In this document: piece after piece, positions 1-48,105 of the stretch
Position numbering within the stretch: the stretch's first letter is position 1
Layout of the letters: the number at the start of each line of letters is the position of its first letter
NCBI GenBank assembly: GCA_022841365.1
Contig: JALHRP010000004.1
Location: 1-48,105 of the forward strand
DNA: 48,105 bases
Reading direction: 5' to 3'
Source of the DNA: Chitinophagaceae bacterium
GTDB lineage: Bacteria > Bacteroidota > Bacteroidia > Chitinophagales > Chitinophagaceae
Notes under the pieces: generated by a model
What the model was told of the DNA's origin: nothing
Seen by the model: only the letters and a program-made list of their open reading frames with translations
Databases searched by the model: none
Program-made: the position numbers and the translations under genes

Positions 1-14
1 CGCTCTTCCGATCT
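1..14 (+). other. Untrimmed Illumina adapter end
   Basis: The first 14 bases, CGCTCTTCCGATCT, are identical to the 3' end of the common Illumina TruSeq/Nextera-style read adapter. They sit exactly at the edge of the sequence, where tsaB loses its natural C-terminus. This is library-derived and not genomic; genuine sequence begins about base 15. Confidence 0.93.
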
Positions 15-659
15 GGAGTAAGCCAGTGATGCAAACCGTTTTTGATCATAGTTTGAAAGGGAGGGAAGCATCATATCAGATGCATTCCATTCTACATCAA
101 TAAATTGTGCATATAAATTTATGCAATATTTTCTCCATTTCGGCGCACCATCACCAAAAAAGTAAGTTTGTTTTTGGGATAACAGTTCGTTAAACGAGAA
201 ATTGTCCAGAATTAAAGCCCTGTTTTTGTCAATACATTCTAATTTGCTGTTATATGTTGCCGTGAACACCTCCATTCTCCTTGCATCAATCATCGGACAA
301 AGAAAGAAATCATCACTTGCTGTTTGAGTATCCTTCAATTGCTTTAATGCAGCATAACTCATAACTAAAGTAGTAGAAAGTGTTATTAGTGGAAGTTGCA
401 GCGCATAACACAATCCTTTTGCAGAGGAAAGGCCTACTCTTAAACCAGTGTATGAACCCGGTCCAACGGTAACAGCAATTGCATTGAGATCTTTTAATTG
501 AATGTTCGTTTCATTCATCATGCTCTGTATAGCAGGCTGCAGAAACGACGCATGGTCTTTCTGATTGGTATTAGCTTTAAAACAAAGAACAGCTTCATCT
601 TTTACTAATGCAACTGAAGCATATGTTGTTGAAGAATCTATACAAAGAAGGACTGACAT
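15..659 (-). CDS. tsaB: TsaB, tRNA t6A biosynthesis pseudo-protease (3' truncated by contig end)
   Basis: TsaB is the scaffold partner of TsaD in making N6-threonylcarbamoyladenosine at position 37 of ANN-decoding tRNAs. The reading frame from the ATG at 659 gives an N-terminus MSVLLCIDSSTTYASVALV, an ASKHA-fold start, and the family signature VGPGSYTGLRVGLSSAKGL near residue 70. About 215 residues are visible. The frame runs into the adapter at bases 1-14, so only a short C-terminal piece is missing. The start lies 2 bp beyond the stop of the preceding gene on the same strand, so the two are probably co-transcribed and tsaB translation may be coupled. No promoter box is seen between them. 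The family call is firm. Confidence 0.9.
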
Positions 660-660
660 G

Positions 661-1296
661 CTAAACAGAAGTTTTGTATTGGAGTAGTGAAGTTGTTGGC
701 TGATATCGTTGATCAGATGCTGCAAGTATCTGTAAAAGGTCTTTGATACGATTAACACCAATTCGTTTGCTCCATTCAAACGGGCCATAAGGATATCCGG
801 TGCCAAGTTTCATTGCGATGTCTATTTCTTCTGCTGTTGACACATGATCTTCTCTTGCAGTAAACGCTTCGTTAATGATCATGCTGATGGTTCTTGCAGA
901 AACAAAACCAGGTTCATCGGCTGTAATAAAAAAAGGAATTTCCAATTGCTCAAAAAATGCCTGAAACAAATGCTCATGCTGTTTTGAAACAGCAATCTCA
1001 GCAATTGTCCGGTCAAGAAAACCGGGCCAGTGATTAAACCGGGCAACTGGAGCGGCTGTTGCATGAAGTTGATGTAGTGTATAAAGTACGGAACCTATTA
1101 ACGTTGGTCGGTTAAGTTGCTGATAATAAGCAATACGATCAGGATGGTTTTCAAAATCCAGATCAATCAGTACATCAACAGCATCTGCTTCAGCAACTAC
1201 GAGTTCGTTTGTAACAGTACAAACCGTGCCATTCCATGGAATGGTTTTTCCAAAAAGTGATGTAACAGGACTGTTGCTGATGATTAGAATGTTCAT
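661..1296 (-). CDS. 3-hydroxyacyl-CoA dehydrogenase C-terminal-domain protein (no Rossmann half)
   Basis: This 211-residue protein resembles only the C-terminal, all-helical substrate-binding domain of 3-hydroxyacyl-CoA dehydrogenases. The stretch EEIDIAMKLGTGYPYGPFEWSKRIG matches the family pattern (VDxAMKLGxGxPMGPFELxDxxG), and ISMIINEAF resembles the helix that precedes it. The first 100 or so residues have no GxGxxG nucleotide-binding loop, although MNILIISNSPV could be the start of a degenerate Rossmann strand. I chose the ATG at 1296; a TTG at 1320 would overlap the TAnnTTTG promoter box. A complete dehydrogenase is about 280-300 residues, so this is a reduced relative and may not be an active NAD enzyme. 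It is followed immediately by tsaB. Confidence 0.72.
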   Translation of the reverse strand: MNILIISNSPVTSLFGKTIPWNGTVCTVTNELVVAEADAVDVLIDLDFENHPDRIAYYQQLNRPTLIGSVLYTLHQLHATAAPVARFNHWPGFLDRTIAEIAVSKQHEHLFQAFFEQLEIPFFITADEPGFVSARTISMIINEAFTAREDHVSTAEEIDIAMKLGTGYPYGPFEWSKRIGVNRIKDLLQILAASDQRYQPTTSLLQYKTSV

Positions 1297-1302
1297 GCAC
1301 CG

Positions 1303-1310
1303 CAAAATTA
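1303..1310 (-). promoter_or_regulatory. -7 box TAATTTTG for the 661-1296 gene and tsaB
   Basis: On the minus strand this reads TAATTTTG, a full match to the Bacteroidota housekeeping -7 consensus TAnnTTTG, 6 nt before the ATG at 1296. No clear -33 TTG is visible. The transcript would be leaderless or nearly so. Confidence 0.6.
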
Positions 1311-1356
1311 AAGGGAACAACTGCCAAACATGATTTTTTTCTTAGCTCTAAAAAGT

Positions 1357-1364
1357 TAAGTTTG
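1357..1364 (+). promoter_or_regulatory. -7 box TAAGTTTG for ridA
   Basis: TAAGTTTG matches TAnnTTTG and ends 7 nt before the ridA ATG. It is divergent from the box at 1303-1310. The roughly 75 bp between the two start codons therefore holds two back-to-back promoters. Confidence 0.6.
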
Positions 1365-1371
1365 TAATACC

Positions 1372-1752
1372 ATGGAAAAGAAAATCATACAAACAGATCA
1401 GGCGCCGGCTCCCATCGGGCCCTATAACCAGGCAATTGCTGCAGGAAATTTTTTATTTATTTCAGGCCAAGTTTGCATTAAGCCGGGTACAAGTGATCTG
1501 AACAATGCAGATATACAAACAGAAACACATCAGGTAATGCATAACCTGAAAGCAATTTTACAGGAAGCAGGTGCCGGTTTTAATCATGTAGTAAAGACAA
1601 CCATTTTTTTAAGCGATATGAATTTATTTGCTGATGTAAATGAAATTTACGGCAAGTATTTCGATGCTGCATTTCCTGCACGTGAAACCGTTGCTGTAAA
1701 AGGGTTGCCTAAGAATGTAAATGTAGAGATTAGTATGATTGCAATGTTGTAA
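1372..1752 (+). CDS. ridA: RidA family 2-iminobutanoate/2-iminopropanoate deaminase
   Basis: RidA hydrolyses reactive enamine/imine intermediates released by PLP enzymes such as threonine dehydratase, protecting other PLP enzymes in the cytoplasm. The protein is 126 residues, the usual length for this trimeric family. It shows the N-terminal APxPIGPYNQA motif (residues 13-21), ISGQV, and the C-terminal block FPARETVAVKGLPKNVNVEI, in which Arg104 and Glu119 correspond to the substrate-binding arginine and the catalytic-site glutamate. It has its own promoter and is followed by a strong terminator, so it is monocistronic. The genes on both sides lie on the opposite strand. Confidence 0.95.
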   Translation: MEKKIIQTDQAPAPIGPYNQAIAAGNFLFISGQVCIKPGTSDLNNADIQTETHQVMHNLKAILQEAGAGFNHVVKTTIFLSDMNLFADVNEIYGKYFDAAFPARETVAVKGLPKNVNVEISMIAML

Positions 1753-1762
1753 TCATACGTTC

Positions 1763-1799
1763 AAAAAAAAGCAGACTTATCTATAAGTCTGCTTTTTTT
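1763..1799. terminator. Bidirectional intrinsic terminator between ridA and the FG-GAP gene
   Basis: A 9-bp perfect stem (GCAGACTTA at 1771-1779 with TAAGTCTGC at 1784-1792) has a TCTA loop, an A-tract before it (1763-1770) and a T-tract after it (1793-1799). It therefore works in both directions, serving the two convergent genes. Confidence 0.9.
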
Positions 1800-1815
1800 G
1801 TGTAAATAGATTCTA

Positions 1816-3528
1816 TTAATTCTTTTGTAATTGCAGCGTTCCCCGTTCATAGTCGTTATACCAGGTAAGCAGATATGCACCGGGTTGCAGATGGCTGATG
1901 TTAATCACAGTTTGTCTGCTTTGCAGTTTTGCTTCAGATGAATAAACTGTATTGCCATTCATATCTTTAATAACAATGGTAATAGTTTTCCTTTTTACCA
2001 AAGGATGGCTGATTGTTGCACGGTCTAAAACGGGATTGGGATAAACCTTCAGTACGGAAGAAACATCCACTTGGTTTCTAACGGCAGAAACGGTATTGAT
2101 GTTTAATTGATTTTTGAAATAACTCATTGCACCTGTTGAACTGTTGGTTGATGTGCCGGCCATAATATCCATCAGCCCGTCATTATTCATATCAGCAAGC
2201 GCTACTGTTCCAGGCCCGCCGGCGGTAGTATAGTTCACTGTTTCGTTAAAAGAAATAATACCCGCAGCGCTTGTATTTTTTAAGACCGATACAAGTGAAC
2301 TGGAAAAATAACAGGCTACTGCAACATCGGGTTTTCCATCCGCATTTAAATCGCCAAGTTTTATTCCACGGGGCGAGTTGGCCACAGAAAAATTTACTGC
2401 ATTATTAAACAAGAGCGTACCAATAGTTGAATTGTTTTTAAATACAGATACCGTGTTTGGTCCAAGATTCGAAGCAACTATTTCAGCTTTTCCATCCCCG
2501 TCAATATCACCTAATGCAACACCCCATGTACCAGCGCCTGCAGTAAGATCTGTTTTTGCTGCAAATGATATTGTACCCGTTGTTGAAGTATTGCGTAATA
2601 CCGAAACTAGATTTGAACCGGAGCATGAAACTGCAATCTCCGGTTTGCCATCTCCATCTAAATCGGCTGCTGCAATATCTTCAGGTTCTACTGAAACAGT
2701 AAAATCAATTTTTGTTTCAAACGAAATAGTTGATGCTGTACTTGTATTTCTTAAAACCGAAATCGTATTTGCGCCTTGATTACTGGAAATGATATCTAAC
2801 TTACCATCTGCATCTATATCTGCAACAGTTACTTTACGTGGTTCGCTTCCTGTAGCAAATGGAGTGGGTCCAAAAAAGAATATAGAGCCCGGAGCACTGC
2901 TGCCGTTTCTGAAAACATATACGGCATTTGAAAAAGGAGTAGCAGCAACAAGATCAAGTTTACCATCGGCATTAAAGTCTCCTTTTGCAAGACCTATTAC
3001 ATTTACAAGTCCTCCGAAAAAATCAGGAAAATTTGTAAAAGTGAGGTTAGAGCCTGTTGTGGTGTTACGAAAAAAGAACACTCTGTTCTCTGAAAAAATA
3101 TTGTAAGCAATATCAATTTTACCATCGTTATCCCAATCAGCATCTATAACGGTACCGCCTCCGCTGTAATCTGTTTTTGCAGCAAAAGAAGTGGAAACAA
3201 AATCCATCCCACCTTCGGGATAAGTAACTGTAAATGGTTTGTTTGAATAAGCTATCAGGTTGTTGACTGCTACGGAAATTGATTCATAACCTGCTCCAAG
3301 AGGAACGACAACGGTGAGCGTTGTTGCAGTAGATGCACTTACAGTACCTTTTACAGAGCCAAAAAATACAACATTGTTTGCAGCCGTTGTACTAAAGTTG
3401 TTACCTGTAATGGTAACGATTGTTCCGGGTGCACCTGTAACAGGTGTAAACGAACTGATAACGGGTGTTTGGGCTGATGCAAATTGTATGCATAAAAGCA
3501 CAATAAAGCAGAGTATACTTTTTTTCAT
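1816..3528 (-). CDS. Secreted IPT/TIG and FG-GAP repeat protein with type IX secretion sorting domain
   Basis: The 570-residue protein opens with a clear signal peptide (MKKSILCFIVLLCIQFASA, then Q). An IPT/TIG immunoglobulin-like domain follows (ISSFTPVTGAPGTIVTITG, about residues 24-105). About six FG-GAP/VCBS repeats come next (about 110-460), with repeated calcium-type loops such as DADWDNDGKID, DFNADGKLD, DIDADGKLD, DLDGDGKPE and DMNNDGLMD. These suggest a beta-propeller. The last 80 or so residues (LKVYPNPVLDRATI ... GAYLL) form a type A C-terminal sorting domain, the signal for export by the type IX system and cell-surface attachment. No catalytic residues are visible; the repeats suggest adhesion or substrate binding. 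It converges with ridA. RNase G lies 23 bp upstream on the same strand, and whether the two share a transcript is unclear. Confidence 0.88.
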   Translation of the reverse strand: MKKSILCFIVLLCIQFASAQTPVISSFTPVTGAPGTIVTITGNNFSTTAANNVVFFGSVKGTVSASTATTLTVVVPLGAGYESISVAVNNLIAYSNKPFTVTYPEGGMDFVSTSFAAKTDYSGGGTVIDADWDNDGKIDIAYNIFSENRVFFFRNTTTGSNLTFTNFPDFFGGLVNVIGLAKGDFNADGKLDLVAATPFSNAVYVFRNGSSAPGSIFFFGPTPFATGSEPRKVTVADIDADGKLDIISSNQGANTISVLRNTSTASTISFETKIDFTVSVEPEDIAAADLDGDGKPEIAVSCSGSNLVSVLRNTSTTGTISFAAKTDLTAGAGTWGVALGDIDGDGKAEIVASNLGPNTVSVFKNNSTIGTLLFNNAVNFSVANSPRGIKLGDLNADGKPDVAVACYFSSSLVSVLKNTSAAGIISFNETVNYTTAGGPGTVALADMNNDGLMDIMAGTSTNSSTGAMSYFKNQLNINTVSAVRNQVDVSSVLKVYPNPVLDRATISHPLVKRKTITIVIKDMNGNTVYSSEAKLQSRQTVINISHLQPGAYLLTWYNDYERGTLQLQKN

Positions 3529-3551
3529 AAGTAAACGGAAGTGGTTATTAA

Positions 3552-5099
3552 TTAGAGTTTGATTTCTTCTTCCTGATTATCGAAGAAGTGATATTCTGTG
3601 AGATGATATGAATTGTTTGCCTGTACTCTTATTTTTTGTTTGTACTTCCAGCTCCATTTCATTCGTCTGGATGGGAAGCCTTTCTTCAGGTAGGCTTCCA
3701 TTATCGGATGCACAGATATGTACAGCTCTTTATGCTTTTGCATAACGAGATAGCTGATGTTCTTTTCAATTTCATCTTCAAGAATGAGTGTAGAAGAAAC
3801 TTTTCCTGTACCGTTACAACTGGGACAAACTTCCTGTGTATTGATGTTTACTTCAGGCTTCATCCGTTGCCTGGTGATTTGCATCAATCCAAATTTCGAA
3901 ATAGGAAGGATGGCATGTTTAGCTCTGTCGGCACGCATAAACTCTTCTACAGCTTCTGCCAAACGACGTTTGTTATCGGGCAGCTTCATATCTATAAAGT
4001 CAACCACAATAATTCCACCAATATCTCTTAAACGTAACTGTCGTGCAATTTCTTCGGCAGCTTCCAGGTTGGTTTGCAAAGCATTTTCTTCCTGGTTGGT
4101 GCTAACGCTTTTATATCCACTGTTTACATCAATCACATGTAATGCCTCTGTATGTTCTATAATAAGATAAGCACCACTGGCAAGGTTCACCGTTTTTCCA
4201 AACGATCCTTTTACCTGCTTGGTAACACCAAAGCTGTCGAAAATTGGAGAGCCGTTTTGATAGAAACTTACAATCTCTGTTTTATCAGGTGCCACTTTCT
4301 GTATGTAACTACGGGCATCGTTGTAAATGTTTTTATCATTAACAACAATACGGTTAAAATCGGCACTCAACAAATCACGGAGGATGCTGGTGGTTTTATC
4401 TGTTTCGCCAAGAATTTTAGAAGGAGGTGTAGCGTTTTTCAGATTTTGCTGTATCTGCTTCCACATGGCTACCAGATTGTTGAGATCTTCGTGCAGTTCG
4501 GCTGTATTTTTTCCTTCAGCAGCAGTACGAACAATTACACCAAAGTTTTTTGTTTTGATGGCTTCAACAATTTTCTGCAAACGCTTTCTTTCATCACTTG
4601 AATGAATTTTACGTGAAACAGCCACAATATCATTGAAAGGAGTCAGCACAACAAAACGTCCGGGTAAAGAAATTTCACAACTGAGGCGGGGACCTTTGGC
4701 AGCAATGGGTTCTTTCAGAATCTGCACCAATACATTTGGCTTTCCGTTTAATACTTCACCAATCTTTCCGGTTTTAATGATCTCTGCTTCTGTCTGGAAT
4801 TTTCCAAAATCAGCAATACCCTCACTCTTATCGGTAATGGATTGGTTGGTAAACTTAAGGATCGACCGAACGTATGGACTGAGGTCGGTGTAGTGGAGAA
4901 AGCCGTCTTTCTCAAACCCAACATCTACAAATGCGGCATTCATACCCGGGACCAGTTTTTTTACTTTTCCTAAGTACAAATCACCAACAGTAAAGCTTGT
5001 ATCAAGACTTTCCTGATGCAGCTCTACAAGTTTTTTATCTTCTAATAATGCGATTTCCACTCCGGTAGGAGCGGCATTAATGATCAGTTCCTTGTTCAC
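3552..5099 (-). CDS. rng: Ribonuclease E/G family endoribonuclease (RNase G)
   Basis: This single-strand-specific, 5'-end-sensing endonuclease acts in rRNA maturation and mRNA decay. It is 515 residues, RNase G length, without the long degradosome scaffold of RNase E. An S1 RNA-binding domain comes first (VGDLYLGKVKKLVPGMNAAFVDVG, about residues 38-61). The catalytic core follows, with the two metal-binding aspartates in HVIDVNSG (Asp324) and IVVDFIDM (Asp367), then the zinc-link CPSCNGTGK around residue 425. The start is a GTG at 5099, supported by the match of MNKELIIN to relatives and the absence of a better upstream codon. It sits downstream of the small basic protein, TPR and HU genes on the same strand, an order I recall as common in Bacteroidota. 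Confidence 0.94.
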   Translation of the reverse strand: MNKELIINAAPTGVEIALLEDKKLVELHQESLDTSFTVGDLYLGKVKKLVPGMNAAFVDVGFEKDGFLHYTDLSPYVRSILKFTNQSITDKSEGIADFGKFQTEAEIIKTGKIGEVLNGKPNVLVQILKEPIAAKGPRLSCEISLPGRFVVLTPFNDIVAVSRKIHSSDERKRLQKIVEAIKTKNFGVIVRTAAEGKNTAELHEDLNNLVAMWKQIQQNLKNATPPSKILGETDKTTSILRDLLSADFNRIVVNDKNIYNDARSYIQKVAPDKTEIVSFYQNGSPIFDSFGVTKQVKGSFGKTVNLASGAYLIIEHTEALHVIDVNSGYKSVSTNQEENALQTNLEAAEEIARQLRLRDIGGIIVVDFIDMKLPDNKRRLAEAVEEFMRADRAKHAILPISKFGLMQITRQRMKPEVNINTQEVCPSCNGTGKVSSTLILEDEIEKNISYLVMQKHKELYISVHPIMEAYLKKGFPSRRMKWSWKYKQKIRVQANNSYHLTEYHFFDNQEEEIKL

Positions 5100-5226
5100 A
5101 CAATACGTCTTTAAAATTGTACCATTCTTATCTTACTTCACCTGATCAGGAAGGAATAAGCCATATGCAGCATGAGTATACAAGCAAGCAGACAAATTTC
5201 TGCATCGGCTGAACAGAATAGAAACA

Positions 5227-5247
5227 GAGTCCTGATTTACAGGACTC
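5227..5247 (-). terminator. Possible weak terminator after the 31-residue gene
   Basis: A perfect 7-bp stem (GAGTCCT 5227-5233 with AGGACTC 5241-5247) lies just downstream of the small gene at 5264-5359. The T-run on the minus strand is poor (TGTTTCTATTC). It may equally be an mRNA-stabilising hairpin at the end of the short message. Confidence 0.4.
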
Positions 5248-5263
5248 CGTTCAACAAAGAAGC

Positions 5264-5359
5264 TTATTTGTTCTTCTTCTTATGACGGTTCTTTCTGAGA
5301 CGTTTTTTACGTTTGTGCGTAGCAATTTTATGACGCTTTCTCTTTTTTCCGCAAGGCAT
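5264..5359 (-). CDS. 31-residue very basic protein, AURKAIP1/COX24 (mS38/bS22-like) type
   Basis: An ATG at 5359 opens a 31-codon frame ending in TAA at 5264. It encodes MPCGKKRKRHKIATHKRKKR followed by LRKNRHKKKNK. More than half of the residues are Lys, Arg or His, and nothing is acidic. The pattern K-x-x-T-H-K-R-K-K-R-L-R-K resembles the C-terminal COX24/AURKAIP1 motif of mitochondrial ribosomal protein mS38 and the bacterial small-subunit protein bS22. Near-identical short proteins are, from memory, widespread in Bacteroidota. The likely role is a structural rRNA-binding ribosomal protein (inference). It lies between the TPR and RNase G genes on the same strand. Its compact codon use and conservation argue for a real gene despite its size. 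Confidence 0.8.
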   Translation of the reverse strand: MPCGKKRKRHKIATHKRKKRLRKNRHKKKNK

Positions 5360-5392
5360 GTTTAATACGTTTTACGTTCGTTAAAAATATTG

Positions 5393-6295
5393 TTATAACA
5401 ATTTAATGTGTTCTTCTATTTGCTTCATCATCTCCGGGTTACTGCGAAATTTCTTTTGTGCTTCCAGTGCTTTCACTGTTTGCACAAACTGCAGATACCA
5501 TTTTTTTGCATTTGCTTTGTTACCGCTCTGTTCATAAGAATCAGCCAGTCTTAACATGGCCTCCAGGTTTGCCGGTTCCAGTTGCAGCACTTTTTCAAAG
5601 CGTTCAATCGCTTTTGGCCATTGAGCACTGATAAATGAGCCAACTCCCAGCATATACTGAGCAAATGCATTATCAGGATTTTTTTCAGCTGCTTCCCTTA
5701 TCAATGCAATCCCCTTCATAGGTGGTTCGCTGCCGGCACCACCAAAGAAATAGGTGCTGCCGAGACCGATTTTTGTTGAATCGTTTCCGGGATTCAGCTC
5801 TAAAGCCTTTTCAAATAACTCTTTTGCTTCTCTGGCCATCCACACTTTCAGAGGCTGTTCCTCTACTGTTTGCAGTTCACCTAAAAACAAATGGGCAGCA
5901 AAGGTGAGGCTTTTCTCCGAATTTTCCAACTTAGCAGCCTCTCCCAGATATTTAGCATAAGGAACAAAGGCGCCAATGGTATCCATCCAGAAAGCAGAGA
6001 GCCTGCGGTAAACCTGAATTTGTTGTGCCTTTACATCGCCACGAACAACAGAATTTTCCCATTCCGTTACTTTTTGCAACTGAGCAGGATTAAGCCTTTT
6101 CTTAGCCAAACCGAGCATGGTAGGGAAGTCCAGACTTTCAGCAGCAGCAGTTGTGCCGGTAGTTGTATGCGGGGTTTTTGCATGATCATGCCCGGCATGA
6201 TCATCTTTTTTTGGAGGTATTGTTCTCCCGAAAAAAAACAAAAGAAAAACTGCTGAGATTGCAGCAGTTATATAAATGATTTGTTGCCTGTTCAC
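5393..6295 (-). CDS. Membrane-anchored tetratricopeptide repeat protein
   Basis: The 300-residue protein begins with a single membrane segment (IIYITAAISAVFLLFFFG, about residues 5-22). A His/Asp-rich patch (DDHAGHDHAKTPHT) that could bind metal follows, then helical TPR-like units. The clearest repeats are about 165-270 (AKELFEKALELNPGNDSTKIGLGSTYFFGG, then NPDNAFAQYMLGVGSFISAQWPKAIERF, then EPANLEAMLRLADSYEQSGN), with the classic TPR W/L-G-Y-A-F-A-P spacing. It is probably periplasmic and involved in protein-protein contacts; no specific partner can be named. The start is GTG at 6295, 17 nt after a TAGCTTTG -7 box. It is the first gene of a minus-strand run towards the 31-residue gene and RNase G. 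Confidence 0.82.
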   Translation of the reverse strand: MNRQQIIYITAAISAVFLLFFFGRTIPPKKDDHAGHDHAKTPHTTTGTTAAAESLDFPTMLGLAKKRLNPAQLQKVTEWENSVVRGDVKAQQIQVYRRLSAFWMDTIGAFVPYAKYLGEAAKLENSEKSLTFAAHLFLGELQTVEEQPLKVWMAREAKELFEKALELNPGNDSTKIGLGSTYFFGGAGSEPPMKGIALIREAAEKNPDNAFAQYMLGVGSFISAQWPKAIERFEKVLQLEPANLEAMLRLADSYEQSGNKANAKKWYLQFVQTVKALEAQKKFRSNPEMMKQIEEHIKLL

Positions 6296-6312
6296 GTTAA
6301 AAATTTGAAATG

Positions 6313-6320
6313 CAAAGCTA
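6313..6320 (-). promoter_or_regulatory. -7 box TAGCTTTG for the TPR gene
   Basis: Reads TAGCTTTG on the minus strand, a full TAnnTTTG match. It is 17 nt upstream of the GTG start at 6295 and lies between the HU stop and the TPR start. Confidence 0.55.
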
Positions 6321-6356
6321 AAGGAAGACAGGCATTAAAACAGTAGAAACAGAGAC

Positions 6357-6647
6357 TTAACTTCCCTTGTATTGTGTTTTAACCTCCTGCACAAACTCTT
6401 TTGCAGGTTTAAAAGCCGGAATAAAATGTTCAGGAATATGCACAGCAGTGTTGCGTTTAATGTTGCGGCCAATTTTTGCAGCTCTTTTTTTGGTAATAAA
6501 ACTTCCAAATCCACGGATGTAAATATTCTGTCCGGCCGATAATGAATCTTTTACTTCTTTGAACATGGTTTCAAGCGTAACAAGTACATCCACTTTCGGA
6601 ATACCTGTTTTTTCTGATATCTGATTAACCAAATCTGCTTTTCTCAT
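6357..6647 (-). CDS. HU/IHF family nucleoid DNA-binding protein
   Basis: This small DNA-bending protein of the HU/IHF superfamily has 96 residues from the ATG at 6647; a longer frame upstream would add 15 unrelated residues. It has the N-terminal helices MRKADLVNQISEKTGIPKVDV, the core GFGSF, and the arm KKRAAKIGRN followed by IPEHFIPAFKPAKEF. The usual arm-tip Asn-Pro, whose proline intercalates in DNA, is replaced by Asn-Ile (RNIKRNT). This variant is, from memory, typical of one Bacteroidota paralogue often named IHF-beta-like. It is divergent from mutY, with about 190 bp between the starts. Confidence 0.92.
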   Translation of the reverse strand: MRKADLVNQISEKTGIPKVDVLVTLETMFKEVKDSLSAGQNIYIRGFGSFITKKRAAKIGRNIKRNTAVHIPEHFIPAFKPAKEFVQEVKTQYKGS

Positions 6648-6834
6648 GCTGATAAATTTTATGGGTTGTGATGATTGTAAGACTAAGATCATGAAATATT
6701 TTTAAAAAGAGAAAAATATTGACCAAAATTTATCAAATAACTGGTTGATTATGAGCAAAAAACAAACAAATTACCCGAAACTGATGTTTAAATTGGCCTG
6801 ATTGGGTAAAACCTGTTTTTTTGCTTTACAGCTT

Positions 6835-7950
6835 ATGGACATAAAAAAATACTTTCGGAAGCAACTTTTAGACTGGCATTTTACAGCCAACAATCGCCAG
6901 CTTCCGTGGAAAGAAGAGAAAAATGTTTACCGCATCTGGCTCAGCGAAATTATTTTACAGCAGACAAGGGCGGGGCAGGGAATGAAGTATTACGAGCGGT
7001 TTATTAAAGCTTATCCAACAATTGAAAAACTGGCCAAAGCTCCATTGGAAGAGGTTTATAAATTATGGGAAGGACTGGGATATTATAACCGCTGCAAAAA
7101 TTTACATAATACAGCACAAAAAATTGTTTTTGAACTGAAAGGTAAATTCCCACACACTTACGAAACTATTTTAGAACTGAAAGGAGTTGGTCCGTATACA
7201 GCTGCTGCTATTTCTTCCTTTGCATTTGGTCTTCCTTACGCAGTGGTTGACGGGAATGTGTTTCGTGTATTAAGTCGTTTTTTTGGTGTGGATGATCCTG
7301 TTGATGCTGCAAAAGGAAAACAAATATTTCAGCAACTGGCAGAGGAATGTTTAGATGAAAGAAATCCGGCAGCGTATAATCAGGCTATCATGGATTTTGG
7401 AGCCGTAGTTTGTAAACCCGATTTGCCCGATTGTACAAATTGTGTAATGCAAAAAAAATGTTTTGCTTTTCAACAGGAGGCGGTTGCTTTATTACCGGTG
7501 AAGGAAAAGAAAACAAAACAACGTAGCAGATGGTTTTTATTTTATGTGCTGGAACAAAACGGCACGATAGCTGTACAGAAAAGAACGGCAAAAGATGTGT
7601 GGGCCAATTTGTATCAATTTCCGAATGAGGAATATACAGAAGAAAAAACCTGGAAGCAGGCTGTAAAAAAAGATGTATCAAAATGGTTACAGGTAAACAA
7701 TATCCGCTCAACACATCAGATTGTAAGCATTACCAAACCATTAAAACAACAGTTAAGTCATCAAACCATATATGCAACCGCAGTTTTAATCAGCTTAAAA
7801 AAGAATGAAAAAAAAATCAAACATTTTGAATGGAAATCGGTTGCTGAACTTCAGCACCTGCCTTTCCCTAAAATTCTGAATGATTTATTAAATGCAAAGA
7901 TTCTTCAATTATTTCAGTTGAATGATGCAGTCATAAAGCAAAAAACGTAA
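6835..7950 (+). CDS. mutY: A/G-specific adenine DNA glycosylase MutY
   Basis: MutY removes adenine mispaired with 8-oxoguanine. The start is ATG 6835 (371 residues); a TTG 33 bp earlier is less likely. The helix-hairpin-helix glycosylase domain carries the catalytic glutamate Glu38 in LSEIILQQTR, the HhH LKGVGPYTA (about 115-123) and the catalytic Asp139 in VVDGNVFRV. The [4Fe-4S] loop is intact: Cys193-X6-Cys200-X2-Cys203-X5-Cys209. The C-terminal third is a Nudix-like 8-oxoG recognition domain (RWFLFYVLEQNGTIAVQKR onward). The residue after QQTR is Ala, not the common Val/Gln-Val. It is followed at 63 bp by ssb, then gldE and gldD, an order conserved in many Bacteroidota. Confidence 0.95.
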   Translation: MDIKKYFRKQLLDWHFTANNRQLPWKEEKNVYRIWLSEIILQQTRAGQGMKYYERFIKAYPTIEKLAKAPLEEVYKLWEGLGYYNRCKNLHNTAQKIVFELKGKFPHTYETILELKGVGPYTAAAISSFAFGLPYAVVDGNVFRVLSRFFGVDDPVDAAKGKQIFQQLAEECLDERNPAAYNQAIMDFGAVVCKPDLPDCTNCVMQKKCFAFQQEAVALLPVKEKKTKQRSRWFLFYVLEQNGTIAVQKRTAKDVWANLYQFPNEEYTEEKTWKQAVKKDVSKWLQVNNIRSTHQIVSITKPLKQQLSHQTIYATAVLISLKKNEKKIKHFEWKSVAELQHLPFPKILNDLLNAKILQLFQLNDAVIKQKT

Positions 7951-8013
7951 CTTAGAAGTAATATCAAAGAGTGTTTCGATCTCATCAATTTATTCAGAAA
8001 AAAAATTATTCGT

Positions 8014-8445
8014 ATGAGAGGAGTTAACCGTGTAATGCTTATTGGTAATCTGGGTAAAGATCCGGATGTACAGGTACTGGAAGGTAATATTGCTGTAGCA
8101 AAATTTCCGCTGGCAACAACTGAAACGTTTAAAGACCGAACGGGAAAACTGGTGAGCCAAACCGAATGGCATACAGTTGTATTATGGCGTGGTTTAGCAG
8201 AGCTTGCTCAAAAGTATTTGCACAAAGGAAGTCTGGTTTATATAGAAGGCCGGTTAAAAACCAGAAGCTGGGAAGATAAAGAAGGCGTAAAAAAATATGC
8301 AACTGAAATTGTTGGCGATAATTTAATTATGCTGGATAAACGTGCCGACGGTACTGCAAAGGCGGAAGGCACAGATCCCATCACCGGTTATCATGGTGAT
8401 GATCTGCCGCCCATTGGCGAGCCAAGTGAAGAATTACCTTTTTAG
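8014..8445 (+). CDS. ssb: Single-stranded DNA-binding protein
   Basis: SSB coats single-stranded DNA during replication, recombination and repair and recruits partners through its C-terminal tip. The 143-residue protein has a complete OB fold (RGVNRVMLIGNLGKDPDV ... YIEGRLKTRSWED ... YATEIVGDNLIML, residues 2-108). A short linker follows, then the acidic/aromatic tail EPSEELPF, which is the partner-binding hook. It lies between mutY and gldE on the same strand. The repair gene mutY directly upstream is a common neighbour. Confidence 0.96.
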   Translation: MRGVNRVMLIGNLGKDPDVQVLEGNIAVAKFPLATTETFKDRTGKLVSQTEWHTVVLWRGLAELAQKYLHKGSLVYIEGRLKTRSWEDKEGVKKYATEIVGDNLIMLDKRADGTAKAEGTDPITGYHGDDLPPIGEPSEELPF

Positions 8446-8464
8446 GAAATACCGCTGCTATGCC

Positions 8465-8472
8465 TATTTTTG
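8465..8472 (+). promoter_or_regulatory. -7 box TATTTTTG ahead of gldE
   Basis: TATTTTTG matches TAnnTTTG. It lies in the 65-bp gap between the ssb stop and the proposed gldE start, so the gld pair may have a promoter separate from mutY-ssb. Confidence 0.45.
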
Positions 8473-8510
8473 TCCGGTAAGCAGTTCATTGTTCATTTAA
8501 TCTCGATGCT

Positions 8511-9857
8511 TTGGATTATCACCCGATCAGTTTTTCATTTTTACTTTCCATTAAACCTGTATTGCTGGCCATCAACAGTCAGGGGCTTACCCTGATGGTG
8601 ATTTTCTTTTTAGTGTTGTTGTTTTTTTCCTTTATTGTGAGTGGAGCAGAAGTTGCATTTTTTTCGTTGCGGTACAAAGATCTCAATATGATCAAAACCA
8701 GACCGGAACCTGCAGCCAGGCGCATTGTAAATCTGCTGGAAGAACCAAAAGTATTGCTGGCAAGTTTGCTTTGTGCCAACATCGTTTTTAATCTCGGTAT
8801 TATTTTTCTTACCAACTATTTAATTGATGAGGCATTAAGTTTACGTCATAACTTATTCTGGGTTGAGTTGATTTTAAAGGCGGCTGCCATTACTTCATTA
8901 ATCCTGTTGTTTTGTGAAATACTGCCTAAGGTATGGGCATCTCAGAACAATGTTTTTTTTGCCTACTTCGCCAGTTGGTGGATTGACTCGATTGTTTATC
9001 CCATTTTTAAATCAACCGGCAGCTGGCTTGCAGGGTATACAGACAATATTGAAAAACGACTTGCAAAATATCAAACAGCAGCAACCAAATCTGAAGAGCT
9101 GGATTATGCCATTGATCTTATGAGCGAAGAAGAAGCGACAGATGAAGAAAAACAGATTTTGAAAGGCATTCAGAATTTCAGCAACATTACGGTTAAACAA
9201 ATTATGCGTTCAAGGCTGGATGTAAGCGGTATTGAATTTAATGCTTCATTCGAAAGCGTTGTTGCACGCATACAGGAGCTGCATTACAGCCGTTTGCCGG
9301 TATATAAAAATAATCTGGATGAGGTAGTGGGCATATTGCAGACAAAAGATGTGCTTCCGCATTTGAATGATGCAGATAGTTTTCACTGGCAGCAGTTAAT
9401 ACGTACGCCGTTTTTTGTTCCGGAGCAAAAATTAATTGATGATCTGTTGAAAGAGTTTCAGCATAAGCGAATTCATATTGCTGTGGTAGTAGATGAGTTT
9501 GGCGGAACAAGCGGCATTGTAACCATGGAAGATATTGTGGAAGAAATTATCGGAGAAATTAAGGATGAGTTTGATGATGAAGAAACCATCAATAAAAAAA
9601 TTGATGAACGTAATTATATTTTCGAAGGCAAAACCATGATTCATGATCTGTGCCGCACAATGAACCTCCCGCCGGATACGTTTGATGAAGTGCGTGGAGA
9701 AAGCGAATCACTTGCAGGGCTTTTACTTGAACTGGCAGAACGGCTGCCAAGGGTAAATGATGCCATTGAAACAGGCGATTTTTTGTTTACAGTGCTGGAG
9801 GTGAGCCGTAACCGTATTGAAAAAGTAAAGGTCACTATTAAACCAATGAATGATTAA
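8511..9857 (+). CDS. gldE: GldE, CNNM/CorC-type membrane protein of gliding motility
   Basis: GldE is a CNNM/CorC relative that stabilises or supports GldD in Bacteroidota gliding and type IX secretion. In this 448-residue protein a DUF21 (CNNM) transmembrane domain covers about residues 25-190 (IFFLVLLFFSFIVSGAEVAFFSL and later helices). Two CBS domains follow (about 215-335: VKQIMRSRLDVSG ... YSRLPVYK ... HIAVVVDEFGGTSGIVTMEDIVEEIIGEI), then a CorC_HlyC domain to the end. The start is uncertain. TTG 8511 gives MDYHPISF, which fits relatives; an ATG at 8506 is out of frame, and ATG 8595 would cut into the first helix. The 3' end overlaps gldD by 8 bp, so translation is probably coupled. Confidence 0.92.
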   Translation: MDYHPISFSFLLSIKPVLLAINSQGLTLMVIFFLVLLFFSFIVSGAEVAFFSLRYKDLNMIKTRPEPAARRIVNLLEEPKVLLASLLCANIVFNLGIIFLTNYLIDEALSLRHNLFWVELILKAAAITSLILLFCEILPKVWASQNNVFFAYFASWWIDSIVYPIFKSTGSWLAGYTDNIEKRLAKYQTAATKSEELDYAIDLMSEEEATDEEKQILKGIQNFSNITVKQIMRSRLDVSGIEFNASFESVVARIQELHYSRLPVYKNNLDEVVGILQTKDVLPHLNDADSFHWQQLIRTPFFVPEQKLIDDLLKEFQHKRIHIAVVVDEFGGTSGIVTMEDIVEEIIGEIKDEFDDEETINKKIDERNYIFEGKTMIHDLCRTMNLPPDTFDEVRGESESLAGLLLELAERLPRVNDAIETGDFLFTVLEVSRNRIEKVKVTIKPMND

Positions 9858-10479
9858 AATGAAACAGTTGCAAGTGTGTACTTTGTCTATTGTACTTCGT
9901 TCTTTTTATATACTCGTCCTGTTTAACTTTTTTGTATCCTGCAACTCCGATCCACGTCCGAGACCAAAAGGATATTTTCAAATTGATTTTCCTGAAAAAA
10001 AATATGTGCTTTTTGATGAGCCGGGTTATCCTTACACGTTTGAATATCCTGCTTATGGTGCAGTGATCAAAGACAGTACGTTTTTTGATCAGCAGCCCGA
10101 AAATCCATACTGGGTAAACCTTGATTTTCCAACTATGGGCGGACGCATGTATATCAGTTACAAAACAGTGGGCAACAAAAATCTGTTCAGTAAATTGGTA
10201 GAAGATGCGTTTAAAATGACCAGCAAGCACAGCCTCAAAGCAACCTCTATTGATGAAATTCCGGTAAAAGGCGGCCCGGGTGTAAACGGATTTGTGTTTG
10301 ATGTAGGAGGTAATGCTGCAACCGGCAAACAGTTTTTTGTAACAGACAGCAGCAAACATTTTTTAAGAGGCGCATTGTATTTTGATGCTACACCAAATTA
10401 CGATTCCATTAAACCTGTTGAGCAGTTTTTGTATAAAGACATGCAGCACCTGATACAAACATTGAAGTGGCGGAATTAA
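9850..10479 (+). CDS. gldD: GldD gliding-motility lipoprotein
   Basis: GldD is an essential Bacteroidota gliding/type IX secretion component, always found next to GldE. The 209-residue protein has a lipoprotein signal ending in FNFFVSC (Cys31) and then PRPRPKGYFQIDFPEKKY, the hallmark start of the mature GldD domain. The fold around EYPAYG, NPYWVNLDFPTMGGRMYISYK and the C-terminal RGALYFDATPNYDSIKPV also fits the family. The ATG at 9850 overlaps the gldE stop; ATG 9859 is an alternative. Its 3' end overlaps the convergent lipoprotein gene by 4 bp, so no separate terminator is present. Confidence 0.94.
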   Translation: MIKMKQLQVCTLSIVLRSFYILVLFNFFVSCNSDPRPRPKGYFQIDFPEKKYVLFDEPGYPYTFEYPAYGAVIKDSTFFDQQPENPYWVNLDFPTMGGRMYISYKTVGNKNLFSKLVEDAFKMTSKHSLKATSIDEIPVKGGPGVNGFVFDVGGNAATGKQFFVTDSSKHFLRGALYFDATPNYDSIKPVEQFLYKDMQHLIQTLKWRN

Positions 10480-11165
10480 TACCGTAGTTCAAATTTATTT
10501 GCAGATGCATTGGATGAAAACTTCACAGAGTCCAGAATAATATCTGACTGACCGGGAGCAAACGTTTTTCTCAACGTAAATTTTGTAAATACATCTGCCG
10601 CTGTGGCAATAGTAATTGTGGTATCTCCTGCTCTTGCGGATCGGCCAAGTATCGCTGATACAGAAAAATTCGATGAAAAGCTGTGATCCAGTGATAGTGT
10701 TGAAAATGCTGATTGTTGTACATTTTTTAAAGTAACGGATGCACTGGTTTTTTTGTATAATGGATAGGCCAGGTTTTGGAATTTCGCCACATCGTAATCA
10801 TAAAACGATAGCATCGAAAATTTTGAATTGGTACTTACACCCAGGGCATCTCCAAATCCATCCGGGACATCAATATACACTCCCAGGTATTGTGCATCAA
10901 AGCTTGCGGGGTTTAGTTCAGTTTTAATTTCAAAACTGCCATCTCTGTTGGTTTTAACTGTTGCAATCTGTTTGTTGTTGCAGAAAATGCAGGAACTTTT
11001 TTGATAGAGCTTTGCATGCACTTTTATATTGTTGCATCCATTGTTATTGGCCGCTTCAAATACACGGCCTTTGATGGTTACGGTTTCGCAGTTTCCTTCG
11101 CATCTGTACTTTTTACAGGAAAGAAATAATAAACAAAAGGGCAGAAGCAGGTGCATCATTTTCAT
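10476..11165 (-). CDS. Uncharacterised lipoprotein with carboxypeptidase-regulatory-like fold
   Basis: The function is not recognised. The 229-residue protein has a lipoprotein signal with lipobox LLFLSC (Cys17), followed by a Cys-rich N-terminus (CKKYRCEGNCET and CIFCNNKQ). The segment TVTIKGRVFEAANNNGCNNIKVHAKL ... TVKTNRDGSFEIKTEL is typical of carboxypeptidase-regulatory-like/CNA-B-type beta sandwiches. The remainder is beta-rich and ends in KFELRY. It probably sits in a cell-envelope membrane facing the periplasm. The gene converges with gldD and overlaps it by 4 bp. Nothing in its position ties it to gliding beyond adjacency. Confidence 0.75.
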   Translation of the reverse strand: MKMMHLLLPFCLLFLSCKKYRCEGNCETVTIKGRVFEAANNNGCNNIKVHAKLYQKSSCIFCNNKQIATVKTNRDGSFEIKTELNPASFDAQYLGVYIDVPDGFGDALGVSTNSKFSMLSFYDYDVAKFQNLAYPLYKKTSASVTLKNVQQSAFSTLSLDHSFSSNFSVSAILGRSARAGDTTITIATAADVFTKFTLRKTFAPGQSDIILDSVKFSSNASANKFELRY

Positions 11166-11251
11166 GGTTTAAAACTAATCAATATCCTGTAAGAACCTGT
11201 GCTCAACAGCCTTCTTTTTATACTTTGCTAAAGGAATAACCGCTATGGACT

Positions 11252-11259
11252 TATCTTTG
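11252..11259 (+). promoter_or_regulatory. -7 box TATCTTTG for the DUF3109-lutB-deacetylase run
   Basis: TATCTTTG matches TAnnTTTG and ends only 4 nt before the ATG at 11264. It probably drives the closely spaced genes to 14535. Confidence 0.62.
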
Positions 11260-11263
11260 CGAC

Positions 11264-11860
11264 ATGATTGTAATTGACAATATCTATATCAGCGACGAAG
11301 TGGTAGAGGAGCAGTTTGTATGTGATTTGCATAAATGCAAAGGAGGTTGCTGTATTGATGGTGATGCCGGTGCCCCACTTACAAATGAAGAGCTTGAGGA
11401 AGTGAATGCTGCAACAGAACATGTAAAGCATTTGTTGAATGATGAAGCAGTACAGATCATTGAACAGGAAGGCAAGTATGTGTACGATCGTGAATTTGGA
11501 TGGGTAACACCCACTATGCGGAACGGGATGTGTGTGTATGGGTTAGTTGATGAAAACGGTATTGTTAAATGTTCTTTTGAACAGGTATATAATGAAGGAA
11601 AGATTAAATGGAAGAAACCGATCTCCTGTCATCTCTATCCCATCAAAATCAGCAAAAGCAAAAATACAGATCAGGAATATGTGAATTATGAACCGAGAGA
11701 CCCCATGTGTAATCCCGGTTGTGCATTGGGTCAAAAACTGAAAGTACCTGCCTTTGTATTTTTAAAAGAAGCTGTGATAAGAAAATATGGCGAAGATTTT
11801 TATGAAGTGCTGACTCAGATTGCTGATCAGTATTACGATTCAAAGGAAGCAAACAAGTAA
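11264..11860 (+). CDS. DUF3109 family Cys-rich protein
   Basis: This 198-residue protein of unknown function carries conserved cysteines suited to binding an Fe-S cluster or zinc: CDLHKCKGGCCIDGDAG (residues 20-36), NGMCVYG, IVKCSFE, PISCHLYPI and DPMCNPGCALG. The CxxxCxGxCC opening resembles the YkgJ/UPF0153 zinc- or iron-chelating family. No signal peptide is present, so it is cytoplasmic. It is separated from lutB by 9 bp and shares its strand and promoter. I assign the family with confidence but not an activity. Confidence 0.85.
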   Translation: MIVIDNIYISDEVVEEQFVCDLHKCKGGCCIDGDAGAPLTNEELEEVNAATEHVKHLLNDEAVQIIEQEGKYVYDREFGWVTPTMRNGMCVYGLVDENGIVKCSFEQVYNEGKIKWKKPISCHLYPIKISKSKNTDQEYVNYEPRDPMCNPGCALGQKLKVPAFVFLKEAVIRKYGEDFYEVLTQIADQYYDSKEANK

Positions 11861-11869
11861 CTTTAGTAC

Positions 11870-13246
11870 ATGAGCCAAACCGCTGATAAGTTTATTGCCA
11901 AGAGTACAATCAAGTCTGCCGATCTGGATCACAGACGTACCATCAATTTTAATATTGGTAAGTACAATGCAAAAGTTCCTGAAGGGAAACAGCAGTTTAC
12001 ACAATTATTAACTGCACGTGAACGGGCAAAGAATGTAAAGTGGCGTGCGTTGGAAACACTCGATCAGCAACTGGAAGAATTTGAATTGCAGTTCACCCGC
12101 AGAGGCGGTAAAGTGATCTGGGCCGAAACCGCAAAACAGGCTTGTGATGAAATTCTGAAAATATGTGAAGCAAAAAATTGCAAAACATTGGTGAAGAGTA
12201 AGAGTATGGTTACAGAAGAAATTCACCTGAACGAATTCATGGAGAAGCACCACATTGAAAGTGTGGAAACAGATCTGGGAGAATATATTCAGCAACTCGA
12301 TGGTGAAGCACCTTATCATATTGTTACACCAGCCATGCACAAGAGCAAAGAAGATGTAGCTAAACTCTTTGCAGAAAAATTAGGAACAGATCCCAAAGCA
12401 ACACCTGAGCAGTTAACATTGGTTGCACGAAAAATTCTGCGGGAAAAATATGTGCAGGCCGAAGTTGGTGTAACAGGTGCTAATTTTATTTTAGCCGATG
12501 TAGGTGCTGTTGCAGTAACAGAAAATGAAGGCAACGCCAGATTGAGCTGTGCATTTCCTAAAACACATATTGTAATTGTTGGCATTGAAAAAGTTTTGCC
12601 AAGTATGCATGATCTTGGTTTGTTCTGGCCATTGCTTGCAACCTATGGCACAGGCCAACAGGTAACCGTATACAACAGTATTGTGCTGGGCCCAAAGCAA
12701 CCGGGTGAAAAAGACGGACCTGAAGAAATGATTGTGATCCTTTTGGATAATGGCCGAACCAATGTGTTAAAAAATCCTGCTACAAGAGAAAGTTTATATT
12801 GTATCCGTTGCGGTGCCTGTTTAAATGCATGTCCTGTTTATAAAAATATTGGCGGACATAGTTATGGTGCTACCTATAGTGGTCCCATTGGAAAAGTGAT
12901 TACACCACATCTGAATCAGTTAGATGAATACAAACATTTAAGTTATGCATCATCGCTTTGTGGTAATTGTACAGAAGTTTGTCCGGTGAGAATTAATTTG
13001 CACGAACTGTTATTAGAAAACCGTCATGAAGCTGTTGATCAGGGTTATTCATCTTTTGGCGAACGCATGGCATGGAAGGTTTGGAAAAGAGCTTCATTGA
13101 GCCGCAAACTCATGAATATGGGCAGCAGCAAAATTAAAAGCTGGATGATCAACCGGTTTGTAAAAGCGTGGACCAAACATCATGGCGAGATGCAGTTTCC
13201 TGAAAAAAGTTTTAATCAGCTTTGGCAGGAGCGTAACGGCAAGTAA
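11870..13246 (+). CDS. lutB: LutB-type iron-sulfur protein (lactate utilisation family)
   Basis: This 458-residue LUD-domain and ferredoxin-domain protein belongs to the LutB/LldF family, the electron-transfer subunit of the LutABC L-lactate dehydrogenase. The N-terminal LUD domain (about 60-300) contains VGVTGANFILADVGAVAVTENEGNARL. The two [4Fe-4S] motifs are CIRCGACLNACP (Cys311, 314, 317, 321) and CGNCTEVCP (Cys364, 367, 371). The C-terminus carries the LutB_C region ending GEMQFPEKSFNQLWQER. The partner lutA, a cysteine-rich CCG-domain protein, is not seen in this window. A lutC-like gene lies 25 kb away at 38709. The start is 9 bp after the DUF3109 stop. Confidence 0.9.
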   Translation: MSQTADKFIAKSTIKSADLDHRRTINFNIGKYNAKVPEGKQQFTQLLTARERAKNVKWRALETLDQQLEEFELQFTRRGGKVIWAETAKQACDEILKICEAKNCKTLVKSKSMVTEEIHLNEFMEKHHIESVETDLGEYIQQLDGEAPYHIVTPAMHKSKEDVAKLFAEKLGTDPKATPEQLTLVARKILREKYVQAEVGVTGANFILADVGAVAVTENEGNARLSCAFPKTHIVIVGIEKVLPSMHDLGLFWPLLATYGTGQQVTVYNSIVLGPKQPGEKDGPEEMIVILLDNGRTNVLKNPATRESLYCIRCGACLNACPVYKNIGGHSYGATYSGPIGKVITPHLNQLDEYKHLSYASSLCGNCTEVCPVRINLHELLLENRHEAVDQGYSSFGERMAWKVWKRASLSRKLMNMGSSKIKSWMINRFVKAWTKHHGEMQFPEKSFNQLWQERNGK

Positions 13247-13254
13247 TTTAAAGC

Positions 13255-14535
13255 ATGCTTGTTTACACGGAACATATCACTCCACGTATTGCATACATCC
13301 TGCAGTATTTCAATGAAAAATTATTGATTGATGCGCAGCTTACAGATGATGTGGAACTGTATCGTTCATCAACAGAAGCAAAGATCAATTATTCTACTGA
13401 ACGAATAGATGCTGATGAGCTGTTGATCCACCCTGCAGGTTTATTACATCAGTCTGCAATCAGTAAACAAGCAGTTGAATGTTTTGATTGGAACGGAGTA
13501 AAGGCTTTTTTTAAAACGGATGATGATCTGGGGTTTGATGTATTCTCGGCCGTATTTTATCTTCTTACACGATACGAAGAATACACCGAACATGAACCCG
13601 ATGAATACGGTCGTTACGCACATTGGAACTCATTGGCATGGAAAGAAAGTTTTTTAAACAAACCTTTGATTGATATCTGGCTTTTGAAGTTTAAACAGGT
13701 GCTTACAACAAAGTTCACTTCTATCAAACTGCAAACTACAAACTTTGAATTTCTTCCCACCTACGATATTGATATTGCATGGAGTTATAAGAACAAAGGG
13801 TTTTGGCGGAATATAGCAGCATCTATCCAACATCCGTCAACTATTCCCCAACGGTTGAGCGTTCTGTTCGGAAATAAAAAGGATCCGTATGATGCTTACG
13901 ATTGGTTGCAGCAATTGCATCAACAGCATGCACTACAACACATTTACTTTTTTCTGGTAGCTGAAGAAAACAGCGAGTATGATAAGAATATTTCTCCAAA
14001 GAAAAAGGCGATGTTACAACTGACGAGAGATACTGCAGAGCAGGCCGTCATCGCATTACATCCTTCCGTGCAAACTAATACCGGCAAAGAATTATTGCTG
14101 AAAGAAAAACTTACTCTGCAGCGCATCAGTAACAAAGTGATTACTGCCTCACGTCATCATTACATCAAATTTCATCTGCCTCATTCTTATCGTGAATTAA
14201 TTGCTGCAGGTATTACAGATGATTACAGTATGGGCTATGGCACAGTGAATGGTTTTCGTGCATCCACCTCTCATTCATTTTTGTGGTATGATCTGGAAAA
14301 AGAAGAAATCACTTCATTGCGTATTCATCCTTTTGCATTTATGGAAGCCAACTCGTTTTATGAATTGCATCAGTCTCCCACAGAAGCATTAGAAGAAGCG
14401 AAACAATTAGCAGAAGAAGTAAGAAATGTAAACGGAATTTTTATCAGCATTTTTCACAATCATTTTCTTGGTACTGATACTATGTTCAAAGGATGGAGGG
14501 AAATGTATGAAAATTTAATAGTTGAAGTACGCTAA
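13255..14535 (+). CDS. Polysaccharide deacetylase-like protein
   Basis: The 426-residue protein has an N-terminal domain with the conserved block AVFYLLTRYEEYTEHEPDEYGRY (about 100-123). This is typical of Bacteroidota proteins annotated as polysaccharide deacetylase with an extra N-terminal domain. The barrel-like part begins with FLPTYDIDIAWSYK (about 165-178), the equivalent of the T-F-D-D/D motif 1, and includes ALHPS (motif 2-like) and GYGTVNGFRASTSHSFLWYDL. No signal peptide is visible, so an intracellular or non-classical role is possible. The metal-binding His pair is not certain by eye, and activity is inferred only from the fold. It starts 8 bp after lutB. Confidence 0.72.
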   Translation: MLVYTEHITPRIAYILQYFNEKLLIDAQLTDDVELYRSSTEAKINYSTERIDADELLIHPAGLLHQSAISKQAVECFDWNGVKAFFKTDDDLGFDVFSAVFYLLTRYEEYTEHEPDEYGRYAHWNSLAWKESFLNKPLIDIWLLKFKQVLTTKFTSIKLQTTNFEFLPTYDIDIAWSYKNKGFWRNIAASIQHPSTIPQRLSVLFGNKKDPYDAYDWLQQLHQQHALQHIYFFLVAEENSEYDKNISPKKKAMLQLTRDTAEQAVIALHPSVQTNTGKELLLKEKLTLQRISNKVITASRHHYIKFHLPHSYRELIAAGITDDYSMGYGTVNGFRASTSHSFLWYDLEKEEITSLRIHPFAFMEANSFYELHQSPTEALEEAKQLAEEVRNVNGIFISIFHNHFLGTDTMFKGWREMYENLIVEVR

Positions 14536-14564
14536 CCGACTCATTACTGATCATTCATCACTCA

Positions 14565-15299
14565 TCAGTGCTCATTTTTCGAACCTTCGAGCATCTGCAT
14601 CAATTCTTTCATTTCCGGATCGCTTAAGTATCGCCATTTGCCAACGGCGATATTTCCGAGTTGTATATGCATGATACGTATACGCCGCAAACTCACCACT
14701 TCATAACCAAATGCTTCGCACATGCGTCTGATCTGGCGATTCAATCCCTGTTTGAGAACAATGGAAAAACTTTTACTGCTAAGTGTGCGCACTTTACAAG
14801 GCAGTGTAACTGTATTGAGAATAGGTACACCGCTGCTCATCTTTGCAGCAAAGTCGGGCGTTAATTTTTTATTGACAGTTACGATGTATTCTTTTTCGTG
14901 TTCGTTACCTGCACGCAGAATTTTATTTACAATATCGCCGTTGTTGGTAAGAAAGATCAATCCTTCCGAATCTTTATCTAACCTTCCAATTGGAAAAATG
15001 CGTTTAGGATGATTGATGAAGCGTATAATATTGGTACGATCTTTTTCATCGGTGGTAGAAGTAATATTCAACGGTTTATTAAACGCAATAATAAACTGAT
15101 CCTGTTTGGCAGTTGATTTTACTTTCAGCAACTCATCATCAATATATACTTTGTCTTTAGAAGAAACTCTTGTACCGGCCAACGCAATATTGCCATTCAC
15201 CACTACCCGTGCCTGATCAATGAGTTTGTCTGCCTCACGGCGTGAGCAGTAACCCGTTGCACTGATGTATTTATTGAGACTGATTTTTTCTTCGGCCAT
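14565..15299 (-). CDS. rluF: RluF-type 23S rRNA pseudouridine synthase
   Basis: This enzyme of the RsuA/RluB/E/F family isomerises a 23S rRNA uridine (position 2604 in E. coli numbering) to pseudouridine. From ATG 15299 it is 244 residues; the upstream extension lacks family similarity. An S4 RNA-binding domain occupies residues 5-60 (SLNKYISATGYCSRREADKLI). The catalytic motif IGRLDKDSEGLIFL contains the nucleophile Asp108. RQIRRMCEAFGYEVVSLRRIRIMHIQLG is the conserved C-terminal motif and fits RluF. The gene converges with the deacetylase-like gene and lies 19 bp downstream of the EamA transporter on the same strand. Confidence 0.9.
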   Translation of the reverse strand: MAEEKISLNKYISATGYCSRREADKLIDQARVVVNGNIALAGTRVSSKDKVYIDDELLKVKSTAKQDQFIIAFNKPLNITSTTDEKDRTNIIRFINHPKRIFPIGRLDKDSEGLIFLTNNGDIVNKILRAGNEHEKEYIVTVNKKLTPDFAAKMSSGVPILNTVTLPCKVRTLSSKSFSIVLKQGLNRQIRRMCEAFGYEVVSLRRIRIMHIQLGNIAVGKWRYLSDPEMKELMQMLEGSKNEH

Positions 15300-15318
15300 A
15301 GCGCAAATGTAAGCAGGA

Positions 15319-16323
15319 TTAATTGTCGAGCACTTCCCGTTGTTCTTCTGCTGTACGTTTAAATGCTCTGTTAACCAAATACACGCCAAGTAAGGTTACC
15401 AGGCCACCGATAGTTAATGTAAGAGTAAGTTTTTCATCAAAGATCAAAGCACCAAGAAGCACAGCAACAATGGGGTTGATGTAAGCATAAATACTGGCCT
15501 GCTCTGTAGGCAGTCGTTGCAACGAATATAAATAACAGGCAAAAGCAATGATAGAACCAAAAATAACCAAATAGGCAATTGCAAGCCATGATGCAGCAGG
15601 AATTTCAGTGAACGGTAAAAAGCTTTTATCAAAAGTAGATACACCTAATAATGCTGCGCCGCCAATGAGCATTTGAAAACCTAAACCAAAATATGGATTA
15701 AATGATGCCGCATGTTTCTTGGTGTAAAGCGAACCAAATGCCCATGTCCACGTAGCAATCAATGAAAGAAAAATGCCAAATCGGAAATCCGGGTTAAAGA
15801 AATCGGCGAGGTGTTCAAAAAAAATAATACATACTCCTCCAAAGCCAATCATTAATCCAAGTATAGCATTGGAAGGGATTTTTCCTTTTGAAGAAAACAA
15901 ACCAATAATCACCAGCCATAATGGAAAGATAGCACCCATGATGGCACCGAGGCCTGATGAAATATATTTCAAGCCCCATGTACTAAGTCCATTGCTCATT
16001 ACAAAATTTAAAAATGAAAGTACGAGCAGGGGCAGAAGATCTTTTGCTTTTGGCCAGCTTGATCCTTTGATGATAAAGAAGATCATGTAACAAATGCCTC
16101 CAAGTAACTGACGGATGCCGGCTAACTGCAGAGCGGGCATATGTCGCACACCTTCTTTTGAAGCAATCCATGTTGTACCCCACAACACACAAACAACAGC
16201 AAGAGCAAAGATGGCTTTTGCTCTTGTTCCTTTTTTTCGAATGGTCAAAGGATTAAAGACCGATAAACTCTTAATTGTATCAGCAGAATAGTTGAAGGCT
16301 TTATTGATGTTGAGTTTTGGCAT
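15319..16323 (-). CDS. EamA/DMT family transporter
   Basis: This 334-residue inner-membrane protein has about ten hydrophobic segments in two EamA repeats. The first begins FALAVVCVLWGTTWIASKEGVRHMPALQLAGIRQLLGG (about residues 40-77) and the second LIATWTWAFGSLYTKKHAA (about 190-208). It belongs to the drug/metabolite transporter superfamily. The substrate is unknown, though members often export amino acids or their analogues. The start is ATG 16323; an upstream TTG at 16356 would place the first 11 codons inside a palindromic repeat. The roughly 35 residues before the first helix are unusually long for the family. It is upstream of rluF on the same strand. Confidence 0.88.
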   Translation of the reverse strand: MPKLNINKAFNYSADTIKSLSVFNPLTIRKKGTRAKAIFALAVVCVLWGTTWIASKEGVRHMPALQLAGIRQLLGGICYMIFFIIKGSSWPKAKDLLPLLVLSFLNFVMSNGLSTWGLKYISSGLGAIMGAIFPLWLVIIGLFSSKGKIPSNAILGLMIGFGGVCIIFFEHLADFFNPDFRFGIFLSLIATWTWAFGSLYTKKHAASFNPYFGLGFQMLIGGAALLGVSTFDKSFLPFTEIPAASWLAIAYLVIFGSIIAFACYLYSLQRLPTEQASIYAYINPIVAVLLGALIFDEKLTLTLTIGGLVTLLGVYLVNRAFKRTAEEQREVLDN

Positions 16324-16330
16324 GTTGGCG

Positions 16331-16372
16331 GCCTCATCCTCCAACTCCTTCTCCAAAAGAGAAGGAGCGGGG
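16331..16372. repeat. GCCTC-hairpin palindromic repeat, copy 1
   Basis: A GCCTCATCCTCCAA tail is followed by a perfect 9-bp stem (CTCCTTCTC 16345-16353 with GAGAAGGAG 16359-16367, loop CAAAA) and then CGGGGC. It lies directly upstream of the EamA start codon, in the probable leader. It shares its architecture with the other copies at 16486, 17271, 17732, 20795 and 27444. Confidence 0.75.
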
Positions 16373-16485
16373 CTTTAGAATATTATTTAAGTATTGTTCT
16401 TCAATATCATCAGCAAATCTTTTTTTAACTTTCAAAGTCTGTATTTAATCAGTAATCTTTAACAAGTTGGCCATGTGCAAGGCAA

Positions 16486-16511
16486 AGCCTCCCTTTAGGG
16501 ACGGGGGGGCT
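16486..16511. repeat. GCCTC-hairpin palindromic repeat, copy 2
   Basis: AGCC-TCCC-TTTA-GGGA followed by a G-run and GGCT makes a short hairpin with a bulge (16486-16511). It lies 4 bp beyond the purH stop codon, so it may serve as a 3' hairpin for purH. It is shorter and more degenerate than copies 1, 5 and 6. The remaining bases of the 16373-16485 gap are A+T-rich and show no gene. Confidence 0.55.
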
Positions 16512-16515
16512 GCCT

Positions 16516-18111
16516 CTAATGTTTAAAATGCCGCATTCCTGTGATCACCATCGCAAGGTTGTTTTGCTTACAGTATTCAATCGAATCGTTATCACGGATA
16601 GAACCACCCGGTTGAATAAATGCGGTGATCCCTGCTGCATGGCCCATCTGCACACAATCATTGAACGGGAAAAATGCATCACTCGCCATGACTGCACCCG
16701 TAAGATCGAAGTTGAATTGTTTTGCTTTTTCAACCGATTGACGTAATGAATCAATACGACTTGTTTGTCCGCAACCTTTACCCACCAGTTGTTTATTCTT
16801 CACCAATGCAATTGCATTGCTCTTTAAATGTTTGCAGATAATATTTGCAAATACCAGATCATCTTTTTCTTCTGCAGTAGTTTCTCTTCCACCTGCTTCT
16901 TTCCATTCAGTATAATTGCCTTCATCAATTCCCTGCACCAATACACCGTTCAATAATGATTTGTATTGTTGTTTTGTTTCAGGTTGATTTTTCAGTTGTA
17001 ACAAAATGCGGTTCCTCTTCGACTTTAATACTTCCAGTGCATCTGCATCAAACGATGGAGCAATTAATACTTCAAAGAAAATTTCATTGATGGCTTCTGC
17101 AGTAGCTTTATCAATTTCGCCATTGCAAACCAATACACCGCCAAATGCACTTTCAGGATCACCTGCCAATGCAGCATCCCAACTTTCTTTTACAGATGCT
17201 CTTGCTGCAACACCGCAAACATTGGTATGTTTAATAATTGCAAACCAAATATCGTTAGCTGTATTTACATCCCCTCCGCTGGAGAGCCTGTCCCGATTGC
17301 TCGGGAGGCTTGGGGAGGCTTCTCCGATTAATTGTACTGCAGCATCTACATCAACCAGATTATTATAGCTTAATTCTTTTCCGTTTAATTGTGTAAACAA
17401 CTCATCAAGATTACCGAAGAAACGTGCATTCTGATGAGGGTTCTCACCATAACGCATCATTTTTTCTTCTTTGTTGAATGGAGTTTCAACAGCCGATTGA
17501 TGAAAGTAGTTGCTGATTGCAGTATCATATGCCGTGCACACATCAAATGCTTTTACAGCAAATGCACGACGTTGCTCATAAGTTGTTTCGCCATTTTGAT
17601 TACGAAGCATTTCTTCCAGCACAGCATATTCTTTCTTTGCTGCAAGCACCACCACATCTTTGTGATTTTTACCTGCGGCTCTGATCATGGATGGTCCGCC
17701 AATATCAATTTTTTCAATGATCGCTTTTTCGGCCTCCTCCCGGCCTCCTCCAAAGGAGGAGGAGGAAAACTGCGCAACAGTTTCTTCAAATGGATAGAGA
17801 TCAACAATCACCAGATCCAGCTCGGGAATATTGTACTGCTTCATTTCTTCCAGGTGCTGTGCATCATCTCTTTTACCAAGAATACCTCCAAACACAGAAG
17901 GGTGCAAAGTTTTTACACGTCCTCCTAAAATAGAAGGGTAGCTGGTTAAACTTTCAACTGGTACAACAGGAATACCCAGCTTTTCTATAAACTGTTGTGT
18001 GCCGCCGGTAGAATAAATGGTAACTCCCTGTGCATGTAAAAGCTGAACCAATGAATCCAGACCGTCTTTGTAAAAAACTGAAATGAGTGCTGATTGAATT
18101 TTCTTTGTCAT
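16516..18111 (-). CDS. purH: Bifunctional AICAR transformylase/IMP cyclohydrolase PurH
   Basis: PurH carries out the last two steps of IMP synthesis. The N-terminal MGS-like cyclohydrolase domain (residues 1-150) shows STGGT, GGRVKTLHP and VDLYPFEETV. The AICAR transformylase domain shows MRYGENPHQ, the KHTNVCG motif (294-300), and the C-terminal ending FIQPGGSIRD ... VITGMRHFKH. At 531 residues it is longer than most orthologues (about 505-515). The extra length is in two places, both made by palindromic DNA: residues about 115-126 (SSSSFGGGREE region) and about 264-286 (EASPSLPSNRDRLSSGG region). Both keep the frame open and leave the motifs intact, so the gene is probably functional. It is preceded by a TACCTTTG promoter box. 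Confidence 0.95.
   Translation of the reverse strand: MTKKIQSALISVFYKDGLDSLVQLLHAQGVTIYSTGGTQQFIEKLGIPVVPVESLTSYPSILGGRVKTLHPSVFGGILGKRDDAQHLEEMKQYNIPELDLVIVDLYPFEETVAQFSSSSFGGGREEAEKAIIEKIDIGGPSMIRAAGKNHKDVVVLAAKKEYAVLEEMLRNQNGETTYEQRRAFAVKAFDVCTAYDTAISNYFHQSAVETPFNKEEKMMRYGENPHQNARFFGNLDELFTQLNGKELSYNNLVDVDAAVQLIGEASPSLPSNRDRLSSGGDVNTANDIWFAIIKHTNVCGVAARASVKESWDAALAGDPESAFGGVLVCNGEIDKATAEAINEIFFEVLIAPSFDADALEVLKSKRNRILLQLKNQPETKQQYKSLLNGVLVQGIDEGNYTEWKEAGGRETTAEEKDDLVFANIICKHLKSNAIALVKNKQLVGKGCGQTSRIDSLRQSVEKAKQFNFDLTGAVMASDAFFPFNDCVQMGHAAGITAFIQPGGSIRDNDSIEYCKQNNLAMVITGMRHFKH
17271..17325. repeat. Palindromic repeat inside purH, copy 3
   Basis: A compound palindrome has the core TCCCGA-TTGC-TCGGGA (17291-17306), outer AGCC/GGCT arms, and CCTCC (17273-17277) opposite GGAGG (17314-17318). 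Read on the minus strand it has the family's GCCTCCCC tail followed by the hairpin. It encodes about residues 264-281 of PurH, a stretch absent from the usual family sequence between the VDVDAAVQLI and FAIIKHTN motifs. Confidence 0.75.
17732..17765. repeat. Palindromic repeat inside purH, copy 4
   Basis: The tail GCCTCCTCCCGG is followed by a perfect 8-bp stem (CCTCCTCC 17744-17751 with GGAGGAGG 17755-17762, loop AAA). On the coding strand it yields Ser-Ser-Ser-Ser-Phe-Gly-Gly-Gly at PurH residues 116-123, just before AIIEKIDIGGPS. Most orthologues have a shorter linker there. Confidence 0.75.
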
Positions 18112-18165
18112 TTGAATAAAGCGTCAAAAAATTGATAAATGTGGCATCAACCGTGAAAGAAGTCG

Positions 18166-18173
18166 CAAAGGTA
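18166..18173 (-). promoter_or_regulatory. -7 box TACCTTTG for purH
   Basis: Reads TACCTTTG on the minus strand, 54 nt before the purH ATG and 5 bp beyond the comEC stop. purH is therefore likely transcribed separately from comEC with a leader of roughly 45 nt. Confidence 0.6.
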
Positions 18174-18178
18174 AGCGT

Positions 18179-20263
18179 CTAGAGATTCATCACAAAAGCA
18201 CCCTGTTCACTTGTGCAGAAATAATTGAGCTGCAAACGTTCGCAGTCTTTTTTCCAGAGATTGATTTTCCATTGCGGGTTTGAACTGTCAAATACAACCA
18301 GCTTGCAATCCACTGTTTTTAGCAGATCAGTGATGTACAGACGGGGATTTTTGGAAATGATCAGCACATCTGCTTTGATCCGTGGCTGCAGCGAATCATA
18401 AACATATGATTGGTTGATGTGGATAATCTTTTTTCCGTTGATGCTGTACGAGTTGTTTTGCATGGATGCCGGTATCATCGGAGAATGATAACTGTGAAAT
18501 AAAATTCGTGATGGCTTCAGGTGAAAGTTTCGCAGAAAGCCATCCTGCAGTAAAACAGAATCGCCTTTAAAGAGGTATTGGCTGCCCAACATAAAATCAA
18601 TAGCCGTATGCTGCGATAAATTATAAACGATCAGTTTTTTCTGTTTCCCTGTTTGATATACGAAAACACTTTGCAACAGGAAGAAAGCGGCGAGAAAGCC
18701 GGCACTCCATTTCAATGCCTTTGTATTTTTCTGCAGTAACCAGATACCGGTTGATGCAATAAACGCATACAGTAAAATGGTTTGCAGGGGATGATGCTGA
18801 ATGCCGTCTGTTACAGCAAACGTAAAATGATCTGCCCAAATAATAAATTCGTTCATCCACTTTAATAAATAACTGAATACTGTTCCGGTAAAAGCTGCAA
18901 CGGGTTGAATGAATGAAACAACAATCAGCAGAATTTCTCCAAACAAAATAATGCTGCTTAACGGTACGGCAACAAAATTGGTGATGAGAAATAAATTAGG
19001 AGCCTGGTGAAAATGATACATGCAGAGCGGCAGTGTTAAGATCTGTGCCGATAATGTAACAGCATTCAGTTGCCATGCTTTATCCAATAGTTTATTGTTG
19101 AATGAAAGCCAGTGATAAATCGGCTTCATAAATAATACAATACTTAATACTGCAGCATAAGAAAGCTGAAAGCCCACATCCCACAAATAGAACGGATTGT
19201 AACAGAGCAATACAAATGCAGATGCTGCCATGCTGTTATAGATATTTCCTTTTTTACTCAGCAAGTCGCCACCTGAAATAAATGTAAACATGATAGCTGC
19301 CCTTAACACTGATGCTCCTGCTCCGGTAAGTAAACTGAAGATCCATAGGAAAGAAAGCACCAGCAATGGTTTCAGCCATTTCAGTTGTTTGTATTTGTTC
19401 AAAGGTTGAAAGAGCAGTAACAGCAACCAGTAAATTAAACCAAGATGTAAACCGCTGATGGCAATTACATGCACTACACCTGTATTACTGTATGCCTGTA
19501 CCAAATCTCTGTCCAGATCATCACGGTAACCAATGAGCAATGCTTCTGCTACACTGATCTCTTGGTCACCTTTAATATGTGTACGAAGTACAGAAAGGAT
19601 ATATGCTTTTGTTCGGTAGATGAACGACCAGAAAAAAGAAGTTTTTGTAGCATTCAATACCACATAATCTGTTTTCTTTACAAACAGTTGATGGGTGATG
19701 CTATTGAACAATGCATAACGTTTATAATCGAACCCGCCGGGGTTGCCTGCATTTTTAATTTCCTGTAAGGGTTTGTTGATTGCAATGATGTTGCCGTATT
19801 GTAATGCAGGCATTACACTGTCTTTCTGAAAATAGAGAATGATATCACCGCTCACCTGTTTTGTTTTTCCGTTATGCTGTACCGAAATAATTTCTGCCTG
19901 CGCTTTATAGGTTTTTTGTTTTTCACTCAAAGGTTCCAGTAAACGGAGCTGAACAACATCTCCGGGTTGATACACATGACCCACCCACTGCTGTTGATGC
20001 GGCACCTGTTTAAGCCATGTAAGCAGAACCGCAAAACCCAGCATGAAAAGTGAAACAGCACAACCCGGCAGCCAGCTGAATGTAAATTTTCGTTGTTCGT
20101 TCAGTAAGAGATAAAGCAATGCAAAAGGAAGTGCTGCTGCAATCAGGTATAGACCAATGATCCATTGCAGTGAAAAATACCAGCTGCAAATAATCCCTGC
20201 TGCAAACGGAACCAGCAACCGCAGAAAGGGAATGTTTTTCCAAATGGGAATTTTGGGCGACAT
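18179..20263 (-). CDS. comEC: ComEC/Rec2 family DNA-uptake channel protein
   Basis: ComEC forms the inner-membrane channel for single-stranded DNA during natural transformation. This 694-residue protein has N-terminal helices (FLRLLVPFAAGIICSWYF), a soluble DUF4131 OB-like domain (GDVVQLRLLEPLSEKQKTYKAQAEII, about 95-165), and the Competence domain with its signature HVIAISGLHLGLIYWLL (about 268-284) and LLTGAGASVLRAAIMF (about 315-330). The C-terminal region after about residue 545 occupies the metallo-beta-lactamase position but has no HxHxDH motif, so its nuclease function is likely lost. Such degenerate tails are known in Bacteroidota. It lies 32 bp downstream of the DinB-family gene. Confidence 0.9.
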   Translation of the reverse strand: MSPKIPIWKNIPFLRLLVPFAAGIICSWYFSLQWIIGLYLIAAALPFALLYLLLNEQRKFTFSWLPGCAVSLFMLGFAVLLTWLKQVPHQQQWVGHVYQPGDVVQLRLLEPLSEKQKTYKAQAEIISVQHNGKTKQVSGDIILYFQKDSVMPALQYGNIIAINKPLQEIKNAGNPGGFDYKRYALFNSITHQLFVKKTDYVVLNATKTSFFWSFIYRTKAYILSVLRTHIKGDQEISVAEALLIGYRDDLDRDLVQAYSNTGVVHVIAISGLHLGLIYWLLLLLFQPLNKYKQLKWLKPLLVLSFLWIFSLLTGAGASVLRAAIMFTFISGGDLLSKKGNIYNSMAASAFVLLCYNPFYLWDVGFQLSYAAVLSIVLFMKPIYHWLSFNNKLLDKAWQLNAVTLSAQILTLPLCMYHFHQAPNLFLITNFVAVPLSSIILFGEILLIVVSFIQPVAAFTGTVFSYLLKWMNEFIIWADHFTFAVTDGIQHHPLQTILLYAFIASTGIWLLQKNTKALKWSAGFLAAFFLLQSVFVYQTGKQKKLIVYNLSQHTAIDFMLGSQYLFKGDSVLLQDGFLRNFHLKPSRILFHSYHSPMIPASMQNNSYSINGKKIIHINQSYVYDSLQPRIKADVLIISKNPRLYITDLLKTVDCKLVVFDSSNPQWKINLWKKDCERLQLNYFCTSEQGAFVMNL

Positions 20264-20295
20264 TCCGATAAGGTAGAAAAACTTTTATTCTGCTC

Positions 20296-20769
20296 CTATT
20301 CTCCCAACAAATTTTTGAGAAAAGCAATCTGTCCCAAGTGATAAATATGATGCTGGATCAATCCGTTGAGCAGAAAACGGTAATTGTATTCACGGAAATC
20401 AACCATCTCACTTAAAAAAACGTCCTCTTTTTTTTCCAGCACAGCAATGAGTTGTTGGTGAATAGATTCAAATTCTGCCAGACCTTTTTCCCATGTATGA
20501 ATTTTTGGATCAATGATCCGCCAATCCATTTCTTCGGATGCTTTGAGATCATAGCCCTGATTTTTTTCCAGCCGCTTCAATGTAAAATCGGCCCAGGTAA
20601 TCATGTGATACAATATTTCTATGGCCGCATGTGAATTCTCCGGATTGATGTACACCACTGCCGGATGTATTTTGCGGAGCATGGGCATTACTGCTTCGCC
20701 ATACCAGGGCTCACCGTTGAGCACCCGTTGCAGGTTGAGGATGATTGATTGGACTTCTTTGTTATGCAT
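20296..20769 (-). CDS. DinB family protein
   Basis: This 157-residue four-helix-bundle protein belongs to the DinB/YfiT metal-binding family. The conserved histidines that usually hold the metal are visible: His47 in NSHAAIEILYHMITWAD and two near the end in LIQHHIYHLGQIAFLKNLL. Members include thiol S-transferases (bacillithiol-type) and many proteins of unknown function; this one cannot be assigned a substrate. It starts at ATG 20769 and ends 32 bp before comEC. The upstream gap contains repeat copy 5 and the terminator of the carB-C transcript. Confidence 0.88.
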   Translation of the reverse strand: MHNKEVQSIILNLQRVLNGEPWYGEAVMPMLRKIHPAVVYINPENSHAAIEILYHMITWADFTLKRLEKNQGYDLKASEEMDWRIIDPKIHTWEKGLAEFESIHQQLIAVLEKKEDVFLSEMVDFREYNYRFLLNGLIQHHIYHLGQIAFLKNLLGE

Positions 20770-20794
20770 AGTTGTAAGTTACAAAAAACAAACC

Positions 20795-20828
20795 AGCCTC
20801 TCCCTCGTTCCCTCTCCGGTAGAGAGGG
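20795..20828. repeat. GCCTC-hairpin palindromic repeat, copy 5
   Basis: The tail AGCCTCTCCCTCGTT is followed by CCCTCTC (20810-20816), loop CGGTA and GAGAGGG (20822-20828). Its reverse complement matches copy 6 at 27444-27477 in 32 of 34 positions. The two copies are inverted and bracket carB-C plus the carbamoyltransferase module. Confidence 0.85.
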
Positions 20829-20970
20829 AGGCCAAGCTGCAAATCATTATCAGCTTATTTAATTAAGCATTTCAACAACAAGTCATAAATCAATTGTCTC
20901 AAACATTAACAATATGTCTGTAAGACGGAGAGGCAGGGAATTTTTCTTTTTTACTTTTTATCTTAACGGC

Positions 20971-21000
20971 AAAAAAAAACTCCGCAACAAGTGCGGAGTT
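20971..21000 (-). terminator. Intrinsic terminator of the carB-C transcript
   Basis: A perfect 9-bp stem (AACTCCGCA 20978-20986 with TGCGGAGTT 20992-21000) has a 5-nt loop. On the minus strand it is followed by a run of nine T. It lies 49 bp downstream of the carB-C stop. Confidence 0.9.
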
Positions 21001-21048
21001 GAATATCTTCTGAATCTCACGAATCCAATTAATCCCAGTTCAGACAAT

Positions 21049-22242
21049 TTACTTACTCAAATACATACTTCTATCCTTATACAACTGACGGAAGTAAGGA
21101 TCACGCAAATCTTTTATAAAACGGATGGCTTCACCTGTACTTTTCATTTCAGGCCCAAGCTCTTTATTTACATTAGGGAATTTATTAAAGCTGAACACCG
21201 GTTCTTTAATAGCATAACCGGTCAGTTTCTTTTCGTATGTAAAATCAGTGAGTTTCTTTTCACCCAACATCACTTTGGTAGCAATGTTCAGGTAAGGAAT
21301 CTGGTAAGCTTTTGCAATAAACGGTGTAGTGCGTGATGCTCTCGGGTTGGCTTCAATTACATACACTTTCCCATCTTTAATGGCAAACTGAATATTGATA
21401 AGTCCGAGAATGTTGAGTGATTGTGCAATTCGTTTTGCATAATCTTTCATGGTAGTAACAATCAATGGAGTTAAGTTGAACTCAGGTAATACCGCATGGC
21501 TGTCGCCACTGTGAATACCGGCCGGCTCAATATGTTCCATTACACCCATTACATGAAAGTTCTCTCCATCATAAATCGCATCAATCTCAGCTTCCTGACA
21601 ACGATCAAGAAAATGATCAATCAATATTTTATTGCCAGGTAAATGTTTAATTAAACTCAACACACCTTTTTCCAGTTCTTCATCATTCAACACAATCCGC
21701 ATACGCTGCCCACCCAATACATAACTGGGACGAACAAGCACAGGGTAACCAACTTCTTTTGCCACTTCAATGGCTTCATCTGTATTATACGCTGTTCCAT
21801 ATTTGGGGTAAGGGATACCCAGTTCTTTCAGCAAATCACTGAAACGGCCACGGTCTTCGGCAATATCCATACTGTCGAATGAAGAACCGATGATGCGGAT
21901 ACCTTTTTCGTGCAGACGCTTTGCCAGCTTCAGGGCTGTTTGTCCGCCAAGCTGAACTATCACACCATACGGTTTTTCCAGTTCAATAATTTCCCAGAGA
22001 TGTTCCCAATAAACCGGTTCAAAATAAAGCTTATCGGCCATGTCAAAATCGGTACTCACTGTTTCGGGGTTGCAGTTCACCATAATTGCTTCGTAGCCGC
22101 ACTCTTTAATAGCGAGCAGACCGTGAACACAGCAATAATCGAACTCAATACCCTGACCAATACGGTTGGGGCCGCTGCCGAGAACAATGATTTTTTTGCG
22201 TTGAGATGGAATGGATTCGTTGTGGAGGATCGTATTTGCCAT
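21049..22242 (-). CDS. carB: Carbamoyl-phosphate synthase large subunit, C-terminal half (split CarB, carbamate-phosphorylating half)
   Basis: This 397-residue stand-alone protein equals the second half of CarB. It begins in the interdomain linker (NESIPSQRKKIIVLGSGPNRIGQG) and continues through CCVHGLLAIKECGYEAIMVNCNPETVSTD. The second ATP-grasp domain shows RPSYVLGGQRMRIV, HIEPAGIHSGDS and INIQFAIKDGKVYVIEANPRASRT. It ends at about the start of the MGS-like allosteric domain, which is absent; CarB without this domain is, from memory, not rare in Bacteroidota. It normally phosphorylates carbamate to carbamoyl phosphate as one chain with the first half, here encoded 5.2 kb away at 27480-29126. 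It has its own ATG and its own TACCTTTG box 7 nt upstream. The ATP-grasp motifs look intact, so the halves probably assemble as two subunits. Confidence 0.93.
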   Translation of the reverse strand: MANTILHNESIPSQRKKIIVLGSGPNRIGQGIEFDYCCVHGLLAIKECGYEAIMVNCNPETVSTDFDMADKLYFEPVYWEHLWEIIELEKPYGVIVQLGGQTALKLAKRLHEKGIRIIGSSFDSMDIAEDRGRFSDLLKELGIPYPKYGTAYNTDEAIEVAKEVGYPVLVRPSYVLGGQRMRIVLNDEELEKGVLSLIKHLPGNKILIDHFLDRCQEAEIDAIYDGENFHVMGVMEHIEPAGIHSGDSHAVLPEFNLTPLIVTTMKDYAKRIAQSLNILGLINIQFAIKDGKVYVIEANPRASRTTPFIAKAYQIPYLNIATKVMLGEKKLTDFTYEKKLTGYAIKEPVFSFNKFPNVNKELGPEMKSTGEAIRFIKDLRDPYFRQLYKDRSMYLSK

Positions 22243-22249
22243 TGCGCTG

Positions 22250-22257
22250 CAAAGGTA
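22250..22257 (-). promoter_or_regulatory. -7 box TACCTTTG for carB-C
   Basis: Reads TACCTTTG on the minus strand, followed by 7 nt and the ATG. It gives the detached C-half its own promoter, giving a very short leader. No clear -33 TTG is seen. Confidence 0.6.
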
Positions 22258-22329
22258 GGGGTGCAGAAAAAAATCCGGCGTATTTTTTTATCAAAATTTC
22301 AGCAACTTTTCCCCGCTAACAGTCATAAG

Positions 22330-22689
22330 CTAAAAGGGGTTTTCCAGATCGGCTTTTGTGTACAAATGATTCCGGGTTACGAATAACGAATCTGCAGTAC
22401 CGGCAGATTTTACAAAGCTGCTTTTTCCCAGCAAACGCATGAGTAAGGCAATGGGAGTAAGGATAACAAAGAAAATGATGCTGAGCAGGATGCGGCTGTT
22501 GATAAAGCCCAGCACTTTGGCAATCATCATCCAGCTGAGATGAATAAACTCGCCAATGGAACTGATGAGAAAACCAACAAAAGACATACCCACCGGCACC
22601 AGCATCCATTCTTTTCTGAAAAAGAAATAAAGCAGGCCAAAGCCAATGGTAATGACGATAAGAGAGCTATGTTTTTTTTGCCACTTCAT
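22330..22689 (-). CDS. SxtJ-like small membrane protein
   Basis: This 119-residue protein has three or four hydrophobic helices (LIVITIGFGLLYFF; MLVPVGMSFVGFLISSI; a final helix IIFFVILTPIALLMRLLGK about 70-88) and a short hydrophilic tail ending DLENPF. The ILTPIALLMRLLGK motif and the ENPF-type tail match the SxtJ family. That family is named after a gene of unknown role beside the O-carbamoyltransferase sxtI in saxitoxin clusters, and it recurs next to NodU/CmcH-type carbamoyltransferases in unrelated bacteria. Its start abuts the DUF5989 stop with no gap. It is the last gene of the inserted module before carB-C. Confidence 0.8.
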   Translation of the reverse strand: MKWQKKHSSLIVITIGFGLLYFFFRKEWMLVPVGMSFVGFLISSIGEFIHLSWMMIAKVLGFINSRILLSIIFFVILTPIALLMRLLGKSSFVKSAGTADSLFVTRNHLYTKADLENPF

Positions 22690-22842
22690 TTAAAAGAGTG
22701 AATAGATAAATGGTGCAACGGCGCTGCTGCCACCAAAAATTAATAAAACGCCCAATAGTAACATGACAATGATAATGGGAGCCAGCCACCATTTTTTCCG
22801 CACTTTTAAAAAGGCCCACATATCTTTTAAAAATTCGAGCAT
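22690..22842 (-). CDS. DUF5989 (SxtK-like) 50-residue membrane protein
   Basis: From ATG 22842 the protein is 50 residues: a basic/aromatic N-terminus (MLEFLKDMWAFLKVRKKWW), one transmembrane helix (LAPIIIVMLLLGVLLIF) and the ending GSSAVAPFIYSLF. This is the DUF5989 pattern (FL..RKKWWL.PI..., ...APFIY.LF), the family that includes SxtK. A longer upstream frame is out of phase with the SGNH gene it would overlap and was rejected. The start is 4 bp after the SGNH stop and the stop abuts the SxtJ-like start, so all three are probably translated together. Family knowledge suggests it works with the carbamoyltransferase; its biochemical role is unknown. Confidence 0.85.
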   Translation of the reverse strand: MLEFLKDMWAFLKVRKKWWLAPIIIVMLLLGVLLIFGGSSAVAPFIYSLF

Positions 22843-22846
22843 AAAC

Positions 22847-23974
22847 TCAGGGTTGATGTGTTGTATCTGATTGTAAGTAACTGTAAAGATACGTTGCGGC
22901 CAGTTGATTGCCAGCCTCACTCCAATGCGGATCGCAGGGTAAAAAATAATTGTTACCGGGTGCTGATGCAAAAACCGGCAGCAGGTCTACAAATTCAATG
23001 CGGTTTTTTTTGCAAAATGCGTTTAGCTCAGGCGATAATTTATTTTGCTGATCCGTTTTGTAGCGTTTGATTTCAGAAGCCACAGGAATTGTAAACAGGA
23101 TGATGCGTTTATCAGTCGCCGAGTTTTTAATTTGGGTGAGAATAAAACAAAAGCGTTCAAAATCTGCAGCCGAATAATTTACAAAGCCGGAGTAGTCATT
23201 TTTATACAGTTGATGTGCTTTGCGGTTTTGGCGGAAATAATCAACAAGATGAAACCAGAACGTATAAGCTCGTAAAAAACGGGCAACCGTTCCTTTCAGA
23301 CTGTTATGTTTACTAAAATATCCTTCCTTATTAAATGTAGTTTTCTCAAAGGAGCTGTTATAAAACTGCAGTGCATAACCGTTGTTTGATTTTACATAAT
23401 AGGGTTTGTATCGTTTCATTCCGTCGTATAAACCTTTATGAACATCCGGGTCGTTATCAAAAAAATCATTGATAGGTAATAAGCCAATCAGGATGGTTTG
23501 ATGTGCAAAACCGGAAGCCAGCTTTTTATATACCAGATATTCCTGTGTTGTACTGAAATCGGAGCAGCCAAAATTCAAATATTCTTTTCCTGTTTTTTTG
23601 CTGAGCAGGTTTGATAAACGATTGGAGTCTGCAATTCCAAAGCCTTCAATAAATGAATCGCCCAACACAATTACTCCGTTACTGTCTGCAACATGTTGTT
23701 TCCATTCTTTATCACGGGCACCATAACTGTTGATTGAATACTGCACAGAAAAACAGTCACGCTTAAACATAAAATTCTCAGGATAATGCCAGGTGCCCCA
23801 TTCTGGCTTCAGGTCAGCAAACTGATAGGGATAATGTTTTTCTTTCAGGGAAAATGTAAAATGGGGCCTGGTCGCAGGGATATATCCGGTTACAATCATT
23901 AACCAGCAAACCAGTTCTGCCAGTACATAACTGACAAGTGAGATGATGAAATAATAACTGAGTTTGCGTTTCAT
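22847..23974 (-). CDS. Membrane-anchored SGNH/GDSL-fold protein of the carbamoyltransferase module
   Basis: The 375-residue protein has an N-terminal signal anchor (YYFIISLVSYVLAELVCWLMIV, about residues 7-28), so the catalytic domain should lie outside the cytoplasm. SGNH blocks are visible: block I VIVLGDSFIEGFG (about 100-112, nucleophile Ser in GDS), a block III-like position LIGLLPINDFFD, and block V DPHWSEAGNQLA (Asp-Pro-His catalytic pair, about 352-363). The family acts as esterases or O-acyltransferases on glycans and lipids. Spacing is tight: 5 bp after the carbamoyltransferase and 4 bp before DUF5989. Only SGNH blocks are seen, so substrate and reaction are open. A role in modifying the carbamoylated product is inference. 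Confidence 0.82.
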   Translation of the reverse strand: MKRKLSYYFIISLVSYVLAELVCWLMIVTGYIPATRPHFTFSLKEKHYPYQFADLKPEWGTWHYPENFMFKRDCFSVQYSINSYGARDKEWKQHVADSNGVIVLGDSFIEGFGIADSNRLSNLLSKKTGKEYLNFGCSDFSTTQEYLVYKKLASGFAHQTILIGLLPINDFFDNDPDVHKGLYDGMKRYKPYYVKSNNGYALQFYNSSFEKTTFNKEGYFSKHNSLKGTVARFLRAYTFWFHLVDYFRQNRKAHQLYKNDYSGFVNYSAADFERFCFILTQIKNSATDKRIILFTIPVASEIKRYKTDQQNKLSPELNAFCKKNRIEFVDLLPVFASAPGNNYFLPCDPHWSEAGNQLAATYLYSYLQSDTTHQP

Positions 23975-23979
23975 GGTTA

Positions 23980-25842
23980 TTAATCCGTTGTAATTGTTTT
24001 CTTCCAGTCATCTTTCTCTTTCCACAGCGGCTGATCTTTTTTGCTGAACAAAAAATCACCTATCACCAGATAATCCATTTCGGTGCGCATGAAACATTGA
24101 TAGGCTTCCATTGGAGTACAAACAACCGGCTCTCCACGTACATTAAAACTGGTATTGATCAATACGGCACAACCGGTGAGTTGTTTAAATGCAGTGAGCA
24201 GTTCATGAAATGTTTTATTGGTTGATGCATGCACTGTTTGTATACGGGCTGAGTAATCAATATGAGTAATGGCGGGTAATGTACTCCGCTGGAAATACAA
24301 TTTTTCATTCATGGTCAACTGCTGATAGTTTTCCGGCACTTCTTTTTGAATTTCTTTTTTTACCGGTTGCACCAATAACATATAAGGTGATGCTGTTGTT
24401 AACTCAAAATAATCTTGTGCATCTTCAGCTAATACAGCAGGAGCAAAGGGACGAAAGCCTTCACGGTATTTGATTTTGAGGTTGAGTTTCTTTTGCATCT
24501 CGGGGTTACGGGCATCAGCAAGGATGCTGCGGTTACCCAATGCTCTTGGCCCAAACTCCATACGACCCTGAAACCAACCGATGACATTTCCTTCATTGAT
24601 TAATCTTGCAACAACTTCATTCAGCGCATCCCTTTCTTCGTACCGTTTATATTTAGCGTTGAAGTTTTTTGCTGTTGTTACAATCTCTTCATCGGTATAA
24701 GACGGACCGAGATAAGCACCTTTCATTGCATCAGCTTCGGTTGTAACTGTGCGTTCTCTTTCAAAATAAATATGATGGGCTGCTAATGCTGCACCAACAG
24801 CACCACCTGCATCACCACTTGCCGGTTGAATGAATAGTTCATCAAAGATATTTTCGTTCTGCAGTTTGCCATTCGCTACACAATTCAAAGCCACACCACC
24901 CGACAAACAAATGTTTTTAGATCCCGTTAATTCTTTTGCATGATGTGCAAGCTTTATTACAATTTCTTCGGTTACCTGCTGAATGGCGAATGCCAGATTG
25001 CAATGCTGCTGTTGTAATTCATCTTCGGGCAATCGTTTACCAAAACCAAACAGTTGTTTAAAGGCATCGTCTTTCACCATCCGTAGCCCAACTGCATAAT
25101 TGAAATACTTTTGATTTAGTTCAATAGAGCCATCATCAAAAATGTTGACCAGTTTTGTTTTGATGGTTTCAACAAATGCTGCCGTTTGTGTTGATGCAGG
25201 ATTGCCATAAGGAGCAAGCCCCATCAACTTGTATTCACCACTGTTTACTTTAAAGCCGAGATAATAAGTGAAAGCTGAATACAATAACCCAACAGAGTGG
25301 GGGAAGTTGAGCTGCTTCAGTATTTCAATCTGTTTGCCTTTTCCTTTACTGATGGTTGTGGTGGCCCATTCGCCTACACCATCAATGGTCAGGATGGCTG
25401 CTTCTTCAAACGGTGAAGGATAAAAAGCAGAAGCAGCATGACTGAGATGATGTTCAGGGAACAACAGTTTCAGTTTCTTTTTATCATAGAGTTGAATTTT
25501 TTTCAACTCATCCCGAATCATTTTTTTCAGGAATAATTTTTCATTCAACCAAATGGGCATGGCCAACAAAAAAGAAGCAAAGCCTTTTGGTGCAAATGCA
25601 TAATAGGTTTCGAGTAATCGTTCAAACTTCAATAACGGTTTATCGTAAAACACAACTGCTTCCAGTTCATCAATGGTAATACCCGCTTCTTTTAAACAAT
25701 AGCTGATGGCTTTTGATGGAAACCCGGCATCATGTTTCTTTCGGCTGAACCGTTCTTCCTGTGCGGCGGCAAACACTTCGCCATCTTTGATGACGGCTGC
25801 AGCAGAATCATGATAAAAAGCCGAAATGCCGAGGATGTACAT
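23980..25842 (-). CDS. NodU/CmcH/SxtI-family O-carbamoyltransferase
   Basis: This 620-residue enzyme of the carbamoyltransferase (NodU/HypF C-domain) family transfers a carbamoyl group from carbamoyl phosphate to a hydroxyl via a carbamoyl-AMP intermediate. The N-terminal ASKHA-like domain shows MYILGISAFYHDSAAAVI and the metal-binding HHLSHAASAFYPSPF (His131, His135). The domain also contains ILTIDGVGEWATTTI and GEYKLMGLAPYG. The C-terminal domain carries GWFQGRMEFGPRALGNRSILADAR (about 430-453) and LINTSFNVRGEPVVCTPMEAYQCF (about 570-593). All signature motifs look intact. Acceptors in known relatives are Nod factor sugars, antibiotics and saxitoxin; here the acceptor is unknown. It is the centre of the five-gene module between the two halves of carB. 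Confidence 0.93.
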   Translation of the reverse strand: MYILGISAFYHDSAAAVIKDGEVFAAAQEERFSRKKHDAGFPSKAISYCLKEAGITIDELEAVVFYDKPLLKFERLLETYYAFAPKGFASFLLAMPIWLNEKLFLKKMIRDELKKIQLYDKKKLKLLFPEHHLSHAASAFYPSPFEEAAILTIDGVGEWATTTISKGKGKQIEILKQLNFPHSVGLLYSAFTYYLGFKVNSGEYKLMGLAPYGNPASTQTAAFVETIKTKLVNIFDDGSIELNQKYFNYAVGLRMVKDDAFKQLFGFGKRLPEDELQQQHCNLAFAIQQVTEEIVIKLAHHAKELTGSKNICLSGGVALNCVANGKLQNENIFDELFIQPASGDAGGAVGAALAAHHIYFERERTVTTEADAMKGAYLGPSYTDEEIVTTAKNFNAKYKRYEERDALNEVVARLINEGNVIGWFQGRMEFGPRALGNRSILADARNPEMQKKLNLKIKYREGFRPFAPAVLAEDAQDYFELTTASPYMLLVQPVKKEIQKEVPENYQQLTMNEKLYFQRSTLPAITHIDYSARIQTVHASTNKTFHELLTAFKQLTGCAVLINTSFNVRGEPVVCTPMEAYQCFMRTEMDYLVIGDFLFSKKDQPLWKEKDDWKKTITTD

Positions 25843-25867
25843 GGGTGCAAAATAAATGATTTGATAG

Positions 25868-25936
25868 ATACACGGATGACACAGATTTAGGCGGATGATT
25901 ACGGATTTAATCTGTGCTCATCTGAGTTATCTGTGG
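25868..25936. repeat. Degenerate ATCTGTG/ATCCGTG-type intergenic repeat, copy C
   Basis: The 167-bp gap between the SGNH gene and the carbamoyltransferase holds alternating pieces of CACGGATGACACAGATTT and CGGATTTAATCTGTGCTCATCTG. The second shares 20 of 23 bases with repeat B at 27254. Similar GTGTCATCCGTG/AATCTGTGC strings are dispersed intergenic repeats in many bacteria (from memory). No gene is seen here. Confidence 0.55.
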
Positions 25937-26005
25937 CAAAATTTGTTTTTAAAGAGAATCCGTTGTCTGATCAAACAATGAACAAGAAGACTGTACACTT
26001 AAAAT

Positions 26006-26061
26006 GGACTTAATCTGTACTTATCTGTTTCATCCCTGTCATCAGTGACTCTATTTCTTCA
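26006..26061. repeat. Dispersed intergenic repeat, copy A (forms the SGNH gene 3' end)
   Basis: AATCTGTACTTATCTGTTT, then CATCCC, TG and TCATCAGTGACTCTATTTC match repeat B (27255-27339) over both flanks in the same orientation. B carries 30 bases where A has TG. Copy A encodes the last 17 or so codons of the SGNH gene, suggesting the gene's tail was replaced or extended by the repeat. Confidence 0.7.
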
Positions 26062-27116
26062 CTCAAAATCTCCGCTACCTTAGCGGCTCCCTGTTTATTA
26101 AAATGTATAAAGTCGTAATAGTAAGCTGTATTCTTTGGCATCAGTTTCGCCAGATCAATGACTGTTGCCTGTTTGCTGAACGAACGGACAACATTATTGT
26201 ATTCTTCCAATACCTGCTCCTGCAACAAATTATTTTTACCTGGATTGCTTTCATGAAATTTCAAATCCATTTGCACAGCAGTTGTACTGTCAGTAAAAGA
26301 ACCGTACAACGATGGTTGCGTTAACAGGATCGGTTGTATGCCATTCGCTTTACAAACTGTAATGATTTCCTGCAATCTTGTTTGATAACCTATGAGATAA
26401 GGTTTTTGTTTAGTTACAACTTCCTGCATGTAAGCAGCAGAGAAACTTGTGTCGGGCAACTGTTTAAAATCAATTTCCTTATGAATCAATCCTTTTTTAT
26501 ACGCTAAACGGATGGCATAGAATTGAAAAATAGTAGAACCGATTTCTGTTTTATTCAGCAGCGATTTGAAAAATTGTTTGAAACTGTTGTATTGAATTCT
26601 GTTATCATTCATCAAATCAAAACGCTCAGGTTGTTTTGTTTCCACATCATTTACACCTGTTAGCAGCAACACGTATTTTGGTTTGAGTTTGATGATATAT
26701 TCTTTCAGCAAATGCAAATGGCCAAAGGTTGAATGACCGTCAAGACCTGCATTGTTGATCCATAAATTTGGAACAGAATCTTTCAATTCCTCTCCCAGCA
26801 GAAAAGGCCAGGTTGTGCTGTCGCTTAAAAATTTACATTCAGTGGTACTGCCGCCAATGGCAATGATGGAGTTGAGTTTGGAAATACTGTCTGTTGGTTC
26901 CGGTCCACGAAAACCCAATGAATTTCTTGAATAGAAAATCTGTTTGTCTAACTGACCGATCCATTTATTTTGAAAGACTGTTTTTTGATTGGCAGGTAAA
27001 ATCAGTTTTCCCTGTTTGGTGTAAGTGGAAAAAGGGTTGTAGATCCGCAGCACAATTTCGCAGAGCAGCAATGCAACAGTTAAACCAAACAACAATGCTT
27101 TGAGATTTTTGATCAT
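26010..27116 (-). CDS. SGNH/GDSL-fold protein, first gene of the carbamoyltransferase module
   Basis: From ATG 27116 the protein has 368 residues; a longer frame from GTG 27188 would translate a palindrome and is rejected. It has an N-terminal membrane anchor (ALLFGLTVALLLCEIVLRIY, about residues 7-26) followed by SGNH blocks. Block I is IIAIGGSTTEC (about 85-95, Gly-Gly-Ser-Thr variant), block III is LLTGVNDVE (about 155-163), and block V is YDFIHFNKQGAAKVAEIL (Asp and His, about 333-350). It resembles the other module SGNH protein in layout but is not a close duplicate. Its C-terminal residues SLMTGMKQISTD come from dispersed repeat A. It is 167 bp upstream of the carbamoyltransferase on the same strand. 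Substrate unknown; an envelope-facing hydrolase or transferase is the best guess. Confidence 0.78.
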   Translation of the reverse strand: MIKNLKALLFGLTVALLLCEIVLRIYNPFSTYTKQGKLILPANQKTVFQNKWIGQLDKQIFYSRNSLGFRGPEPTDSISKLNSIIAIGGSTTECKFLSDSTTWPFLLGEELKDSVPNLWINNAGLDGHSTFGHLHLLKEYIIKLKPKYVLLLTGVNDVETKQPERFDLMNDNRIQYNSFKQFFKSLLNKTEIGSTIFQFYAIRLAYKKGLIHKEIDFKQLPDTSFSAAYMQEVVTKQKPYLIGYQTRLQEIITVCKANGIQPILLTQPSLYGSFTDSTTAVQMDLKFHESNPGKNNLLQEQVLEEYNNVVRSFSKQATVIDLAKLMPKNTAYYYDFIHFNKQGAAKVAEILSEEIESLMTGMKQISTD

Positions 27117-27152
27117 CGGGATGTAAGATAAAAACTGTTTGTGAGAATGTGG

Positions 27153-27226
27153 TGTCTGTTCATCCGACGAAGGAGGATGACTGTACACCGTTTAAGATGT
27201 GCAGTCACCTTTCAGGTGAACAGACA
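27153..27226. repeat. 74-bp two-armed imperfect palindrome upstream of the SGNH gene
   Basis: Outer arms TGTCTGTTCA (27153-27162) and TGAACAGACA (27217-27226) pair perfectly over 10 bp. Inner arms TGACTGTACA (27178-27187) and TGTGCAGTCA (27198-27207) pair over 10 bp with one G-T. Between them lie small CCT-TTC-AGG and TCC...GGA hairpins. The whole folds into a long rod or cruciform about 37 bp before the SGNH start codon. The gap 27117-27479 holds no gene: it contains this palindrome, repeat B, the carB-N terminator and repeat copy 6. Confidence 0.75.
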
Positions 27227-27254
27227 TCTATAAAACATTTGAGCAGATAAAAAC

Positions 27255-27339
27255 GGATTTGATCTGTGCTTATCTGTTTTATCCCCGCCTGAATGGCTTT
27301 AGTCGGGCAGGAGCGTCATCAGCGACTCTATTTTCTTCA
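27255..27339. repeat. Dispersed intergenic repeat, copy B (interrupted by palindrome)
   Basis: GGATTTGATCTGTGCTTATC, then TGTTTTATCCC, followed after an insertion by TCATCAGCGACTCTATTTTC. It matches copy A at 26006-26061 on both sides in the same orientation. Together A and B flank the first SGNH gene as direct repeats. Confidence 0.75.
27284..27311. repeat. CCCGCCTG...CGGGCAGG palindromic element inserted in repeat B
   Basis: The 28-bp element has arms CCCGCCTG (27284-27291) and CGGGCAGG (27304-27311) around AATGGCTTTAGT. The arms pair with one mismatch and one wobble. It accounts exactly for the 28-bp length difference between repeats A and B. The same two arms, in reverse, make the in-frame insertion in alaS at 45188-45208. 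Confidence 0.75.
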
Positions 27340-27346
27340 TCAATAA

Positions 27347-27375
27347 AAAAGCAGCGAATCATCTCCGCTGCTTTT
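27347..27375 (-). terminator. Intrinsic terminator after carB-N
   Basis: A stem AAAAGCAGCG / CGCTGCTTTT (27347-27356 and 27366-27375) with a 9-nt loop is followed on the minus strand by TTTTTTATTG. It would end the carB-N transcript before the module, separating the two. Confidence 0.8.
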
Positions 27376-27443
27376 GAAGTTCATGTTATATTCTTTGTTG
27401 AAATGGAAGTTTCAACGGAAGTTAAGAAATCCTGAAGTACCGT

Positions 27444-27477
27444 CCCTCTCTACTGGAGAGGGAATGAGGGAGAGGCT
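27444..27477. repeat. GCCTC-hairpin palindromic repeat, copy 6, at the carB-N end
   Basis: CCCTCTC (27444-27450), loop TACTG, GAGAGGG (27456-27462) and tail AATGAGGGAGAGGCT match copy 5 in inverted orientation, 32 of 34. It ends 2 bp before the carB-N stop codon complement at 27480, that is, at the point where CarB is broken. Confidence 0.85.
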
Positions 27478-27479
27478 TC

Positions 27480-29126
27480 TTACTCAAACGTACTATAGAA
27501 ATAAGGCGTCTTTGCCTCAAACTCGGCACTGCAGGTATCTACCATTTTATACACTCTGGTAATGCCCCATGCTTTTCGTTTTTCATACAATGCATCTTCA
27601 CTTGCATCTTCTTTCATAATGCGGCAAATCTGTTCATCGCTAAAGCCCATGCGTTTTGCTTCCGTCAGTAATTCTTTCGGGAGCGTTTGCATATCATGCT
27701 TTGCCAGTTCTTTTTCAACGTTTACTATATCCTGTATCTGGTAAATAAACCAACGATCAATCTTGGTTGCTTCAACAATCGTCTTTACACTTACACCCGC
27801 CATCAACGCATCTTTAATACGGAAGATGCGGTCCCATTTCGGCACCTTAATATATTCAATCAGCTCTTCCGCATGTTTTACACTTTGTCCGTAGTATCCT
27901 AAACCAACGGCGTTGTTTTCTAAACTCTGACAAGCCTTCTGCACCGCTTCTGTAAAGCTTCGTCCTATACCCATCACCTCACCAACACTTTTCATTTGTA
28001 AACCTAAACGATCATCGGCACCTTTGAACTTATCAAAGTTCCAACGTGGCATTTTTACAATTACATAATCCAATGCCGGTTCAAAGTATGCAGAGGTGGT
28101 TTGTGTGATCTGATTTTTCAATTCATCCAAAGTATAACCAATGGCCAGCTTGGCTGCAATTTTTGCAATGGGATAACCGGTTGCTTTACTTGCCAATGCA
28201 GATGAGCGGCTTACACGTGGATTGATTTCAACCGAAATAATTTCTTCGTTCTCCGGGTTCATGGCAAACTGCACGTTACAACCACCGGCGAAGTTGCCGA
28301 GGCTCCGCATCATTTTAATGGCCATGTTCCGCATGTTCTGGAATGCTGTATCGCTTAATGTCATAGCCGGAGCAACGGTAATACTGTCGCCTGTATGCAC
28401 ACCCATGGGATCAAAATTTTCTACCGTACAAATGATCACCACATTATCATTCTTATCACGCAGCAACTCTAATTCAAATTCTTTCCAGCCCAGCAATGCT
28501 TTCTCCACCAGCACCTCGTGCATGGGACTTGCTTTTAATCCTCTTTCCAATGCAGCATCCAGTTCATCTTTGTGAAACACAATACTGCCGCCCGTTCCAC
28601 CTAAAGTAAACGACGGACGGATCACCAACGGAATACCGATTTGCTGTGCAAATTCTTTTCCTTCCAATAAGGAGTTGGCAACACGGCTCGGTGCAACACC
28701 AATACCAATATCAATCATCAGCTGGCGGAATTTTTCTCTGTCTTCTGCCGTATCAATCGCTTTTACATCCACCCCAATCATCCGCACATTAAATTTCTCC
28801 CACACAGCCAGTTCATCCGCTTCTTTACAAAGGTTCAGGGCTGTTTGTCCGCCCATGGTGGGCAACACTGCATCTATCTGCGGATTTTCTTCCAGAATCT
28901 GTTCAATACTTTCAATGGTGAGTGGCAGCAGATACACACGGTCGGCCATCATGGGGTCGGTCATGATGGTAGCAGGATTGCTGTTGATGAGAATTACTTC
29001 AATCCCTTCTTCACGTAAGCTGCGTGCAGCCTGCGAACCGGAATAATCAAACTCACAGGCCTGGCCAATTACAATGGGGCCGCTGCCTACAATGAGAACA
29101 CTCTTGATGGAACTGTCTTTTGGCAT
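27480..29126 (-). CDS. carB: Carbamoyl-phosphate synthase large subunit, N-terminal half (split CarB, carboxyphosphate half)
   Basis: This 548-residue protein equals the first half of CarB, which makes carboxyphosphate and carbamate from bicarbonate, ATP and ammonia delivered by CarA. It shows [45 protein letters not shown], the ATP-grasp [38 protein letters not shown] and [23 protein letters not shown]. The oligomerisation region follows, ending in [29 protein letters not shown]. In ordinary CarB this is followed by a linker and the second half; here it stops at TAA beside palindromic copy 6. The continuation is found at 22242 as a separate gene. The -7 box TACTTTTG lies 16 nt before the ATG. 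No carA is in the window. Confidence 0.94.
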
Positions 29127-29142
29127 GGGGAGAATTTGGCTG

Positions 29143-29150
29143 CAAAAGTA
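29143..29150 (-). promoter_or_regulatory. -7 box TACTTTTG for carB-N
   Basis: Reads TACTTTTG on the minus strand, a full TAnnTTTG match, 16 nt before the ATG at 29126. Confidence 0.6.
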
Positions 29151-29199
29151 TTGGATTGAGCGTTAATCTGCATGTGAAATTTTGAACCTTCCCGAAGTT

Positions 29200-29222
29200 T
29201 TTTGGTAACAATTTTGGTAACA
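29200..29222. repeat. Tandem TTTTGGTAACA direct repeat
   Basis: TTTTGGTAACA occurs at 29200-29210 and again at 29212-29222 with a 12-bp period. It lies in the 205-bp gap between carB-N and the A+T-rich orphan gene. It could be an operator-like site or a junction remnant; no partner copy was noticed on the other side of the orphan gene. Confidence 0.4.
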
Positions 29223-29331
29223 GCCGTTAGTAATTCTGTTCGGCTACATTGGCGTCGCACTCTTGTACATATATACTTGATTATTGCGATTGAATTTTGA
29301 GAAGTAAACTCATTTATAGACTTTTATACTC

Positions 29332-30000
29332 ATGCAGCTTTTTATAAAATTTGGGAAAGAAGAGCATCTAAAGCAACTTCAAAAAGATGGCAGGCTTTAT
29401 TGCAAATCGGTTCTGGAGTTTGCAAAACTAGAAAACGATGAAGCAAGGGGCGATCAGTTTGAGAATGTTATCAGATTAGAACTATTAAACGATAAAATAA
29501 TATGGTTAAAAGAAAAGGATAATGAAAGCGCAGATTGGAAAAAGTTGAATGTAAATTTTGCCCAATTTAAATTATCCGATGAAGAATATAAAGGCAACCT
29601 ATTTTGTATGAGCAGTTTTTCTTTGGACTTAAAAACAGATGAGGTTGAGATTATTTTAGATACGAGGTTCTTAGAGAAATTCGGGACTCATTATCTTCTA
29701 GTTTTAAATCAGCCAGAATTTTTTAAAAGAATAGATAAAGCTTTGAGTGATAAGAATATTGATTATCGAAAAGGAAATGTAGAGTATAAGGATTTGAAAA
29801 ACCATTCAGGAGCTAAAACAATCTTTGATAAAGACATATTGTTCTCGTGGCAAAATGAATACAGAATTTTCATAGAAACAGATTCAACGGAATTTCAAAT
29901 ATTTAACATTGGCAATATTGAAGATATAACTGAGGTAAACCAATTAAGTGAATCCACAACTTTTAGGATAAGAAAGGGAAAAAGTTTGAACGAAATATAG
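29332..30000 (+). CDS. Uncharacterised protein, A+T-rich accessory gene
   Basis: The 222-residue protein has no signal peptide or membrane segment. Visible features are an N-terminal MQLFIKFGKEEHLKQLQKDG, LYCKSVLEFAKLENDEARGDQFEN, FCMSSFSL and a C-terminal FSWQNEYRIFIETDS. The last motif (W-x-x-E-x-R) and the overall plan resemble DUF2971-like and related uncharacterised proteins often found in variable genome islands; this is a weak resemblance. Its codons are visibly richer in A and T than the neighbours, with many AAA, GAA and ATA. It is a lone plus-strand gene between carB-N and an M23 peptidase, consistent with recent acquisition. A role in stress or phage defence is possible but not supported by any motif. 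Confidence 0.7.
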   Translation: MQLFIKFGKEEHLKQLQKDGRLYCKSVLEFAKLENDEARGDQFENVIRLELLNDKIIWLKEKDNESADWKKLNVNFAQFKLSDEEYKGNLFCMSSFSLDLKTDEVEIILDTRFLEKFGTHYLLVLNQPEFFKRIDKALSDKNIDYRKGNVEYKDLKNHSGAKTIFDKDILFSWQNEYRIFIETDSTEFQIFNIGNIEDITEVNQLSESTTFRIRKGKSLNEI

Positions 30001-30073
30001 TTTATTCACAATCTTCAACTGATTGTGAATAGTACACCATCTCTACTTTGTAAGCACTTTCTCTCATCTTCGT

Positions 30074-30081
30074 TATTTTTG
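30074..30081 (+). promoter_or_regulatory. -7 box TATTTTTG for the M23 peptidase gene
   Basis: TATTTTTG matches TAnnTTTG and ends 4 nt before the ATG at 30086, indicating a leaderless or nearly leaderless mRNA. Confidence 0.62.
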
Positions 30082-30085
30082 CCTG

Positions 30086-31792
30086 ATGCAGAAACACATA
30101 CTTACATTTTTCAGTTCTCTTGTTCTTTTTCTTTCCGCATCTGCCCAACTCTTTCCCGAAAAAAATTATCCAACGGATTATTTCCGTTATCCATTAAATA
30201 TTCCGTTAAAGCTCAACGCCAATTTTGGTGAAATGCGTCCCAACCATTTTCACATGGGCTTAGATCTGTTTACACTGCGCAGAGAAAACCTGGAAGTGTA
30301 TGTACCTGCTGATGGGTGGATTGCCAAAGTAAAAGTTGATCCCAATGGTTTTGGTAATGCCATTTATATCAATCATCCAAACGGGTATACAACGTTGTAT
30401 TGTCACATGAATACTTTTCCAACAAAAGTGCGGCAGGCGATGATTGAAGGACAGTATGCAAAACAAAGCTGGAAAGGAGATATAGAGTTTGCAAAAAATC
30501 AGTTTCCGGTAAAGCGGGGAGAGTTTCTGGCCTACAGTGGTAACACCGGTGCATCGGCCGGTCCGCATGTGCATTATGAAATACGCCGCACAGCAGATGA
30601 TGCCTGTTTAAATGCATTGTTGTTTCATCGTGTGCAGGATGTAACGCCACCTGATATCAGCAAACTGGCAGTGTATGATCGTAACAAAAGCACCTATGAA
30701 CAATTTGCAAGAACAATGGGTCTTACAAAAGTGGCCGGTGGATATACCGTTTCCGGGGGCGTACTAACGGTAACCAGTAACGCCGTGAGCTTTGCCATTG
30801 TTGCAACCGATCGTATAACAGGTGTGCCCAACAGTAACGGTATTTTTGAAGCCGTCGTTTATTTGGATGATGAACCCATCAGCGGTTTCCGTATTGATGC
30901 GATCGATTATATACAAACACGTTATCTCAATGCACATATTGATTACCGCATAAAAGCAGGCGGCGGTTCTTATTTTCAACACCTGTCTCCATTACCCGGC
31001 GATCAGTTGCCCATCTATTATAAAAAAGGAGATGGACTGATTCATTTAGATGATACTGCCACGCATGATATTAAGATTGTAGTGAACGATGCCAATGAGA
31101 ATGCATCCACTCTTCGTTTTAAACTTAAACGTACAGCAGCTGTTACAGCTGCTGCCAATGTGCAAAGAGACAGCCGGTATATGTTGCCCAACCAACTCAA
31201 TATTTTTGAACAGGATGAAGTGCAGATGGTGAGTACCACAAAAAGTTTTTATGATGCATTCCGGTTAGTATATAATTACAAAACAAGTGCCACTGCCTAT
31301 TCAAATATTCATGTGATACACACACCCATGATTCCTGTGCATGATTCGATGATGATTCGCATTAAACCAAACAAACTGATTCCTGAAAGCAGTCGTAACC
31401 GAATGCTGATGATCAAGCAGGCAAAAGGAAAAAAAGAAGTGGCAAGAGCAACATTTGTTAAAGGATGGTACGAAGCAAAGTTCCGTGAGTTTGGAGAGTT
31501 TTGGCTGGAGGCAGATGAAGTGCCGCCAACGCTTGCCATCAGCGGAGTGGTGGATGGCGGAACAGTGACCTCCAATACCTTGATCACCTGCACTGCTGCA
31601 GATAATAAATTAAAGATCCGCAGTTTTCGTGCAGAGCTCGATGGTGAGTGGTTAATGTTCAGCGGACTTGGACCTGTGTATCGTTACAGGGTAGATGAGT
31701 ATTGTCCTGAAGGAGAACACGAATTGAAAATAAGAATTGAAGATGAAGCAGGTAATACGGTTGAACGGGTGATGAGGTTTACGAGAAAGTAA
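30086..31792 (+). CDS. Secreted M23 (LytM/lysostaphin-type) metallopeptidase-domain protein
   Basis: The 568-residue protein has a signal peptide (MQKHILTFFSSLVLFLSASA) and then an M23 peptidase domain. The zinc ligands HxxxD are HMGLD (His56, Asp60) and the downstream histidines lie in GPHVHYE (about residue 165). The catalytic domain is interrupted by an insert (EGQYAKQSWKGDIEFAKNQFPVKRG) as in many Bacteroidota members. The C-terminal two thirds are beta-rich, with LPPT-type Ig-like segments (VPPTLAISGVVDGGTV ... AADNKLKIRSFRAELDG) that may bind the cell wall. It probably cleaves peptidoglycan cross-links or activates amidases at the envelope. It is monocistronic with its own promoter; a REP-like pair of hairpins follows. 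Confidence 0.9.
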   Translation: MQKHILTFFSSLVLFLSASAQLFPEKNYPTDYFRYPLNIPLKLNANFGEMRPNHFHMGLDLFTLRRENLEVYVPADGWIAKVKVDPNGFGNAIYINHPNGYTTLYCHMNTFPTKVRQAMIEGQYAKQSWKGDIEFAKNQFPVKRGEFLAYSGNTGASAGPHVHYEIRRTADDACLNALLFHRVQDVTPPDISKLAVYDRNKSTYEQFARTMGLTKVAGGYTVSGGVLTVTSNAVSFAIVATDRITGVPNSNGIFEAVVYLDDEPISGFRIDAIDYIQTRYLNAHIDYRIKAGGGSYFQHLSPLPGDQLPIYYKKGDGLIHLDDTATHDIKIVVNDANENASTLRFKLKRTAAVTAAANVQRDSRYMLPNQLNIFEQDEVQMVSTTKSFYDAFRLVYNYKTSATAYSNIHVIHTPMIPVHDSMMIRIKPNKLIPESSRNRMLMIKQAKGKKEVARATFVKGWYEAKFREFGEFWLEADEVPPTLAISGVVDGGTVTSNTLITCTAADNKLKIRSFRAELDGEWLMFSGLGPVYRYRVDEYCPEGEHELKIRIEDEAGNTVERVMRFTRK

Positions 31793-31809
31793 GGAACGAA
31801 TTCCTTATA

Positions 31810-31868
31810 GTGGTCGGTGAGGACACCGACCACGGCAGGCCGCCGCCGTTGGTGTCCCCACCAACGGC
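31810..31868. repeat. Paired REP/BIME-like hairpins
   Basis: Two perfect 10-bp stems lie 11 bp apart: GTGGTCGGTG-AGGA-CACCGACCAC (31810-31833) and GCCGTTGGTG-TCCC-CACCAACGGC (31845-31868). Read on opposite strands they share GGTGRGGACACC, so they are inverted copies of one unit, like a bacterial interspersed mosaic element. They follow the M23 stop and may also protect or end its mRNA. No RAYT transposase is in the window. Confidence 0.8.
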
Positions 31869-31973
31869 TTGCATGAAAATTTGCTGAATCCTCGTTATAG
31901 TAAAAGTGGTTTTTTAATCCGTGTGTATCGAACAAATCAGCGTCATATGCGTTTCTATTCAAACAACTAATTA

Positions 31974-32480
31974 ATGCCAACAAAGAAAGCAGCTGTTAAA
32001 AAAGAACCATTCAAAAATTATGTCACCAAACTGAAGGCGGGTGATAAAGCTCCTGCATTTAAAGGAGTTGATCAGGATGGAAAAAAGATTTCATCTGCAG
32101 ACTATAGAGGTAAAAAGATCATTCTCTATTTCTATCCCGAAGATGATACATTGAGCTGCACTGCACAGGCCTGCAACCTGCGGGATAATTTTGCTGAATT
32201 AAAACAGTTAGGTTTTGAAATCATTGGTGTAAGTGAAGATGCAGTGGCAAAGCATAAAAAATTTGAAACAAAATATAAACTCCCGTTCCGTTTAATTGCC
32301 GATGAAGATCATGCAGTGATCAATGCCTACGATGTATGGGGCAAAAAACAATTCATGGGTAAAATTTATGACGGACTGGTACGCACCACATTTATCATCA
32401 ATGAAAAAGGAATCATTCATGGAATTGTTACAAGGGTGCTTACCAAAAAACATACAGAACAAATCATGGAGTTACTCTAA
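31974..32480 (+). CDS. bcp: Thioredoxin-dependent peroxiredoxin, BCP/PrxQ type
   Basis: BCP reduces hydrogen and organic peroxides using thioredoxin. The 168-residue cytoplasmic protein carries a Lys-rich N-terminal tail (MPTKKAAVKKEPFK) before the domain GDKAPAFKGVDQDGKKIS. The active site is YFYPEDDTLSCTAQACNLRD, with peroxidatic Cys62 and resolving Cys67, the 5-residue spacing typical of PrxQ. The common PGC tripeptide is LSC here, and the usual T-P before it is T-L, a mild active-site variation. The remaining landmarks are VSEDAVAKHKKFETKYKLPF and VRTTFIINEKGII. It lies alone, 180 bp after the M23 gene. Confidence 0.94.
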   Translation: MPTKKAAVKKEPFKNYVTKLKAGDKAPAFKGVDQDGKKISSADYRGKKIILYFYPEDDTLSCTAQACNLRDNFAELKQLGFEIIGVSEDAVAKHKKFETKYKLPFRLIADEDHAVINAYDVWGKKQFMGKIYDGLVRTTFIINEKGIIHGIVTRVLTKKHTEQIMELL

Positions 32481-32547
32481 ACAGAAGATAGCATACAGCG
32501 TTTTTTAGTGTATATTGATCTGGTTAATACTACTAAACTGAAACCAT

Positions 32548-32886
32548 ATGCGAAAGCTGTTTTTTTGTGTGATTCTTTTAACGGGAGCAATACTCCTCCA
32601 TGCATGTAAAAAAGATCAGCCAAAACCTGATCCTACCTGTTCAACCAGTTTTTCTGCTACTGTTTCAGTGATTGTACAAACCAATTGTGCGTATTCAGGC
32701 GGATGCCATGGAAGCGGCAGCACCAATGCCGGCGGGCCTTTCACCAGTTATGCGTTGATTGCAGCAAAAAAAGATATCATCAAAGGTCAGGTAGAAGCGG
32801 GCATTATGCCGCAGGGTGCCAGCTTAACAGCAGGAGATAAAGCTGCATTGATTGCATGGATCAATTGTGGCGCTCCAAATAATTAA
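32548..32886 (+). CDS. Cytochrome-c-like lipoprotein, tandem copy 1
   Basis: The 112-residue lipoprotein (lipobox LLHAC, Cys20, then KK) has a heme-binding-like motif with expanded spacing: Cys-Ala-Tyr-Ser-Gly-Gly-Cys-His, that is CX5CH in place of the usual CXXCH. GSGSTNAGGPFTSY follows, and a C-terminal MPQGASLTAGDKAALIAWINCGAPNN matches the distal methionine and final helix of small c-type cytochrome domains (about residues 93-112). Whether heme is attached is uncertain given the spacing. The next gene is a paralogue ending in the same GAPNN. It is probably an envelope-bound, periplasm-facing electron carrier, by inference from the fold only. Confidence 0.75.
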   Translation: MRKLFFCVILLTGAILLHACKKDQPKPDPTCSTSFSATVSVIVQTNCAYSGGCHGSGSTNAGGPFTSYALIAAKKDIIKGQVEAGIMPQGASLTAGDKAALIAWINCGAPNN

Positions 32887-32939
32887 AAATTACTATCCGT
32901 TTCAGACAACAGAAATCCCTGTTCATATTGTTTTTATTC

Positions 32940-32956
32940 CCTGCCGGACGAGCAAT
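32940..32956. repeat. Probable decayed CCCGCCTG-family palindrome
   Basis: CCTGCCGGACGAGCAAT agrees at 14 of 17 positions with the reverse strand of the alaS element (45188-45208). It lies in the 96-bp gap between the two cytochrome-like genes, and the right arm has lost its pairing. Confidence 0.4.
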
Positions 32957-32982
32957 CCATAATTTCAAAAAAAAGCTCCGGT

Positions 32983-33354
32983 ATGAAATGGATATTATCT
33001 GTGTTGTTGATTGTTTCAATTTCTTTTCTCTACGCCTGTAAAAAAACAAACAGTGCTGGTAATCCCGGCGGTGGCGGTACTGTTCCGTTTACTCCCAACT
33101 GTACAAGTGCAGCAATCAATTTTACAGCTGATGTTGTTCCCATCTTTCAATCGGTTTGCGGACAGAGCGGTTGCCATAACAGCGGCAGTACTAATGGCCC
33201 CGGCCCATTAACAACACATGCTCAAATTAATGCAGCCAAAGCATCAATCAGGCCTGCAATCATCAGCGGGGCGATGCCAAAAAATACATCGCTTTCTGCA
33301 GCACAAAAAAATTCAATCATTTGCTGGATAGATGCCGGTGCTCCAAATAATTAA
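32983..33354 (+). CDS. Cytochrome-c-like lipoprotein, tandem copy 2
   Basis: This 123-residue paralogue of the preceding gene has a lipoprotein signal (SISFLYAC, Cys19, then KK), a Gly-rich linker (NPGGGGTVPF), and a Cys-Gly-Gln-Ser-Gly-Cys-His motif (CX4CH, one residue shorter than copy 1). Then come NSGSTNGPGPLTTHAQINAAK and the ending GAMPKNTSLSAAQKNSIICWIDAGAPNN. NFTADVVPIFQSVC upstream of the motif is the usual lead-in of c-type domains in Bacteroidota and Planctomycetes lipoproteins. An intrinsic terminator follows at 33385-33411, so the two copies probably form one transcript. Confidence 0.78.
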   Translation: MKWILSVLLIVSISFLYACKKTNSAGNPGGGGTVPFTPNCTSAAINFTADVVPIFQSVCGQSGCHNSGSTNGPGPLTTHAQINAAKASIRPAIISGAMPKNTSLSAAQKNSIICWIDAGAPNN

Positions 33355-33384
33355 CAGATTATAAAAACACCGTGTTATCAATAC

Positions 33385-33411
33385 AGTGCATCTTTACGGT
33401 GCACTTTTTTT
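33385..33411 (+). terminator. Intrinsic terminator after the cytochrome-like pair
   Basis: A 6-bp stem AGTGCA (33385-33390) with TGCACT (33400-33405) has a 9-nt loop and is followed by a T-run to 33411. It runs right up to the ATG of the next gene at 33412. Confidence 0.7.
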
Positions 33412-33705
33412 ATGACAAACGAACTACACATTAAAGAACAGTCTTTTCTTGCAATGCTGGCAGCAAAAAAATTAAAGACCAGTAAAGTTGCGATGGTGAT
33501 CGGGCAAACCATTCACCTGCATAATACGAGCAAAGAAGATTTCTTAAAGAATGAGCGTTGGGTAAAACACGAGCTGGCGCATATTGAGCAATACAAAAAA
33601 TATGGCTTGCTGAAATTTCTTACACTGTACACATGGTACTGTATAAAGTATGGCTATCATTTAAACCCATTTGAAGTGGAAGCAAGAGAAAAAGAGAAAG
33701 CGTAG
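33412..33705 (+). CDS. DUF4157-like small protein with HELAH motif
   Basis: The 97-residue protein contains WVKHELAHIEQYKKYG (about residues 47-62), a zinc-metallopeptidase-type HExxH motif, followed by FLTLYTWYCIKYGYHLNPFEVEAREKEKA. The NPFEVEAR ending is characteristic of small Bacteroidota proteins annotated as DUF4157 (eCIS core domain-like). It is much shorter than a complete peptidase and lacks an obvious third ligand beyond the glutamate in FEVEA. Function is unknown. Its ATG abuts the T-run of the preceding terminator, so its promoter must lie within or upstream of that hairpin. It converges with icd. Confidence 0.78.
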   Translation: MTNELHIKEQSFLAMLAAKKLKTSKVAMVIGQTIHLHNTSKEDFLKNERWVKHELAHIEQYKKYGLLKFLTLYTWYCIKYGYHLNPFEVEAREKEKA

Positions 33706-33727
33706 TGTAAAACACCACGCTTTCTCT
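33693..33727. terminator. Hairpin terminator between the DUF4157-like gene and icd
   Basis: A 10-bp perfect stem AGAGAAAGCG (33693-33702) with CGCTTTCTCT (33718-33727) encloses a smaller AGTGT/ACACC stem. On the minus strand it is followed by TTTTTCTC, which suits termination of icd. The stop codon of the plus-strand gene lies inside it. Confidence 0.75.
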
Positions 33728-33746
33728 GTCAAAAAACAAATTCTAT

Positions 33747-35198
33747 TTATTGCCCCTGCGCCAAACTGTAAGCTTTTTTACCGGCCCACATATTCAACAC
33801 TTCCAGTGAACAAACTTTAAAGTCTTTCATGATTAAGCGATACAGTTCAGCTATATCAGTTTGTGTAAGCGCTGCTTCTTCAATACTTTCAAAACGTGCA
33901 CGGTATTGGTTTACCAGGTTGGTAAACACACTGCCTTTTGGCCATACCTGTGTACCACGGTTGCTGATGGTGACTAATTTAAACAGGTTGCCTGTATGCT
34001 GCAGCAGTTTTTCTGCCAGTACAGACGGCTGCTCAAAGCTTTCAATAAAAAAATCAACTCCCACAATTACTTCATCTTCCATTTCCTTACTCATGATGAG
34101 TGGATTTTTTTCCAGCTTAAATACTGTTTGTGTTGCCGGTTTATCTTCCAGCTGTGGTCTTGGATTATGTACCGGTGTTTTTCCAAAATTGCTGATGATG
34201 GCGTTTGCAAATTCGGTGGTGTTTACAGCTGCAGTTGATTTATCGCCAAAATCTCCGGTATGCACACCATTTTCAAGGGTGTACAGCAATGCGTTTTCAA
34301 TCATGGCTGCTTTTTGCATTAAACCAAGATGGCGAAGCATGCCAAAGCCACTGAGCAGTAATGCGGTTGGGTTGGCAATATTTTTTCCGGCAATATCCGG
34401 TGCTGTACCATGCACGGCTTCAAAAATGCAAATGTGATCACCAATATTTGCAGATGGAGCAAAACCTAAACCGCCCACAAGTCCTGCGCAAAGATCACTC
34501 ACAATATCGCCCTGTAAATTGGTGAGCACCACCACATCAAATACATCGGGCCGGCTAACCAGTTTCATACAGAGATCATCTACAATTACATCATCTGCTT
34601 TCAGTTCCGGGTATTCTTTGGCAATTTCATAAAACACTTGCAGAAAAAGTCCGTCAGTTATTTTCATGATGTTGGCCTTGTGCCCGCAGGTAATTCGTTT
34701 ACATCCTTTTTTGCGGGCCATTTCAAATGCATACTTAATCACCTGCATGCTGCCCGGTCTTGTTATAAAACGACGGCTCAACGCCACATCATGCGTAAGC
34801 ATGTGTTCAATACCGCCATACGTATCTTCAATATTTTCTCTTACAATGGTAATATCAATGGGAATGCCTGCTTTGCTGAAAACCGTATCAACACCATGCA
34901 GTGTTTGAAAGGTGCGTTTGTTGGCATAAGTGTTCCATGTTTTACGAGCTGTAACGTTTACACTTTTAACGCCCTTGCCTTTCGGTGTTTCCATGGGTCC
35001 TTTAAACAGGATACCCAGCGATTCTATAGTGGCCTGCGCTTCAGGAGTCATACCGTTTGAATGTCCTTTGTCAAACACCCATTTACCCATATCTACAAAT
35101 TCGTATTCCAGCGGCACTTCTGCTGCTTTAAAAATGTTGAGTACAGATTCCATGATTTCGGGTCCAATACCATCTCCTTTGGCTACAGCTATTTTCAT
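33747..35198 (-). CDS. icd: NADP-type isocitrate dehydrogenase
   Basis: This TCA-cycle enzyme converts isocitrate to 2-oxoglutarate and CO2. The 483-residue protein is of the larger form (Thermus/Bacteroidota-like), with the isocitrate/isopropylmalate dehydrogenase core and an extra C-terminal domain of about 140 residues. It shows VAKGDGIGPEI, NVTARKTWNTYANKR, VRENIEDTYGGIEH, the metal site VDDLCMKLVSRPDVFDVVV with NLQGDIVSDL, and the nucleotide loop EAVHGTAPDIAGKNIANPTALLLSG. The start ATG 35198 is preferred over a TTG 9 bp upstream. A TACCTTTG box and a TCCCG/CGGGA hairpin occupy the leader. Confidence 0.93.
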   Translation of the reverse strand: MKIAVAKGDGIGPEIMESVLNIFKAAEVPLEYEFVDMGKWVFDKGHSNGMTPEAQATIESLGILFKGPMETPKGKGVKSVNVTARKTWNTYANKRTFQTLHGVDTVFSKAGIPIDITIVRENIEDTYGGIEHMLTHDVALSRRFITRPGSMQVIKYAFEMARKKGCKRITCGHKANIMKITDGLFLQVFYEIAKEYPELKADDVIVDDLCMKLVSRPDVFDVVVLTNLQGDIVSDLCAGLVGGLGFAPSANIGDHICIFEAVHGTAPDIAGKNIANPTALLLSGFGMLRHLGLMQKAAMIENALLYTLENGVHTGDFGDKSTAAVNTTEFANAIISNFGKTPVHNPRPQLEDKPATQTVFKLEKNPLIMSKEMEDEVIVGVDFFIESFEQPSVLAEKLLQHTGNLFKLVTISNRGTQVWPKGSVFTNLVNQYRARFESIEEAALTQTDIAELYRLIMKDFKVCSLEVLNMWAGKKAYSLAQGQ

Positions 35199-35213
35199 AT
35201 TGTGCAATTTTAA

Positions 35214-35231
35214 TCCCGGGAATAATCGGGA
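35214..35231. repeat. TCCCG...CGGGA hairpin in the icd leader
   Basis: TCCCG (35214-35218) and CGGGA (35227-35231) are separated by 8 nt. This lies between the -7 box and the icd ATG, so it would form near the 5' end of the mRNA. It resembles the TCCCGA-N4-TCGGGA core inside purH (17291-17306) and may be the same dispersed palindrome family. Confidence 0.5.
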
Positions 35232-35235
35232 GCCG

Positions 35236-35243
35236 CAAAGGTA
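35236..35243 (-). promoter_or_regulatory. -7 box TACCTTTG for icd
   Basis: Reads TACCTTTG on the minus strand, 37 nt before the icd ATG. Confidence 0.6.
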
Positions 35244-35294
35244 AGCTTCGGAGCTGTTTACAGAAAAAGAAGAAGTTGAAAAAAGAATTAAATT

Positions 35295-36098
35295 TTACAG
35301 GATCCATTCAACCTCACCAAAAGCAAAACACTGCGCTGCATCTTTACCGGTTACCAGTTGCCCCCGTTTGTTTACAGACTGAATTTCGGTTTCAAAATTC
35401 CGGTTGCCTTTTTTCAACCGAACGGTTTCGTTGCGTTTGTAAAGTTGTTGGTTGTAGCCAGCATAAAACGCATCAAATCCCTGTTGTTCCAGCAGCAGCA
35501 AATCGTTCATGAGTTGCGAATAAATTGCACGGGCCAGTTCCTGTACATCGGTTTGTTTTCCTGTAATCTGTTTCACTGATACCGGGTTCTGCAACTCCTC
35601 AAATGCTGTTTGATTAACGTTGATGCCAATACCAATCACCGACCATTGCCAATGTGCTCCTCTGAATATATTTTCAATGAGGATGCCCCCTGTCTTTCTG
35701 TCACGCCAGTACAAATCATTGGGCCATTTTATTTTCAGTTCATCACCAACAAGAGGCAGCAACTGAGTATGTACGGAAACAGCAGTAACAGCCAGTAGCT
35801 GAAAAGCCTTTGCTGCTGTGAGAAAATGGGGTTGCACAACAATTGAAAAACTGAGGTTTTCACCAGCTACGGTTTTCCACTCTTTACCCCGCTGACCTTT
35901 CCCCTTTGTTTGATGATGTGTAAACACCACTGTACCATGCTGTGCCAGTCCTTCATGAACCATTGCCATGGCATAGTTGTTGGTGCTGTCCACCGTGTTC
36001 AGTACAATCCAGGAGGCGTGTGATTTTTTAAGGGGCAAGGTTGAAGAAGATTGATTAATTTTGGACAAATTAAAGAAACGAAACCTTTGTTGTTGCAA
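35295..36098 (-). CDS. birA: Biotin-[acetyl-CoA-carboxylase] ligase (BirA, no repressor domain)
   Basis: BirA activates biotin with ATP and attaches it to the carboxylase carrier protein. The 267-residue protein lacks the N-terminal DNA-binding helix-turn-helix, so it is the class I, non-repressor form. The catalytic domain shows VDSTNNYAM (about 36-44), the biotinyl-AMP loop TKGKGQRGKEW (residues 64-74), IKWPNDLYW (about 122-130), GGILIEN and VIGIGINVNQ, then a short SH3-like C-terminal domain. The start is uncertain. No ATG precedes the domain. TTG 36098 gives the longest frame, but a later TTG (36038, before PLKKSHASW) would leave more room for a promoter. It is divergent from rsfS. Confidence 0.9.
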   Translation of the reverse strand: MQQQRFRFFNLSKINQSSSTLPLKKSHASWIVLNTVDSTNNYAMAMVHEGLAQHGTVVFTHHQTKGKGQRGKEWKTVAGENLSFSIVVQPHFLTAAKAFQLLAVTAVSVHTQLLPLVGDELKIKWPNDLYWRDRKTGGILIENIFRGAHWQWSVIGIGINVNQTAFEELQNPVSVKQITGKQTDVQELARAIYSQLMNDLLLLEQQGFDAFYAGYNQQLYKRNETVRLKKGNRNFETEIQSVNKRGQLVTGKDAAQCFAFGEVEWIL

Positions 36099-36141
36099 AC
36101 AGCAAAGAAAAAACAGATTTTTTCATTAAACAAACAAGCGA

Positions 36142-36549
36142 TTGAGTACATTATCTCTGTTGGCTGCCAGAAGCAAAGAAACGAAAGCCTCTCCCCGCAT
36201 AAACCGTAACAGCAAATTATTTAAGACTATCCTGAAAGCAATCCAGGAAAAGAAAGGCGAACATATTGTAAGTCTCGATTTACGTAAGATTCCTGAAGCG
36301 GTTGCTGATTTCTTTATTATTTGCGAAGCCAGCAGCACCACACAGGTAAAAGCAATTGCCGATCATATAGAACATCTGGTAAAGGAAAACTGTGAAGAGG
36401 TACCTTACCGCCATGAAGGTATGACGGCTGCACATTGGGTACTGGTAGATTATGTAAATGTGGTGGTGCATGTATTTCAAACCGAAACAAGAAAGTTTTA
36501 CCGTTTAGAAGAAATGTGGAGCGATGCCAACAGTGCAGACCACGAATGA
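36142..36549 (+). CDS. rsfS: Ribosome silencing factor RsfS (Iojap)
   Basis: RsfS binds ribosomal protein uL14 and blocks subunit joining in starvation. The 135-residue protein begins with a basic tail of about 25 residues, then the RsfS domain: LFKTILKAIQEKKGEHIVSLDLRKIPEAVADFFIICEASSTTQVKAIADHIE and VPYRHEGMTAAHWVLVDYVNVVVHVFQTETRKFYRLEEMWSD. It starts at TTG 36142, the only plausible start codon before the domain. It lies 111 bp upstream of ftsH, an arrangement seen throughout Bacteroidota, and is divergent from birA with 43 bp between the proposed starts. Confidence 0.93.
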   Translation: MSTLSLLAARSKETKASPRINRNSKLFKTILKAIQEKKGEHIVSLDLRKIPEAVADFFIICEASSTTQVKAIADHIEHLVKENCEEVPYRHEGMTAAHWVLVDYVNVVVHVFQTETRKFYRLEEMWSDANSADHE

Positions 36550-36660
36550 TTTATACCCGGAAATAGTTTCAAATAAAATTTAACAAAAACCCTTTGAAAC
36601 TTTTCGCCACTTAATTGTAATATTCCCTGAAATCCTGAAACAAGGAACAAAAAAAACAAG

Positions 36661-38697
36661 ATGAGTTTGAACCAAGGAAATAATCCAGAAAACAGCGGCG
36701 ACAGAAAAGAACCCCGCAAACCGTTCCGCTTTAATATATACTGGCTCTATGCATTGATAGCAGCTGTATTGATTGGCTTTAATCTGTTTCGTGGAATGGC
36801 ACCCGATGCCATCCCCACAACGCAAAATGTATTTGAAGACAGTATGTTAATGAAAGGGTATGTAAAAAGCTACCTCGTTGTAAAAAACAAAGGTGTGGTG
36901 CGTACTACTTTAAAGCCTGAAGCATTTAATGATGAGGTGATCAAGAAGCTGGTGGCAGCCAATGAATCAAGACTCAAGATTGATAAAAATAAAGGGCCTC
37001 ATTTTCAGTTTACGATTTCTGATGCAAAAACTTTTGATGAACGGGTTACAAATCTCATTACAGATAACCGTGCAGTAACAGGAAGACCTGAAGCAAAGTT
37101 TGATGATGAAGAAAGTCTTGTTGGGCCGTTTATTTCTTTACTGCTTCCCATTTTAATTTTAATAGGGCTATGGGTATTACTGATGCGCAAAATGAACAGC
37201 GGCGGAGGCGCAGGCCCCGGCGGCGGTGGTATTTTCAACATTGGTAAATCAAAAGCACAGTTGTTTGAAAAAGGAACCAAAGTAAATGTTACGTTCCAGG
37301 ATGTAGCAGGTTTAGATGAAGCAAAAGTGGAAGTGATGGAGATTGTTGATTTCCTGAAACAACCAAAAAAATACACAGCACTGGGCGGTAAAATTCCAAA
37401 AGGTGCATTGCTGGTAGGTCCTCCGGGTACAGGTAAAACCTTGCTTGCAAAAGCTATGGCAGGCGAAGCCCAGGTACCGTTCTTCAGCATCAGTGGATCG
37501 GATTTTGTGGAAATGTTTGTGGGTGTGGGTGCAAGTCGTGTGCGTGATCTGTTTAAGCAGGCAAGAGAAAAAGCACCCTGTATCATCTTTATTGATGAGA
37601 TCGATGCAATTGGTCGTGCACGTGGAAGAAATGCCATTGTAAGTAATGATGAACGTGAAAATACATTGAACCAGTTATTGGTGGAGATGGATGGATTTGG
37701 TGGCGATACAGGTATCATCATTCTTGCTGCTACCAACCGTCCCGATGTATTGGATCCTGCCTTGTTACGTCCGGGTCGTTTTGATCGTCAGATCTCTATT
37801 GATCGTCCTGATGTAAAAGGCCGTGAACAGATCTTTAAAGTGCATCTCAAGCCAATCAAAATTTCTGAGACACTCGATATTCATAAACTGGCTGAACAAA
37901 CACCGGGATTTGCCGGTGCAGATATTGCCAACGTTTGTAACGAAGCGGCATTGATCGCTGCACGTAAAGGAAAAGCGGCTGTTGATATGAGCGATTTCCA
38001 GGATGCCATTGATCGTGTCATCGGCGGATTGGAGAAGAAAAACAAGCTCATCAGCCCCGAAGAAAAAGAAATCATTGCTTACCACGAAGCTGGTCATGCA
38101 ATATGCGGTTGGTATTTAGAGCATGCGTATCCGTTATTAAAAGTAACCATTGTTCCAAGAGGAACAGCAGCATTAGGTTATGCTCAGTACACACCAAAAG
38201 AACAGTACCTCTATAACATTGAACAGTTGAACGATCAGATATGTATGACGCTTGGTGGCCGTGCCAGTGAAGATATTTTCTTTGGAAAAATTTCAACCGG
38301 TGCAAGTAATGATCTGCAGCAGATCACACGTATTGCTTACTCAATGATCACGGTGTATGGTATGAATGATAAGCTTGGTAACATCAGTTATTATGACCCT
38401 AATCAGGAACAGACATTCACCAAGCCATACAGCGAAAAAACCGCTGAGATGATTGATAATGAAGTTCGCAAGCTCATTGACTCTGCTTATGAACGTACAA
38501 AAGCATTACTCAACGATAAAAGAAGTGATGTTGATAAACTTGCAAAAGCCTTATTAGAAAAAGAAGTGTTGTTCCAGAGTGATGTAGAGGCATTAATTGG
38601 TAAGCGTCCGTTTGAACACAAGAAGTTGCTTGACGAAGACAATGTACCGGTGATGCATGCAGCAAACGTAGATAAAGAAGGCAGAGATTTAAGTTAA
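36661..38697 (+). CDS. ftsH: ATP-dependent zinc metalloprotease FtsH
   Basis: This membrane-bound AAA+ protease degrades misassembled membrane proteins and selected regulators. The 678-residue protein has two transmembrane segments ([18 protein letters not shown] about 27-44, and [19 protein letters not shown] about 140-158) around a periplasmic domain. A Gly-rich linker follows, then Walker A GPPGTGKT (residues 253-260), Walker B IIFIDEID, the second region of homology [20 protein letters not shown], and the zinc-protease motif HEAGH (475-479). All active-site motifs are intact. It is followed 11 bp later by the lutC-like gene, a pairing conserved in Bacteroidota. Confidence 0.97.
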
Positions 38698-38708
38698 ACA
38701 ACACGAAC

Positions 38709-39344
38709 ATGGGTATTTCTCCTTCAAAAGAAAATATTCTCAAAAAAATAAGACAGGCACTGAGTCATCCGGTGCCTGTTCCTTTTCCGCAAAGTGAAGG
38801 AAACAACAGCGTGTTTCAACCACCGGTTGATGATATGGCCGTACAGTTTGCACAGGAGTTTACAAAACTGCAGGGCAAGTTTGTTTTCTGTGCTTCTGAA
38901 AAAGATATGACGGAGCAACTTCTGCAATTAGCAGCAGCACGTTCATGGGATAAAATTGTATGCAGAGAAAAAAAACTGCAAGCCACACTGCAGAGCAATC
39001 AATTTCCTGTTCCGTTTCATGATCAGCTTTCCGATTGTGATGTAAGCTTTACTACCTGCGAATTGCTGGTGAGCCGTACAGGTACCATGGTACTCAGCAC
39101 AGCCAATGAAAGCGGCCGCACAACCAGTGTGTATGCGCCCGTTCATGTATGCATTGCGTACACAAGTCAGTTGGTGTACGATCTTAAAGATGCCTTGCAA
39201 TTACTCAAAGAAAAATACAATGGCCGGCTTCCATCTTTCATCAGCTTTGCTACCGGCCCAAGCCGAACGGCTGATATTGAAAAAACATTAGTGGTTGGTG
39301 TGCATGGTCCCAAAGAAGTGTTTGTGTTTTTGATTGAAGGATAG
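38709..39344 (+). CDS. LutC/YkgG-family LUD-domain protein
   Basis: This 211-residue protein of the LutC family is a single LUD domain without Fe-S motifs. Landmarks are the helical N-terminus MGISPSKENILKKIRQAL, the core CDVSFTTCELLVSRTGTMVLSTANESGRTTSVYAPVHVCIAY (about 108-149) and the ending FATGPSRTADIEKTLVVGVHGPKEVFVFLIEG. The GPSRTADIE...GVHGP block is the family signature. LutC is a subunit of the LutABC lactate oxidase, but here the gene sits alone behind ftsH while lutB is 25 kb away. Either the subunits are encoded apart, or this homologue has another, ftsH-linked role. The 136-bp gap that follows holds CCTTG-rich low-complexity repeats. Confidence 0.87.
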   Translation: MGISPSKENILKKIRQALSHPVPVPFPQSEGNNSVFQPPVDDMAVQFAQEFTKLQGKFVFCASEKDMTEQLLQLAAARSWDKIVCREKKLQATLQSNQFPVPFHDQLSDCDVSFTTCELLVSRTGTMVLSTANESGRTTSVYAPVHVCIAYTSQLVYDLKDALQLLKEKYNGRLPSFISFATGPSRTADIEKTLVVGVHGPKEVFVFLIEG

Positions 39345-39468
39345 ATTTGAGGGAATTGGTCATTGGGTTTTTGGAATTTGGGTTTTCAATTCTTGTGCCT
39401 TGATCCTTGAACCTTGTGCCTTGTAACTTACTTCTCACAGCTTATTTCTCACAAATCTTTTCTTCCTG

Positions 39469-39476
39469 TATCTTTA
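39469..39476 (+). promoter_or_regulatory. Near-match -7 box TATCTTTA for the GGCT-like gene
   Basis: TATCTTTA differs from TAnnTTTG only in the last base and ends 4 nt before the ATG at 39481. This is the same spacing as other boxes in the window. Confidence 0.4.
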
Positions 39477-39480
39477 GTGC

Positions 39481-39906
39481 ATGAAAGATGAAATTCTTTT
39501 TCTCTTTGTATATGGTACGTTAAGACGGGGTTTTCACAATGCTGCATTCCAATACATCAGTCCTTATTTTGTACATGAAGCCGATGGAAAAGTAAAAGGC
39601 AGTTTGTATGATCTGGGAGAGTACCCTGCAGCAATACCAACAACCAACGGTCATTATATTATTGGTGAATTATACAAAGCCAAATCGGTAGAAGAATTTA
39701 ACTGGGCCATCAGTCAGTTAGATGATTACGAAGCCGTGCATCCGGAAGAAGGTGAACCACAGTTATACGAGCGTGCATTAACAACTGTATATGCCAACAA
39801 TCAGGAGGTTACTGCATGGATTTACTGGTACAAAGGAACTACTGCAGGCGCCCCGTTAGTTGAAAGTGGTGATGTACTCGAGTACTTCCGCCAAAAGAAT
39901 AAATAA
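39481..39906 (+). CDS. Gamma-glutamylcyclotransferase-like (AIG2/BtrG fold) protein
   Basis: This 141-residue protein of the GGCT-like fold converts gamma-glutamyl dipeptides or amines to 5-oxoproline in known relatives. It shows the substrate-loop motif FVYGTLRRG (residues 8-16), then VKGSLYDLGEYPAAI (about 39-53), the acidic region QLDDYEAVHPEEGEPQLYER containing the likely catalytic glutamate, and WIYWYKGT. No signal peptide is present. The actual substrate is unknown, since small GGCT-like proteins have diverse activities. It ends 35 bp before lpxH, which has its own promoter box. Confidence 0.87.
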   Translation: MKDEILFLFVYGTLRRGFHNAAFQYISPYFVHEADGKVKGSLYDLGEYPAAIPTTNGHYIIGELYKAKSVEEFNWAISQLDDYEAVHPEEGEPQLYERALTTVYANNQEVTAWIYWYKGTTAGAPLVESGDVLEYFRQKNK

Positions 39907-39928
39907 TCAAACTGCTTTACAGCTTCTT

Positions 39929-39936
39929 TATATTTG
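39929..39936 (+). promoter_or_regulatory. -7 box TATATTTG for lpxH
   Basis: TATATTTG matches TAnnTTTG and ends 4 nt before the chosen ATG at 39941, which supports that start over an upstream one at 39860. Confidence 0.6.
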
Positions 39937-39940
39937 TTTG

Positions 39941-40699
39941 ATGCAAATCGTTCCCGGCAAAAAAATATACTTCCTGTCCGATTTTCATTTGGGTGCACCC
40001 AACTATGAGCAAAGCCTTGTTCGTGAAAAAAAGATTGTGCAGTTTCTGGATAGCATTCAATCGAACGCAGACGCTGTGTTTATTGTGGGTGATATGTTTG
40101 ATTTCTGGTACGAGTACCGTACTGTAGTGCCCAAGGGTTATGTGCGTTTGTTGGGAAAATTAGCGGAGATAACCGACGCAGGCATTCCTGTTCATTTTTT
40201 TGTGGGCAATCATGATATGTGGATGAAAGATTATCTGCAGAAAGAACTTGGTATTCCTGTTTACTTCGAACCCAAAGAATTTACAATTAATAACAAACAG
40301 TTTTTAATTGGTCATGGCGATGGTCTTGGTCCCGGTGATCATGGATATAAATTCTTGAAAAAAATCTTCCGCAATCCGTTTTGTCAATGGTTGTTTGGCA
40401 TACTGCCGCCCTATATGGGTATGGGGCTGGCCAACTTCATGTCTCGCCGCAGCAGGGCGCAAACCGGTGCAACTGAAGAAACATTCCTGGGCGAAGACAA
40501 AGAATGGCTGATCACTTACTGCAAAGAACAGCTGCAGAAAAAAAAGTTTCATTTTTTTGTGTTCGGGCATAGACACCTGCCCATTGATTTTCGTCTTTCT
40601 GATGAAAGCCGTTACATCAATCTCGGAGACTGGATACGATATTTCAGTTATGCATCGTTTGATGGAGAACAGGTAGAATTAAATTATTATAAAGATTGA
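39941..40699 (+). CDS. lpxH: UDP-2,3-diacylglucosamine diphosphatase LpxH-type metallophosphatase
   Basis: LpxH hydrolyses UDP-2,3-diacylglucosamine to lipid X in lipid A synthesis, at the inner face of the cytoplasmic membrane. From ATG 39941 the protein has 252 residues. The calcineurin-like metal ligands are all visible: DFHLG (Asp14, His16), GDMFDFWYEY (Asp51), GNHD (Asn90, His91), HGDG (His125) and FGHRHLP near residue 208. The cap region FKKIFRNPFCQWLFGILPPYMG-like segment (written here by type, about 142-165) is hydrophobic and basic, suited to a lipid substrate. It overlaps the next gene by 4 bp. Confidence 0.9.
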   Translation: MQIVPGKKIYFLSDFHLGAPNYEQSLVREKKIVQFLDSIQSNADAVFIVGDMFDFWYEYRTVVPKGYVRLLGKLAEITDAGIPVHFFVGNHDMWMKDYLQKELGIPVYFEPKEFTINNKQFLIGHGDGLGPGDHGYKFLKKIFRNPFCQWLFGILPPYMGMGLANFMSRRSRAQTGATEETFLGEDKEWLITYCKEQLQKKKFHFFVFGHRHLPIDFRLSDESRYINLGDWIRYFSYASFDGEQVELNYYKD

Positions 40700-41496
40700 G
40701 GTATTCATTCATCATACTGTTTGTTGGCAGCATACTTTTCTCATCTGCACAGGAACCTGCTTTTATGCAGCAAAAAAGTGTGGAAGGAGAGTATGTTGAC
40801 TTTACCGTTGATAATCTGGGTAACTACTACCTGCTCTCGAAAAATAATCAGCTGAAAAAAGCAAATGCCAAAGGCGACTCCATCGGCTTGTTTAATGATG
40901 TACGTAAATATGGAAAGCTGTATTCCATTGATGCATCCAATCCGTTAAAGGTATTGCTGTATTATAAAAATTTTTCCACCATTGTTGTGCTCGACCGTTT
41001 TTTAAATGTGGTGAATACCATTGATCTGCGAAAGCAGAATATTTTTCAGGTAAAAGCGGTTGCACAGAGTTACGATAACAATATCTGGGTGTACGATGAG
41101 CAAAATAACAAACTCAGAAAAATTGCAGAAGATGGAAAAGTGATTACTGAAACTGTTGATTTCAGAATGTTGTTTGATGATGTGCCTTCACCCACACAAA
41201 TTTTTGATCAGGATGGGTTTGTCTATCTCTACGATCCTGAAAAGGGGTTGTATGTGTTTGATATTTACGGCTCCTTTAAAACAAAGCTCTCGTACCTGGG
41301 ACTTACAGACCTTTCTGTTTTTGGTAAAACGGTGGTAGGATTAGAGAAACAAACGATGCTTGCATATACAAGCGAAACACTTACAGAAAAAAAATTGACG
41401 CTCCCTGCAGGTATTCAGGATCGTAAAAAAGCGGTTATACGTCCGGGACATCTGTATATTCTTCAAAACGGTTCCATTTTACATTTCACATTTTAG
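40696..41496 (+). CDS. Secreted protein of unknown function, propeller-like
   Basis: I do not recognise the family by name. The 266-residue protein has a signal peptide (MRYSFIILFVGSILFSSAQ). Repeating short beta units with aromatic and Asn/Asp-rich turns follow: FTVDNLGNYYLLSKNNQLKKANAKG, YYKNFSTIVVLDRFLNVV, VYDEQNNKLRKIAEDG, IFDQDGFVYLYDPEKGLYVFDIYG. This suggests a beta-propeller of the NHL/YncE type. It starts with TTG at 40696, overlapping the lpxH stop by 4 bp, so it is likely translationally coupled to lpxH and may act in envelope biology. No catalytic residues are apparent. Confidence 0.72.
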   Translation: MRYSFIILFVGSILFSSAQEPAFMQQKSVEGEYVDFTVDNLGNYYLLSKNNQLKKANAKGDSIGLFNDVRKYGKLYSIDASNPLKVLLYYKNFSTIVVLDRFLNVVNTIDLRKQNIFQVKAVAQSYDNNIWVYDEQNNKLRKIAEDGKVITETVDFRMLFDDVPSPTQIFDQDGFVYLYDPEKGLYVFDIYGSFKTKLSYLGLTDLSVFGKTVVGLEKQTMLAYTSETLTEKKLTLPAGIQDRKKAVIRPGHLYILQNGSILHFTF

Positions 41497-41522
41497 TATT
41501 CTACTGTAAACAACTTAGGCTT

Positions 41523-41530
41523 TATTTTTG
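41523..41530 (+). promoter_or_regulatory. -7 box TATTTTTG for mscS
   Basis: TATTTTTG matches TAnnTTTG and lies 3 nt before the ATG at 41534. It contains the TTG at 41528 that would otherwise be the longest start, which argues for the ATG. Confidence 0.6.
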
Positions 41531-41533
41531 CGT

Positions 41534-42607
41534 ATGCCTGAGTTTTTAAATCAATCTGTTTTGGATAATCCGCTGATACGTTATCTATGGATCGCTGTGA
41601 TTCTGCTTGCAATGTTTTTACTCAAAGGGATTGTTTCAAAATTGCTTTGCAGGGTGCTCTATGGTTTTTTCCCAAAAGCAAAACAGTATGTAAGCCGTGA
41701 TCAGTTTATTTCACTGGTGCTGTTACCCATGGAATGGTTCATTGTGGCACTGGTGGTGATCTTTTCTTTCCAGAAACTTACTTTTCCTGCTGTACTTGAT
41801 TTTGAACTGTACAAAATTTCTTCAAGAGATATTTTAGATGGATTTGGTAAAGCGGCGCTCGTTTATTTCTTTATTCGTTTGCTCCGCAGCCTGATTGATT
41901 TTTTTGCATTACTGTTTGAAGTAAGGGCCAATACCACATCTGATCAGAGCGACAATCAGCTCGTTGTTTTCTTTCGTGATTTTTTTAAAGCGGTCACTTT
42001 GATTATCGGGTTTTTAATGTTTTCAAAGTTTGTACTCAATTTCAACATCTCCAGTGTTATTACAGGTATCAGCATTATTACAGCAGCTGTAGCCCTTGCC
42101 ACCAGAGAAAGTCTGGAGAATCTCATCGCCTCCTTTATCATCTTTTTTGATAAGCCGTTTACTTTAGGGGATCTGGTAAAGGTGGAGAACATTACCGGTA
42201 CGGTGGAGAAAATCGGTTTAAGAAGTACAAGGATCCGTACCGAGCAAAAAACATTTATGACGGTGCCCAATAAAAAAATGGTTGACAGTATTCTCGATAA
42301 TCTTTCTTTAAGAACTGAACGCAAAGCAGAAATTAAACTGGAGGTAAGTGTTCAAACACAGTCCCGGCAGTTGCTGCAGTTAACACAAAAAGCAGAAAGC
42401 TTAATGCAGCAACATGAATTGATACAAAAGGGAAGTGTTTTTGTAACAGAGATTGGATTAAAATCAATTGTTGTACAGGTAGAATATTTTACAGCTGTGA
42501 TTGAGTTCAGCCTGTTTCAGGAAATTAAACAGACCATTCATCTGGAACTGCTCAATATTCTTGCATCACTTGAAATTGATTTAGCAGGAAAAGCACCGCT
42601 TGAATAA
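41534..42607 (+). CDS. Small-conductance mechanosensitive channel (MscS family)
   Basis: This 357-residue inner-membrane channel relieves turgor on osmotic downshock. Transmembrane helices are visible at about 17-37 (LWIAVILLAMFLLKGIV), 64-84, 108-125 and 148-170. The pore helix follows: ISSVITGISIITAAVALATRESLENLIASFIIFFDKPFTLGDLV (given by its landmarks, about 177-220), with the Ala/Gly-rich packing face of TM3. The beta domain is VENITGTVEKIGLRSTRIRTEQKTFMTVPN (about 221-250). The start is ATG 41534. It converges with the thioredoxin-like gene with a 14-bp gap. Confidence 0.92.
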   Translation: MPEFLNQSVLDNPLIRYLWIAVILLAMFLLKGIVSKLLCRVLYGFFPKAKQYVSRDQFISLVLLPMEWFIVALVVIFSFQKLTFPAVLDFELYKISSRDILDGFGKAALVYFFIRLLRSLIDFFALLFEVRANTTSDQSDNQLVVFFRDFFKAVTLIIGFLMFSKFVLNFNISSVITGISIITAAVALATRESLENLIASFIIFFDKPFTLGDLVKVENITGTVEKIGLRSTRIRTEQKTFMTVPNKKMVDSILDNLSLRTERKAEIKLEVSVQTQSRQLLQLTQKAESLMQQHELIQKGSVFVTEIGLKSIVVQVEYFTAVIEFSLFQEIKQTIHLELLNILASLEIDLAGKAPLE

Positions 42608-42621
42608 GCAGGAGAAATTAT

Positions 42622-43140
42622 TTACTTCACATTTGCCAGTACTTCTGCCAGCTCCATATCATACGCACCATATTTGCCGAATTCTTCTACCCGGCCAATT
42701 TCTTTTCCTCCTTTCATTACAAGAATACTGGGGGCTTTGGTTACGTGCAGTGCTTCACTCAATGAACCGAGTGTTTGCTTTTTTCGGTCTACACCAATTA
42801 TGGTTAAACGATTTGCTGGAAATTTTACCTGGTCTAACAGTTTCAGTAATTGAGGTAATACAATATGAGAATCTTCGCACCAGGTGCCGATAAACACCAG
42901 TAGCTGAATGGTATCTTTTACAGGAGTAAGATTGGCAACACAACCTGCGTTTGGTTTGTACCAGCTGATGTCGTTCTTCATCCATTTAAAAGCAGAATCA
43001 TTTAGCAGAATATCACGGCTTAAAATTCCCTTCAATGTTTTTAATCCGTTCTCCGGATCTTTTGATACTTCGTATTGCACCTGTGCAAACGAACTAAAAG
43101 CTGTAACTACAGCAATTAAAAGGGTACATACATGTTTCAT
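42622..43140 (-). CDS. Secreted thioredoxin-fold protein with WCxxS active site
   Basis: The 172-residue protein has a signal peptide (MKHVCTLLIAVVTAFSSFAQ) and a thioredoxin fold: LLVFIGTWCEDSHIVLPQLLKLL (about 80-102) and KAPSILVMKGGKEIGRVEEFG (about 135-155, with the cis-Pro region). The active-site motif is Cys-Glu-Asp-Ser, so the second cysteine is replaced by serine. It cannot act as a conventional dithiol oxidoreductase but could be monothiol or structural. It is probably periplasmic. It lies 3 bp downstream of the MerR gene and converges with mscS. Confidence 0.85.
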   Translation of the reverse strand: MKHVCTLLIAVVTAFSSFAQVQYEVSKDPENGLKTLKGILSRDILLNDSAFKWMKNDISWYKPNAGCVANLTPVKDTIQLLVFIGTWCEDSHIVLPQLLKLLDQVKFPANRLTIIGVDRKKQTLGSLSEALHVTKAPSILVMKGGKEIGRVEEFGKYGAYDMELAEVLANVK

Positions 43141-43143
43141 AAA

Positions 43144-43638
43144 TCAGAGGTCTGCTTTAATGTTTAATAAAAATGCTTTCATCTGTTGTAAGCTCTGCAC
43201 CAGCTCAAACCTTACTTCAGCTTCTTCTTTGTGTTTCTTTAAGTAATCCTTTGCAGCTTCAATGGTGTATTTTTTAAAACGCAGCAGATAATAAATCAGG
43301 TGCAGTTTTTTTATATCGGCTGCCGTATAAAACCGGTCGCCTTTTTTATTCTTTTTTGGTTTGATGATGGTAAACTCAGTTTCCCAATACCGTAAAGAAG
43401 AAGGATTAATTTGAAACATGTCACTCACCTCGCCAATGCTGTAATACAGTTTTTTACTCAACACATCATCAGCAGGCAATTCCATCATATCAGCAGCATC
43501 AACCATTTCCTTTAAACTCTTACGCCCTCTTTTCTGTTTCAGTTTGGGCGGTTTGTTCAAAGGCTTTCTTCCCCGCTTTGCAGGTGTAGGTTTTGATGTT
43601 TCATCAAACTCAAATGATATTTGTGATTGTACTGCCAA
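43144..43638 (-). CDS. MerR family transcriptional regulator with N-terminal AT-hooks
   Basis: From TTG 43638 the protein has 164 residues and begins MAVQSQISFEF; the ORF could be extended to a TTG inside the -7 box, which is unlikely. The N-terminal part is disordered and basic and carries two KRGRKPL/KRGRKSL motifs (about residues 20-45), which look like AT-hooks. The MerR helix-turn-helix follows (KLYYSIGEVSDMFQINPSSLRYWETEFTIIKPKKNKKGDRFYTAADIKKL, by landmarks about 63-112), then a coiled C-terminal tail. No ligand-binding cysteines are present. MerR-M23-alaS neighbourhoods recur in Bacteroidota (from memory). The thioredoxin-like gene follows in the same direction. Confidence 0.88.
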   Translation of the reverse strand: MAVQSQISFEFDETSKPTPAKRGRKPLNKPPKLKQKRGRKSLKEMVDAADMMELPADDVLSKKLYYSIGEVSDMFQINPSSLRYWETEFTIIKPKKNKKGDRFYTAADIKKLHLIYYLLRFKKYTIEAAKDYLKKHKEEAEVRFELVQSLQQMKAFLLNIKADL

Positions 43639-43650
43639 TTGTAAGTTTAG

Positions 43651-43658
43651 CAAAAATA
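43651..43658 (-). promoter_or_regulatory. -7 box TATTTTTG for the MerR gene
   Basis: Reads TATTTTTG on the minus strand, a full TAnnTTTG match, 12 nt before TTG 43638. Confidence 0.55.
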
Positions 43659-43672
43659 GTAAATGAACAGCA

Positions 43673-43730
43673 AGCCGTTCGTCTTTAGTTGTTAGCCGAT
43701 ATGAATAGCCGATAGCCGTTCGTCTTTAGT
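43673..43730. repeat. 17-bp direct repeat in the MerR-M23 gap
   Basis: AGCCGTTCGTCTTTAGT occurs at 43673-43689 and 43714-43730, with related fragments (TAGCCGATA, CAATAGCCAA) between and after. The 150-bp gap holds no gene. Such AGCCGTT/AGTCGTTAG strings are low-complexity intergenic repeats frequent in Bacteroidota (from memory). Confidence 0.6.
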
Positions 43731-43807
43731 CAATAGCCAATTCAGTATGTCAGATGGTAAAAGCACGCCACCACTAACGACTATCCACTAAGCACTACCA
43801 GCTTGTA

Positions 43808-44779
43808 TTAATCGAAGCTCTGGTTGCCTGTAGCAGCAATTTTTAACATTCGGTCGAACTGTTCGGGAGTAAGATCATTATAGAAAAAATAAATAGGGTC
43901 AAGATCACGGCCGTTTTTATGTACTTCATAATGCAGATGGGGCCCTGTGCTTTTTCCGGTGCTGCCCACCCATCCAATCACTTCTCCACGGTTAATCCGT
44001 TGTCCCGATCTTGCTTTTACTCGCACCATATGACCGTACAATGTTTCATAACCGTAACCATGATTAATGATTACATGATTGCCGTAACCATTCGCCGTGT
44101 TACCTGCTAATGTTACAACACCATCGGCCGTAGCATAAATAGGAGTGCCTTGTGGTGCAGCAAAGTCAAGACCGGCGTGCATCTTTGTTGTTTTATATAC
44201 CGGATCAATGCGGTAACCAAATCCCGAAGCCAGTCTCGACAGTTCTTTGTTACTCACCGGTTGTATAGCAGGTGTGGCAGCAAGCAATGCTTCTTTGTTC
44301 TTCACCATTTCTTCAATGGCAGTAAACGAAACCGTTTGTGCATACAATCTGTTGCGAAGTGTATTGATTTGTTTCAGAATGGAGTTGTTCAGTTCATCTT
44401 CGCTCAGCCCTGCTACTAATCTTTCTTCTGCCTGTTTTTCAAGCATCTTACTTCTGGCGCTGTCGGGTAAAGGACTGGCTTCAAAAATGGAACGGTACAC
44501 CTGGTTATCTCTCTTTTCAATTTCCCGCAGCTCCCTGTTCATTTTTAAAATTTCAGCGCTCAGCAACGAATAGTTTTCTTTTATCCGGTTGTTTTCATTG
44601 CGCAAACGCTGTTCGTTTGCAGAAGGGAAATAGCGATAAGAAATTTGCATGAAAAGAAAACCGGCAACAGAAACGGCTGCCAGAAAACTGAAAACCCGCA
44701 GCAGTTTTACCCGCAGCGGTGTCACCAGTTTTTCGTACCGGAGTGTATTGGTATTATAGAAATACTTTACTTTCTTCAT
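43808..44779 (-). CDS. M23 family metallopeptidase with coiled-coil, membrane-anchored
   Basis: The 323-residue protein has one N-terminal membrane helix (VFSFLAAVSVAGFLFMQISY, about 29-48), a coiled-coil (about 55-165: NEQRLRNENNRIKENYSLL, EILKMNRELREIEKRDNQV) and a complete LytM-type M23 domain. Zinc ligands are HAGLD (His and Asp, about 201-205) and HLHYEV (about 281-286). Other landmarks are GVVTLAGNTANGYGN, YGHMVRVKARSGQ and GWVGSTGKSTGPHLHYEV. This layout resembles MepM/EnvC-like cell-wall endopeptidases or amidase activators facing the periplasm. It is divergent from alaS with about 100 bp between starts. Confidence 0.92.
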   Translation of the reverse strand: MKKVKYFYNTNTLRYEKLVTPLRVKLLRVFSFLAAVSVAGFLFMQISYRYFPSANEQRLRNENNRIKENYSLLSAEILKMNRELREIEKRDNQVYRSIFEASPLPDSARSKMLEKQAEERLVAGLSEDELNNSILKQINTLRNRLYAQTVSFTAIEEMVKNKEALLAATPAIQPVSNKELSRLASGFGYRIDPVYKTTKMHAGLDFAAPQGTPIYATADGVVTLAGNTANGYGNHVIINHGYGYETLYGHMVRVKARSGQRINRGEVIGWVGSTGKSTGPHLHYEVHKNGRDLDPIYFFYNDLTPEQFDRMLKIAATGNQSFD

Positions 44780-44809
44780 ATCGGCAATCCGGTGTGCATA
44801 GGTTTGGCT

Positions 44810-44817
44810 TACCTTTG
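44810..44817 (+). promoter_or_regulatory. -7 box TACCTTTG for alaS
   Basis: TACCTTTG on the plus strand is a full TAnnTTTG match, 64 nt before the alaS ATG. It places the transcript start downstream of the spurious upstream extension of the alaS frame, so ATG 44882 is the likely start. Confidence 0.6.
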
Positions 44818-44881
44818 CCCCCCATTCAGGGAGGGCACAAAGATAGGAGTATCACCCTTCAAAAATCAATCCAAACAGAGG

Positions 44882-47527
44882 ATGAATATGATGACAGCAG
44901 CTGAAATCAGGCAGAAATTTTTAGACTTTTTTGTATCCAAAAAGCACCAGATCGTTGCATCGGCACCGATAGTGGTAAAAAACGACCCAACCTTACTGTT
45001 TACCAATGCGGGTATGAACCAATTCAAGGATTATTTTCTGGGAAACCGTAAGGCAGAACATGCCCGTGTTGCCGATACCCAAAAATGCCTGCGGGTAAGC
45101 GGTAAGCATAACGATCTGGAAGAAGTGGGGGTTGATACCTATCACCACACCATGTTTGAAATGCTGGGCAACTGGAGTTTTGGCGATCCTGCCCGTCCGG
45201 CAGGCGGGTACTTTAAAACAGAAGCCATTGCATGGAGCTGGGAATTACTTACCGCTGTATACGGCATTCCAAAAGATCGGTTATACGTTACCGTTTTTGA
45301 AGGCGATGCAAAAGAAAATCTTCCTATGGATGATGAAGCAGCCAATGAGTGGAAAAAAGTAATTGATGCAGATCGTATTCTGCTTGGTAACAAGAAAGAT
45401 AATTTCTGGGAGATGGGCGATACCGGTCCATGCGGCCCCTGTACCGAAATTCATGTGGATTGCAGAACAGATGAAGAACGAAAACTGGTTGATGGAAAAA
45501 CATTGGTGAACAATGATCATCCGCAGGTAATTGAAATATGGAACAATGTATTTATTCAGTTCAACCGTTTAAAAGATGGTTCACTTGAATCATTACCTGC
45601 CAAACATGTTGATACAGGAATGGGCTTTGAACGCCTTGTTCGTGTCATTCAGAATAAAACTTCTAATTACGATACAGATATTTTCAGCGGTACCATTGCA
45701 GCAGTTGAAGAGATTGTTAAAAAGAAATACTCTGCGGGTGACGATAAGGAAAGTATAGCCTTCCGTGTACTGGCAGATCATATCCGTGCTATCTGCTTTA
45801 CCATTGCTGATGGTCAATTGCCATCCAATACGGGTGCAGGCTATGTGATCAGACGAATTTTACGCAGGGCTGTTCGTTATTATTATTCGTACCTCGATTA
45901 TAAGCAGCCGCTGCTGCATCAATTGGTTCCTGTACTTGCAACACAGTTTGAAACAGTGTTTCCTGAATTAAAAGCACAGGAAGGTTTTGTACAGAAAGTA
46001 GTGAAGGAAGAAGAAGAAGCCTTTTTACGTACGCTGGATAAAGGATTAAAACGTATTGATGATATCATTGCCGCTACAAAAGGAAAACTGATTGATGGCA
46101 AAGCTGCATTTGAATTATTTGATACGTTTGGTTTTCCTATTGATCTTACAAGATTAATTGCAGCAGAGCAATCGTTAGCAGTTGACGAAGCAGGCTTTGA
46201 TAAAGAAATGCAGCAGCAAAAAGAACGCAGCCGTGCTGCAACAACCATTGATACTGAAGATTGGGTAGATGTAGTGCCAGGCAATGGAGTTGAATTTGTA
46301 GGATACAACTTAACCGAAGCCCAGGGTAAAGTTATCAAGTACAGGAAAGTAAACATCAAAGGAAAATCAGGGTGTCAATTAGTGTTAGATAGAACTCCGT
46401 TTTATGCGGAGAGTGGCGGACAGACAGGTGATACAGGCGTACTGTCTTTCGAAGGAGAAGAAGTCATTGTTACCGATACCAAAAAAGAAAATGATCTCAT
46501 CATTCATTTGATTGATCAGATTCCTGTGAATATATCTGCACTGGTTACAGCAAAAGTTGATGCAGATCGCAGAAAGAAAATTACGGTTCACCATTCTGCA
46601 ACGCATTTAATGCATGCAGCTTTACGTAACGTGCTTGGCTCACATGTTGCACAAAAAGGAAGCCTGGTAAATGATGCTTATTTGCGTTTTGATTTTTCAC
46701 ATTTTGCAAAAATGACAGAAAAGGAAATTGCAAAAGTGGAAGCATTGGTGAATGAAAAAATCAGAGAAAATATTCCGGTTGTCATTAAATCAATGCCTAA
46801 AGAAGAAGCTATTGCCATGGGTGCCATGGCGTTGTTTGGTGAAAAATATTCCAATGAAGTTCGTGTAGTGATCATGGATGAAAACTATTCCATTGAGTTA
46901 TGTGGCGGCACACATGTGGATTATACAGGTGAACTGGGGTTGTTTAAAATTACTTCCGAAACGGCTGTAGCCGCTGGTGTAAGAAGGGTTGAAGCAGTAA
47001 CGGGTTATGCAGCTGAGCAGTTTGTTATTTCTGAATTCGAGACCATTCGGGGAATTCGTGAACAATTAAAGAACTCTGCTGATATAGGTAAAGCAATTGA
47101 AAATCTGCAGACAGAAAATACAGAACTGAAGAAGAAGCTGGAGCGCCTTGAAGCAAAACAACTGGTGGCACTCCGTAACGAACTGTTACAAAAAGATGAG
47201 ATCATCAACGGCGTAACATTTGTTGCTGATATTCTGGAAGTAAGCAATGCCGATGCGTTGAAGAAGATCTGTTTTGATCTCAAAAATAATCTCAACGATT
47301 ATGTAGCGGTACTTTGTGCCAATATTGATGGCAAACCATTTGTTGCTATTGGTATTGCTGAAACTGTTGCTGCGGCAAAAGCACTGGATGCAGGGAAGAT
47401 CATTAAAGAACATATTGCTCCGTTGATAAAAGGTGGCGGAGGCGGACAAAAAACATTAGCAACGGCCGGTGGAACAGATGTAAGTAATCTGCAACAAGTG
47501 ATTGAAAAAGTAAAAGGGTTATTATAG
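44882..47527 (+). CDS. alaS: Alanyl-tRNA synthetase
   Basis: AlaRS charges tRNA-Ala and edits mischarged serine or glycine. From ATG 44882 the protein has 881 residues. The class II core includes VASAPIVVKNDPTLLFTNAGMNQFKDYFLG, FWEMGDTGPCGPCTEIH and VDTGMGFERL. The editing domain carries the zinc motifs HHSATH and CGGTHVD, and the C-terminal C-Ala domain ends GGGGGQKTLATAGG. Between Asp102 and Tyr110 of the conserved SFGDYFK motif seven extra residues, Pro-Ala-Arg-Pro-Ala-Gly-Gly (103-109), are encoded by a palindromic 21-bp element. ATGs 44888 and 44891 are alternative starts. gatB follows after 75 bp. Confidence 0.95.
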   Translation: MNMMTAAEIRQKFLDFFVSKKHQIVASAPIVVKNDPTLLFTNAGMNQFKDYFLGNRKAEHARVADTQKCLRVSGKHNDLEEVGVDTYHHTMFEMLGNWSFGDPARPAGGYFKTEAIAWSWELLTAVYGIPKDRLYVTVFEGDAKENLPMDDEAANEWKKVIDADRILLGNKKDNFWEMGDTGPCGPCTEIHVDCRTDEERKLVDGKTLVNNDHPQVIEIWNNVFIQFNRLKDGSLESLPAKHVDTGMGFERLVRVIQNKTSNYDTDIFSGTIAAVEEIVKKKYSAGDDKESIAFRVLADHIRAICFTIADGQLPSNTGAGYVIRRILRRAVRYYYSYLDYKQPLLHQLVPVLATQFETVFPELKAQEGFVQKVVKEEEEAFLRTLDKGLKRIDDIIAATKGKLIDGKAAFELFDTFGFPIDLTRLIAAEQSLAVDEAGFDKEMQQQKERSRAATTIDTEDWVDVVPGNGVEFVGYNLTEAQGKVIKYRKVNIKGKSGCQLVLDRTPFYAESGGQTGDTGVLSFEGEEVIVTDTKKENDLIIHLIDQIPVNISALVTAKVDADRRKKITVHHSATHLMHAALRNVLGSHVAQKGSLVNDAYLRFDFSHFAKMTEKEIAKVEALVNEKIRENIPVVIKSMPKEEAIAMGAMALFGEKYSNEVRVVIMDENYSIELCGGTHVDYTGELGLFKITSETAVAAGVRRVEAVTGYAAEQFVISEFETIRGIREQLKNSADIGKAIENLQTENTELKKKLERLEAKQLVALRNELLQKDEIINGVTFVADILEVSNADALKKICFDLKNNLNDYVAVLCANIDGKPFVAIGIAETVAAAKALDAGKIIKEHIAPLIKGGGGGQKTLATAGGTDVSNLQQVIEKVKGLL
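45188..45208. repeat. 21-bp palindromic element in frame inside alaS
   Basis: CCTGCCCG-TCCGG-CAGGCGGG begins exactly at a codon boundary and ends at one, adding seven codons. Its reverse strand has the arms CCCGCCTG and CGGGCAGG, identical to the element at 27284-27311. Removing it restores the ordinary Ser-Phe-Gly-Asp-Tyr-Phe-Lys motif of AlaRS. Confidence 0.8.
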
Positions 47528-47602
47528 TGTTCAAAGCAAAGCCTGGTAATTATACTGAGTTCTTAGGCTGGAACAAAGACCGGATAAATTGATCAACAAC
47601 GA

Positions 47603-48105
47603 ATGACAGATTATTCAGAAAAATATGAAGCCGTAATCGGTCTTGAAGTGCATGCACAACTGCTCACAAAAAGTAAATTGTTTTGTGGTGATGCTGCGCA
47701 TTTTGGAGCGGAACCTAACAGACATATCAGTCCCATTACATTGGCACATCCCGGCACCTTGCCAAAGCTGAACAAAGAAGCCATTGAACTGGCTGTGCGG
47801 ATGGGTCTTGCATGTAACTGTGAAATTGAACAGAAGAATTATTTTGCACGAAAGCATTATTTCTATCCCGATCTTCCCAAAGGATATCAGCTTTCACAAC
47901 ATACCACACCTGTTTGCAAAGGTGGCTTTGTAAAAATAATTACAGCGCAAGGAGAACGGAACATTCAACTCAACCGCATTCATATGGAAGAAGATGCGGG
48001 CAAGAGTATGCATGATCAGCATGATCTGTATTCAGTTGTTGATTATAACCGAGCAGGTGTTCCCTTAATTGAAATTGTTACCGAACCCGATCTGCACAGC
48101 GGCGA
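47603..48105 (+). CDS. gatB: Asp/Glu-tRNA amidotransferase subunit B (5' part, cut by window end)
   Basis: GatB is the kinase/tRNA-binding subunit of GatCAB, which amidates Glu-tRNA-Gln and Asp-tRNA-Asn. ATG 47603 opens MTDYSEKYEAVIGLEVHAQL, followed by LTKSKLFCGDAAHFG, ISPITLAHPGTLPKLNKEAIELAVRMGLA, KNYFARKHYFYPDLPKGYQLSQ and IHMEEDAGKSMHD, then YNRAGVPLIEIVTEPD. These are the standard GatB N-terminal landmarks. About 167 residues are present of an expected 480-500, and the frame is open to the end of the window. It lies 75 bp after alaS on the same strand with no clear promoter box between them, so co-transcription of two translation genes is plausible. Confidence 0.95.
   Translation, partial: MTDYSEKYEAVIGLEVHAQLLTKSKLFCGDAAHFGAEPNRHISPITLAHPGTLPKLNKEAIELAVRMGLACNCEIEQKNYFARKHYFYPDLPKGYQLSQHTTPVCKGGFVKIITAQGERNIQLNRIHMEEDAGKSMHDQHDLYSVVDYNRAGVPLIEIVTEPDLHSG

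Follow-up and report, generated by a model that had tools for sequence, protein, structure and literature searches.

Division of carB into two intact genes in Lacibacter and a variable carbamoyltransferase cassette in the gap between them

CarB is a textbook channelling enzyme in which unstable carbamate tunnels between the two halves of the protein, and in methanogens carB is split in two genes, carB1 and carB2. In Aquifex aeolicus CPS.A, CPS.B and GLN are encoded by separate genes, and their products are reported to form one working complex (Ahuja et al. 2001, cited in PMC6022934). The Lacibacter genome described here (Chitinophagaceae; labelled G000) resembles A. aeolicus in having the synthase halves on separate genes together with a separate glutaminase, and the methanogens, which are archaeal, in having carB in two genes. 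It differs from Aquifex in belonging to another phylum, in lacking the MGS domain and in having close relatives (81–88% identity to the two halves) in which carB is still fused. These are Ferruginibacter, Niastella, Terrimonas and Chitinophaga, whose fused CarB shares the linker region and, judged by length, the lack of MGS, but is encoded by a single gene of about 940–954 aa with about 2–15 residues (counted by eye) between the end of the N-part and the NES motif.

The two genes were found at the following positions of the window, the whole stretch of 48,105 nucleotides that was analysed:

27480..29126, minus strand: CarB-N (CPS.A; carbamate-forming half plus oligomerisation domain), 548 aa, intact
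21049..22242, minus strand: CarB-C (CPS.B; carbamate-phosphorylating half without the MGS domain), 397 aa, intact

Each half has an ATG start and its own stop, and the break falls in the interdomain linker. Residues 1–548 of CarB-N correspond to positions 1–542, and residues 7–386 of CarB-C to positions 543–923, of the 1058-position CarB model PRK05294; when aligned with E. coli CarB, CarB-N spans residues 1–548 and the match of CarB-C begins at 557. Coordinates, start and stop codons and model coverage thus bear out a sequence-only reading of this DNA, which had proposed two intact stand-alone genes 5.2 kb apart on the same strand that together make one CarB core. An E. coli-type CarB (TIGR01369) is one chain with a C-terminal MGS domain, whereas two chains are present here and the CarB-C match stops at 923 of 1058 (PRK05294) or 931 of 1052 (TIGR01369) positions. 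The allosteric MGS domain is absent from CarB-C, as it is, by length, from the family's fused carB genes that were retrieved for comparison (937–954 aa). Eight active-site positions, named after E. coli CarB, were checked in each half, and all 16 were invariant in 23/23 split and 34/34 fused rows, so that both ATP-grasp active sites are intact in the split pair. Purifying selection on both halves is strong, with dN/dS values of 0.015–0.052 in six Lacibacter comparisons. CarA, the separate glutaminase subunit, is encoded away from the carB halves, with two matches in G000 and one in each of the 13 other Lacibacter genomes; the second carA of G000, which shares 70% identity with the main carA across about 1 kb and sits on a contig of 5.5 kb (C113), is probably contamination.

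Between the halves lie exactly the five carbamoyltransferase-module genes that had been claimed for this gap:

26010..27188, minus strand: SGNH/GDSL hydrolase-like protein, 392 aa, GTG start (PF13472, 51.8 bits)
23980..25842, minus strand: NodU/CmcH-type O-carbamoyltransferase, 620 aa (PF02543, PF16861)
22847..23974, minus strand: SGNH/GDSL, AlgX-like protein, 375 aa (domain search)
22690..22842, minus strand: DUF5989 small protein, 50 aa (PF19451, 88 bits)
22330..22689, minus strand: SxtJ-like protein, 119 aa (PF19588, 36 bits)

The Carbam_trans_N and Carbam_trans_C domains (320 and 248 bits) cover the whole 620-aa protein, which is related to GdmN (E 4.7e-95) and to TobZ, for which a structure has been solved. 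Both Pfam domains are shared with NodU, GdmN, TobZ and the novobiocin carbamoyltransferase, and the protein is a putative transferase of the carbamoyl group from carbamoyl phosphate to a hydroxyl. Unlike NodU, GdmN and TobZ, the Lacibacter enzyme stands with DUF5989, SxtJ and SGNH genes, and the genes between the halves showed no sign of an antibiotic or Nod-factor pathway. In the open-licence literature, the combination of DUF5989, SxtJ and a carbamoyltransferase was represented only by papers that, judged by title and abstract, concern saxitoxin gene sets, and none of them contained the word DUF5989.

Candidate promoter and terminator sites accompany the two carB genes:

29143..29150, minus strand: TAnnTTTG promoter-like box (TACTTTTG) upstream of carB-N, a motif just before the ATG
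22250..22257, minus strand: TAnnTTTG promoter-like box (TACCTTTG) upstream of carB-C, a motif just before the ATG
27347..27375, minus strand: terminator-like hairpin of 12 pairs with a T-rich tail, following carB-N, assigned by position
20978..21000, minus strand: terminator-like hairpin after carB-C, assigned by position

The expectation that each half would have a TAnnTTTG box of its own was correct, and the motif is not enriched across the window (44 found against 58 expected). In 13/13 Lacibacter carB-C genes examined the box starts 15 nt ahead of the ATG; this count leaves out the gene of G004, which is cut by a contig end, and includes the cassette-free genome G006. Terminator-like sites numbered 9 in the region against 7.8 expected from shuffles, and the support for the two hairpins is therefore only their position.

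Fourteen Lacibacter genomes were compared, among them a single-contig assembly (G003) and two small genomes of 2.4 Mb (G006 and G005). carB is split in all 13 in which CarB-N was found, G003 included, which excludes a frameshift, a sequencing error or an assembly artefact as the origin of the split. In 8/14 genomes the NodU-containing bracket is intact, with the cassette genes and both halves on one strand, and a NodU orthologue (at least 78% identity) lies beside a carB half in 11/14. In each of the seven other genomes that have the NodU bracket, carB-N is adjoined by a homologue of the 392-aa SGNH protein, whereas the 375-aa AlgX-like protein gave no tblastn match at 1e-5 among the other Lacibacter carB loci listed (L013 on). 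In G006 the halves are 134 bp apart, separated by a promoter box and a hairpin (identified by eye) and no cassette; G008 has a partial cassette without NodU between its halves; opposite-strand ORFs occupy part of the gap in G003 and G007; and linkage of the halves is broken in G005, G009 and G013. Proteins of 517–533 aa encoded between the halves in G012, G001 and G008 had no Pfam match. The cassette may have been lost secondarily in G006 and G005.

Both halves were also searched across the family, and split carB is frequent in Chitinophagaceae: the 149 genomes listed of 294 searched comprised 79 split, 69 fused and one undetermined. The state is common without being universal, and among the loci examined cassette genes were found beside carB in Lacibacter only. 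Every split member examined has its break in the same interdomain linker, with N-half lengths of 546–560 aa. In a phylogenetic tree with fused outgroup rows from other families, starred branches force at least four changes between the split and fused states, and a single clade of split rows was rejected by the AU test (p = 1.2e-39); the label was set before this test, and a further test that left out the trio near Ferruginibacter was picked after the tree had been seen. Among 58 split loci elsewhere in the family the C half was present in the locus in 6, absent despite about 10 kb on both sides in 25, and absent with shorter flanks in 27, and partner carB genes are more than 1 Mb apart in G013 and G031. 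Three lineages (L100 together with L124, G024, and G006 of Lacibacter) have halves 51–134 bp apart without a cassette, and another lineage (L117) has two other ORFs between its halves. Cassette genes were found in 0/76 non-Lacibacter carB loci, many with flanks below 10 kb, and in 0/8 C-half loci (L143–L150). No paper among the open-licence literature matches listed described split carB in Lacibacter or Chitinophagaceae, and the passages of PMC4009401 and PMC3879981 contributed nothing specific.

We consider it likely, as a whole, that these observations reflect a clean fission of carB, halves that work in trans and an incidental, plastic cassette. carB would have been cleanly divided at the flexible linker that joins its two homologous halves, most likely several times in Chitinophagaceae, although the tree is also compatible with a single early fission and several later re-fusions, and we infer the direction of change. 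By analogy with Aquifex, CPS.A, responsible for carbamate synthesis, and CPS.B, responsible for carbamate phosphorylation, would most likely come together with CarA in trans as a functional carbamoyl phosphate synthase, the intact active sites being consistent with catalysis. In the Lacibacter lineage the halves would have remained close and, as their separate boxes suggest, would be transcribed separately; the O-carbamoyltransferase/SGNH/SxtJ/DUF5989 cassette would then have ended up in the gap between them, an order of events that is presumed. The cassette probably modifies a surface glycan or metabolite, and it would draw on the common pool of carbamoyl phosphate, its location in the gap being incidental.

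The sequence-only reading had treated the bracket as a meaningful arrangement of donor supply and consumer, and a supply-and-use unit, in which co-expression or co-localisation feeds the labile donor to the consumer, would fit the established role of the CarB product as donor of NodU-type enzymes, the common strand of all genes, and the recurrence of the bracket and of NodU beside a carB half within Lacibacter. Comparison did not sustain this claim. Conserved linkage across lineages, the mark of a donor–consumer cluster, was not seen, the cassette having been found beside carB only in Lacibacter, and NodU (1e-60) lay within 10 kb of carB in 0/15 other genomes with a NodU match (nearest about 29 kb), distances taken from draft assemblies in which links across contig ends are invisible. 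CarA, which is also required, is encoded elsewhere, and a terminator-like hairpin follows carB-N, which together with the carB-C box would tell against co-transcription. The carB-C box, also present where there is no cassette, and the varying cassette content fit a plastic cassette between independent genes better than a selected unit, as do the broken linkages and opposite-strand ORFs. A supply-and-use unit is accordingly improbable, although the recurrence in 8/14 genomes could reflect a weak benefit of closeness. It is also unlikely, if somewhat easier to accept, that the cassette itself caused the Lacibacter split by landing in the linker of a carB that was still fused, with start, stop and promoter gained later: the insertion would lie exactly in the variable linker, and L117 shows other ORFs between halves, but most split loci are unlinked with no cassette gene near, the closely spaced halves of three lineages lack the cassette, and the box is present in cassette-free G006 (a genome that may have lost a cassette).

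A full-length carB elsewhere in the genome, which had been named in advance as a finding against the proposal, does exist: a fused gene encoding 937 aa, in which the 16 active-site positions checked are intact, lies on another contig, C74. That the split pair is a relic while this gene does the work in the strain is nonetheless very improbable. Fused carB was found in 2/14 Lacibacter genomes, G000 and its sister species G012, and in none of the other 12 searched, and the two copies differ by a dS of only 0.009, compared with about 0.42 between the split genes, indicating that the copy arrived recently or, in G000, may be contamination. A simple contaminant is opposed by the presence of the C74 stretch at 98% in G012 on a 451 kb contig, whose stretch from 300 to 310 kb has matches in 14/14 Lacibacter genomes; a residual chance of contamination in G000 is left by this 98% match, since other compared pieces are at 77–95%. 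The fused carB is most likely a recently exchanged foreign copy common to G000 and one sister species, and being foreign, recent and not found in 12/14 genomes it does not turn the split pair into a relic. The pair could be redundant in G000 and G012, but between these two genomes, both with the fused copy, dN/dS of the halves is 0.024 and 0.015.

Repeated separation of the halves at one linker, as in the favoured fission reading, provides natural matched pairs of split and fused enzymes (81–88% identity) for examining the role of covalent linkage, and the failure of a striking donor–consumer bracket on comparison counsels caution in reading function into neighbours. More speculatively, and with little probability, CarB fission may have been favoured in Chitinophagaceae because, without MGS, separate promoters let the cell adjust the levels of CPS.A and CPS.B independently, which in Lacibacter would also serve the neighbouring O-carbamoyltransferase. 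If true, the separate promoters would be a new control layer over carbamoyl phosphate supply, and the extra copy of CarB-N alone that is present in Limnovirga soli would be another example of altered dosage.

The two carB reading frames proposed by the sequence-only reading were confirmed on the reverse strand at 27480-29126 (N half, 548 aa) and 21049-22242 (C half, 397 aa). Profile matching to the CarB model PRK05294 (1058 positions) placed the N half at positions 1-542 and the C half at 543-923, and against E. coli CarB they align with residues 1-548 and 557-921, respectively. CarB-C is without the allosteric MGS domain, and those fused carB genes of Chitinophagaceae that were fetched are short too (937-954 aa), indicating that absence of this domain is not tied to the split. 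A 222-aa ORF adjoining carB-N (29332-30000) gave no match in Pfam and NCBIfam searches.

Sixteen active-site positions, designated by what we take to be their E. coli names, are invariant in 23/23 split and 34/34 fused rows. Six Lacibacter comparisons gave dN/dS values of 0.022-0.038 (N half) and 0.015-0.052 (C half). CarA is present in all 14 Lacibacter genomes, either on a contig without the carB halves or at a distance from them exceeding 370 kb, although links across contig ends are hidden in draft assemblies. We infer that Lacibacter CarB-N and CarB-C would form a working complex with CarA, as the Aquifex proteins reportedly do. The split carB is a real, clean gene fission and is probably functional.

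The window belongs to the genus Lacibacter. In a search of 59 relatives, CarB-N was found in 13/14 Lacibacter genomes, always within an open frame of 560-597 aa, and CarB-C in 14/14, the G004 copy being truncated by a contig end. Across Chitinophagaceae, 278 of 294 genomes searched gave a match, and the best 149 of these comprised 79 split, 69 fused and one without a state call; among 80 named loci (4 from Lacibacter), 58 were split, 21 fused and one interrupted by a contig end. In a Bacteroidota sample (247 genomes, 215 matched) carB outside Chitinophagaceae was nearly always fused among the matches listed. Five loci from other Bacteroidota families (L175-L179) show a different break, the N-part match stopping at approximately residue 474-483. 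In one of these (L178, genome G328) genes at 3657-5129 and 5266-7149 are present, the second matching from residue 476, within the oligomerisation region, and one in-frame TGA was noted in this genome; the 9-10 kb fetched for each of the remaining four showed no C half. Limnovirga soli (L070, L072; also L180 and L181 of G106) carries CarB-N alone in two copies on separate contigs, with 4 differences in 547 residues and 97% identity over 1,968 bases between them.

Of greater interest is that the split recurs inside one family. A FastTree phylogeny of 113 N halves required seven changes of state, at least three of them forced by starred branches; five (at least three forced) were required in a tree built from 57 genomes that have both halves, and an LG+G4 tree of 56 genomes, the same set minus the long-branched fused copy on contig C74, also required five (at least four forced). 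A single clade of all 23 split rows was rejected (AU p = 1.2e-39), as was a single split clade minus the trio near Ferruginibacter (p = 9.5e-6). Gain and loss of the split look the same in the trees alone; given an outgroup made up of fused rows and the difficulty of rejoining halves once separated, repeated fission is more likely than re-fusion in Chitinophagaceae. By eye, the break lies in the same linker in the members examined, N halves terminating at or just past ...Y(S/T)(S/T)FE and C halves beginning a few residues ahead of the NES..KKIIVLG stretch, points separated by about 2 to 15 residues in fused relatives. The N product of the G024 lineage is longer (560 aa). No published report of repeated carB fission in Chitinophagaceae was found among the matches listed in the literature searched.

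The five genes predicted between the halves in the window were likewise recovered.

Genes between the carB halves in the window
26010-27188, SGNH (first)
23980-25842, NodU-type carbamoyltransferase
22847-23974, SGNH (second)
22690-22842, DUF5989
22330-22689, SxtJ

The carbamoyltransferase is related to GdmN over nearly its whole length and, in residues 126-601, to TobZ. The cassette differs in content among genomes. By tblastn, no relative of the second SGNH gene was found in the other loci compared. The gap of G012 holds a 382-aa ORF with a weak SGNH match under the Pfam cut-off, that of several Lacibacter genomes a 517-533 aa ORF without family assignment, and those of G003 and G007 three opposite-strand ORFs each.

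It had been proposed that the enzyme supplying carbamoyl phosphate brackets its consumer. This arrangement, a NodU-containing cassette between the halves, is present in 8/14 Lacibacter genomes (G000, G001, G002, G003, G007, G010, G011 and G012) but is not kept genus-wide and was not found outside Lacibacter where searched. In G008 the gap contains SGNH, DUF5989 and a 517-aa ORF without NodU, the closest NodU relative (66%) being on a different contig; in G006 only 134 bp separate the halves, without a cassette. The G004 halves are on two contigs with part of the cassette beside each, in G013 the cassette stays with CarB-N and CarB-C is 1.3 Mb away, and the two G005 halves, on opposite strands, have 30 kb between them and no cassette gene adjoining either. 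In G009, NodU, DUF5989, SxtJ and CarB-C have other neighbours, and CarB-N was not found in this assembly (stated completeness 100); a rearrangement on its contig C112 (L163, L062) puts these four genes beside homologues of window 3552-14535. With window proteins as queries (tblastn, 1e-5), no cassette genes were detected in 76 non-Lacibacter carB loci, many of them short-flanked, or in eight C-half loci. None of the 15 non-Lacibacter genomes having a NodU relative (1e-60) carries it within 10 kb of carB, the closest spacing being approximately 29 kb (G055). A second example of an occupied gap comes from a different split lineage, in which a pair of small ORFs (L117, 3835-4552) separates nearby carB halves; the second ORF appears PIN-domain-like and the pair may be toxin-antitoxin-like.

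A TAnnTTTG box, which we take to be the Bacteroidetes -7 promoter motif, does precede each half in the window, as had been noted. The carB-C box starts 15 nt upstream of the ATG in 13/13 Lacibacter genes examined, including that of the cassette-less G006. A box within 60 nt was present for 18/25 split C genes (Lacibacter 13/13, others 5/12; close relatives being non-independent), compared with 0.47 on average after mononucleotide shuffling, and upstream of CarB-N in 60/69 split and 21/40 fused loci. A terminator-like hairpin follows carB-N (27375-27347), but shuffled sequences yield a similar number of such sites (7.8 vs 9 observed). Boxes and hairpin together favour carB-N and carB-C being independent transcription units, as judged from sequence. 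The bracketing of the carbamoyltransferase is a feature at genus level and is best interpreted as a cassette located between two independent genes.

A full-length carB elsewhere in the genome had been named in advance as grounds against the proposal, and a fused copy was found on contig C74 of the window's own genome, G000; of the 14 Lacibacter genomes only G012 also has one.

Fused carB genes in Lacibacter
L043 (G000, contig C74), 3488-6301, fused carB
L046 (G012, contig C3), 9386-12199, fused carB

The fused-carB stretches of G000 and G012 are 98% identical over 15 kb, compared with 77-95% for the other pieces compared, and dS between these genomes is 0.009 for fused carB versus approximately 0.42 for the split genes. 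In the 113-row tree the C74 copy groups on a long branch with other families of the order. Its neighbours are biotin carrier, DUF6671, phosphoesterase and amidohydrolase genes, and a nearby 452-aa gene was read as biotin carboxylase from a PF02786 match. G012 acquired the fused carB recently from a foreign source, and most likely G000 did too. A second carA in G000 (contig C113, 5141-5512), with 70% DNA identity to the main carA and a terminal position on a 5.5 kb contig, is probably contamination.
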